A stretch of 36,455 bases of DNA from contig JARLHS010000136.1 in NCBI GenBank assembly GCA_031292115.1, positions 1-36,455 of the forward strand, read 5' to 3'. This document shows positions 1 to 36,455 of this stretch, piece after piece. The position numbers and the translations under genes were made by a program. The notes beneath the pieces were generated by a model. It was not told the origin of the DNA and did not search any database. It saw nothing but the letters and a program-made list of their open reading frames with translations. Within the stretch, counting starts at the first letter, position 1; the number at the start of each line of letters is the position of its first letter. The stretch comes from Clostridia bacterium. Its GTDB lineage: Bacteria; Bacillota; Clostridia; Oscillospirales; Ethanoligenentaceae.

Positions 1-2
1 AC

Positions 3-890
3 GGCTACGCCCCGCGACAGCTCAGCCAGCGCGGCGACCGGCTGAGCTTCTCAAACGGCATCCTGATGCTTTCGGCCGTGGCAGGCCTGCTGATCATCAT
101 TTTCAGGGGCAGCACGAGCGCGTTGATCCCGCTGTACGCCATCGGCGTGTTCATCTCGTTCTCGCTTTCCCAGTTCGGCATGTTTAAACGTTGGGTCACA
201 AAGCGGGGCGAACATTGGGTGCACAAGGCGCTCGTCAACGGGCTGGGCGCGTTCGTTACCACCGTGGTCGTCATGATCATCGCCGTCACCAAATTCCGCC
301 ACGGCGCGTGGATCGTCATCATCGTCATCCCTCTGCTGATCATCCTCATGCTCAAGGTTAAAAGTCATTACCAGTCGGTGGCAAGGCAGCTCAGGCTTGA
401 GCCGCACGAGCTTACTTCGATCGACATTGAAAAAGACCTCTACCGCAACCGCGTTATCGTGCCGGTCGAAAGCATCAACCGCGCGAGTATCCGCGCGCTG
501 CGCTACGCGCGCACGATTTCCGAGCACGTGGTCGCGTTCAACGTTTCGATCAATGAGGAAGACAGCCGCAAGGTCGCGGAACGCTACAGCCTGATTAAAA
601 CGGATATACCGCTGATCGTGCGCTATTCGCCGTTCCGGAAAATCGCCGCGCCGCTGCTGGAGTTTGTCGAATCGGAGGAATATGACCGCAGAAAAGGCGA
701 TATCATCACCGTCATCATTCCTCAGTTTGAGGTCAGGAAATGGTGGCACAATCTGCTTCACAACCACTCCGCGTCTGCTATCGAACGCCAGCTTCTCAAG
801 CACAAGCACATTGTGGTGGCAACCATGCCGCTGCAGCTCAGGAACGAAGACCTGCTGCTCAAGGCGGAGCGTAAAGTCGAATTAAAATAG
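3..890 (+). CDS. APC-superfamily permease, KimA/YdaO-like, 3' part only
   Basis: The gene enters from the left edge; reading frame 3 is open from the first codon, so the true start lies outside the window. The visible part starts with a GYAPRQLSQRGDRLSFSNG segment typical of the loop before the last helices of APC transporters of the KimA/YdaO group. Three or four hydrophobic helices follow (about residues 20-120), then a soluble C-terminal domain of about 170 residues. In this family that domain is cytosolic and in KimA it takes part in c-di-AMP control of potassium uptake. Family assignment is from remembered motifs; the substrate (K+ or an amino acid) cannot be fixed from this fragment. 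A strong terminator follows about 55 bp after the stop, so the gene ends its transcription unit here. Confidence 0.8.
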   Translation, partial: GYAPRQLSQRGDRLSFSNGILMLSAVAGLLIIIFRGSTSALIPLYAIGVFISFSLSQFGMFKRWVTKRGEHWVHKALVNGLGAFVTTVVVMIIAVTKFRHGAWIVIIVIPLLIILMLKVKSHYQSVARQLRLEPHELTSIDIEKDLYRNRVIVPVESINRASIRALRYARTISEHVVAFNVSINEEDSRKVAERYSLIKTDIPLIVRYSPFRKIAAPLLEFVESEEYDRRKGDIITVIIPQFEVRKWWHNLLHNHSASAIERQLLKHKHIVVATMPLQLRNEDLLLKAERKVELK

Positions 891-945
891 CGGCGGCACG
901 GCATGATTGCCGCCGGGGGCACATCCGAAAAAGACGATGACAGCG

Positions 946-991
946 GGAAGGGCACCGTACGCCGCATGGCGGCGGCGCCCTTCCGTTTTTT
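946..991 (+). terminator. Rho-independent terminator after the APC permease
   Basis: GGAAGGGC-type left arm (from 946) pairs with GCCCTTCC (977-984) around a GC-rich loop and is followed by six Ts (986-991). It separates the permease from the zinc-ribbon operon. Confidence 0.8.
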
Positions 992-1035
992 GCTGCAAAT
1001 TTGAAAAAAACAGCCGCGGAGCCCCGACGGAACCG

Positions 1036-1064
1036 TTGATTATTTCATAAAATATTGGTATAAT
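1036..1064 (+). promoter_or_regulatory. Vegetative promoter of the zinc-ribbon operon
   Basis: TTGATT (1036-1041), a 17-bp spacer, then TATAAT (1059-1064) preceded by TGG, which makes an extended -10. It lies 48 bp before the start of the first zinc-ribbon gene and just after the upstream terminator. Confidence 0.75.
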
Positions 1065-1111
1065 TGGCGAAGGATCCCGCGCGTATTTTGTGACGACAGG
1101 GGGCGCCCGAA

Positions 1112-1438
1112 ATGGCGGATTACAGGCATTTTTGCATATACTGCGGCAAGCTGATCCCGCCCGATGCAAAGCTCTGCCCTTTCTGCGGCATGGAGGATCC
1201 CTTCACGATGCGCTGCCCGCGCTGCAGGAACGTTATCGAGAAGGGTTGGGCCCGGTGCAGCTGCTGTGGTCTGGAGCTGTTTGTCATCTGCCCGTCCTGC
1301 GGCAAACGCACGTTCGCTGCAAGCTGTTGCGAGCAATGTGGGGCTTCGTTGACCGTCCGGTGCGCAAACAGGAAATGCGGATTTGTGCAGGTCAAGATGG
1401 GAGATCGATGCCTTCGATGCAATAAAAAATTGAAATAA
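1112..1438 (+). CDS. Small multi-zinc-ribbon protein (108 aa)
   Basis: This cytosolic protein is almost entirely zinc knuckles. CxxC pairs lie at residues 8/11, 22/25, 35/38, 49/52, 60/63, 73/76 and 100/103, with a looser CxxxxC at 84/89, enough for about four zinc ribbons of the double-zinc-ribbon (DZANK) type. There is no signal peptide or membrane segment. The ATG at 1112 follows a purine-rich AGGGGG site. It is the first gene of a co-directional trio, 13 bp before the next start, and the second gene is also a zinc-ribbon protein, so the two probably act together. No enzymatic domain is visible. A role in binding RNA, protein or metal is possible but not shown. Confidence 0.8.
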   Translation: MADYRHFCIYCGKLIPPDAKLCPFCGMEDPFTMRCPRCRNVIEKGWARCSCCGLELFVICPSCGKRTFAASCCEQCGASLTVRCANRKCGFVQVKMGDRCLRCNKKLK

Positions 1439-1451
1439 GGGGTTGGCGCAG

Positions 1452-2114
1452 ATGGAAATGACCGCGTTTACGAGAAACTATGAAGACAACAGCACCGACG
1501 CAGGCTTTCAGTTCACTTTTTATTGCGACCTTTGTCACGACGGCTACAAAACGAATTTTGTCGAATCGAAGACCTACAGAAAGGGCACCCTTTTTAAAAG
1601 CCTCGGCAGGGGCATCTCGGTCGGCGCCTCGCTGCTCGGCGTAAACGGCGGGTATAACGTCGAGCGCGGCACAGACATCATCAGCGAGCGCTTCCAGGGC
1701 ATGTCGCCCGAATGGCAGCGCGAGCATGAAAAGGCGTTTGAATTCGCGCAGAATGAAGCCAAGGCGCATTTTCAGCGCTGCCACAACTGCCGTCAGTGGG
1801 TGTGCGAAGCCGATTTCAACGAAGAAGAGGGGCTGTGCGTCGAGTGCGCGCCGCGCATGAACGTTGAAATCGCGCATGCCAAGGCTGAAAAAATGGTGGA
1901 GGACATCAAGGCGAAGGCTGCGGAAACCACCGTTTTCAGCGGAAAGATCGAATCTAAGCAGATTATCTGCCCCGTTTGCGGCAAGCCCTCCGGCCAGGGT
2001 AAATTCTGCAACAACTGCGGCGCGAATCTCTCGCTTTCGAAGTGCCCCACCTGCGGTGCGCAAAACCAGGCAGGGGCGAGGTTTTGCAGCGAATGCGGCA
2101 CCAATCTGCAGTGA
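1452..2114 (+). CDS. Zinc-ribbon protein with C-terminal double zinc ribbon (220 aa)
   Basis: The protein starts with a CDLC-containing segment near residue 22. A glycine-rich stretch follows (about 50-75, SLGRGISVGASLLG type), then a treble-cleft-like cluster with CHNC, a lone C, then CVEC (about 115-140). A charged helix and a classical double zinc ribbon close the chain, with CPVC, CNNC, CPTC and CSEC in the last 50 residues. The ATG at 1452 is chosen over the in-frame TTG at 1443 because AAGGGG ends at 1442, nine bases before the ATG and directly next to the TTG. It sits between the 108-aa zinc-ribbon gene and the 397-aa unknown gene in one operon. Biochemical function is unknown; the family resembles membrane- or scaffold-associated zinc-ribbon proteins of Clostridia. 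Confidence 0.8.
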   Translation: MEMTAFTRNYEDNSTDAGFQFTFYCDLCHDGYKTNFVESKTYRKGTLFKSLGRGISVGASLLGVNGGYNVERGTDIISERFQGMSPEWQREHEKAFEFAQNEAKAHFQRCHNCRQWVCEADFNEEEGLCVECAPRMNVEIAHAKAEKMVEDIKAKAAETTVFSGKIESKQIICPVCGKPSGQGKFCNNCGANLSLSKCPTCGAQNQAGARFCSECGTNLQ

Positions 2115-2129
2115 TCGGAGGCAACGGCC

Positions 2130-3323
2130 ATGACGGCTCAGGGTGCGGCCACCAAGCCCCCGCCGGTGTTTTCGCATGCATTCCGTCTGCTCAGGGGCGG
2201 CGGTGTGCTACTCGACGCCCAGGAGGCGGAGTCTCAAATACGTGATGAAGCCGTGACGGTGGCGTTCGGCTCCAGGAGTATGACGATCGGCTACAGGGAT
2301 ATTCTGCGCGCACGCGCCGAAAATTACCGTGTGATCGCCGAGCTGCGCGACGGCACACAGGCTGAATTTTATTATCTGGGCCACTTTTTTGATTCGTTCA
2401 GCGAGGACTTTCTTGAAAAATACAACGCGGTTGTAAAAAAAGACAGCTTTATGGCTGGGGAGGCCGTCTGTGTGCGCCGCGGCGCGTGCTTTTCGCACGC
2501 GGGCCCACCCTGCGAAAAGGGCGAATGCGACCTTTTGCTCGACGCCCACGCGGTAACCATACAGCGCATCGGCGGCGCTCCGGCGAAGCTGCCCTATGCG
2601 ATGATTGATTCGGTCGATTACCGGCAGTATGATTTCAGCATCGCCATCTACGGTGACCGGTGGGATTTTTCGATGCTCGGGCATGAATACGGCAGCTTTA
2701 AAACGCAGTACGCCAAATGCTACGGGGCACTCGTCGCACAGGCGGATGCTTGGCTCGCCGCGCTCGCGAGCGGCGTGCCCGAAGCCTCCGTGCACGGGGC
2801 CGCAGAGCTGTTTCTCGACGGGCGGCCCGTGGCGCGGCCCGCTGCCGAAAGGCTGGCGCCGGGGCTGTGGGCTGCCGTTTTCAACAAGGCGTGTGAATTG
2901 AGCGCAAAGGAATATTTCGAGTATCTTGCGGGGAATGCGGACAGCCTGGAGATTGGCTTCAAGGATTCGCTTTATGAAGCCGGCGGCAGCTTCATCTGGC
3001 TGATGGCCCGTATGGGCAAGCATATCGTTTTTGAAGCAGTGTCTTCCGGGCAAACGGGCATGGCGACTTACCTGTATCACATTCAGAACGATGCACAGGA
3101 AACGATGAAGCTGATCAACTACTGCATGCACATGACCGAATTCCGGCGCGAACCCGTCTATCTCTCGGAAAAAGAGCTTGACAGGGATGAGAACGCCGGT
3201 TATCGTGACGCCCTGCTGCGCGTGCCGCAGATCAACACGCTGCGCGGGCTCTACGACGGCAGGCTGATGCATACCGCTTTTGAAAGCTGGGAAAAGTCGC
3301 TGCGCGCTAAAACACAGGAGTAG
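2130..3323 (+). CDS. Protein of unknown function (397 aa)
   Basis: I do not recognise this family. The ATG at 2130 is preceded by CGGAGG about ten bases upstream, and the gene follows the zinc-ribbon gene by 15 bp, so it is the third member of that operon. No signal peptide, transmembrane helix or Walker motif is seen. The N-terminal half (about 15-220) appears to hold two similar beta-rich segments, each containing a motif of the type 'MTIGYRDIL..R' / 'KLPYAMIDSVDY.Q' followed by a hydrophobic stretch ending in a tyrosine-rich FYYLGHFFDSFSEDFLEKYN or GHEYGSFKTQYAKCYG. That pattern suggests a duplicated PH-like fold (inference). The C-terminal half is alpha-helical. The gene ends at a strong terminator. 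Confidence 0.75.
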   Translation: MTAQGAATKPPPVFSHAFRLLRGGGVLLDAQEAESQIRDEAVTVAFGSRSMTIGYRDILRARAENYRVIAELRDGTQAEFYYLGHFFDSFSEDFLEKYNAVVKKDSFMAGEAVCVRRGACFSHAGPPCEKGECDLLLDAHAVTIQRIGGAPAKLPYAMIDSVDYRQYDFSIAIYGDRWDFSMLGHEYGSFKTQYAKCYGALVAQADAWLAALASGVPEASVHGAAELFLDGRPVARPAAERLAPGLWAAVFNKACELSAKEYFEYLAGNADSLEIGFKDSLYEAGGSFIWLMARMGKHIVFEAVSSGQTGMATYLYHIQNDAQETMKLINYCMHMTEFRREPVYLSEKELDRDENAGYRDALLRVPQINTLRGLYDGRLMHTAFESWEKSLRAKTQE

Positions 3324-3338
3324 GCGGAAAAACTTCAG

Positions 3339-3379
3339 GGGGCCATGCACCGGCTTTTTTGCCGCGCATGGCCCCTTCT
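3339..3379 (+). terminator. Terminator closing the zinc-ribbon operon
   Basis: Perfect 10-bp stem GGGGCCATGC (3339-3348) / GCATGGCCCC (3366-3375), followed by TTCTTT. It lies 15 bp after the stop of the 397-aa gene. Confidence 0.85.
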
Positions 3380-3452
3380 TTGCAATCGCGCCTGATACGA
3401 TTCCTGCAAAAGCATATCCTGTTTTTGCCCGCCGCTGAAAGCGACGTTAAAG

Positions 3453-3471
3453 AAGTGATAGAATCACTTTT
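3453..3471. terminator. Small bidirectional terminator-like hairpin
   Basis: AAGTGAT-AGA-ATCACTT stem flanked by T-rich sequence on the plus strand and by TCTTT on the minus strand. It lies between the plus-strand operon and the end of the minus-strand alcohol dehydrogenase, so it could stop transcription from either side. The stem is short and the call is moderate. Confidence 0.4.
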
Positions 3472-3548
3472 TAATTGGAGATTACAGCAATTCCACAAGA
3501 GATCTGTTTCCCATCATAGCTGGAAACGCCGCAGCTTTGCGCGCCGGG

Positions 3549-4661
3549 CTATTTGAGAAACAGCGCCTTGTATATCGCCTCGAGCTCTTCGGGCGTCGAG
3601 GGCCTGATCGCGTTTTGCAGGTTGGAACGTTCACTGAGCCCCCTTGCATAGGCCTCACACTGCTCACTTGTCAGGCGCAGATCTTCAAGCCCCGTCAGCG
3701 AGGCGATATCATCGCAGAATTCCTCGACGCCGCAGCCAAGCGCCGCGAAAAGCCGGGCTGTCAGCGCAGGGTCGGCCGGCGCATTCCGCCGCACAAACGC
3801 AGGAAGCAGCACTGCGCAGGCTCTTCCGTGCAGGATGCCGTGCCCGCTCGTGAGCGCATACCCCGCGGCATGCGGGAAGCATGTGCCCGCAAGGTTGATC
3901 GTGAGCCCCGCCCAGAGCGAGCCGTAATACAGCGCCTCGCGGCCCGTGGAGTCGGGCATCATTTGAGGGTCTTCGCGCAGCTTGCGAAGATGCGGCCATA
4001 CAAGGCCGACCGCCGTGAGCGCAAAAGCGCGCGCGGCGTCATTCGCACGCGCCGAATAATAGCCTTCTATGGCGTGGCACATTGTGTCAAGCGCCGTGCT
4101 GACGGTGATGTCGCGCGGACAGGAATGCGTATAACGCGGGTCGGCAAACACAAGCCGCGCGAAACAGTGCGGCGAGCTGATGCTCTTTTTAAAATTCCTG
4201 CTGTCGATGGTCAGCACCGCAATGGAGGTCACCTCGCTGCCCGTGCCCGCCGTGGTGCCCACAAGGCAGATGGGCAGAGCGGCCTTCGCAAAGCCCCTGA
4301 AGATTTCTTCGGGCAGCAACCCGGGATTGGTGGCGAAGACGGCAGCCGCTTTCGCCGCGTCGAGCGCAGAGCCCCCGCCGATGCCGATGATAAAATCCGC
4401 GCCGAAGCCCCTTGCCTGCGTGCCCGCCTCGCAGCAGACGGAAACGAGCGGATTCTGCCCGACCTGATCGAAGAGCGCATACTCGATCTTCTGCCGGCGG
4501 AGCGTTGCGGTGACGTCTTCGAGCGCGCCGGAAGCCCGCGCCGACCCGGCGCTCGTCACGATCAGACAGCGGCTGCCGAGCGAAGCAAGCTCCTGTGCAT
4601 GCTTGCGCACGCAGTCTTCCCCGCTGATAACCCTCGACGGCATATAGAAATTAAAATTCAT
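3549..4661 (-). CDS. Iron-containing (group III) alcohol dehydrogenase
   Basis: A cytosolic NAD(P)-dependent oxidoreductase of the Fe-ADH family, expected to interconvert an alcohol and an aldehyde. The 370-aa length is normal for the family. The nucleotide-binding GGGS lies at residues 95-98 in GIGGGSALDAAK. The metal-binding set is visible as D192 and H196 (LDTMCHAIEG), H264 (FPHAAGY) and H278 (GHGILHG), so the enzyme looks intact. It is a single-gene unit divergent from murA, with its own TTGATT-17-TATAAT promoter. The precise substrate (butanol, 1,3-propanediol, ethanol or other) cannot be read from sequence. Nothing in the context links it to the aldehyde dehydrogenase at 16540. Confidence 0.92.
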   Translation of the reverse strand: MNFNFYMPSRVISGEDCVRKHAQELASLGSRCLIVTSAGSARASGALEDVTATLRRQKIEYALFDQVGQNPLVSVCCEAGTQARGFGADFIIGIGGGSALDAAKAAAVFATNPGLLPEEIFRGFAKAALPICLVGTTAGTGSEVTSIAVLTIDSRNFKKSISSPHCFARLVFADPRYTHSCPRDITVSTALDTMCHAIEGYYSARANDAARAFALTAVGLVWPHLRKLREDPQMMPDSTGREALYYGSLWAGLTINLAGTCFPHAAGYALTSGHGILHGRACAVLLPAFVRRNAPADPALTARLFAALGCGVEEFCDDIASLTGLEDLRLTSEQCEAYARGLSERSNLQNAIRPSTPEELEAIYKALFLK

Positions 4662-4712
4662 GGCATAATATTCCTCTCATGGGTTTTCGGACAAGTACGC
4701 CGAACAGCCTTT

Positions 4713-4741
4713 ATTATAGTCTAAAAACAATTGAAAATCAA
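4713..4741 (-). promoter_or_regulatory. Promoter of the Fe-ADH gene
   Basis: On the minus strand TTGATT (4741-4736) is followed after exactly 17 bp by TATAAT (4718-4713), about 52 bp before the ATG at 4661. Confidence 0.75.
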
Positions 4742-4806
4742 TTTGACATACCTGTAAAAATCATAAAAAACTAAATGAGAAATTTGTGGCATTTTGATGG
4801 TATTTA

Positions 4807-4815
4807 TGCTATAAT
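4807..4815 (+). promoter_or_regulatory. Extended -10 promoter of murA
   Basis: TGCTATAAT (4807-4815) is a perfect extended -10 element, with TATAAT at 4810-4815. The -35 region is poor, which is common for extended -10 promoters. A TTGACA at 4743-4748 is too far upstream to pair with it. The element lies about 98 bp before the murA TTG start. Confidence 0.6.
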
Positions 4816-4912
4816 AAAACGGTTATATTTTGTCACATACGCGGAAGTTTGAATTCCGTATTTCAGTCAATAATAATAACAATGACGATATAGATTTAAG
4901 GGGGCTGCCAGT

Positions 4913-6214
4913 TTGGAAAAATTTGTTGTTAACGGCAACAAAAAGCTATGCGGCGAGGTTGAAATCAGCGGCGCGAAAAATGCTGCTGTAGCGATAATCC
5001 CCGCGACTATTCTTGCCAAGGGCCCGTGCCGGATTGAAAATGTCCCCAATATCAGCGATGTCGCCATTTTCGTTGAAATTCTGTACAAGCTCGGCGCACA
5101 GGTGCGTTACATCGACAAAACGACGATCGAGATCGATTCGTCAAAGATATTATATCCCGTAGTCCCCTACGAGCTCGCGCGCAAGATGCGGGCCTCCTCC
5201 TATCTCATCGGCGCGCTGCTCGGGCGTTTTTCACGCGCGAAGGTCGCAATGCCGGGCGGCTGCGATTTCGGGGTGCGGCCGATCGATCAACATATCAAGG
5301 GCTTTGAGGCGCTTTCCGCGTCGATTTCCGTTGAACACGGCATGGTGGAGGCGCATGCGCGCCGACTGATCGGAGATACCATCTATCTTGACGTGGTATC
5401 CGTCGGAGCCACGGTAAACATCATGCTGGCCTCGACAATGGCCGAGGGTGTCACGATCATTGAGAACGCGGCGAGAGAGCCGCATATTGTCGACCTTGCG
5501 AATTTCCTCAACACGATGGGCGCCGACATCCGCGGCGCGGGCACCGACGTCATCAAGGTACACGGCGTGGAGTCGCTCCACGGCGGCACCTACACCATCA
5601 TACCCGACCAGATCGAAGCCGGCACCTTTATGGCCGCGGCGGCAGCCACGGGCGGCGACGTGTTTATAAAGAACATCATTCCGAAGCATCTGGAATCCAT
5701 TTCCGCGAAGCTTGAGGAAATGGGCGTTGAAATAGAAGAATTTGACGATGCGGTGCGCGTGCGCCGCACAGGCCCGTTGCTGCGTGCGAATGTCAAAACA
5801 ATGCCGCATCCCGGCTTCCCGACCGACATGCAGCCCCAGATGGCGGTACTGCTCTCGCTCGCTGAGGGGACAAGCATCATCACCGAAGGCGTGTGGGATA
5901 ACCGCTACCGTTATGTGGATGAGCTCAAGCGCATGGGTGCAAATGTTCAGGTTGACGGCAAGATCGCCGTCATCGAAGGCGTCGGCTCACTGACCGCCGC
6001 GCCTGTAAGGGCGACCGACCTGCGTGCCGGCGCGGCTCTGATGATTGCCGCACTCGCGGCTCACGGCACCACCGAAATCGAGGATATTGAGCACATCGAC
6101 CGCGGGTATGAGGATGTTGATCTCAAGCTGCGCGCACTCGGCGCGGATATCCGGCGCATCCATACCCAGGAGTCTGTTCTTACCAAAGCCATGAGCAACG
6201 GCACGACGGCGTAA
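4913..6214 (+). CDS. murA: UDP-N-acetylglucosamine 1-carboxyvinyltransferase
   Basis: This enzyme transfers enolpyruvate from PEP to UDP-GlcNAc, the first committed step of peptidoglycan synthesis, in the cytosol. The 433-aa length is typical. The conserved K22-N23 pair is present in SGAKNAAVA, and the catalytic loop [15 protein letters not shown] carries Cys117, the residue alkylated by fosfomycin, so a fosfomycin-sensitive enzyme is expected. The start is TTG at 4913, with AAGGGGG about nine bases upstream and no better in-frame start. The fit to the family runs from the first residue ([20 protein letters not shown]). Clostridia often carry two murA genes; which paralogue this is cannot be told here. 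Confidence 0.96.
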
Positions 6215-6229
6215 CAGCGCCGCCTTTTT
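6207..6229 (+). terminator. Weak terminator overlapping the murA stop codon
   Basis: CGGCG (6207-6211) and CGCCG (6218-6222) form a 5-bp stem around the stop codon, followed by CCTTTTT. The stem is short, so efficiency is uncertain. Confidence 0.4.
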
Positions 6230-6319
6230 CGCGCCTTTGCAACATACATTTTTAATTTCTAAAAGAACGGGGTTTCAGGCTGAGGCCGACCCGAATTCAG
6301 ATGCGCGGGCAGATTCATC

Positions 6320-6367
6320 CGCATACAATACGATTGTAAACCGTTCGATCGCATACAATACAATTGC
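6320..6367. repeat. Two direct 17-bp repeats, each with an ACAAT-N3-ATTG palindrome
   Basis: In the 270-bp gap between murA and walJ, the sequence CGCATACAATAC(G/A)ATTG occurs at 6320-6336 and again at 6350-6366, exactly 30 bp apart (about three helical turns). The first copy contains the perfect palindrome ACAAT-ACG-ATTGT (6325-6337). The second differs at the last base. This looks like a tandem operator for a dimeric repressor. No gene is supported in the gap itself. Confidence 0.5.
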
Positions 6368-6484
6368 AGCGGTCACTTTCTGCCGGTGCGCAAACGACCC
6401 TGTCATTTCCCTGCTTCGCGTGACAGAGCCGTGTCTTTCATTTGATTCTGCGCCAGCGCGGAGCGGCGGAACGGAGTTTTTCGG

Positions 6485-7279
6485 ATGGCATTTTTCTGTT
6501 CGCTTTTCAGCGGCAGCAGCGGCAACTGCGCTCTGGTGGGATGCGGAGGGGCCGCTGTTTTAATTGACGCGGGTGCGAGCGCGCGGGCAATCAACAACGC
6601 GCTGACCGGCCTCGACATGGGTATCGGAGACATTGCGGCCGTGCTTGTCACGCACGAACATTCCGACCATATCAAAGGTCTGCCGACGCTCATCTCGCGC
6701 TACAAGCTGCCCGTCTATGCCAACGCGGGCACCATTCGCGGGATCCTCGGCGCATTCGGCGCGATCGACCCCCAATACATAACCGAGCTTGAAACAGGCG
6801 GCAGCATCGAGCTTGCGGGCATGAGCATCCGGTCTTTCAAGACCTCGCACGACAGCCTGGAAAGCGTGGGCTACACGATTGCGACCGGCGACGGCAGACG
6901 CATCGCCGTGGCCACCGATCTCGGCTATGTGACGGAGGAAGTGATGCGGAGCCTGACGGGCTGCGCGGTTGTGATGCTGGAATCGAATCATGATATCGGA
7001 ATGCTGAAAAACGGCAGCTATCCGTATTTTTTAAAGCGGCGGATTCTTTCCGACCGCGGGCATCTTTCAAACGACGGCTGCGCTCAGGTGCTGCCGAAGC
7101 TCGTGGAGAGCGGCACGAAGCATATTATTCTCGCTCATCTGAGCCACGACAACAACCTCCCGGAGCTCGCCGAGCAGACGGCTGTTTCGGCGCTGAAGAC
7201 GGCGGGGCATGACCGCGGCGGCGATTACGAGCTCGAGGCCGCCCCGCGTTTTGCGGCAAGCAGCCTTTGCTGCGTATAG
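6485..7279 (+). CDS. walJ: MBL-fold metallohydrolase, WalJ/YycJ family
   Basis: A 264-aa cytosolic beta-lactamase-fold hydrolase. The N-terminus FCSLFSGSSGNC is the hallmark of the WalJ/YycJ group, and the metal site HEHSDH (H57, H59, D61, H62) is intact, with later D and H ligands in ATDLGY and ESNHD. WalJ proteins act as 5'-3' DNA exonucleases linked to DNA replication and repair in Firmicutes; that role is family knowledge, not shown here. In many Firmicutes walJ lies in the walRK operon upstream of rlmH. Here only the walJ-rlmH pair remains and no walRK genes are seen. The ATG at 6485 follows a CGGAG site. The 3' end nearly abuts rlmH, whose Shine-Dalgarno overlaps the walJ stop. Confidence 0.9.
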   Translation: MAFFCSLFSGSSGNCALVGCGGAAVLIDAGASARAINNALTGLDMGIGDIAAVLVTHEHSDHIKGLPTLISRYKLPVYANAGTIRGILGAFGAIDPQYITELETGGSIELAGMSIRSFKTSHDSLESVGYTIATGDGRRIAVATDLGYVTEEVMRSLTGCAVVMLESNHDIGMLKNGSYPYFLKRRILSDRGHLSNDGCAQVLPKLVESGTKHIILAHLSHDNNLPELAEQTAVSALKTAGHDRGGDYELEAAPRFAASSLCCV

Positions 7280-7287
7280 GAGCGGCC

Positions 7288-7770
7288 ATGTTTGAAATCA
7301 ACCTCGTCTGTGTGGGCACGCTGCACGAAGGCTACTGGCAGCAGGCCTGCGCGGAATATGTCAAGCGCCTGACGGGCCGGTGCCGGCTCACGGTGACGGA
7401 GATCGCGGAGCAGCGGCTTCCCTCGGCCCCTTCGCCGGCACAGATTGCGGCGGGCCTTGACGCGGAGGCGTCGAAGATCCTGCCGCTGCTGGAGCGCAGC
7501 GCGTTTTGCGCGGCGCTCTGCGTCGAAGGCGGGCAGCTTTCGTCGCAGCTGCTTGCGCAGCGGCTCTCCGAGCTGATGGTGCACGGCACGAGCAGCGCTT
7601 CGTTTGTAATCGGCGGCTCCTTCGGTCTGTCGCAGCGCGTTAAGCAGCGCGCAGACCTGCTGCTTTCCATGTCCGACATGACATTTCCGCACCAGCTGGC
7701 GCGCGTCATGCTCTGCGAGCAGCTATACCGCGCATTCACCATTCTGGGCGGAGAGAAATATCACAAATGA
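7288..7770 (+). CDS. rlmH: 23S rRNA (pseudouridine-1915-N3)-methyltransferase RlmH
   Basis: A SPOUT-class methyltransferase that modifies pseudouridine 1915 in helix 69 of 23S rRNA in assembled ribosomes. The 160-aa length matches the family (about 159). The SAM-binding knot sequence FVIGGSFGLS and the C-terminal QLYRAFTILGGEKYHK are diagnostic. The ATG at 7288 is preferred over an in-frame codon at 7267 because TAGGAGCGG lies just upstream of it and MFEINLVCVG is the usual N-terminus. It follows walJ directly and is probably cotranscribed. Confidence 0.95.
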   Translation: MFEINLVCVGTLHEGYWQQACAEYVKRLTGRCRLTVTEIAEQRLPSAPSPAQIAAGLDAEASKILPLLERSAFCAALCVEGGQLSSQLLAQRLSELMVHGTSSASFVIGGSFGLSQRVKQRADLLLSMSDMTFPHQLARVMLCEQLYRAFTILGGEKYHK

Positions 7771-7809
7771 CGCCTGCGCGACAGCCATCCGTTTCTAAAC
7801 ATCGAAATG

Positions 7810-9099
7810 TTATGTCCGGCCGGTAAACGTCAGATACAGCAGCACGCCGTTGAGTACGACAATCACAGCCGCGATGATGGTGCCGAGAATCTGTACCGAT
7901 ATTTTGTTCGCAAAGCTGCCCATTAAATCTTTTCGCTTTGCTATAACAAGCATCTGTATGATCGGTAGCGGGAGGATGAAGCTGAGCGCGACCTGACTCA
8001 GCACGAGGGCATTCATCGGATTAACGCCAAGTGCGATAATAAGAAGCGCCGGCATCATGGTAATCAGCCTTCTCAGATTGATGGGGATACTGATATTTAC
8101 AAATCCTTTCATTATGGTTTGCCCCGCCATAGTGCCAACCGCTGAAGACGAGAGCCCGGACGCAAGTAGGGCGATCCCAAAAGCCCCGCTTGAAAGCGAC
8201 CCCAAAAGCGGCTCGAGCGATTTATGTGCCTGCTGCATAGTATCCACCGCCATGCCATTCCTGTAAAACACGGCGGCGGAAACCACCAGCATTGCGGCGT
8301 TGACAAAAAAAGCGATATTCATGGCAACCGCAATATCGATTTTTTCCATTTTCAAATGATGTCGTTTCGCCTCGTCGGACGAATCCACGCATCTGTACTG
8401 AACCAACTGCGAATGCAGGTAAATGACATGGGGCATGACCGTCGCTCCCAGCATGCCGACGGCAATCATAACCGCTTCACCGTTTGGAAGCGAAGGAATA
8501 ATGGTGTGAATTCCCACCTGTGTCCAATCCGGTTTTGCCAGGAATATCTCGACCAGATACGCTCCGCTGATTACCGCAACAAGTACGGTAATGATCACTT
8601 CCACTGCTTTCTGGCCGTATTTCTCCATATAGCAAATCATAAAAGTCATAAGACCGGTCAACAGGCCCGCATAGAGCATGGGTATATTAAACAACAGGTT
8701 GAGCCCAAGCGTGCCGCCGAGAAATTCTGCCAGATCGGTTGCCATTGCGCCGATCTCCGCGATTATCCAGAATATCCAGTTCACTGGCTTTGGAAATACG
8801 CTTGCGCACATTTCCGGGAGGTTGTGACCTGTGGCGATGCCGAGTTTTGCCGACATTGTCTGTAAAAAAATAGCCATTAGATTGCTCCACAAAATCACCC
8901 AGATTAATGCATAGTTAAATTTGGAGCCGCCACTGATGTTAGTCGCAAAATTGCCGGGATCAATATAGGCGACGCTTACGATAAAAGCCGGACCAAGGAA
9001 TGACGTGAGATGGCGGAGCCGCAATGTATTTCCTTTTTGTGCACGCTGTGGCACGTTTACGCATACCGGCACGGCATCCGTCATGGTCTGTATGTTCAA
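7810..9099 (-). CDS. mntH: Nramp-family Mn2+/Fe2+ : H+ symporter
   Basis: A polytopic membrane protein of 429 aa that imports divalent metal ions, mainly manganese, with protons. The first helix carries the metal-binding DPGN motif (residues 47-50, AYIDPGNFATN), and helix 6 carries MPH (222-224, MPHVIYLHSQLVQ). Both are required for Nramp transport and both are intact. The start is read as TTG at 9099 because AAGGTGG lies six bases upstream; an ATG five codons downstream lacks a site. The gene is divergent from the rRNA methyltransferase, and a perfect TTAGCC-GG-GGCTAA palindrome lies 24 bp upstream, suggesting metal-responsive repression by a DtxR/MntR-type protein. Confidence 0.92.
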   Translation of the reverse strand: MNIQTMTDAVPVCVNVPQRAQKGNTLRLRHLTSFLGPAFIVSVAYIDPGNFATNISGGSKFNYALIWVILWSNLMAIFLQTMSAKLGIATGHNLPEMCASVFPKPVNWIFWIIAEIGAMATDLAEFLGGTLGLNLLFNIPMLYAGLLTGLMTFMICYMEKYGQKAVEVIITVLVAVISGAYLVEIFLAKPDWTQVGIHTIIPSLPNGEAVMIAVGMLGATVMPHVIYLHSQLVQYRCVDSSDEAKRHHLKMEKIDIAVAMNIAFFVNAAMLVVSAAVFYRNGMAVDTMQQAHKSLEPLLGSLSSGAFGIALLASGLSSSAVGTMAGQTIMKGFVNISIPINLRRLITMMPALLIIALGVNPMNALVLSQVALSFILPLPIIQMLVIAKRKDLMGSFANKISVQILGTIIAAVIVVLNGVLLYLTFTGRT

Positions 9100-9119
9100 G
9101 TTTTACCACCTTGTCAAAA

Positions 9120-9138
9120 ATATTAGCCGGGGCTAAAA
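9120..9138. promoter_or_regulatory. Palindromic operator candidate (DtxR/MntR-like) upstream of mntH
   Basis: TTAGCC (9123-9128), GG, GGCTAA (9131-9136) is a perfect inverted repeat extended by A/T flanks. It overlaps a minus-strand TAATAT -10-like hexamer (9125-9120) and lies just before the mntH Shine-Dalgarno. DtxR/MntR family operators are A/T-flanked TTAG...CTAA palindromes, so control of the Nramp gene by metal is the natural reading. It is an inference. Confidence 0.5.
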
Positions 9139-9212
9139 CCCCTCTGATTTACAGTATGTCTGACCGCAGCCGTTGGTTACACGGTGATTTTTTAAGAAAA
9201 AGAGGCACGAAA

Positions 9213-10616
9213 ATGGCCCCTGCAAAGAACGACATCATTGAAATCGAGATCACCGGCACCACGCACGACGGCTCCGGCGTCGGGCGGCTCGGCGGGCTTG
9301 TAATTTTTATCCCTGCGTGCGCGCAGGGCGACACGGTGCGCGCGCAGCTGATCCATATGAAAAAGAACCTCGCTTATGCGAGGCTGATTGAAGTCCTTAA
9401 ACCATCGCCGTCGCGCATCGGGCTGGATTGCCCGGTCTTTTACCGCTGCGGCGGCTGCGCTTTCCGCCATATTGCCTATGACAAGGAGCTCGAGATCAAG
9501 CAGCAGCGTGTCGCGGATGCGCTTCAGAAGATCGGCGGGCTTGAAATTGTGCCCGAAAAGATCCTCGCCTGCGAAGAGACGCTGGGCTACCGCAACAAGG
9601 CGCAGTACCCCGTGGCGCTTTCGAACGGGGAAATCCAGATCGGCTTTTACGCAAGGGCGAGCCACCGCATTGTCGGCGATGACGCCTGTCTGCTGCAGCC
9701 GCGCTGCTTTGAGCAGGCGCTCGGCGCGTTCCGACAGTGGATCGGGCAATCGGGCGTCTCAATCTATAACGAAGCCGACGGCACCGGCCTGCTGCGGCAT
9801 ATCTATCTGCGCCTCGCGCAGGCGACGGGCGAGCTCATGGCCTGCGCGGTCGTCAACGGTGACTCCATCCCGCAAAGTGAGCCGCTCGTCAGGCTTCTCA
9901 AGAGCCGCTGCCCGCAGCTTAAAAGCGTTGTGCTCAACGTCAACACGCGGAGCACAAACGCCATCCTTGGCCCCCGGTGCGAGTTACTCTGGGGCGCCGA
10001 GCGCATCACGGACATCCTCTGTGGGCTGAAGATCGAGCTGTCGCCTCTGTCGTTCTATCAGGTCAACCGCCCGCAGGCGGAGCGGCTCTACGGCCTCGCG
10101 GCGGAATTTGCCGACCTCAACGGCAACTTGCCGCACAGCAACCTGCCGCACAGCACCCTGCCGCACGGCGGGCTGCTTCTCGATCTTTACTGCGGCGCGG
10201 GTACGATCGGGCTTTCAATGGCAGGCCAGGCGGCGAAGGTGATCGGTGTTGAGGCCGTCGCCGACGCCGTGGAGGATGCGCGGCGAAATGCGCGGATCAA
10301 CGGCATTAAAAATGCTGAATTCCTCTGTGCCGATGCGACGGACGCCGCCTGCCGCCTGCTCGCACAGGGGCTCCGGCCCGATGTCGTGGTGATCGACCCG
10401 CCGCGCAGCGGCTGCTCGGCCCAGACGATCTCGGCCATCACGCAAATGTCGCCCGCGCGCGTCGTCTATGTTTCATGCGACCCTGCCACGCTGGCACGCG
10501 ACCTTGCGCTTTTCGGGCAGAGCGGCTACCGCTGCGCGCGCGTGAAGCCCGTGGATATGTTCCCCCGCACGGCGCACGTTGAGACGGTCGTATTGATGAC
10601 AAGGGTAAAAGACTGA
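9213..10616 (+). CDS. rlmD: 23S rRNA (uracil-C5)-methyltransferase, RlmD/RumA family
   Basis: A 467-aa SAM-dependent RNA methyltransferase that makes m5U in 23S rRNA. In order it shows a TRAM domain (about 8-65), a [4Fe-4S] cysteine cluster with C73, C79 and C82 (CPVFYRCGGC) plus a later cysteine in DDACLLQ, and the SAM-binding motif LLDLYCGAGTIGLS. The catalytic motifs VVIDPPRSGC and VVYVSCDPATLARDL follow, with the nucleophilic Cys in SCDP. The frame is open from 9024, but the ATG at 9213 with AGAGG upstream matches the family N-terminus and clears the divergent mntH gene. Just before the SAM motif is a low-complexity insertion of three tandem (S/N)LPH units, described as a repeat below. 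Confidence 0.93.
   Translation: MAPAKNDIIEIEITGTTHDGSGVGRLGGLVIFIPACAQGDTVRAQLIHMKKNLAYARLIEVLKPSPSRIGLDCPVFYRCGGCAFRHIAYDKELEIKQQRVADALQKIGGLEIVPEKILACEETLGYRNKAQYPVALSNGEIQIGFYARASHRIVGDDACLLQPRCFEQALGAFRQWIGQSGVSIYNEADGTGLLRHIYLRLAQATGELMACAVVNGDSIPQSEPLVRLLKSRCPQLKSVVLNVNTRSTNAILGPRCELLWGAERITDILCGLKIELSPLSFYQVNRPQAERLYGLAAEFADLNGNLPHSNLPHSTLPHGGLLLDLYCGAGTIGLSMAGQAAKVIGVEAVADAVEDARRNARINGIKNAEFLCADATDAACRLLAQGLRPDVVVIDPPRSGCSAQTISAITQMSPARVVYVSCDPATLARDLALFGQSGYRCARVKPVDMFPRTAHVETVVLMTRVKD
10124..10168 (+). repeat. In-frame 15-bp minisatellite in the RlmD gene
   Basis: Three consecutive 15-bp units reading CAAC(T/C)TGCCGCACAG, the last slightly diverged, encode the residues NLPHS-NLPHS-TLPHG. 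It lies in the linker between the RNA-binding and SAM-binding parts, where length change is tolerated. Confidence 0.8.
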
Positions 10617-10871
10617 ATATACAAAAAGCCCAGTAAATAAGCCGTTTCTGTGATTTTGCGATTTTTAAACTATACACTTAAACGTGATTTTGCTTGTTCA
10701 TGGAAATCAGTCTATCGGGTCGGATTCCGTTTGCGAGAGAACAGGATTGATAACGGGGTTTGACGAGTGTACAGGATAGATGTCTTTTCCGGGGGTGAGA
10801 GAGCTGGTTAGATATAAACAAATTAAGGTACCCTACGTTGATTTCGTAGAGTGCCGTGCTTATTTCTGCCA
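10617..10871. other. Non-coding accessory junction after rlmD
   Basis: No gene or clear terminator is supported between the rlmD stop and the first recombinase remnant. A 64-codon minus-strand reading frame here has no ribosome site and no recognisable content. The segment 10828-10855 (GGTACCCTACG...CGTAGAGTGCC) contains a CTACG/CGTAG inverted repeat that recurs after the third recombinase tail (35069-35095) and, in part, after the second (12078-12088). It is probably the terminator or element end linked to the recombinase gene. Confidence 0.5.
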
Positions 10872-11008
10872 TTATTCATTTACATCCACTGTTACGCCAG
10901 ACTTGTAATTGCTGACCGGTCGGGTACGATCAGCCGGTGAATTTATCTGCAGTAATCGCAGTTACCGTGTAGACGGTGGCCTTTTCAATCATAACCGGGC
11001 GATTCGTC
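10872..11008 (-). pseudogene. Serine recombinase C-terminal remnant A
   Basis: On the minus strand, NRPVMIEKATVY followed in another frame by NYKSGVTVDVNE-stop matches the invariable C-terminus of clostridial large serine recombinases (RRLIEKVTVYEDKFTVEFKSGVTVDVNE type). Only the last 40 or so codons survive and they are broken by at least one frameshift. The stop is TAA at 10874-10872. It is homologous to the remnants at 12103 and 35113. Confidence 0.7.
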
Positions 11009-11034
11009 TTGATCACATTACTAAATTTATCTGA

Positions 11035-11063
11035 TTGAAATAGAAGAGAAAATATGGTATAAT
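11035..11063 (+). promoter_or_regulatory. Strong promoter of the AT-rich lipoprotein gene
   Basis: TTGAAA (11035-11040), 17-bp spacer, TATAAT (11058-11063) preceded by TGG (extended -10). It lies 46 bp before the ATG at 11110. Confidence 0.75.
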
Positions 11064-11109
11064 AATCTATATCTTCTATAAATAACTGCTTTAGAAGGAG
11101 ATGGTTACT

Positions 11110-12036
11110 ATGAAGTACTTCTCGAAAACATTTTCTTCCTTTTTGTTCATACTTGTCTTTGTGTTTGCCTTTTCGGGATGTCATGATGTAGAAACTAAAA
11201 CAAGAAGTTCATCATTGCAATCCTCGGCAGTTAGCTCAGAAAGGAATATGATCAAGGATAATTCTGTTAATTCAACTGATTCTTCTTTATCATCGCAATC
11301 CTCGGCAGTTAGCTCAGAAAGGAATATGAGCAAGGATAATTCTGTTGATTCAACCGATTCTTCTTTATCATCAAATACAAGCTATAATTCAGATGTAAAT
11401 ATGCTAAACAATATAATTGCTGCAGCAAGCACCCATAATATATCGAATATCAAAAGCGCCTTAAAAAAATACTGCGATAAAAACTTTGCTATATCACATA
11501 ATAACCAAAAAGCAGTTTTTTGTGCACAGGGTAATTCATTTTACAATATATATTATCTTGATTTTTCAGGGACAATACCATTTATTAAAAACATAAATAC
11601 GATTAACAACATCAAAGAAGATGTTTTTTACACTGATACTTGGTCTTATGATGATAAATATTTTGATATTAACGCCTGTACGGATGTGATCGGTGGTACG
11701 TTGGTGTTTAATGCTACAACTCTTAAAATAATTTATGAAACCACTGCCTATATGGTTGAAGGTTCCGATTGGTCACCATCAAGCGATTCAATTGTTTTAT
11801 CCGTGCCTAATGAAAGCGTGAAGTTAAATTATCAGGGCGGTGAATTGGAATATTCAACTGATGTAGTTGTTTATAATGCAGAAAAATTATCAACAAAAAT
11901 CGTCTTACCGGCCAATCCCAAGTATGTATACGTCAATTTGGTTTGGGACAATAGCGGGATCACTGCAACCAGACATTATTTGGACGATAGTACAAATTCT
12001 AAAACCAAAATCGATAAGTTGAATATATTTGAATAG
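11110..12036 (+). CDS. AT-rich lipoprotein with duplicated serine-rich linker
   Basis: A secreted, membrane-anchored lipoprotein of about 308 aa. The signal peptide has a lipobox AFSGC, so the mature protein starts at that cysteine. A Ser/Asn-rich linker follows, consisting of two tandem 26-residue copies (QSSAVSSERNM.KDNSV type), then a globular domain of about 210 residues rich in Asn, Tyr and Asp with WSYDD and GSDWSPSSDS motifs. The latter recall WD/beta-propeller-like repeats of the TolB/DPP4 type, but this is only a hint. The ATG at 11110 is chosen because AAGGAG ends at 11100, leaving nine bases; the ATG at 11101 touches it. Base composition is much more AT-rich than the neighbours, and the gene lies between two recombinase remnants, so transfer is likely. 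Function unknown. Confidence 0.8.
   Translation: MKYFSKTFSSFLFILVFVFAFSGCHDVETKTRSSSLQSSAVSSERNMIKDNSVNSTDSSLSSQSSAVSSERNMSKDNSVDSTDSSLSSNTSYNSDVNMLNNIIAAASTHNISNIKSALKKYCDKNFAISHNNQKAVFCAQGNSFYNIYYLDFSGTIPFIKNINTINNIKEDVFYTDTWSYDDKYFDINACTDVIGGTLVFNATTLKIIYETTAYMVEGSDWSPSSDSIVLSVPNESVKLNYQGGELEYSTDVVVYNAEKLSTKIVLPANPKYVYVNLVWDNSGITATRHYLDDSTNSKTKIDKLNIFE
11218..11373 (+). repeat. Two tandem 78-bp repeats in the lipoprotein linker
   Basis: Unit 1 (11218-11295) and unit 2 (11296-11373) differ at only a few bases and encode 26 residues each in the Ser-rich linker just after the lipid anchor. Confidence 0.85.
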
Positions 12037-12102
12037 CAGATAGTTGCCCTGAATAAGTTTTACCATAATAAATCGAGGTACCCTACATCGTTCTTTTTTA
12101 CC

Positions 12103-12548
12103 TTATTCCTCGACATCCACCATCACGCCTGCTTGAATTCCACGGTGAATGTGTCATAAGCGGCCGCGCACGGCGGCTTTGTAGACATGGTGACTTTTTC
12201 AATCAGCCGCCGGACAGAGCGGCACACCCACCTTGCGGCGGGTGGTCGTATTCGGTCAGGGCAGTTGGCTGCTCCCGCAGGAAGGTGCCCATGTCGGTGA
12301 TGCGCTTTTTCTGCTCGTCCCGCCCGGCGCTTTCCAGCTGAAGCTTCTGCTTATCCTCGCGAAGACGATAAATCTCCTCGCCAATATCCTCATAATCGGC
12401 TCGGGCGCCGGTTCGCTTCAAAAGCTCCTCCTGCAGTTCGGCCAGCCGCTTGTCGACGTCGGTAAGTGGCTGGCTTTTTTCGGATTCCAGAACGGTTTCG
12501 ATGTTTCTTTGCAGGGTGGCGAGGAAGGTGTCCTTGCCACACCATTAT
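12103..12548 (-). pseudogene. Serine recombinase C-terminal remnant B
   Basis: The minus strand reads KDTFLATLQRNIETVLES, then a coiled-coil segment (KRLAELQEELLKRTG, YEDIGEEIYRLREDKQK), then FLREQPTALTEYD. After a frameshift it ends in YDTFTVEF...VDVEE-stop (TAA at 12105-12103). This is the last 145 or so residues of a large serine recombinase of clostridial integrative elements: the zinc-ribbon/coiled-coil end, with the catalytic domain lost. It shares an unusual MSTKPPCAAAYD segment with remnant C, so B and C come from close relatives. Confidence 0.8.
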
Positions 12549-12641
12549 ATTGCTCGAACAGGTGAGAACTATAGTAAACTCTCTTTGGCTGAACTTATTA
12601 CCCCATGAGGTGTGAATCATTTGGATGTGCAAACTCGATAT

Positions 12642-12840
12642 GCTGGGAGCGCACCACACCGGCAGTGTGTAGGTCACAAGTTCGAGTCTCGTATGCTACG
12701 CCAATAAAGCAAGCCACAAGGCCAAAAACCTTGTGGCTTTACTTATAAGACCGGGCACTTGAAGAAGAGTTCAGGGGGCACAATGAAGGCCTTTTCGAAG
12801 GAGGGCGCTCTTGCTTGTTTTACACGTTTTGAATTGCTTC
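12642..12840. repeat. Direct repeat DR-L: tRNA-Ala 3' fragment plus hairpin
   Basis: This copy of about 199 bp aligns over its length with 22544-22740. It begins with GCTGGGAG, then an anticodon arm with loop CGGCAG/CTGGCAG (GGC anticodon), a T-arm GTTCGAGTCTCG and an acceptor end TATGCTACGCCA: the 3' two thirds of a tRNA-Ala(GGC)-like gene without its 5' part. The tRNA hairpin terminator and about 100 bp of further shared sequence follow, ending inside the last codons of rpoN. Such 3' tRNA fragments are typical leftovers of integration at a tRNA gene. Confidence 0.8.
12711..12740 (+). terminator. Strong hairpin after the tRNA fragment (left copy)
   Basis: AAGCCACAAGG (12711-12721) pairs perfectly with CCTTGTGGCTT around a CCAAAAA loop and ends in TTT. 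The same hairpin is conserved in the right copy at 22613-22642. Confidence 0.8.
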
Positions 12841-14106
12841 TGCGCCTGAGAATTCCCTTTGACCGGTTTCCCGCCGCCGCGCCGCTGCGGGAATCCCCAT
12901 TTCCTGCCGGTATTTTGTGATTGTACGCTTGGCCGCCGCCTGTCCGATGGAGGCCAGGTACCGGGCGATCCGGCCATCGCTGAGCGGGCATTCCACCTGC
13001 TCGTTTTCAATCAGGGAACGGATCACCGCTTTGATCTGTTCCCGGGAACCACCGGCAGCGATGCGCGAGGTAAAAAAATCCCGGAGAGGGTAGACCCGCC
13101 CCTTGAACTGCAGATACTTGTCGGCTATGGAGCGACTGATCGTGGATGCGGACAGCCCCAGCGCCTCAGCCACATATTCCTGCGTCAGCGGGGAAAGCGG
13201 CGCCTGCCTGATGAAAAATGTGCGCTGCACTCCGAGAATCTGTTTTCCGATGGCAAGCAGCGTGTTTTGCCTGCGGTTCAGCGCTTCCACAAGGTGATGC
13301 GCTTCGGAAAACAGCTGCTCGGAAGGCCACGTCCCCGCACCGCCGGGCACGGCTTCCGCGTCTGCTGAAAGCCGCAGGAGGGGCGTCCGCTGCACGGGCG
13401 CAGCCACGGGCTCGTTGTCCCGGATATACACGATCAGCTCGGGAAATATGTAACGCGCCTCTCCCATCTCCGCACCCAGCGGGAACGGATGCAGCGCCCG
13501 GATATGCGCCGCCGCCCGCCTCACGGCGCCCTCCGGCACATTCAGCGCGTTCGCAATACCGCTGTAATCCATATTTGCAAGGGACGGAAGACAGTCCTTT
13601 ACGATTGCCATGGCGATACGGTCCATCGGGGACTCCCGCCTCAGCTGCATATACAGGCATTCCCGAAGGCTGCGGGCACCGACACCCGCAGGCTCCAGCG
13701 ATTGCAGCAGACGCAGTACCCCCAGCGCCTCCGCCCGTGAAACGCCCATTTCTCCCGTCATATCGGTCAGGATACCCGGCGGCAGATACCCGCGTTCATT
13801 CAGGGCGTCAAGCAGGAACTCCGCCCGACGGCACAAAGTGGAATCGTCCGCCGATATGTGAAGCTGAAAGCGAAGATCGTTCAGCGCGCTCGTTTTAGCC
13901 GCCGTGTAAGTCTCGAAGGAATTGCCTTCGCAGAGGTCGGGCTGCAGCGGCGTCCAGTCGGTTTCCAGCAGCGGATTCCGTTCCGATATTTCCCGGATCA
14001 GATTGTTCAGCTCCGTCACACCCAGCGACAGCACATGCAACGACTGCCGCTGATAGGCGTTCAGCGACAGCTTCTGCTTCTGCCGTGGCACGAGAATTTG
14101 CCGCAT
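12820..14106 (-). CDS. rpoN: RNA polymerase sigma-54 factor
   Basis: A 428-aa sigma-54 protein that directs RNA polymerase to -24/-12 promoters and needs an AAA+ activator. Region I is seen at residues 5-50 (QKLSLNAYQRQSLHVLSLGVTEL, then ERNPLLE), followed by the core-binding domain (about 75-200). The HTH follows (LSPLTQEYVAEALGLSASTISRSIADKYLQ), then the RpoN box AKRTITKYR (about 392-400), so the protein looks complete. It lies 14 bp downstream of the sigma-54 activator gene on the same strand, divergent from a catabolic operon that this pair probably controls. The last codons lie inside the left direct repeat. The stop that ends the parallel frame in the right repeat (TAA) reads CAA here, adding Gln-Asn-Val before the real stop. 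Whether the genome has a second rpoN is unknown. Confidence 0.93.
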   Translation of the reverse strand: MRQILVPRQKQKLSLNAYQRQSLHVLSLGVTELNNLIREISERNPLLETDWTPLQPDLCEGNSFETYTAAKTSALNDLRFQLHISADDSTLCRRAEFLLDALNERGYLPPGILTDMTGEMGVSRAEALGVLRLLQSLEPAGVGARSLRECLYMQLRRESPMDRIAMAIVKDCLPSLANMDYSGIANALNVPEGAVRRAAAHIRALHPFPLGAEMGEARYIFPELIVYIRDNEPVAAPVQRTPLLRLSADAEAVPGGAGTWPSEQLFSEAHHLVEALNRRQNTLLAIGKQILGVQRTFFIRQAPLSPLTQEYVAEALGLSASTISRSIADKYLQFKGRVYPLRDFFTSRIAAGGSREQIKAVIRSLIENEQVECPLSDGRIARYLASIGQAAAKRTITKYRQEMGIPAAARRRETGQREFSGAEAIQNV

Positions 14107-14120
14107 ATTCGCTTCTCCTA

Positions 14121-15266
<1,146 letters not shown>

Positions 15267-16138
15267 GCTTTAAACAGGGAGGATACGTCCATAGAAGCGG
15301 CCGGCAGCGAAGGCTCGTTGATCAGCTGTCTGAAGTGGCTGTTGACCTGCAGCACCCGCATCTTCCCGTCGAGAATCAGCACGCCGTCGGAGGCGTCGTT
15401 GAGCGTATAGTCGATGATGGCGGTATTGCGCAGGTTCAGAAACTGTTTCTCGATCAGATCCGCGGCAGTAGCGATCAGTGCCATGAGAGAATCGTTGTAA
15501 AATTCCTTATAGAACGTGACGGTGATGGCACCCACGGTCTCGCCGTCGTTGCTATGCACCGGCGCGGTCACACAGTTGAAAATCACATGGCTGTTCAAAT
15601 AATGTTCCGAGGCATAGGTATAAAATTGCTTGTTATACATGAGCGCAAGGCTGATGGCGTTGGTTCCCACGGTTTCCTCGCTCCAAACGGAGCCGACCCT
15701 GAGCTTCATCTCACGCACGCTCTCGTCCAACAACTCGTTTGCGGAAAAGTAAAGCACCACGCCCTCGTTGTCCGTCAGGTATGTGGCGCAGAGGCAGCTT
15801 CCACTGGTCAGCTGACGCTGCACTCTGTCGATCACAGGCGTCGCGATGCGCACAAGGTATGCGTTTTGCCGGAGCTTTTTCTCCAGCGGGGTCCCATCCA
15901 CAAAGCGATGCCTGCCCTTCGCCGGCGTCAGCCCCGCGTCCTTGCACCGCTGCCAGGAAGCTGCAATTTCCGGACGGACCATAGCGTCGATTTTCCCCGT
16001 AGAAAAATAGCGTTTTCTGGCTTTCTCAAGCAGAGACAACATTTCGTGATGCTTCGCGTCCCCCTGAGAAAGATTTTCTTCCACCGTGTCGACGGTCACC
16101 TGCCGGGGAAGCCGACTCGCTTTTGATTGATTCGTCAT

Positions 16139-16539
16139 TGACGACACCTCGTCAAATTCAAATTTTAACAAATCGTTTCCAGAAGAATAATCCAGGCCTG
16201 CTCTTATATTTTTAAGGATCATTTGCCTGACAATGAAAATGGCCGCCTGTATGAATCAGCCGTCTGCTTTCCAGTAGGAATATTCATTCCTGTCTTAACA
16301 TACCATTTATTTTCTTGCTTTGCAACAGGGTGGAGTAGCTCTAAAAAAATAAAAAAAGATCCTTGTTAAGCAGCCGATAAACAAATCCATCTGTGAATCG
16401 CGGGCGGTAAGTCATTCAGCTTTGCGCTGACGCGGCAGAGTTTCACATATTCTCAAATTGAGACAAAACGCCGGGCAATTTTGCGCACAAAACTTGCTTG
16501 TGATCTATGTGAGCACATTTTAACATAAGGAGGCGCGCC
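16139..16539. promoter_or_regulatory. Divergent control region between activator and ALDH
   Basis: No gene is supported in these 400 bp. Two inverted repeats stand out: GGAAT-ATTC-ATTCC (16277-16290) and TCTCAA-A-TTGAGA (16451-16463). An A-rich tract lies between them (about 16341-16359). The first is placed like an upstream activator site, about 230 bp before the presumed start point; the second lies close to the promoter. Which, if either, binds the activator is not known. Confidence 0.4.
16483..16498 (+). promoter_or_regulatory. Sigma-54-type -24/-12 promoter candidate for ALDH
   Basis: GCGCAC-AAAAC-TTGCT has the -23 to -21 CAC, the TTGC of the -12 element and the correct 10-bp spacing between the -24 G and the -13 GC, but the first base of the canonical GG is C. 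It lies 42 bp before the ALDH start, which suits a short leader. Presence of rpoN and the activator next door makes it plausible; the match is imperfect. Confidence 0.4.
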
Positions 16540-17901
16540 ATGATCCATAACATTGTCGAAGAACAGCGGCTTTATTTTCTGTCGGAGGCTACAAAAGCGT
16601 ATGACACCCGCATGAAAGCGCTGCATAAATTCAAGACTTGCATTCTCGGCCACGAGCAGGATATTCTGAATGCCCTGAATCAGGATCTTAACAAACCGCC
16701 GGAAGAAGGATACATGACGGAATTGGTTATGGTTCTTGATGAGCTGAATTTTATCATGAAGCATCTTTCCCGCTGGGTTAAGCCGGTTTCCGTGCGTGCC
16801 TCCCTGGCGCAAATGCCGGCGAAATGTCGGATCAGGATGGAACCTTACGGCGTAGTTCTGATTATGGCACCCTGGAATTATCCGTTTCAACTGACAATGG
16901 AGCCGCTGATCGGAGCCATTGCCGCGGGTAACTGTGCGGTGGTCAAGCCTTCTGCCTATTCGCCGGCCACCAGCCATATTATTCGAAAAATTGTGGAAGA
17001 ATCGTTCCCGGCCTCTTATGTCTCGGTGATAGAAGGAGGCCGTGAACAAAATTCAGCACTGTTATCAGAAAAATTTGATTATATATTCTTTACCGGCAGC
17101 GTTGCGGTTGGCAAGCTGGTCATGGAAAGCGCGTCACGTCATTTGACGCCTGTCAGCCTTGAATTGGGCGGCAAAAGCCCCTGCATCGTCGACGAAAGCG
17201 CTGATCTAGCCCTCGCGGCAAAGCGCCTGGTGTTCGGAAAATACTTAAATGCGGGACAAACGTGCGTTGCACCGGATTATCTTTATGTGCATGAGGCTGT
17301 AAAGTCAAGGTTTATCGAGGAACTGAAAAGTGCCCTTGGCAAGGCATTTCCCGGCTATGATTATTCGACTTTCACCAGTATTATAAACGACAAGCATTTT
17401 ACCAGAATAGCCGCTTTGATTTCAGGCGAACAGGTCTTATTCGGAGGTCACTGCGACCCTGTCCGGCGATTTATTGAACCGACCATCTTGGATCACATCA
17501 GCTGGGAATCGCCTGTCATGCAGGAGGAAATCTTCGGGCCGGTTCTTCCTGTGTTGTCCTACAACAATCTGGATGCTGTTATCCAAGCAATCCAATTTCA
17601 TCCAAGGCCGTTGGCCACATATCTGTTTACAAGGGACAAAGCGGTGGAAAAGCAGGTTCTTTCAAGAGTTTCCTTCGGAGGTGGGTGTATAAACGACACC
17701 ATTATGCACCTGACGACTTCACATATGGGATTTGGCGGCGTTGGAGAAAGCGGCATGGGAAATTATCACGGGAAAAGAAGCTTCGACACCTTTACACATG
17801 AAAAAAGTATCCAGATCAAGGGACGGTTTGATATGCCATTCCGTTTCCGGCCATACACCGCGAAAAAAAGCAAAATCCTGCACCATATTTTCAGCAAATA
17901 A
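16540..17901 (+). CDS. Aldehyde dehydrogenase, class-3-like
   Basis: A 453-aa NAD(P)+-dependent aldehyde dehydrogenase that oxidises an aldehyde to the acid. The length and the short N-terminus are those of the ALDH3/coniferyl-aldehyde/fatty-aldehyde group, not of the CoA-acylating AdhE type. Active-site residues are visible: N113 (APWNYPF), E208 (LELGGKSP) and C242 (NAGQTCVAPDY). The C-terminal MGFGGVGESGMGNYHGKRSFDTFTHEKS is typical of ALDH3. The ATG at 16540 follows AAGGAGG. It is the first plus-strand gene after the sigma-54 control region and could remove the aldehyde released by an acyloin-cleaving complex encoded downstream (inference). Confidence 0.9.
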   Translation: MIHNIVEEQRLYFLSEATKAYDTRMKALHKFKTCILGHEQDILNALNQDLNKPPEEGYMTELVMVLDELNFIMKHLSRWVKPVSVRASLAQMPAKCRIRMEPYGVVLIMAPWNYPFQLTMEPLIGAIAAGNCAVVKPSAYSPATSHIIRKIVEESFPASYVSVIEGGREQNSALLSEKFDYIFFTGSVAVGKLVMESASRHLTPVSLELGGKSPCIVDESADLALAAKRLVFGKYLNAGQTCVAPDYLYVHEAVKSRFIEELKSALGKAFPGYDYSTFTSIINDKHFTRIAALISGEQVLFGGHCDPVRRFIEPTILDHISWESPVMQEEIFGPVLPVLSYNNLDAVIQAIQFHPRPLATYLFTRDKAVEKQVLSRVSFGGGCINDTIMHLTTSHMGFGGVGESGMGNYHGKRSFDTFTHEKSIQIKGRFDMPFRFRPYTAKKSKILHHIFSK

Positions 17902-18055
17902 ACGGGTGGGAGCAAAAGCACCTGATTCGAAAGCGCAGGAAAGCTCGGTTCCTCAAAAGCACAGACCGTATTGCCAGTTCAAGAGCGTAATCGGCGAAAA
18001 GGTACGGCTGCCTGCCGCGCCCTAAACCGTGATTAAATTACAACAGAGAGGAGCC

Positions 18056-18307
18056 ATGCAAGTGGAAAACGTGATTTTGCCGAAACTCGGCCTCACCATG
18101 GAGGAGGGCACCCTAATCGAGTGGCATGTCAGAGAGGGCGGCACAGTTCAACCCGGCGACCTGCTTTGCGAAGTGGAGACCGATAAGCTGACCAACGAAA
18201 TCAAAAGCAAGGTTTCCGGAGTGGTCAAGGAGATTCTCGTGGAGGAGGGAGACACCGTGCCAGTTCAGACCGTGCTTGCGGTTATCGATTGTGAGGCACG
18301 CCTATGA
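18056..18307 (+). CDS. Stand-alone lipoyl (biotinyl/lipoyl-attachment) carrier protein
   Basis: A free lipoyl domain of 83 residues, the swinging-arm part of an E2 subunit encoded as its own protein. The lipoylated lysine is K44 in VETDKLTNE, and the flanking PKLGLTMEEGTLIEW and KEILVEEGDTVPVQTVLAVI are standard for the fold. The chain ends where the domain ends; there is no linker or subunit-binding domain. The ATG at 18056 has AGAGGAG only two bases upstream. A GTG two codons later (18062) has better spacing and may be the true start. It overlaps the SDR gene by 4 bp (ATGA), showing translational coupling. It presumably serves the E1/E2 core proteins encoded just downstream. Confidence 0.9.
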   Translation: MQVENVILPKLGLTMEEGTLIEWHVREGGTVQPGDLLCEVETDKLTNEIKSKVSGVVKEILVEEGDTVPVQTVLAVIDCEARL

Positions 18308-19071
18308 AAATCGCCGTGGTAACCGGCGCGTCCTCCGGTATAGGCAGAGCCTTTGTGCTCCAGCTGGACGCCGACGAACCATTCGACGAGATCTGGGCCA
18401 TTGCGTTGGAAGAGGATTTACTGGGGGAACTCCAGAAGGAAGTCCACGCAAGAATACGTCCGTTTGCGATGGACTTTTGCAACCGGGAGAACCTTACGCG
18501 CTATGGGGAAGCGCTGAAAGCCGTCGCGCCGGATGTGGCGGTTCTGGTCAACGCCAGCGGCTTCGGTATCTTCAAGACGTTTGAAAAGACCTCGCTGGAC
18601 CGGTTGTTCGGCATGGTCGATGTCAACGCCCGCACCATGATGGGAATGACGTATCTGACGCTGCCCTACATGAGGCAAGGCGGCCGCATCTACAACATGG
18701 GCTCCGGTTCTTCATTTCAGCCAACGCCGTACGCGCTGATCTATGGGGCGACAAAGGCATTCGCGCTGAGCTTTTCCCGCGGTCTGAACGTGGAGTTCAG
18801 AAACGGCCGCCGCGGCATTCGTGTGATGGCGGTCTGCCCGCTTTGGGTAAAGACCAATTTCTTTAAGATGGCCGTGTCGGATAAGACCATTTCTTATTTC
18901 AGCAAATGGGTGGAAGCGGCGGACGTGGTGAAAAAGGCGCTAAAGGATATGCGACGCGGCAAGGACGTCTCCATCCTGGGATTCAATATGCAGATGCAGG
19001 TGCTGGGCGTCAAGCTGCTGCCGGCCGGCCTGGTGATGAAAATCTGGTGCAAACAGCAAAAGCAGGGATGA
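18304..19071 (+). CDS. Short-chain dehydrogenase/reductase in the E2 operon
   Basis: A 255-aa classical SDR oxidoreductase using NAD(P)(H). The cofactor motif TGASSGIG is at residues 7-14, NASG at 83-86, the catalytic Ser in MGSGSS (about 136), and Tyr147-x3-Lys151 in YGATK. It overlaps the lipoyl gene before it and the E2 core gene after it by 4 bp each, so its expression is tied to the two halves of E2. That is an unusual place for an SDR. A diol or hydroxyketone dehydrogenase that makes the substrate for the E1/E2 complex would fit, as butanediol dehydrogenase does for acetoin, but the substrate is not readable from sequence. Confidence 0.9.
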   Translation: MKIAVVTGASSGIGRAFVLQLDADEPFDEIWAIALEEDLLGELQKEVHARIRPFAMDFCNRENLTRYGEALKAVAPDVAVLVNASGFGIFKTFEKTSLDRLFGMVDVNARTMMGMTYLTLPYMRQGGRIYNMGSGSSFQPTPYALIYGATKAFALSFSRGLNVEFRNGRRGIRVMAVCPLWVKTNFFKMAVSDKTISYFSKWVEAADVVKKALKDMRRGKDVSILGFNMQMQVLGVKLLPAGLVMKIWCKQQKQG

Positions 19072-19790
19072 ATCCCCACCAGCCGGAAATGAGGGAGCTG
19101 TTTATGTCGATGGAACAAAAGGCAAAACGGCTGCGCAGGGTGATCGCAGTCAATATGGTGAAAAGCTGGCAGACATCGCCCAAGTGCGATTACCTGATGA
19201 AAGTGAACGCAGAGCCCATGATGGTGTTTCGCAAATCCTTTAGTGAAGCGAACGGCGTTAAAGTCGACTTTCTAAATCTGGTGATGAAGGCCGCCGCTAC
19301 AGCACTGAAAGAGTTTCCTTATGTGAACTCGTCCTACGATTCCGAAAACCATGTACATAGGATGCACGAGGAAGTGAACGTGGGCTTTGTGATCTCCGTG
19401 GACGACGGACTTCTGGTGACAAACACGAAGGGAACGGATCGGCTGGATCTCACCGCGCTGAGCCGCGAAACGGAACGACTGATCGAGGGCTCGAAAAACA
19501 GTGGGCTCAACATGGACGATATTACCGGCGGCACGTTCACGATCAATAACATGGGCACATACAAGCGTCTTGTCCAGCACACCGCCATCATTAACCAGCC
19601 GGAATTGGCTATATTGTCCATGTATGCGATCACGGACGAGCCGGCGGTCAGGGATGGCGCCGTGGTTATTCAAAAAAGTATGAACCTGATGTTGTCGGCG
19701 GATCACAGGGTTATCGACGGAAAGATGGCTTGCGACTTCCTCACAAGAATCGTCGGGCTTCTGGAAAACCCGGAAAGCCTGACACAATAA
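19068..19790 (+). CDS. E2 acyltransferase catalytic core without lipoyl or subunit-binding domain
   Basis: A 240-aa protein equal to only the catalytic domain of a 2-oxoacid or acetoin dehydrogenase E2, which moves the acyl group from lipoyl-lysine to CoA. The active-site motif DHRVIDG (H213, D217) is intact, as are the core motifs FTINNMGTYKR and the INQPELAIL stretch. The N-terminus MNPHQPEMRELFMSMEQKAKRLRRVIAVNM goes straight into the core; the lipoyl domain is supplied by the gene at 18056 and no peripheral subunit-binding domain is found. The start at 19068 overlaps the SDR stop (ATGA). An internal ATG at 19104 with GAGGGAG upstream is an alternative. Confidence 0.9.
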   Translation: MNPHQPEMRELFMSMEQKAKRLRRVIAVNMVKSWQTSPKCDYLMKVNAEPMMVFRKSFSEANGVKVDFLNLVMKAAATALKEFPYVNSSYDSENHVHRMHEEVNVGFVISVDDGLLVTNTKGTDRLDLTALSRETERLIEGSKNSGLNMDDITGGTFTINNMGTYKRLVQHTAIINQPELAILSMYAITDEPAVRDGAVVIQKSMNLMLSADHRVIDGKMACDFLTRIVGLLENPESLTQ

Positions 19791-19811
19791 AATTAAACGG
19801 AGGGTACTGTT

Positions 19812-20204
19812 ATGAAATTTCTCGATGCGGAGTGGTTTGAAGAACACAAGAAGCTGGCCTGCGCTATGTTTAGCGAAAAAAACCGCAACAACGTGGAACT
19901 GGTGGAAGTCTACGAGAACTGCTACGGTCAGGACAAAACCATCTGGACTCATTACAAACTGGTGGACGGGATAGCCGCCATCGTGGAACGCGGCGAAGGT
20001 GAGGACGACATCCCGGAGGCGCAGTTCCGGGTGTTTGGCGACTACCAGCATTACGTACAGGTGTGCCAGGGCAAGCTGGATCCCAATAAGGGCATCGTGA
20101 CCGGCAAATTCACGTTGGAGGGCAATCTTATGAAGGCCATGGGTATGCTGGGTACCTATGCCAAGGTTACTGCGGCCAAGAAGGTTCCTGGCATGGAGTT
20201 TTGA
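19812..20204 (+). CDS. SCP2 (sterol-carrier-like) domain protein
   Basis: A 130-aa protein matching the SCP2 fold in its second half: WTHYKLVDGIAAIVERGEG early, FRVFGDYQHYVQVCQGKLDPNKGIVTGKF-type segment in the middle (about 75-105), then LEGNLMKAMGMLGTYAKV. SCP2 domains form a tunnel that binds lipids, acyl-CoA or other hydrophobic molecules. The gene lies between the E2 core and E1 alpha, 21 bp after E2, with a GGAGGGTACTGTT leader. Its presence suggests that the pathway handles a hydrophobic substrate or acyl intermediate rather than only acetoin. Function is inferred from fold similarity. Confidence 0.75.
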   Translation: MKFLDAEWFEEHKKLACAMFSEKNRNNVELVEVYENCYGQDKTIWTHYKLVDGIAAIVERGEGEDDIPEAQFRVFGDYQHYVQVCQGKLDPNKGIVTGKFTLEGNLMKAMGMLGTYAKVTAAKKVPGMEF

Positions 20205-20249
20205 AAATCCGAGCTTCCACCTAACTGCATCAAGCAAGGAGTGATAGAA

Positions 20250-21224
20250 TTGGATAAAGAGGATTATTTGGAGCTTTACCGGGTCATGGTACGTATCCGT
20301 AAATTTGAGCAGCAGGCCACTGATTCTTTTGAGATTGGCGATATTCCCGGTATGGTGCATCTTTCCATGGGGCAGGAAGCCACCGAAGCGGGAGCCTGCA
20401 GTGTGCTGAAAAAGACGGATTATATCACCAGCACCCACCGCGGCCACGGCCACATGATCGCCAAGGGTGGGAAGACCGACCGTATGATGGCAGAGCTCTG
20501 TGCCCGGCGCGACGGCTACTGCCGCGGCAAGGGCGGTTCCATGCATATTTCCAGCATCGAAATCGGTATGCTGGGCGCAGACGGCATGGTGGGCGCGGGC
20601 ATGCCCATCGCGACTGGCGCGGCTCTTGCGAGCTGGATTCGGGGAACCGACGATGTGACCGTCTGCTTCTTTGGCGACGGCGCATCCAACGAGGGGCTGT
20701 TCCACGAATGCCTGAACTTTGCGGCGCTAAAAAGCTTGCCCGTGGTGTTCCTCTGCGAGAACAACCTGTATGCTATTTCCACCAGTACGAAGCGCTCGAT
20801 GAAGGTGCAGGATGTGGCCTCCCGTGCTGCGGGTTACGGGATCCCTGGCGTGATTGTGGACGGCAACGATGTGCTGGCGGTGCGGGAAGCCACCTCCGAA
20901 GCGGTGGCACGGGCAAGACGCGGCGAAGGCCCGACCCTGATCGAGGCCAAGACCTACAAGCATCACGGCCATTTTGAAGGAGATCCCGCCGACTACCGTC
21001 CCCAAGAGGAAGTACAGCTATGGCTCGATAAGGATCCAATTCCCCGTTATGCCAGGTATCTTGTGGAAAGCGGCATTGCGGTGGAGGGTGAGATTGCAGC
21101 CATCGACGGTGAGATTGCAGCAGAGATTGCCAAGGCGGTCGAGTTCGCGCTTGCCTCAGAGCCTCTCGATTCTAGGGAAACCTGTATGGACGTCTATTCG
21201 GATATCGTAGAGGAGGGAAGATAA
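20250..21224 (+). CDS. 2-oxoacid/acetoin dehydrogenase E1 component, alpha subunit
   Basis: A 324-aa thiamine-diphosphate-binding subunit of the AcoA/PdhA type; with the beta subunit it decarboxylates a 2-oxo acid or cleaves an acyloin and loads the acyl group on the lipoyl carrier. STHRGHGHMIAKG, RGKGGSMHI, and the ThDP motif GDGASNEG (about 142-149) ending in CENN are all present. HHGHFEGDPADYR resembles acetoin dehydrogenase alpha subunits. The TTG at 20250 is preferred to the GTG at 20241, which directly abuts AAGGAG (20235-20240). It overlaps the beta gene by one base (TAATG). Substrate specificity cannot be decided from motifs alone. Confidence 0.9.
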   Translation: MDKEDYLELYRVMVRIRKFEQQATDSFEIGDIPGMVHLSMGQEATEAGACSVLKKTDYITSTHRGHGHMIAKGGKTDRMMAELCARRDGYCRGKGGSMHISSIEIGMLGADGMVGAGMPIATGAALASWIRGTDDVTVCFFGDGASNEGLFHECLNFAALKSLPVVFLCENNLYAISTSTKRSMKVQDVASRAAGYGIPGVIVDGNDVLAVREATSEAVARARRGEGPTLIEAKTYKHHGHFEGDPADYRPQEEVQLWLDKDPIPRYARYLVESGIAVEGEIAAIDGEIAAEIAKAVEFALASEPLDSRETCMDVYSDIVEEGR

Positions 21225-22216
21225 TGGCAAAGCGAGTGTCAACAAGCAAGGCGCTCAACAATGCGCTGGACCGCGCCATGGCTTTCGACGAGAGGGTATT
21301 CTGCATCGGTGAAGACATCGGCATTATGGGCGGCACGTTCGGTGTCACAGCCGGCCTTCTGGATAAGTACGGCGAAAAGCGGGTCATCGATACACCAATT
21401 TCCGAGGCCATGTTCATGGGCGCGGCGGTGGGTGCGGCAGCCCGCGGCCTTGTGCCGGTGGTGGAGATCATGTTTTCAGACTTTGTGACCTACTGCTTCG
21501 ACCAGGTGGTCAATCAGGCGGCCAAGATGCGCTATATGTACGGCGGCAATATCGAAATGCCCATTGTCATCCGCATGCCGGGCGGCGGCAGCGTACAGTC
21601 AGCAGCTCAGCATTCTCAGAGCCTCGAAGGGCTGTTCGGACACATTCCCGGCCTCAAAATCGTCATGCCGTCCAGCCCCTCCGATGCGCGCGGGCTGCTG
21701 CTCTCGTCCATAACGGACAGGAACCCGGTCATGTTCTTTGAAACGAAATCTCTCTATGCCAAAGTGGAAAAGCTCGAGGAGGAATATGACCCGATCCCGC
21801 TGGGCACCGCATCCGTCAAGCGCGAAGGTGGAGACGTCACCATTGTGGCCACCGGTCCCTGTGTGCTCAAGGCGATGAATGCGGCCAGCGCGCTTGCCGA
21901 GGAAGGAATTGAGGCAGAGGTGATCGATCCGCGTACGCTGTATCCGCTGGATACGAAAACGATCTTCGGCTCCGTGGAAAAGACCGGAAGGCTCCTAATC
22001 GTCACCGAGGAATGTAAACGGGGGGCATGGAGTGCGGAGCTTTCGGCAGAGGTAGCGGAAAAGCAGTTTGTTGCGCTCAAGGCTCCCATCGCCCGCGTCG
22101 GCGCGCTCAATACGCCGGTACCGCTGGCCAAGCAGCTGGAGGACTATTACCTGCCGCAGACGGAAAACATTGTGGACGGCGTGAAGAGTATCTTAAAGGA
22201 ATCAGTAATTAAATAG
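21224..22216 (+). CDS. 2-oxoacid/acetoin dehydrogenase E1 component, beta subunit
   Basis: A 330-aa transketolase-like subunit completing the E1 heterotetramer. GEDIG (residues about 29-33), FGVTAGL, DTPISEAMFMGAAVGAAARGLVPV and RMPGGGSVQSAAQHSQSLEGLF cover the pyrimidine-binding domain. The C-terminal transketolase domain follows (VIDPRTLYPLD, then VTEECKRGAWSAEL). The length is that of AcoB/PdhB. GAGGAGGGA lies just before the ATG. It is the last gene of the operon; no dihydrolipoamide dehydrogenase (E3) gene follows, so E3 must come from elsewhere in the genome. Confidence 0.92.
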   Translation: MAKRVSTSKALNNALDRAMAFDERVFCIGEDIGIMGGTFGVTAGLLDKYGEKRVIDTPISEAMFMGAAVGAAARGLVPVVEIMFSDFVTYCFDQVVNQAAKMRYMYGGNIEMPIVIRMPGGGSVQSAAQHSQSLEGLFGHIPGLKIVMPSSPSDARGLLLSSITDRNPVMFFETKSLYAKVEKLEEEYDPIPLGTASVKREGGDVTIVATGPCVLKAMNAASALAEEGIEAEVIDPRTLYPLDTKTIFGSVEKTGRLLIVTEECKRGAWSAELSAEVAEKQFVALKAPIARVGALNTPVPLAKQLEDYYLPQTENIVDGVKSILKESVIK

Positions 22217-22543
22217 GCAAAGATGACGGCAAACCGCTGGCAGGAATGGCGGTAAAGGGTGCCCGCGCCTGTCTGCATTGCGAATTGACCGATGCGGAGA
22301 AACATTGCGAGAGGTGATGTCCCTCCTATATAACAGAATAAGTTTAGTATATCTTACGTAAGCACGAAGCAATTCTGTTATATATTGCGCATGTGCATTT
22401 GCGAAGCAAAATTTTGCACGCGCTTTAGCGTTTAGCCCGTTCTCTATATACAGCTGCTCTTATATTAATTATTTATTCAGTTGTATATAGTACCCTGAGT
22501 ACACTCCGTGAGTGAGAGCTGTATGGGGGCACAAACCAAATAA
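22217..22543. other. Gene-free, palindrome-rich segment after the E1/E2 operon
   Basis: No coding region is supported. The segment holds a 13-bp perfect inverted repeat TATATAACAGAAT (22327-22339) / ATTCTGTTATATA (22372-22384) around the palindrome CTTACGTAAG (22353-22362). Next come GCAAAATTTTGC (about 22406-22418) and a second long inverted repeat CTATATACAGCTG (22444-22456) / CAGTTGTATATAG (22478-22490) with one mismatch. Then comes the right direct repeat. The foldback density resembles ends of IS200/IS605-like or MITE elements, but no transposase is present. Confidence 0.6.
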
Positions 22544-22740
22544 GCTGGGAGCGCTCCACACTGGCAGTGTGTGGGTCACGAGCTCGAGTCTCATATGCTC
22601 CGCAAAAAAAGTAAGCCACAAGGCCAAAAACCTTGTGGCTTTACATATAAGGCCGGGTACTTGAAGAAGAGTCCAGAAATCGCAATGAGGGTGTTTTCGA
22701 AGGAGAGCACCCTCGTTTTTTGCCCGTTTTAAATTGCTTT
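22544..22740. repeat. Direct repeat DR-R: tRNA-Ala 3' fragment plus hairpin
   Basis: Right copy of the repeat of about 198 bp, in the same orientation as 12642-12840. It shows the same tRNA 3' portion (GCTGGGAG, loop CTGGCAG, T-arm CTCGAGTCTC, acceptor ATGCTCCGC), the same hairpin (22613-22642) and the same trailing sequence. Beyond it a minus-strand gene tail encoding KIMREIKREKAI-stop (stop at 22731-22729) sits exactly where rpoN ends in the left copy. Confidence 0.8.
22613..22642 (+). terminator. Strong hairpin after the tRNA fragment (right copy)
   Basis: AAGCCACAAGG / CCTTGTGGCTT stem with CCAAAAA loop, identical to the left copy; probably the original terminator of the tRNA transcript. 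Confidence 0.8.
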
Positions 22741-22815
22741 TTCCCTCTTAATCTCACGCATGATTTTGCGTTGATTTAGAGCATGTTTCTGCTATATAAG
22801 AAATGGGGTATTCAA

Positions 22816-22953
22816 ATGAGCAATAATATCAGAGAGGCGCAATTTGAACACATTGATCTTTTCGGTAATCCGGCGCGGTTTACAAAATCGCTTATTGGCA
22901 GATGTACTCTTCCAGCAGGTATTTATTTCAATCCAAATTCAATTTATGGCTGA
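22816..22953 (+). pseudogene. LPD28-like mobile-element protein fragment (45 codons)
   Basis: A short frame from ATG 22816 reads MSNNIREAQFEHIDLFGNPA, then RFTKSLIGRCTLPAGIYF. This resembles the start of LPD28-type domains found in clostridial conjugative elements (LF..PALFTN.RI...T.P.GLY pattern). It stops after 45 codons, well short of a full domain, and overlaps the end of the minus-strand lipoprotein gene by 10 bp. Read here as a truncated leftover of an integrative element. Confidence 0.4.
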
Positions 22954-24005
22954 GGCCAGCTTGATTTTGAAATGTTCAGATAGACCTCCTCCGTTTTGTG
23001 GAACCCATCCTTTATAACAGTGCTCATCATGTTGTCCTTCGTAACAGCGATGGGTTCGATGCAACTGTAGGGTACGTCGTACTTGTTGTCTGAAATCCGA
23101 TCGGGAACCTTGACGCTTTTTCCCTTCGCCATATCGACTGCAAAGTCGGCAGCGCGGACGGCGAGCTCTTTAATCGGCTTGTAGACCGTCATGAGCTGCT
23201 GACCCTCCACGATGCGTTGACAGGCCGAAAGGTCTGCGTCCATGCCCACGACCGGGACCGCCGGGATCAGGTGGTTTTCCGCAAGCGCCGTGATGGCGCC
23301 GCTCGCAAGGCCGTCATTTTCGGCGATCACAGCGTCGATTTTCGTGCTGTCCTGCAGCAGTTTTCGGATATCCTGAGCCGCATGGTCAGCCATCCAGTCG
23401 GTTTCCGAAAAGTCTCCCACCACTTTGATCTCCTTACGGCTGATGTAGGGGTTGAGTACCTCGCGGATGCCGCGCGAGAGCATTACGGTGTTGTAATCGG
23501 TCGTGGGGCCGGCTACAATGACGTAATTACCGCGCGGCTTTACCTGCGTGATGGCTTTTGCCTGCAGCCCACCCACCTTTACGCTGTCGAAGGTGACGTA
23601 GAGATCCACGTTCGCGTTCATAACAAGCCGGTCGTAAGATATGACCTTGACACCTGCCGCCTTTGCGAGCGAAACGCAATCCGCAGCTTTATACGCGTCG
23701 TTTGGGATGATGACCAGCACAGAAATACCCTGAGCAAGCATGTCACGGACCTGGCTGTACTGGGTATCCGAATTCTCGTAGCACACATCGCAGATCGTCC
23801 TAACCCCGAGTCGCTTGGCTTCCGAAATGAAATCGTCGCGGTCGATATACCAGCGTTCCTCCTTAAGGGTAGCCATCGACAGACCGATGACGAGTTTTTT
23901 TTCCGGCTTTGATGCGGTCTGCCGCACGGCACACCCAGGCGGAACCAGGGCCCCGCCGAGGAGCACAAGCACGAGCAGAATCGGTTTGATCAGTTTCAGA
24001 CGCAT
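22944..24005 (-). CDS. Sugar-binding lipoprotein (XylF/periplasmic-binding family) in the sensor operon
   Basis: A 353-aa secreted lipoprotein with signal peptide and lipobox VPPGC (Cys25). The mature part is a type-I periplasmic binding protein of the xylose/ribose group (KKLVIGLSMATLKEERWYIDRD, then VISYDRLVMNANVDLYVTFDSVKVGGLQAKAI). It closely parallels the binding protein at 28622 ([30 protein letters not shown]), so the two are likely paralogues. GGGGGAGG precedes the ATG. It is the fourth gene of the sensor-kinase-regulator operon, 23 bp after the regulator, and is not next to transport genes on its own strand. It may deliver sugar to the importer or to the sensor. Confidence 0.88.
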   Translation of the reverse strand: MRLKLIKPILLVLVLLGGALVPPGCAVRQTASKPEKKLVIGLSMATLKEERWYIDRDDFISEAKRLGVRTICDVCYENSDTQYSQVRDMLAQGISVLVIIPNDAYKAADCVSLAKAAGVKVISYDRLVMNANVDLYVTFDSVKVGGLQAKAITQVKPRGNYVIVAGPTTDYNTVMLSRGIREVLNPYISRKEIKVVGDFSETDWMADHAAQDIRKLLQDSTKIDAVIAENDGLASGAITALAENHLIPAVPVVGMDADLSACQRIVEGQQLMTVYKPIKELAVRAADFAVDMAKGKSVKVPDRISDNKYDVPYSCIEPIAVTKDNMMSTVIKDGFHKTEEVYLNISKSSWPQP

Positions 24006-24028
24006 TTGCTCGCCTCCCCCGGATGAGT

Positions 24029-25636
24029 TTATAGATTTTTGTCCAGCGCGGAAGACTTGTATTCGGTCGGCGTCACGCCTACAATTTTTTTAAAAATCCG
24101 ACTGAAATAGTTGGGGTCGGAATAGCCGATCTGATAGCAGATTTCCTTGTTGGCACAGTTGCGGTCGTCCAGCAGCTTTTTTGCCTTTTCAATGCGGAGA
24201 GCCGTCAGGTAATCGATGAAATTCGAGCCGGTTTCATCCTTGAAAAGCTTGCTGAAGTAGCTTGGGCTGATGTTGACCGCGCGTGAGACGTCTTCAAGTG
24301 TGATCTCCGAGCAAAAATTCTGTTCGATATACTCCTTCGCGTCGACGATAACGCAGGAAAGCCTTTTGTCACGGGCGCCGGCAATGTCCGCGCAGAGCTG
24401 CCGGATACGGTTCTTTGACCATACGCGCAGCGTGCTGAGATCCCGGATCGCGAAGAAATCGTTGAGATAATCGTTGCCCGTCTCACCAATGACGCCATAT
24501 TCCTTTGCCGTGCGGCTCAGCATGACGGTCAGCTCGGTGAGGCCCGAGGCGATCTCCTGCAGATTTCCCTTCGTATGCTCCGTGAGCCACTCGAAGATAT
24601 GGTCGAACGCCATCAGGCAGACATCCGGCTCGTTGAGCGTGACACTTTTTAGCAGCAGCTTTTCCTTGTTTTCAGGATATCCCTGCCGTGCGCCGTTTTC
24701 AAGCGGCGCGTCATTGATATGGTACAGCCCACCGGCTTTTGCATAGCCGATGGCTCGCACGGATTCTTCGAAGGAGCGATAGACGCTGCCAAGGTCCGGG
24801 TAGTAGCGGCCGATCCCAATAACAAAATCGATATTTTCGTTGAGCGCCCTGAGCTTACTATATATTTCGGAAGCAACCTCCATCGCCCCAATACGCTGCC
24901 GGTATTCGTCCGCACCGGCGGCACAGGGTACAAAGACAAGGATGCGGTTGAGCATGAGCGGCCCGACGATACCGGTACAGCACTCCTTGATGACCTCACG
25001 GAACGCAGGGTAAAGCTTCTGGCCCTTGATGGAGGTGCCGATTTTATTGGCGATGCCGTCCTTCCCGTGCGTTTCGCCAAACTCGACGGTCATTATATAG
25101 CCGCCCTCCGAACTGATGTCGAGGATTTTACGGAAGGAGATCATCTCCACCGTATGGTCGTCGGAAAAGAGCATTGAATAAATGAAGCCGCTTTCGAGTG
25201 CGGGCAGAATAAAAGCCATCTTTTCCTTGAGCTCGAGTTCGAACTCTAGGCTTTTGTGTTCGTTTTCCTTGATCCGGATAGCATTTTCGAATGCCGCAAT
25301 CAGCTTTGTGCGGCTGATCGGCTTGTTGAGATAGTCGATCGCACCGAGCTGAAGGGCCTCTTTTGCAAAATCGAACTTTGCGTACGCGGTAACGACGATG
25401 AACAACGCGCCCGGATGGATGCGCTTGATGTCAGCAATCGCGTCGAGCCCACTGATGCCTGGCATACAGATATCCATGAGAACGATGTCCGGCCGGAAGA
25501 CGGCAGCTTTTTCAATCGCTTCGCGGCCGGAGCGAGCGGTCTGCGTCTCCAGTGAGCCGGTCATGTATTTTTCCACGATGAACAGGACGGAGTCGAGCAC
25601 GATTTGCTCGTCGTCGACAATCAGCAGCTTACTCAT
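24029..25636 (-). CDS. YesN/AraC-type response regulator
   Basis: A 535-aa two-component transcription factor. The receiver domain (1-125) has the acidic pair D8-D9, the phospho-acceptor D55 (DIVLMDICMPG), T83 and K105 (LNKP), so it should be phosphorylated by the neighbouring kinase. A long middle domain follows, of the type common in YesN regulators. The C-terminal AraC HTH pair carries ITLEDVSRAVNISPSYFSKLFK and EICYQIGYSDPNYFSRIFKK. Its ATG overlaps the end of the kinase gene by 8 bp. It most likely activates the divergent sugar ABC operon at 28622-32609, as YesN does for xylFGH in Clostridium. Confidence 0.93.
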   Translation of the reverse strand: MSKLLIVDDEQIVLDSVLFIVEKYMTGSLETQTARSGREAIEKAAVFRPDIVLMDICMPGISGLDAIADIKRIHPGALFIVVTAYAKFDFAKEALQLGAIDYLNKPISRTKLIAAFENAIRIKENEHKSLEFELELKEKMAFILPALESGFIYSMLFSDDHTVEMISFRKILDISSEGGYIMTVEFGETHGKDGIANKIGTSIKGQKLYPAFREVIKECCTGIVGPLMLNRILVFVPCAAGADEYRQRIGAMEVASEIYSKLRALNENIDFVIGIGRYYPDLGSVYRSFEESVRAIGYAKAGGLYHINDAPLENGARQGYPENKEKLLLKSVTLNEPDVCLMAFDHIFEWLTEHTKGNLQEIASGLTELTVMLSRTAKEYGVIGETGNDYLNDFFAIRDLSTLRVWSKNRIRQLCADIAGARDKRLSCVIVDAKEYIEQNFCSEITLEDVSRAVNISPSYFSKLFKDETGSNFIDYLTALRIEKAKKLLDDRNCANKEICYQIGYSDPNYFSRIFKKIVGVTPTEYKSSALDKNL

Positions 25637-27188
25637 TCGTATCCTCCGGTCCTTTCAGCGGCAACCTGACCGTTATTCGCGTCCCGTCGTTCTCACGGCT
25701 TTCCATTTCGATCACATCGGTGGGCGTTTCTGCATGATAAAAAAGCATCAGTCGCCCGACGACATTGCGCAACCCGATGCTGTGGCCGGTGGAAGGGACG
25801 TCCTGATCGGCGACCGGAGCAGCGTCGCCGGCTCGCATGGCAAGCAGGTCGTTAATGATCTCCCGCTGTATCCCGCAGCCGTTGTCGGCCACCGTCACGC
25901 ACACGGTTTCGCCGTCCAGTGCTGAAGAAAGGGTGATGATGCCGCCGTTCTCGCGCAGGCCGATGCCATGTGCGAAGGAATTTTCTACGATCGGCTGCAA
26001 AATCATACGCGGCATCTGCACATCCGGCAAACAGCCGTCAAGCTCTTTGCGGTAGGTGATCCGATCCGCAAAGCGCTCCTTGAGCAGATAGACGTAGTTG
26101 TCGATATTGTCAATTTCAAGGCGCAGCGTGGAGGGGCTGTCGATATCGACGAGGTTGTAGCGCAGCGACTGGGAAAGCCGCTCCATAAAGGCCTGCGTGC
26201 GCTCGGCACCCTCGAAGAGCGCGAGCTGCATCCCGGCGTTGAGAGTATTGAACATGAAGTGGGGATTAATCTGCGCCTGCAGAGCCCGCAGCTGCGCTTC
26301 GCCCAGCATCGAGCGCATTTTGAGGTTTTGCATCTGCTGCTCCTGAAGGCGGCTCTCGACCTCCGCGTTCTGCCGGATCTCAATGAGCTGCCGGCGAATA
26401 CTGTCGGCCATCCGGTTGAAGGACTGTGCAAGCACCATGACCTCATCGTTGGAACGGACGTCGACATCCGGAATGTCGTAGTTGCCCTGGGCGATTTCAC
26501 CCGCCGCTCTGGACAGACGGATGATCGGCTCGGTGATGTTGAAGGAGAACAGAGCGATGAGGATAATATTGACACCCATTGCGATAAGGATTACAAGCAT
26601 GTTAAACGTCTGGAGAACTCCAAGCCGGTTGTTAAGCTGCAGATAGTTCTCGTTGTTCACCTGAAACTCGTAGATTTTCAACTGGCTGATATAGCCGTTG
26701 ATGTAATCGAAGAGCTGGCTCGCATAATTGAAATCAGAACTGTAGCCATTGATATCGCGGCCGCGCTTTTCATATTCGGCCGCGTCCGTTTCAGCGAGGT
26801 AAGTGACGATCATACCTTTGATATCGGTGAGCAGCAGGTCGCCCTCGTCGTCTGTCAGTCGGGTGTCCAACTTGTCTAAAAGATCGTGCAGCTCATTGCT
26901 TTTGCTGAGGTACGTTAGAAGGTCTTCGGAATGGCTGGTCGTCAGGTAGGCTTTCAGGCTGGCTTCGACGTCGTTTACGCTTTCACTCAGCCGGGTCAGC
27001 GCGATGTCGCTCGAGAATATCTGATTGATCTTGTTCGTCAGAACATGCGTGCAGTTGTATGTATACAGACTGATGGAATTGACCAAAACGAAGGTAATGG
27101 AAAAAAACAACACCAGTTTTTTGCGTATGATGTTCTTGCTGCGCATATTCCGGATCAGGGTTCGCATCTTTTCGAGCACTTTTTTCAT
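25629..27188 (-). CDS. LytS/YesM-type sensor histidine kinase
   Basis: A 519-aa membrane kinase. It starts with a basic segment and one transmembrane helix (KLVLFFSITFVLVNSISLY). An extracellular helical sensor of about 150 residues follows, then a second helix, a HAMP domain (RLSRAAGEIAQGNYDIPDVDVRS region), a coiled coil, the His_kinase motif with the phospho-accepting His in INPHFMFNTLN, and an ATPase domain with VENSFAHGI and VADNGCGI. The ATG at 27188 is preceded by GAGGAGGG; the frame is open for 59 codons further upstream only by chance, overlapping the sensor gene. It lies 10 bp after the sugar-binding sensor gene, with which it probably forms a signalling complex. Confidence 0.92.
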   Translation of the reverse strand: MKKVLEKMRTLIRNMRSKNIIRKKLVLFFSITFVLVNSISLYTYNCTHVLTNKINQIFSSDIALTRLSESVNDVEASLKAYLTTSHSEDLLTYLSKSNELHDLLDKLDTRLTDDEGDLLLTDIKGMIVTYLAETDAAEYEKRGRDINGYSSDFNYASQLFDYINGYISQLKIYEFQVNNENYLQLNNRLGVLQTFNMLVILIAMGVNIILIALFSFNITEPIIRLSRAAGEIAQGNYDIPDVDVRSNDEVMVLAQSFNRMADSIRRQLIEIRQNAEVESRLQEQQMQNLKMRSMLGEAQLRALQAQINPHFMFNTLNAGMQLALFEGAERTQAFMERLSQSLRYNLVDIDSPSTLRLEIDNIDNYVYLLKERFADRITYRKELDGCLPDVQMPRMILQPIVENSFAHGIGLRENGGIITLSSALDGETVCVTVADNGCGIQREIINDLLAMRAGDAAPVADQDVPSTGHSIGLRNVVGRLMLFYHAETPTDVIEMESRENDGTRITVRLPLKGPEDTNE

Positions 27189-27198
27189 GACGCCCTCC

Positions 27199-28206
27199 TC
27201 AGCCTCCGGATGTATAGCTGACGAGGTTGATCCGCGTGATGGTGTAGACCCCCGTATCAACGAAGGATGGTATCGTTTTTTCATTGATGCTGTCGACGAG
27301 ATTGGCAATGCAGGCGTAGCCGGTTCCGCTGGAGTTCTCATACACCGAGCCCAGCAAATTTCCATTCATGATATAGTTTCGAATCTGCTGCGAGTTGCTG
27401 TAACCGACCACTCTTACATTGTTTTCCTTATTCAGATCAATCAGCACCTGGACAATTTCGAGCGTATCGTCGGCGTCGGTGCTGACCACCATATTGACCT
27501 CCGGATGCTCGTTGAGAATGCCCCGTATGATCCTCTCAGCTCCGAAGTATTCGGAGCTGACAGTCTGAATGGTGTCCAGTGAAATGGAGCTTTTGCCGGT
27601 GGTAGCCTGACGAAAGCCGGCGAGCAGAGAGGCGCGCGCATCGGCGTTACCGGCGTAGTTGCCTCCGATCACAATGGCCACTTTGGTTGTGCCGATTGCG
27701 TTTTCAACGATCAGGTTTCCTTGGCTGAAACCGGCCTTGTAGCTGTCCGGGCCGACAAACGCCTGGCGTTTGCTTTTTTTTACGTCCGATTCGATGGTGA
27801 TGACGCGGATACCCTCGCCGACCGCTTTGTCGATCAGCGGCGTAAATTTGCTCTGATCCGTCACATACACGGCAATCCCGTCAACATGGCTTGCAATTGC
27901 AATATTGAAATAACGCAGCTCCTCTTCCTCGTCGCTGATGACGGCCCCGTTATATTCGATGGCTGCGTTGAGCTTCGCACCAGCGCTCTCTGCGCCGGCA
28001 CGGACCGATTTCCAGAAGGAATCGTCTAGGTTCTGCGCGATCAGCACGAAATGATACCGCTTCGGCTTGGCTTGCGAGTCATTTTCACCGTTGCCTATCC
28101 GGGGCTGGATCTCATTGAAATTATATGCAAAGCCTACGAAACAAAAACACAGACAGATGGCCAGCATGGCTAGGGCGATTCTCAGGTATCTGTTCATCAA
28201 CTCCAC
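27199..28206 (-). CDS. Membrane-anchored sugar-binding sensor protein (XylFII-like)
   Basis: A type-I periplasmic binding protein of about 335 aa held in the membrane by one N-terminal helix (YLRIALAMLAICLCFCFVGF) without a lipobox cysteine. The core shows YHFVLIAQNLDDSFWKSVRAGA, VTDQSKF and VVSTDADDTLEIVQVLID segments typical of ribose/xylose-binding folds. It is the first gene of the operon with the LytS kinase and YesN regulator. In C. beijerinckii an XylFII protein in this position binds xylose and controls LytS. Start: GTG 28206 has AAAGGGA eight bases upstream; ATG 28197 is the alternative. The ATG at 28281 falls at the predicted transcription start and is excluded. Confidence 0.88.
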   Translation of the reverse strand: MELMNRYLRIALAMLAICLCFCFVGFAYNFNEIQPRIGNGENDSQAKPKRYHFVLIAQNLDDSFWKSVRAGAESAGAKLNAAIEYNGAVISDEEEELRYFNIAIASHVDGIAVYVTDQSKFTPLIDKAVGEGIRVITIESDVKKSKRQAFVGPDSYKAGFSQGNLIVENAIGTTKVAIVIGGNYAGNADARASLLAGFRQATTGKSSISLDTIQTVSSEYFGAERIIRGILNEHPEVNMVVSTDADDTLEIVQVLIDLNKENNVRVVGYSNSQQIRNYIMNGNLLGSVYENSSGTGYACIANLVDSINEKTIPSFVDTGVYTITRINLVSYTSGG

Positions 28207-28285
28207 CGATCCGTTCCCTTTTGCTTCGGGTTTATTCGGTGTTTCCCCGGTCTGTCCACGCAGAATAACAGTTATATCCATTCAT

Positions 28286-28314
28286 ATAGTAGAGCAATGT
28301 TTCAATAATGTCAA
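28286..28314 (-). promoter_or_regulatory. Promoter of the sensor-kinase-regulator operon
   Basis: On the minus strand TTGACA (28314-28309) is followed after 17 bp by TACTAT (28291-28286). Transcription would start near 28279, about 73 bp before the sensor start. Confidence 0.7.
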
Positions 28315-28432
28315 CAGCTTTCTGGCCGTCAATGCCTTAATATTTATGTATTATGTCTTTGATACGCCTTTTTTTGTCTTAAAATTGTGCTAGCATTTTC
28401 ATCCCGCAGACAAAACACGATAAGGCTGGTAA

Positions 28433-28447
28433 GAAATTCATAATTTC
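28433..28447. promoter_or_regulatory. Palindrome next to the sugar-operon promoter
   Basis: GAAATT-CAT-AATTTC is a perfect inverted repeat ending five bases before the -35 of the sugar ABC operon, the usual place of an activator site. The YesN-type regulator is the obvious candidate protein; unproven. Confidence 0.4.
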
Positions 28448-28452
28448 GTTTA

Positions 28453-28481
28453 GTGACACAGAACGCAGAAATTGGTAAAAT
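28453..28481 (+). promoter_or_regulatory. Promoter of the sugar ABC operon
   Basis: GTGACA (28453-28458), 17-bp spacer, TAAAAT (28476-28481) preceded by TGG (extended -10). It would give a leader of about 135 nt before the ATG at 28622; nothing else is seen in the leader. Confidence 0.6.
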
Positions 28482-28621
28482 GAAGAGGCTCAGAAATCAA
28501 CAATATGCACAAAACAGCAGCGCGGGTAGGCAAATGTTTGTAACAAGGCGGATGAATGCAGTTGGGAGGAAATCGGCACTCACCGTATGAAGAGACAATA
28601 TTCATAAAGGAGGTCGTATTG

Positions 28622-29689
28622 ATGAAAAAGATTCTGGTAGCGCTTCTCGCTCTGGCAATGGTCTTTACCCTGGTGTCCTGCAACAAGAGTTCGTCCTCCA
28701 AGGTGCTCGTTGGCGTCTCCATGCCCACCCAGTCCCTTCAGAGGTGGAATCAGGACGGCAGCAACATGGTCAGCCAGCTCAAATCCGCAGGGTATGATTC
28801 CATCCTCCAATACGCCAACAACGACGTCACCACGCAGGTTCAGCAGATTGAGAACATGATCACAAAGGGCTGCAAGATTCTCGTGATCGCCGCCATTGAC
28901 GGTTCGTCGATGACCGATGTCCTCGCCACCGCCGCAAAGAACAACGTCAAGGTTATCGCGTACGACCGGCTTATCATGCAGACCCCAAACGTTGACTATT
29001 ATGCCACATTCGACAACTACAAAGTCGGGCAGCTTCAAGGCAAGTACATAGTCGACCAGCTCAAGCTCGACAGTGCGTCGGGGCCCTTTAACATCGAGAT
29101 TTTCGCGGGCTCCCCGGACGACAATAACGCCAAGTTCTTCTTTAACGGCGCCATGGATGTCCTGAAACCCTACATCAGCAGCGGCAAGCTCGTCATCAAA
29201 AGCGGCCAGAAGGACTTCAACGTGGTTGCCATTACGAGCTGGACTTCTGCGACGGCCCAGTCCAGAATGGATAACCTCATCACGGCCAACTATGCCAACG
29301 GTACGAAGCTCGACGCCATCCTTTCCCCGAACGACAGCATCGCGATCGGCATCGTGGCCTCCCTGCAGAGCCATAACTACGGCACAGCCGACAAACCCTA
29401 TCCGATCCTGACCGGCCAGGACTGCGACAAGCCGAACGTCAAAGCCGTCCTCGCGGGCCAGCAGTCCATGTCAATTTTCAAGGATACCCGTAAGCTCGCA
29501 AGCGAAACCGTCACGATGATCACCGCGATGGAAAAAGCCCAAACTCCCGAAACGAACGACAGCAAGACCTACAATAACGGTGTCAAGGTCGTACCGACCG
29601 AGCTTCTGACTCCTGTATTCGTAGATAAATCAAACTACAAGTCCATTCTGATCGACAGCGGATACTACAAGCTTTCCGACATCCAGTAG
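28622..29689 (+). CDS. Sugar ABC transporter substrate-binding lipoprotein (XylF/ChvE-like)
   Basis: A 355-aa lipoprotein with a signal peptide ending at lipobox TLVSC (Cys20). The mature protein is a type-I sugar-binding protein (VLVGVSMPTQSLQRWNQDG, IAYDRLIMQTPNVDYYATFDN, LTGQDCDKPNVKAVLAGQQSM), closest in pattern to xylose- or multiple-sugar-binding proteins (XylF, ChvE). The ATG at 28622 has a perfect AAAGGAGG eight bases upstream. It is the first gene of an operon with the ATPase and permease, divergent from its regulators. The chain looks complete with no odd features. Confidence 0.93.
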   Translation: MKKILVALLALAMVFTLVSCNKSSSSKVLVGVSMPTQSLQRWNQDGSNMVSQLKSAGYDSILQYANNDVTTQVQQIENMITKGCKILVIAAIDGSSMTDVLATAAKNNVKVIAYDRLIMQTPNVDYYATFDNYKVGQLQGKYIVDQLKLDSASGPFNIEIFAGSPDDNNAKFFFNGAMDVLKPYISSGKLVIKSGQKDFNVVAITSWTSATAQSRMDNLITANYANGTKLDAILSPNDSIAIGIVASLQSHNYGTADKPYPILTGQDCDKPNVKAVLAGQQSMSIFKDTRKLASETVTMITAMEKAQTPETNDSKTYNNGVKVVPTELLTPVFVDKSNYKSILIDSGYYKLSDIQ

Positions 29690-29709
29690 CACTTATACAT
29701 ACGGCTTGC

Positions 29710-29738
29710 GGAGGGAAGCGCGCGGCAGCCTTCCCTCC
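29710..29738 (+). other. Stem-loop between binding-protein and ATPase genes
   Basis: GGAGGGAAG (29710-29718) pairs perfectly with CTTCCCTCC (29730-29738), and flanking ACGGC/GCCGT lengthens the stem. No T-tract follows, so it probably acts as an RNA-stabilising element that keeps binding-protein mRNA abundant rather than as a full terminator. Confidence 0.6.
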
Positions 29739-29892
29739 ACGGGCCGTACATCTTCAGTGTTGAGACAGAAAACGCCCGCCGGCTTTGTCCGGCAGGGAAT
29801 CAGACGAGGAATTCTGCGGCGGGACATAGAAACAATCGGCCGCCGAAACCATATAGCATCATTCACGCAGGTTCCAACAGGGAGATGAAAGA

Positions 29893-31431
29893 ATGGACAA
29901 TTATATCCTGCAGATGGAAACAATCACCAAGCTGTTTCCAGGGGTCAAAGCACTGGACACTGTCAACCTGAATGTTCTGCACGGCGAAATACACGCGCTG
30001 ATCGGTGAAAACGGCGCCGGAAAATCGACGCTGATGAACGTGCTCAGCGGCGTTTACCCGCACGGTACCTATACCGGTAAAATCATTTTTGAAGGCAAGG
30101 AGTGCATCATCCGGCACATCAGAGACAGCGAGCGGCTTGGCATCGCGATCATCCACCAGGAGCTGGCGCTGATCCCGAGCCTTACGATCGGTGAAAATAT
30201 TTTTCTTCGAAATGAGTGCGCGCACGAAGGCATCATTAACTGGGACGAGACTCACACGAAAGCCCGCGCTCTGCTTAAAAAGGTGGGGCTTGCGGAAAAT
30301 ACCTATACGCTTGTACGCGACATCAGCGTGGGCAAGCAGCAGATGGTTGAAATCGCCAAGGCACTGTCGAGAAAGATCAAACTGCTGATCCTAGACGAGC
30401 CGACTGCTTCACTCAACGAAAATGAGTCAAACAATCTTCTCAACCTTCTACTTGAGCTCAAAAAGGAAAACATTACGTCGATTCTGATTTCGCACAAACT
30501 CCAGGAAGTCATCCGCGTGGCCGACCACATTACGGTCATCCGCGATGGTGCGGCAATCATGACGCTCGACAAAAATAGCGACGATATCAGTGAGGACAAC
30601 ATTATCCGCGGCATGGTCGGCCGCCGCCTGACCGACCGCTATCCCAAACGTACGCCAAACATCGGCGGAGTCGCCTACACAGTCGATCATTGGAACGTAT
30701 TTGATCCAATGATCGCCGACAAGCAGGTCATTTACGACGCAAGCTTCAACGTGCGCAAAGGAGAGATTCTCGGTTTCGCGGGGCTGATGGGCTCGGGCCG
30801 TACGGAGCTTTCGATGAGCCTGTTCGGTCGGTCGTACGGCAAGCGAATCTCGGGGCAGATTTTCAAGAGCGGCCGCGAGATTCAGGCCCATACCGTGCGG
30901 CAAGCGATTCAGAATGGCATTTCGTATTCGACAGAGGACCGTAAGACGGCCGGCCTCGTCCTCCAGAACGACGTAAAGGAAAACATCACGCTCGCGGGGC
31001 TGCAAAAGGTAGCGCGGCACGGCGTCGTCAACAGCGATGAGGAAATCAGGGTAGCTTCGGATTTCTGCAAAAAGCTCAACATCCGCACGCCAAGTGTCTT
31101 CCAAAAATGCGTGAACCTTTCCGTCGGCAACCAGCAGAAGGTTGTACTGAGCAAGTGGATTTTCACGGGACCCGACCTGCTGATCCTCGACGAACCAACG
31201 CGCGGCATCGACGTCGGGGCCAAATACGAAATTTACACGATTATGAACGAGTTGGTCGCCGAGGGAAAGTCGGTCATCTTCATCTCGTCTGAAATGCCGG
31301 AATTGCTTGGCATGTGCGACCGTGTCTACGTGATGGAAGAAGGCCGCATCGTTGGCGAGCTCTCCGGAAAAGAGATCACGCAGGAAGCGATCATAAAGGC
31401 CATTCTATCGAGCAAACGGGAGGCAGTTTAA
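29893..31431 (+). CDS. Sugar ABC transporter, duplicated ATP-binding protein (XylG/MglA/GguA-like)
   Basis: A 512-aa protein with two ABC cassettes in tandem, the CUT2 sugar importer type. Cassette 1 has Walker [10 protein letters not shown] (38-46), the signature-like [14 protein letters not shown] and Walker [10 protein letters not shown]. Cassette 2 has the degenerate Walker [11 protein letters not shown] usual for the family, [14 protein letters not shown] and [20 protein letters not shown]. The family specifics are intact. It follows the binding-protein gene after a 203-bp spacer with a stem-loop and overlaps the permease gene by one base (TAATG). Confidence 0.94.
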
Positions 31432-32609
31432 TGGGAACCTTTATAAACCTCGTCAAGAATAATATAAGGCAGTATACCATGGTCATCGCGCTGATCCTCG
31501 CCATGGTCATCTTTCAAATCGCAACCAACGGCGTTCTCCTGCTTCCCATGAACGTGACGACCCTGATCCTTCAGAACGCTTATGTCTTCATCCTTGCGGT
31601 TGGCATGATGGTCCTGCTCATCAACGGCGGCAATATCGATCTTTCGGTCGGCTCGATTGTCGCGTTCGTGGGGGCTATCATGGGCGTCATGATGATCACC
31701 CATAAAATGCCCCTGTGGATCGCAATTGTCGTGGCACTTGCCATTGGGTTCCTTATTGGTGCGTGGCAGGCATACTGGGTCGCTTATGTCCGTGTACCCG
31801 GCTTCATCGTGACCCTGGCCGGCCAGCTGATTTTCCGCGGCCTGACGAACAACATCCTGTCCGGCCAGTCCCTTGCGCCATTCTCAAGGGATATGGTTGC
31901 CATCAGCGCGGGCTTCATTCCTGACTTCATCCGCGGCAACAACCAGGGCATCAATATAACGGCGATGGTCCTCGGTATGCTTGTCACCATCGTATACATC
32001 ATCTTGCAGATACGCAAGCGGATGTACCGGCGTAAGTATACAGAGGAAATGGTTCCCTTCCAGCTTTTCATCGTCCAGATTGTCATCATTGCGGCGCTGA
32101 TTATGGTCTGTGCCTACTGGCTCGCAAGCTACGAAGGCATCCCGATCATTTTTATCATCATCGCTGTGCTCGTGGCTGCCTATCAGTATTTCACCTCCAA
32201 GACAGTGTCCGGCCGTTACATATACGCAATGGGTGGAAACGAGAAGGCCGCTCAGCTCTCCGGCATCAATACCAATAAAGTGCTCTTCTGGTGCTATGTC
32301 AACATGGGTGTGCTCGCGGCAGTGGCAGCCATCGTCACCACCTCGCGGCTCGATGTGGCGTCGCCGCTCGCCGGGCAGAACTACGAGCTCGATGCCATTT
32401 CAGCCTCCTTCATTGGCGGCGCTTCCATGTACGGCGGCGCGGGCACCATCGTCGGTGCCATCATAGGGGCGCTATTCATGGGCGTGCTCAACAACGGCAT
32501 GTCCATCCTCGGCGCCGGCACCGACATCCAGATGCTTATCAAGGGCCTTGTATTGCTGCTGGCTGTTGCATTTGACATCTTCTCGAAGTCACGGGCAAAG
32601 GCTTCCTGA
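31431..32609 (+). CDS. Sugar ABC transporter permease (XylH/GguB-like)
   Basis: A 392-aa polytopic membrane protein with about ten hydrophobic segments, forming the homodimeric channel of the CUT2 importer. The segments LINGGNIDLSVGSIVAFVGAIMG and VPGFIVTLAGQLIFRGLTN and the late ELDAISASFIGGASMYGGAGTIVGAIIGALFMGVLNNGMSI-like stretch are hallmarks of the RbsC/XylH family. The ATG at 31431 is chosen because GGGAGG precedes it and it overlaps the ATPase stop; the frame is open further upstream within the ATPase gene. The length is longer than RbsC and matches XylH/GguB, supporting a pentose role. Confidence 0.93.
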   Translation: MGTFINLVKNNIRQYTMVIALILAMVIFQIATNGVLLLPMNVTTLILQNAYVFILAVGMMVLLINGGNIDLSVGSIVAFVGAIMGVMMITHKMPLWIAIVVALAIGFLIGAWQAYWVAYVRVPGFIVTLAGQLIFRGLTNNILSGQSLAPFSRDMVAISAGFIPDFIRGNNQGINITAMVLGMLVTIVYIILQIRKRMYRRKYTEEMVPFQLFIVQIVIIAALIMVCAYWLASYEGIPIIFIIIAVLVAAYQYFTSKTVSGRYIYAMGGNEKAAQLSGINTNKVLFWCYVNMGVLAAVAAIVTTSRLDVASPLAGQNYELDAISASFIGGASMYGGAGTIVGAIIGALFMGVLNNGMSILGAGTDIQMLIKGLVLLLAVAFDIFSKSRAKAS

Positions 32610-32654
32610 CGGTTACCGATTTCTTCGGCTGGTTGACATCTTCCTGTTCCGGCA

Positions 32655-32690
32655 GGAAACGCCCATACCGTCATGGTATGGGCGTTCCTT
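32655..32690 (+). terminator. Terminator of the sugar ABC operon
   Basis: CGCCCATACC (32660-32669) and GGTATGGGCG (32675-32684) form a perfect 10-bp stem followed by TTCCTTTGTCTTTT. It lies 50 bp after the permease stop and marks the left edge of the next accessory patch. Confidence 0.85.
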
Positions 32691-32705
32691 TGTCTTTTCG
32701 TGTCG

Positions 32706-33119
32706 ATTGGGGAGCATATCACGAACGAGGAACTGCTCGAGAGCGAGTGCGAGATCCTGATCCCGGCGGCGCTGGAGAACCAGATCAACGCGAACAACGC
32801 GGGAAAGATCAAGGCGCACATCATCGTGGAGGCGGCGAACGGGCCGACGACGGTGGACGCGGAGAAGCTGCTGACGTCGAAAGGTGTGACGATCGTGCCG
32901 GACATTCTGGCGAACTCGGGCGGCGTGGTGGTGTCGTACTTCGAGTGGGTGCAGAACATCCAGTCGCTGACATGGGACGAGGAAGAGGTCAACCGCACGC
33001 TCGAAAAGATCATGATCCGTGCCTTCAACGAGGTGTGGGACAAGAGCACCGAAAAGGACACGACGATGCGCATGGGCGCCTATATGGTCGCGCTCAGGCA
33101 AAGTATCACAAATCATTGA
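32706..33119 (+). pseudogene. Glutamate dehydrogenase 3' fragment
   Basis: The last 137 or so codons of a NAD(P)-dependent glutamate dehydrogenase. Coding similarity starts abruptly at [20 protein letters not shown] and runs through [43 protein letters not shown] and [11 protein letters not shown] to the natural stop. The N-terminal two thirds, including the catalytic lysine region, are missing; upstream is the ABC-operon terminator. There is no ribosome site for the residual frame. It looks like a recombination or assembly breakpoint that left a dead gene end. Confidence 0.85.
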
Positions 33120-33205
33120 CAACTCTACAAAATCAGCCGGTTCGCCGCTTGACGATTATGCTTTTATTAATTACAATATAAGCATGAATGTCAAGGAGGG
33201 ATAAA

Positions 33206-33799
33206 ATGACCGGAGCTGAAAAGCTGGAATCCCTGATTCTGGAAAGCTGCGGTATTATTACAACCATGCAAGCTGACACCTACGCGATTCACCGGGAGTA
33301 TTTACGCGAGTTTGTCAGACTTGGCAAGCTCGAGCGCATTGCCCACGGCGTTTATATCGCTCCCGATGTGTGGGAAGATAAGATGATGCTCCTGCAACTC
33401 CGCAAGAATAAAATGATCTACTCCCATGAAACAGCACTGTTCCTTCATGATTTGACGGACCGTGACCCTTTGACTTATTGCGTGACGGTTCCTACCGGAT
33501 ATAACACAAGCAAGCTAACGCAGGATGGGCTGACTGTGCATACCATCAAACGAGATCTGCTAGAACTAGGAGTTTGTACGGCCAAAACCTCTTTCGGGAA
33601 TGACGTCCGCGCCTATAATATGGAGCGCACCATCTGCGACATTGTACGGGATCGCCATAAACAGGATGCCATTGTCGTGACTGACGCACTAAAAAGATAC
33701 ACAAAGCGAAAAGACAAAGGACTCAATACGCTGATGAAGTACTCGGAACTTTTCCGTATTGAAAAGGTCCTCAGAAATTATTTGGAGGTGCTTCTTTGA
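33206..33799 (+). CDS. AbiEi-family antitoxin of a type IV toxin-antitoxin system
   Basis: A 197-aa protein with an N-terminal winged helix (ESLILESCGIITTMQADTYAIHREYLREFVRLGKLERIAHGVY) and the AbiEi C-terminal domain (MIYSHETALFLHDLTDRDPLTYCVTVPTGYN, YNMERTICDIVRDRHK). AbiEi proteins repress their own operon and counteract the AbiEii nucleotidyltransferase toxin, and the pair aborts phage infection in other bacteria. AAGGAGGG lies just before the ATG at 33206. The gene itself looks intact, but the toxin that follows and overlaps its end is broken. Confidence 0.88.
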   Translation: MTGAEKLESLILESCGIITTMQADTYAIHREYLREFVRLGKLERIAHGVYIAPDVWEDKMMLLQLRKNKMIYSHETALFLHDLTDRDPLTYCVTVPTGYNTSKLTQDGLTVHTIKRDLLELGVCTAKTSFGNDVRAYNMERTICDIVRDRHKQDAIVVTDALKRYTKRKDKGLNTLMKYSELFRIEKVLRNYLEVLL

Positions 33800-34307
33800 A
33801 CACGTCCACTCAGTTAAAGCACCGGTGCGCAATCTGTCGCAGGCAAAAGGTGTACAGGCGGAGATCATATTACGGAACTTTATGCTGGAACGGTTTCTTG
33901 AAAGAATCTCTGTCTCCCCGTATCGGGAGAAGTTTATTCTAAAGGGCGGCATGCTGGTGGACGCCATGGTTGGGCTCGACACCCGAGCCACAATGGATAT
34001 GGACGCAACCATCCGAGGCATCCCAGTATCAGACGATGCCATTGCGAAAGCAATCCAAACGATTCTTGATTGCCCTGTTGACGATGGTGTCGTAATGAGG
34101 CTGCAGGGACTGGAGCACATCCATGAGGAAGCGGAGTACGCCGGAATCCGCGCGTCCATCGAAGCTGTGCTGAACAAGACACACCAAGTTATGAAAATCG
34201 ATATTACAACCGGAGATCAGATGTGTGGTCAGGTTGGAAGAAGGAAATTAAAAACTCGTTGGGGAATTTCTTTAATAGCAAACGAAGAGGAAATATTATA
34301 TGCATAA
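33796..34307 (+). pseudogene. AbiEii-family nucleotidyltransferase toxin, frameshifted and 3'-truncated
   Basis: The expected TTG start at 33796 (MNTSTQLK) overlaps the AbiEi stop. After TTAAAG the frame is lost, and the family sequence APVRNLSQAKGVQAEIILRN continues one base out of phase, so one A is missing from a short A-run. The nucleotidyltransferase core follows (FILKGGMLVDAMVGLDTRATMDMDATIRG, with GG-x-x-x and the DMD acidic pair) up to MKIDITTGDQ. There the normal sequence stops and about 28 unrelated residues lead into lgt. Full AbiEii proteins are near 290 aa, so the C-terminal half is gone. The toxin is almost certainly inactive. Confidence 0.85.
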
Positions 34308-35058
34308 TGATTTGTTTTCAATTTGGGGGCTCACCATACATGGCTATGGACTAATGATTGCATTGGGAATATTAGTAGCTATAGCTGTTGGCATGTTTCG
34401 GGCAAAACGAAGTAATCTTGATAGCAAAATGATACCGGATATAGCTCTGTTATGTGTAATTTTAGGATTTATAGGCGCAAAAATTCTATTCGTGATAGTA
34501 GATTTTTCAGCTTTTTTGCAGAATCCTTGGTTAGTATTTAGCGGTGATGGATTTGTAGTATATGGTGGTATTATTAGTGGCGTTTTAGCAACAATTGTAT
34601 ACTCTAGAAAAAAGAAATGTGATTTTTATCGTTATCTTGATCTATTGATACCCTCAGTAGCTTTGGCTCAAGGGTTTGGACGCATCGGATGTTTTTTGGC
34701 AGGCTGCTGTTATGGTCGCGCCACCACGGGTTGGTATGGTATCACTTTCCCCAAAGGTAGTATCGCACCAGCAGGCATTCCATTAATACCTACTCAATTG
34801 ATATCTGCTGGTGGGAACTTATTATTAGCGGCTTTTTTAATTATATATAGTAAACATGCAAAGTACAAAGGAAATGTGGGAGCAGCTTATCTCGTGCTTT
34901 ATGGTATTGGGCGTTTTTTCATTGAATTCCTGAGAAGTGATGAAAGAGGATGCGTTGGATTTTTGTCTACCTCTCAGTTTATTTCTTTGTTTATCGTGAT
35001 AGGTGGACTGGTGTTGTTCTGGCGCAACTACAAGCAGAGAGGAAAGGAATTGGTATAA
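34300..35058 (+). CDS. lgt: Prolipoprotein diacylglyceryl transferase (accessory copy)
   Basis: A membrane enzyme of 252 aa that transfers diacylglycerol from phosphatidylglycerol to the lipobox cysteine. About seven hydrophobic segments, the early HGYGLMIALGI, VYGGIISG, the Lgt signature in variant form GRIGCFLAGCCYGR, and YGIGRFFIEFLRSDERG with its essential arginine are all visible. GAAGAGGAAA precedes the ATG. Its base composition is far more AT-rich than the neighbourhood, and it sits between broken AbiE genes and a recombinase remnant, so it is probably a horizontally acquired second copy. It could process element-borne lipoproteins such as the AT-rich one at 11110 (speculation). Confidence 0.92.
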   Translation: MHNDLFSIWGLTIHGYGLMIALGILVAIAVGMFRAKRSNLDSKMIPDIALLCVILGFIGAKILFVIVDFSAFLQNPWLVFSGDGFVVYGGIISGVLATIVYSRKKKCDFYRYLDLLIPSVALAQGFGRIGCFLAGCCYGRATTGWYGITFPKGSIAPAGIPLIPTQLISAGGNLLLAAFLIIYSKHAKYKGNVGAAYLVLYGIGRFFIEFLRSDERGCVGFLSTSQFISLFIVIGGLVLFWRNYKQRGKELV

Positions 35059-35112
35059 AAGGAAAGCACACCCTACGTCAAATTTCGTAGAGTGCCTTGC
35101 TCATCTTTACCC
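35059..35112. other. Element-end-like block after lgt
   Basis: The block ACCCTACG...TTTCGTAGAGTGCC (35069-35095), with a CTACG/CGTAG inverted repeat, recurs almost unchanged near recombinase remnant A (10828-10855). It sits about 20 bp downstream of the recombinase stop in each case, as a terminator or element end would. Confidence 0.5.
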
Positions 35113-35335
35113 TTATTCATTCACACCCACCGTCACGCCGGACTTAAACTCCAGGGTGAATTTGTCATAAGCGGCCGCGCACGGCGGCTTTGTAGACATG
35201 GTGACCTTTTCAACCAACCGCTAGACGAGCGGTTCGTCACATTCGGTAAGGGTCGTGAGTTGCTCCCGCAGAAAGATCTCCATATCGGATATCCGCTTTT
35301 TCACATCGTCCCGCCCGGTGCTTTCCAGCTGCGAT
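35113..35335 (-). pseudogene. Serine recombinase C-terminal remnant C
   Basis: The minus strand reads QLESTGRDDVKKRISDMEIF, FLREQLTTLTECDEPLV, then an in-frame TAG. It continues in the same frame with RLVEKVTMSTKPPCAAAYDK and FTLEFKSGVTVGVNE-stop (TAA at 35115-35113). This is the end of the same recombinase type as remnants A and B, with the catalytic part lost and a nonsense codon inside. Confidence 0.8.
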
Positions 35336-35526
35336 TCCCACTTTTGTTAAGTGAAGTGGCTAACTTTGAAAACTTCGGTTATTTCTTTTATACGGTATCC
35401 GTCGATTCAATACTCGGTCGCACGACGGCGAAATTTTATATCATAACTCATAATTTTATTATAATACAATTCAGACTTTATTTAAAGTTAGTGAGTATAG
35501 TTGCATTATCCCACAACAAAACAGTA
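35336..35526. other. AT-rich gene-free segment
   Basis: No coding region, RNA gene or convincing promoter is seen between recombinase remnant C and the terminator at 35527. A TATAAT (35460-35465) lacks a matching -35. Confidence 0.5.
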
Positions 35527-35566
35527 CCTCCTGTCGTAATTACTATTCTACGATAGGAGGCCTTTT
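35527..35566. terminator. Hairpin terminator before the reductase gene
   Basis: CCTCCTGTCGTA (35527-35538) pairs with TACGATAGGAGG (35549-35560), one mismatch, and is followed by CCTTTT. It lies about 30 bp beyond the 3' end of the minus-strand reductase, so it may serve transcription from both sides. Confidence 0.65.
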
Positions 35567-35594
35567 CGTCATTGACCTTTTTTCTTGCATCTGT

Positions 35595-36455
35595 TCATTG
35601 TTTCGTAATTAAGCTTTCTACATCGTAAAGCCGTGGTGCCTTTATTCCGTACTTTCTGGCATCTGTAATAACTTCCTGTACGGCATAGCCAACTTTATAG
35701 TGGTTATGCGACATAAGTGCAAAGGCCACGCTTTTAGGTGAAAAAACAACGTGACTCATAAGAAATCCAACAACGCTCGGTGGAAGGTTGCCCATCACTT
35801 TTGTCAAGACATCAAGTTTTGAGCCCTTTGATTTCAAAACAGGGATCATTTCTTTCAAGTCCCGGCCTAATCCAGCGAGCGCTTCGGGTGAAGAAATTAC
35901 TTTTTTAAAACTGCCGCTTTTTAACACTTCGACTTCCATTGCGGTGTTTAGTGCGAAGTGATTCCAGAGCCAACTTTGAACATCCTTTTGAACCGTTATC
36001 TTGAAGCCCGCCTCAACAAAAAGCTTGCGAACCTGCAAATCCCTTTTGGTAGGCTCGGGCTCAAATGTTCCAAACTGAACCGTCTTGTAAAGCCCACCGT
36101 AAAGAGTGTTTCCTTCAAATCCACCGCCGGCGCCGGGGAAGCCGTAAACAATTTGACTGAGCGGAATCGGCTGAACAGCTGATTGAGGATCTTGCCAGAA
36201 ATTATTGAAGAAAAGAACGGTTGCATTTCCAACGCGCGGCGTCAGGTACTTTACCACACTTGATACCTGCTCGGGGTTGACACTCATAAAAATGAGGTCA
36301 TAGTCGTGATTTTCCTTTATTTCTTCATGTGTTACAATAGGCCATTTTCCTTTGACTAACCGGTCTTTTTTGCTTCGCCGTGCGTCCCATATTTCCAAGT
36401 TTACAAGTGAACCATATTGTGCCTTCCTGCCTTCACGAACATAGAACTCAACAGT
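35595..36455 (-). CDS. Ketopantoate reductase-like (ApbA/PanE family) oxidoreductase, N-terminus off the window
   Basis: The frame is open to the right edge, where it reads TVEFYVREGRKAQYGSLVNLE, so the Rossmann GxGxxG start lies outside. The visible 286 residues contain the end of the NADPH-binding domain (DLIFMSVNPEQVSSVVKYL, FFNNFWQ) and the C-terminal helical domain (LFVEAGFKITVQKDVQSWLWNHFALNTAMEVEVL) in the ApbA/PanE pattern. PanE reduces 2-dehydropantoate for pantothenate synthesis, but many clostridial members of this family have other or unknown substrates. The gene lies alone beyond the recombinase remnant. Confidence 0.8.
   Translation of the reverse strand, partial: TVEFYVREGRKAQYGSLVNLEIWDARRSKKDRLVKGKWPIVTHEEIKENHDYDLIFMSVNPEQVSSVVKYLTPRVGNATVLFFNNFWQDPQSAVQPIPLSQIVYGFPGAGGGFEGNTLYGGLYKTVQFGTFEPEPTKRDLQVRKLFVEAGFKITVQKDVQSWLWNHFALNTAMEVEVLKSGSFKKVISSPEALAGLGRDLKEMIPVLKSKGSKLDVLTKVMGNLPPSVVGFLMSHVVFSPKSVAFALMSHNHYKVGYAVQEVITDARKYGIKAPRLYDVESLITKQ

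Follow-up and report, generated by a model that had tools for sequence, protein, structure and literature searches.

A sugar-sensing operon of Bacillota with a second, XylF-like and putatively anchored binding protein and a possible handover of sugar recognition

Introduction

Two-component systems with solute-binding proteins (SBPs) have been described in several arrangements. In LevQRST of Streptococcus mutans, a kinase and a regulator are flanked by two membrane-associated binding proteins in an operon, levTSRQ; LevQ, last in the operon name, is needed for output and thought to set specificity, and LevT, the protein of the first gene, is also called critical for selectivity by the authors (PMC3043104). 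The same report gives LevS up to five predicted transmembrane segments, has LevQRST controlling a fructanase and a PTS with a functional ABC transporter absent nearby, and mentions similar operons in C. acetobutylicum and Dorea longicatena (PMC3043104). The XylFII-LytS-YesN system possesses two SBPs, one sensing and one for uptake, and CuaDSR of Ruminiclostridium cellulolyticum signals through a lipoprotein SBP of its own, which binds the kinase and is distinct from the transport SBP (PMC10384115). In Parageobacillus thermoglucosidasius, PMC13068155 places an arabinose-binding-type protein, a YesM-YesN pair and a ChvE-type importer at one locus (AOT13_11420-11435).

The locus reported here lies in a stretch of 36,455 nucleotides from a Clostridia bacterium (contig JARLHS010000136.1), hereafter the window. 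It follows the SBP-kinase-regulator-SBP order of LevQRST; the likeness is one of layout, and the divergent neighbour is a ChvE-GguAB importer, in contrast to the PTS and fructanase targets of LevQRST. With XylFII-LytS-YesN it shares the first three genes and the sensor fold, yet it has three SBPs, two of them in the sensing part, rather than the two of that system. CuaDSR differs in having a single SBP in its sensing part and in its sugar, cellobiose. At the Parageobacillus thermoglucosidasius locus, going by consecutive locus tags alone, the ChvE gene appears to follow the regulator with no fourth gene in between.

Organization of the sensing operon and the divergent importer

The window carries a predicted four-gene operon, tightly packed on the minus strand, that would encode a sensor SBP, a LytS-type kinase, a YesN-type regulator and a XylF-like lipoprotein; the four-gene sensing operon of the original prediction is thus upheld, as is its second anchored binding protein in fourth position. 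The sensor gene (27199..28197, minus; XylFII/GanP/AraP-like) probably starts at ATG 28197 within a longest ORF of 27199-28281. The kinase gene (25629..27188, minus) encodes a LytS/YesM-type histidine kinase with HAMP, His_kinase and HATPase_c domains; its start was set at ATG 27188, which has GAGGAGG upstream, instead of the upstream extension to 27365 in the ORF list. The regulator gene (24029..25636, minus) combines a receiver with an AraC-type helix-turn-helix, and the fourth gene (22944..24005, minus) encodes a XylF-like, putatively anchored SBP with its XylF pocket residues intact and positions shared by transport proteins altered. Sensor and kinase are separated by 10 bp, kinase and regulator overlap by 8 bp, and the fourth gene sits 23 bp behind the regulator and ahead of a predicted terminator. 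As for membrane attachment, the structure model of the sensor predicts an N-terminal anchor helix and a lipobox was not seen in it, two hydrophobic stretches precede HAMP in the kinase (by eye), and the fourth protein has a weak lipobox, VPPGC (by eye).

The divergent importer is ChvE-GguA-GguB by NCBIfam equivalog cut-offs. The binding protein (28622..29689, plus; likely ATG 28622, longest ORF from 28556) scores 508 bits against a cut-off of 460, the ATPase (29893..31431, plus) 811.1 bits, only just meeting its cut-off of 810, and the permease (31431..32609, plus; likely ATG 31431, longest ORF from 31314) 512.3 bits against 450. XylFGH was rejected, with 220.9 of 389.55 bits for xylF and 550.8 of 723.65 bits for xylG. 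The match to XylFII-LytS-YesN/XylFGH proposed earlier holds for the type of sensing operon and for a CUT2 importer as its divergent neighbour, but not for XylFGH.

Recurrence of the fourth gene

The fourth gene is a recurrent part of this sensor type and is not specific to this genome. Among 27 class-level sensor matches at E<1e-38, 26 are followed on the same strand, at a distance of 0-4.5 kb, by a XylF-like gene, a count that is a lower bound, with the fourth gene of L127 missed by its cut-off; the remaining match (L128) lies at a contig edge and ends in the apparent start of a fourth gene. The fourth-gene clade takes in 25 of these 26 genes; the other (G474:C19 = L063) is a transport XylF standing alone. 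The original prediction had asked whether the fourth gene is conserved with the sensor operon across genomes, which these counts support, although sensor operons without it exist (L114-L117). Its absence elsewhere together with separate transcription, which would have spoken against that view, is overall not what was found. The first idea, of a gene added at this locus, is not supported either: the gene is part of a clade that repeatedly accompanies sensors of this type.

In the tree, fourth genes form one clade of 57 rows (SH-aLRT 100) that comprises 53/56 fourth-gene rows and 4 solo copies; not one XylF from beside a transporter falls within it. Rows of SBPs below 250 aa and sensor rows below 220 aa (200 aa in a second set) or with weak matches were dropped, leaving some fourth-gene loci without a sensor row, L007 and L076 among them, and L003, a Thermoclostridium caenicola locus with a kinase mapped as two ORFs, was left out as the same locus as L057. 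The second set holds near-identical rows (L153/L154, L159/L160, L162/L169/L170), and L158 is set apart within it, its regulator reading as two ORFs. Measured from ORF starts and not mapped starts, the gap between regulator and fourth gene has a median of -4 bp (60 bp or less in 49/52), and that between fourth gene and importer gene a median of 188 bp (n=32). Within the class, the importer next to the fourth gene is of the ChvE type at some loci and of the XylF type at others, and some loci have none. The divergent layout of the window was not unique either, as L018, L153, L154 and L171, the last with its sensor in pieces, share it.

The fourth protein was described earlier as a paralogue of the importer's own binding protein. 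This is right in a distant sense only: it is XylF-like, 29% identical to ChvE and placed in a separate clade, so that a recent duplication was rejected. Against NCBIfam xylF it scores 298.8 bits, under the cut-off of 389.55, and its predicted model is nearest to the solute-binding protein 4ywh and to xylose-bound E. coli XylF, 3ma0.

Pockets of the two binding proteins

The pocket of the fourth protein is kept. Its residues at the XylF pocket positions, a list cross-checked against RbsB positions, read RWDRDNWNDK, the same as in E. coli XylF; a literature search for XylF or P46 ligand residues found none. Throughout the clade, the RbsB F16 position is W in 52/52 members in which it is occupied. 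The D89, R90, D215 and Q235 positions have D, R, D and K, respectively (53/53 each), and the N190 position has N (52/53). The Cys column of the lipobox is kept in 45/57 members, while the strict lipobox pattern is present in 22/53.

The sensor presents the opposite situation. At the positions of RbsB D89, R141, D215 and Q235, the window sensor has E, L, S and E, whereas these residues (D/R/D/Q) are retained in XylFII (5xsj) as well as in AraP (6sw4) and GanP (6gq0) of Geobacillus stearothermophilus. This is despite a shared fold, the predicted sensor model being nearest to GanP and XylFII and the alignment with AraP extending over the N-terminal hydrophobic region. Structures 5xsj, 5xss and 5xsd belong to the XylFII-LytS-YesN system of Clostridium beijerinckii; the sensor Asp is the residue changed in 5xsd, titled XylFII-LytSN complex mutant - D103A.

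In the first set, none of 51 sensors with a fourth gene keeps all four residues, 47 of these 51 coming from loci found via the fourth gene, in comparison to 7/8 sensors without a fourth gene, 3/3 solved sensors and 5/5 related transport proteins. The second set gave 0/20 with and 1/2 without a fourth gene, so that in both sets together 8/10 mapped sensors without a fourth gene retain all four. With a XylFII-type query in the class (51/391 genomes), the seven best matches proved to be the seven sensors that lack a fourth gene and have all four residues; the query brought few further sensors without a fourth gene, none of which was added to the counts. Intermediate cases occur: L134 and L092 are without a fourth gene and keep 2/4 each, and the four Alkalibacterium-type sensors scored lose D89 only. 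On the tree, the fourth-gene state changes twice and the pocket state once, and the pocket was altered only once or twice in evolution. Because of this, a Fisher test in which 51+20 sensors count as having a fourth gene and 8+3+2 as lacking it, where the 3 are solved sensors whose operons were not checked for a fourth gene, treats related sequences as independent and is not relied on.

Proposed mechanism and alternatives

Gene order, packing, recurrence, clade structure, the kept pocket of the fourth protein and the lost canonical pocket residues of the first are observed. Taken together, they suggest that the fourth protein, rather than the kinase-side protein, now binds the sugar. In the mechanism that we propose, the fourth protein, XylF-like and lipid-anchored, would bind a pentose or related aldose and, once loaded, dock on the membrane-anchored first protein. 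The latter would have kept the binding-protein fold without a sugar pocket and link the fourth protein to the kinase as an adaptor. Phosphorylation of the YesN-type regulator by the kinase would follow, and the regulator may activate chvE-gguAB from the intergenic region. We give this four-component relay, with the lipoprotein as receptor and ChvE-GguAB as the most likely target, a probability of roughly 50%. The broader evolutionary reading, that in a system which recurs in Bacillota recognition has passed from a now pocket-less, kinase-bound pseudo-binding protein to a second, anchored XylF-like receptor gone from transport, as a receptor swap within a three-component system, falls slightly short of even odds.

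The strongest competitor is a sensor with two inputs, where the first protein still has a ligand, but a different one (a sugar acid, an oligosaccharide or some other sugar), pentose is sensed through the fourth, and the kinase integrates both. Substitutions fixed within subclades, such as the set E, K, G, S in many sensors, might point to a new ligand; 41/51 sensors retain the Trp at the position of RbsB F16, and both LevT and LevQ affect specificity (PMC3043104). However, other subclades carry the hydrophobic residues Y/I/Y/I, and the pocket columns of the sensor clade are about as variable as the average column (mean percentile 0.45, vs 0.11 in 16 reference proteins). We regard this reading as unlikely.

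Still less probable is a second transport binding protein, feeding GguAB or another CUT2 permease and widening the sugar range. The intact XylF pocket, the XylF-like sequence and the CUT2 importer divergently adjoining would suit such a role. Yet transport XylF and ChvE have 47 conserved positions in common, eight of which are lost in the fourth-gene clade (2/42 in the reverse comparison), namely E52, N53, P133, N136, A138, G156, G202 and N272. The window's fourth protein reads R, D, T, Y, T, K, G and D at these, seven of them different, and the window's own ChvE retains 8/8; Alkalibacterium-like fourth proteins (L005-L007) retain 5 or 6. The reading of these residues as lost permease contacts appears only partly borne out. 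Five of the positions align with RbsB 51, 52, 133, 136 and 138, and none is aligned with A44, A70, N73, L107 or I111, the RbsB residues overlapping the proposed permease region (PMC5557919). As the lost residues are mostly outside that region, both the relay and the handover of recognition are weakened and the transport reading is raised. Against transport stand also the packing of the fourth gene against the regulator, apart from the importer genes, clade versions with an N-terminal hydrophobic segment in place of a lipobox, and seven loci (L019, L020, L054, L067, L073, L093, L098) where a similar importer is absent among the mapped genes, the label 'x' in the gene maps standing for genes that blastp could pair with none of the chosen reference proteins, so that other transporter types would not show. 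Of the three roles first suggested for the fourth gene, feeding the same permease fits worst, because of the eight lost residues and these seven loci, and tuning of sensing comes closest, even though the evidence suggests more, a fourth protein that may itself act as receptor.

Very improbable is a modulator that only adjusts sensitivity, or weakens the signal through competition for sugar close to the membrane, the first protein staying the receptor; it would likewise account for the conserved co-location with the sensor but leaves the loss of the pocket residues in the first protein unexplained.

Such operons are found repeatedly in Clostridia and in other Bacillota, where the family name would cast the fourth gene as a transport protein. 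If the relay is true, assays for the inducing sugar should target the fourth protein and not the XylFII-like first one, the first would be a clear case of a binding protein without ligand yet with a signalling contact, and a molecular reason may be at hand for the need of LevQRST for two binding proteins.

Regulatory sites

Pattern matching placed a sigma-70-like promoter of the sensing operon, TTGACA-17-TACTAT, at 28286..28314 (minus), 28314 being also the end coordinate of the original prediction, and one of the importer operon, GTGACA-17-TAAAAT, at 28453..28481 (plus), in a scan that gave 5 promoter-like sites in 551 bp vs 1.6 expected from shuffles. A putative intrinsic terminator of 13 pairs and a T run lies behind the fourth gene at 22613..22641 (minus); it has the longest stem of 5 terminator-like sites in 2001 bp, vs 2.2 expected. 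Rfam gave no match at threshold, with one chance-level match far below the gathering score, a tRNA scan found none, and a repeat search for a regulator site was negative. A 21-bp element at 28429..28449, in front of the chvE promoter-like site, is a candidate regulator site. Its best match in other loci was 16/21, where shuffles reached 17, and 20/21 of its bases recur in L018, the nearest relative, likewise in the intergenic region between divergent genes.

The sensing operon and its importer

On the minus strand of the window, an anchor-helix sugar-binding sensor (27199-28197), a LytS/YesM-type histidine kinase (25629-27188), a YesN-type response regulator (24029-25636) and a XylF-like lipoprotein (22944-24005) follow in this order, separated, as read from the sequence, by 10 bp, an 8-bp overlap and 23 bp. 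Pattern matching placed TTGACA-17-TACTAT upstream of the sensor, one of five promoter-like sites seen there where 1.6 were expected; downstream of the fourth gene it placed a terminator of 13 pairs and a T run, one of five seen where 2.2 were expected. The original prediction of a four-gene sensing operon with a second binding lipoprotein was sound as an observation, yet the divergent importer it described as XylFGH was misnamed; its genes score above the cut-offs of the ChvE, GguA and GguB models in NCBIfam, and it is therefore a multiple-monosaccharide importer. The assembly is incomplete (61% complete, 208 contigs).

Between both operons lies a 21-bp element (28429-28449), 20 of whose 21 bases are identical in the otherwise diverged region between the divergent operons of L018, the nearest relative, with a local score of 18.5 against 14.0 for the best of 300 shuffles. 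Three bases separate the end of the element from the -35 box of a promoter-like site of chvE, and the element is a candidate regulator site.

Recurrence of the fourth gene

Searching with the fourth protein (E<=1e-60) matched 63 of 391 genomes in the class, 7 of 394 in the order and 1 of 4 in the family, the window's genome counted. In gene maps covering 75 loci (L003 and L057 being one locus), the order sensor, kinase, regulator, XylF-like protein recurs, often with ChvE-GguA-GguB after the fourth gene; at other loci a second XylF or a different solute-binding protein follows with its ABC genes. No matching importer was found among the genes mapped at L019, L020, L054, L067, L073, L093 and L098. 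At L067 and L073, and at L019 and L020, its place is taken by a glycogen-synthase-like gene or a very large GH31-like gene, named from sequence reading. Measured from each ORF's earliest possible start codon, the median spacing between regulator and fourth gene is -4 bp, with 49 of 52 spacings at most 60 bp, and the median distance between the fourth gene and the importer gene that follows it is 188 bp, with a minimum of 94 (n=32); gaps between the regulator and a lone XylF with ABC genes behind it are 163, 189 and 432 bp. Judged by its location and by these gaps, the fourth gene is part of the sensing unit and recurs with it in the relatives' gene maps, rather than being the added extra that had been proposed.

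When the class was searched with the sensor, 26 of 27 matches below 1e-38 were followed by a XylF-like gene at a distance of 0-4.5 kb; 25 of these genes fall in the fourth-gene clade, and the other, at L063, is a lone transport XylF. In the 27th match the contig ends just inside an apparent fourth gene. Weaker bins gave 5/8, 5/8 and 9/33, for a total of 45/76 in which lone XylFs (L079 and L081, for example) are counted. Sensor operons without a fourth gene were also found (L114-L117), and that of Parageobacillus thermoglucosidasius lacks it too, judging from locus tags in the accessible part of PMC13068155.

In a tree of 115 binding proteins, 53 of the 56 sensor-linked fourth genes and four solo copies form one 57-row clade (SH-aLRT 100) that includes no XylF lying next to a transporter and excludes E. 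coli XylF; the remaining three (Alkalibacterium, Halolactibacillus) are placed elsewhere among XylFs. The solo copies, from one genus (L065, L068, L070, L071), have no sensor operon alongside and sit just before a gene resembling a glycogen branching enzyme (sequence inspected for L065). A branch of support 99 separates the 51 sensors that have a clade fourth gene (47 obtained via the fourth gene, 3 via the sensor and the window's own) from the rest of a 66-member tree of sensors and relatives.

An intact pocket in the fourth protein

The model of the fourth protein (mean pLDDT 91.8) is nearest to 4ywh, an Actinobacillus succinogenes solute-binding protein, followed by 3ma0, xylose-bound E. 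coli XylF. It is identical to E. coli XylF at ten ligand positions of XylF. The pocket defined independently by an RbsB alanine scan (PMC5557919, seen in part) leads to the same conclusion: the fourth proteins have an intact pocket, with D, R, D and K at the RbsB D89/R90/D215/Q235 positions in 53/53 of the clade and N at N190 in 52. A second set, from another draw of 398 phylum genomes with an Alkalibacterium fourth protein as query (41 genomes matched), has W, D, R, D and K in 20/20, and N or D at N190.

Of 47 positions conserved in both transport XylF and ChvE, the clade has lost 8; the reverse test gave 2 of 42, and with both groups sampled equally at 15 the means were 8.7 and 1.8. These eight positions (E52, N53, P133, N136, A138, G156, G202, N272) read ENPNAGGN in the window's ChvE and in 7 of 8 transport XylFs compared, L092 differing at one, and RDTYTKGD in the window's fourth protein; the fourth proteins of L005-L007 retain five or six. 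RbsB positions 51, 52, 133, 136 and 138 are the aligned counterparts of five of these, and in the excerpt of PMC5557919 D52A possibly affects ribose transport and G134 lies on a receptor-contact face. The altered residues mark a departure from transport proteins; a lost permease contact is not thereby proven, because the RbsB residues that overlap with the region proposed for the permease (A44, A70, N73, L107, I111; same excerpt) have their equivalents outside the eight. Taken together, these features suggest a receptor role for the fourth protein.

By eye, the fourth proteins of L004, L067, L069, L072, L073 and L075-L078 have an N-terminal hydrophobic segment with no lipobox match, and look as if anchored by a transmembrane segment, sensor-like.

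Loss of pocket residues in the first protein

The sensor model retains the fold (mean pLDDT 88.2; nearest GanP and XylFII, with AraP further down) and has an N-terminal helix of about 35 residues. Unlike solved XylFII, AraP and GanP, whose pocket residues are intact, it has E, L, S and E at the RbsB D89/R141/D215/Q235 positions. All four are intact in 3/3 solved sensors, 5/5 related transport proteins and 7/8 sensors without a fourth gene; none of the 51 sensors with one retains all four, and 37 retain none. Among 32 columns conserved in 16 reference proteins, the top eight losses include the equivalents of Q235, D89, F214, D215 and R141, several glycines and core residues being retained. The first pocket Asp is the residue changed in chain 5xsd, titled 'XylFII-LytSN complex mutant - D103A', and H22 of XylFII is named as a ligand contact in the text seen of PMC9601137. 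The seven best class-level matches to a XylFII-type query are the seven intact sensors without a clade fourth gene, as expected from kinship. In the second set, 0/20 sensors with a fourth gene have the complete quartet; 15 retain none of the residues, 3 a single one and 2 three. Of two sensors without it, L143 retains four and L134 two.

A proposed relay and its alternative

The most likely mechanism is a relay, inferred from these patterns, in which the XylF-like protein would act as receptor and the first protein as a pocket-less adaptor passing the signal on to the kinase. A two-input sensor is a serious rival, since a tree of 92 sensors needs two changes for the fourth-gene state and one for the altered pocket, which leaves one or two events behind the association whatever the species count; pockets are altered without a fourth gene in L134 and L092; and in some subclades the pocket positions are fixed for another combination (E, K, G, S), as a new ligand could equally account for. 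The sensors of the second origin (L005, L006, L133, L135) have lost D89 but none of the other three residues.

The closest known system in layout and logic, as compared by description, is LevQRST of S. mutans. According to the portion of PMC3043104 consulted, two membrane-associated binding proteins flank kinase and regulator in an operon written levTSRQ; LevQ is required for output and thought to set specificity, and LevT is less essential, yet also called critical for selectivity. Four-component sugar sensing is thus already in print, since the same portion names comparable operons of C. acetobutylicum and Dorea longicatena. Beyond the parts seen of PMC3043104, PMC10384115, PMC3656788, PMC13068155 and PMC9601137, we recognised neither the exact arrangement nor a pocket-less sensor among the entries listed from the literature searched, outside which most subscription papers lay.

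Other features of the window

Past the terminator, a stretch at about 22540-22600 (-) resembles by eye the 3' part of a tRNA; ARAGORN gave nothing there and Rfam no tRNA match. At 18906-22216 (+), a 2-oxoacid dehydrogenase E2 catalytic domain, for which Pfam finds no accompanying lipoyl domain, precedes an SCP2-like ORF and E1 genes, the second named from its sequence only. A sigma-54 factor gene lies at 12820-14106 (-). Between gguB and lgt (33188-34307, +), an AbiEi-type antitoxin gene overlaps a short AbiEii-type ORF, whose best match leaves the second half of the Pfam profile uncovered; this is probably a truncated toxin-antitoxin pair.
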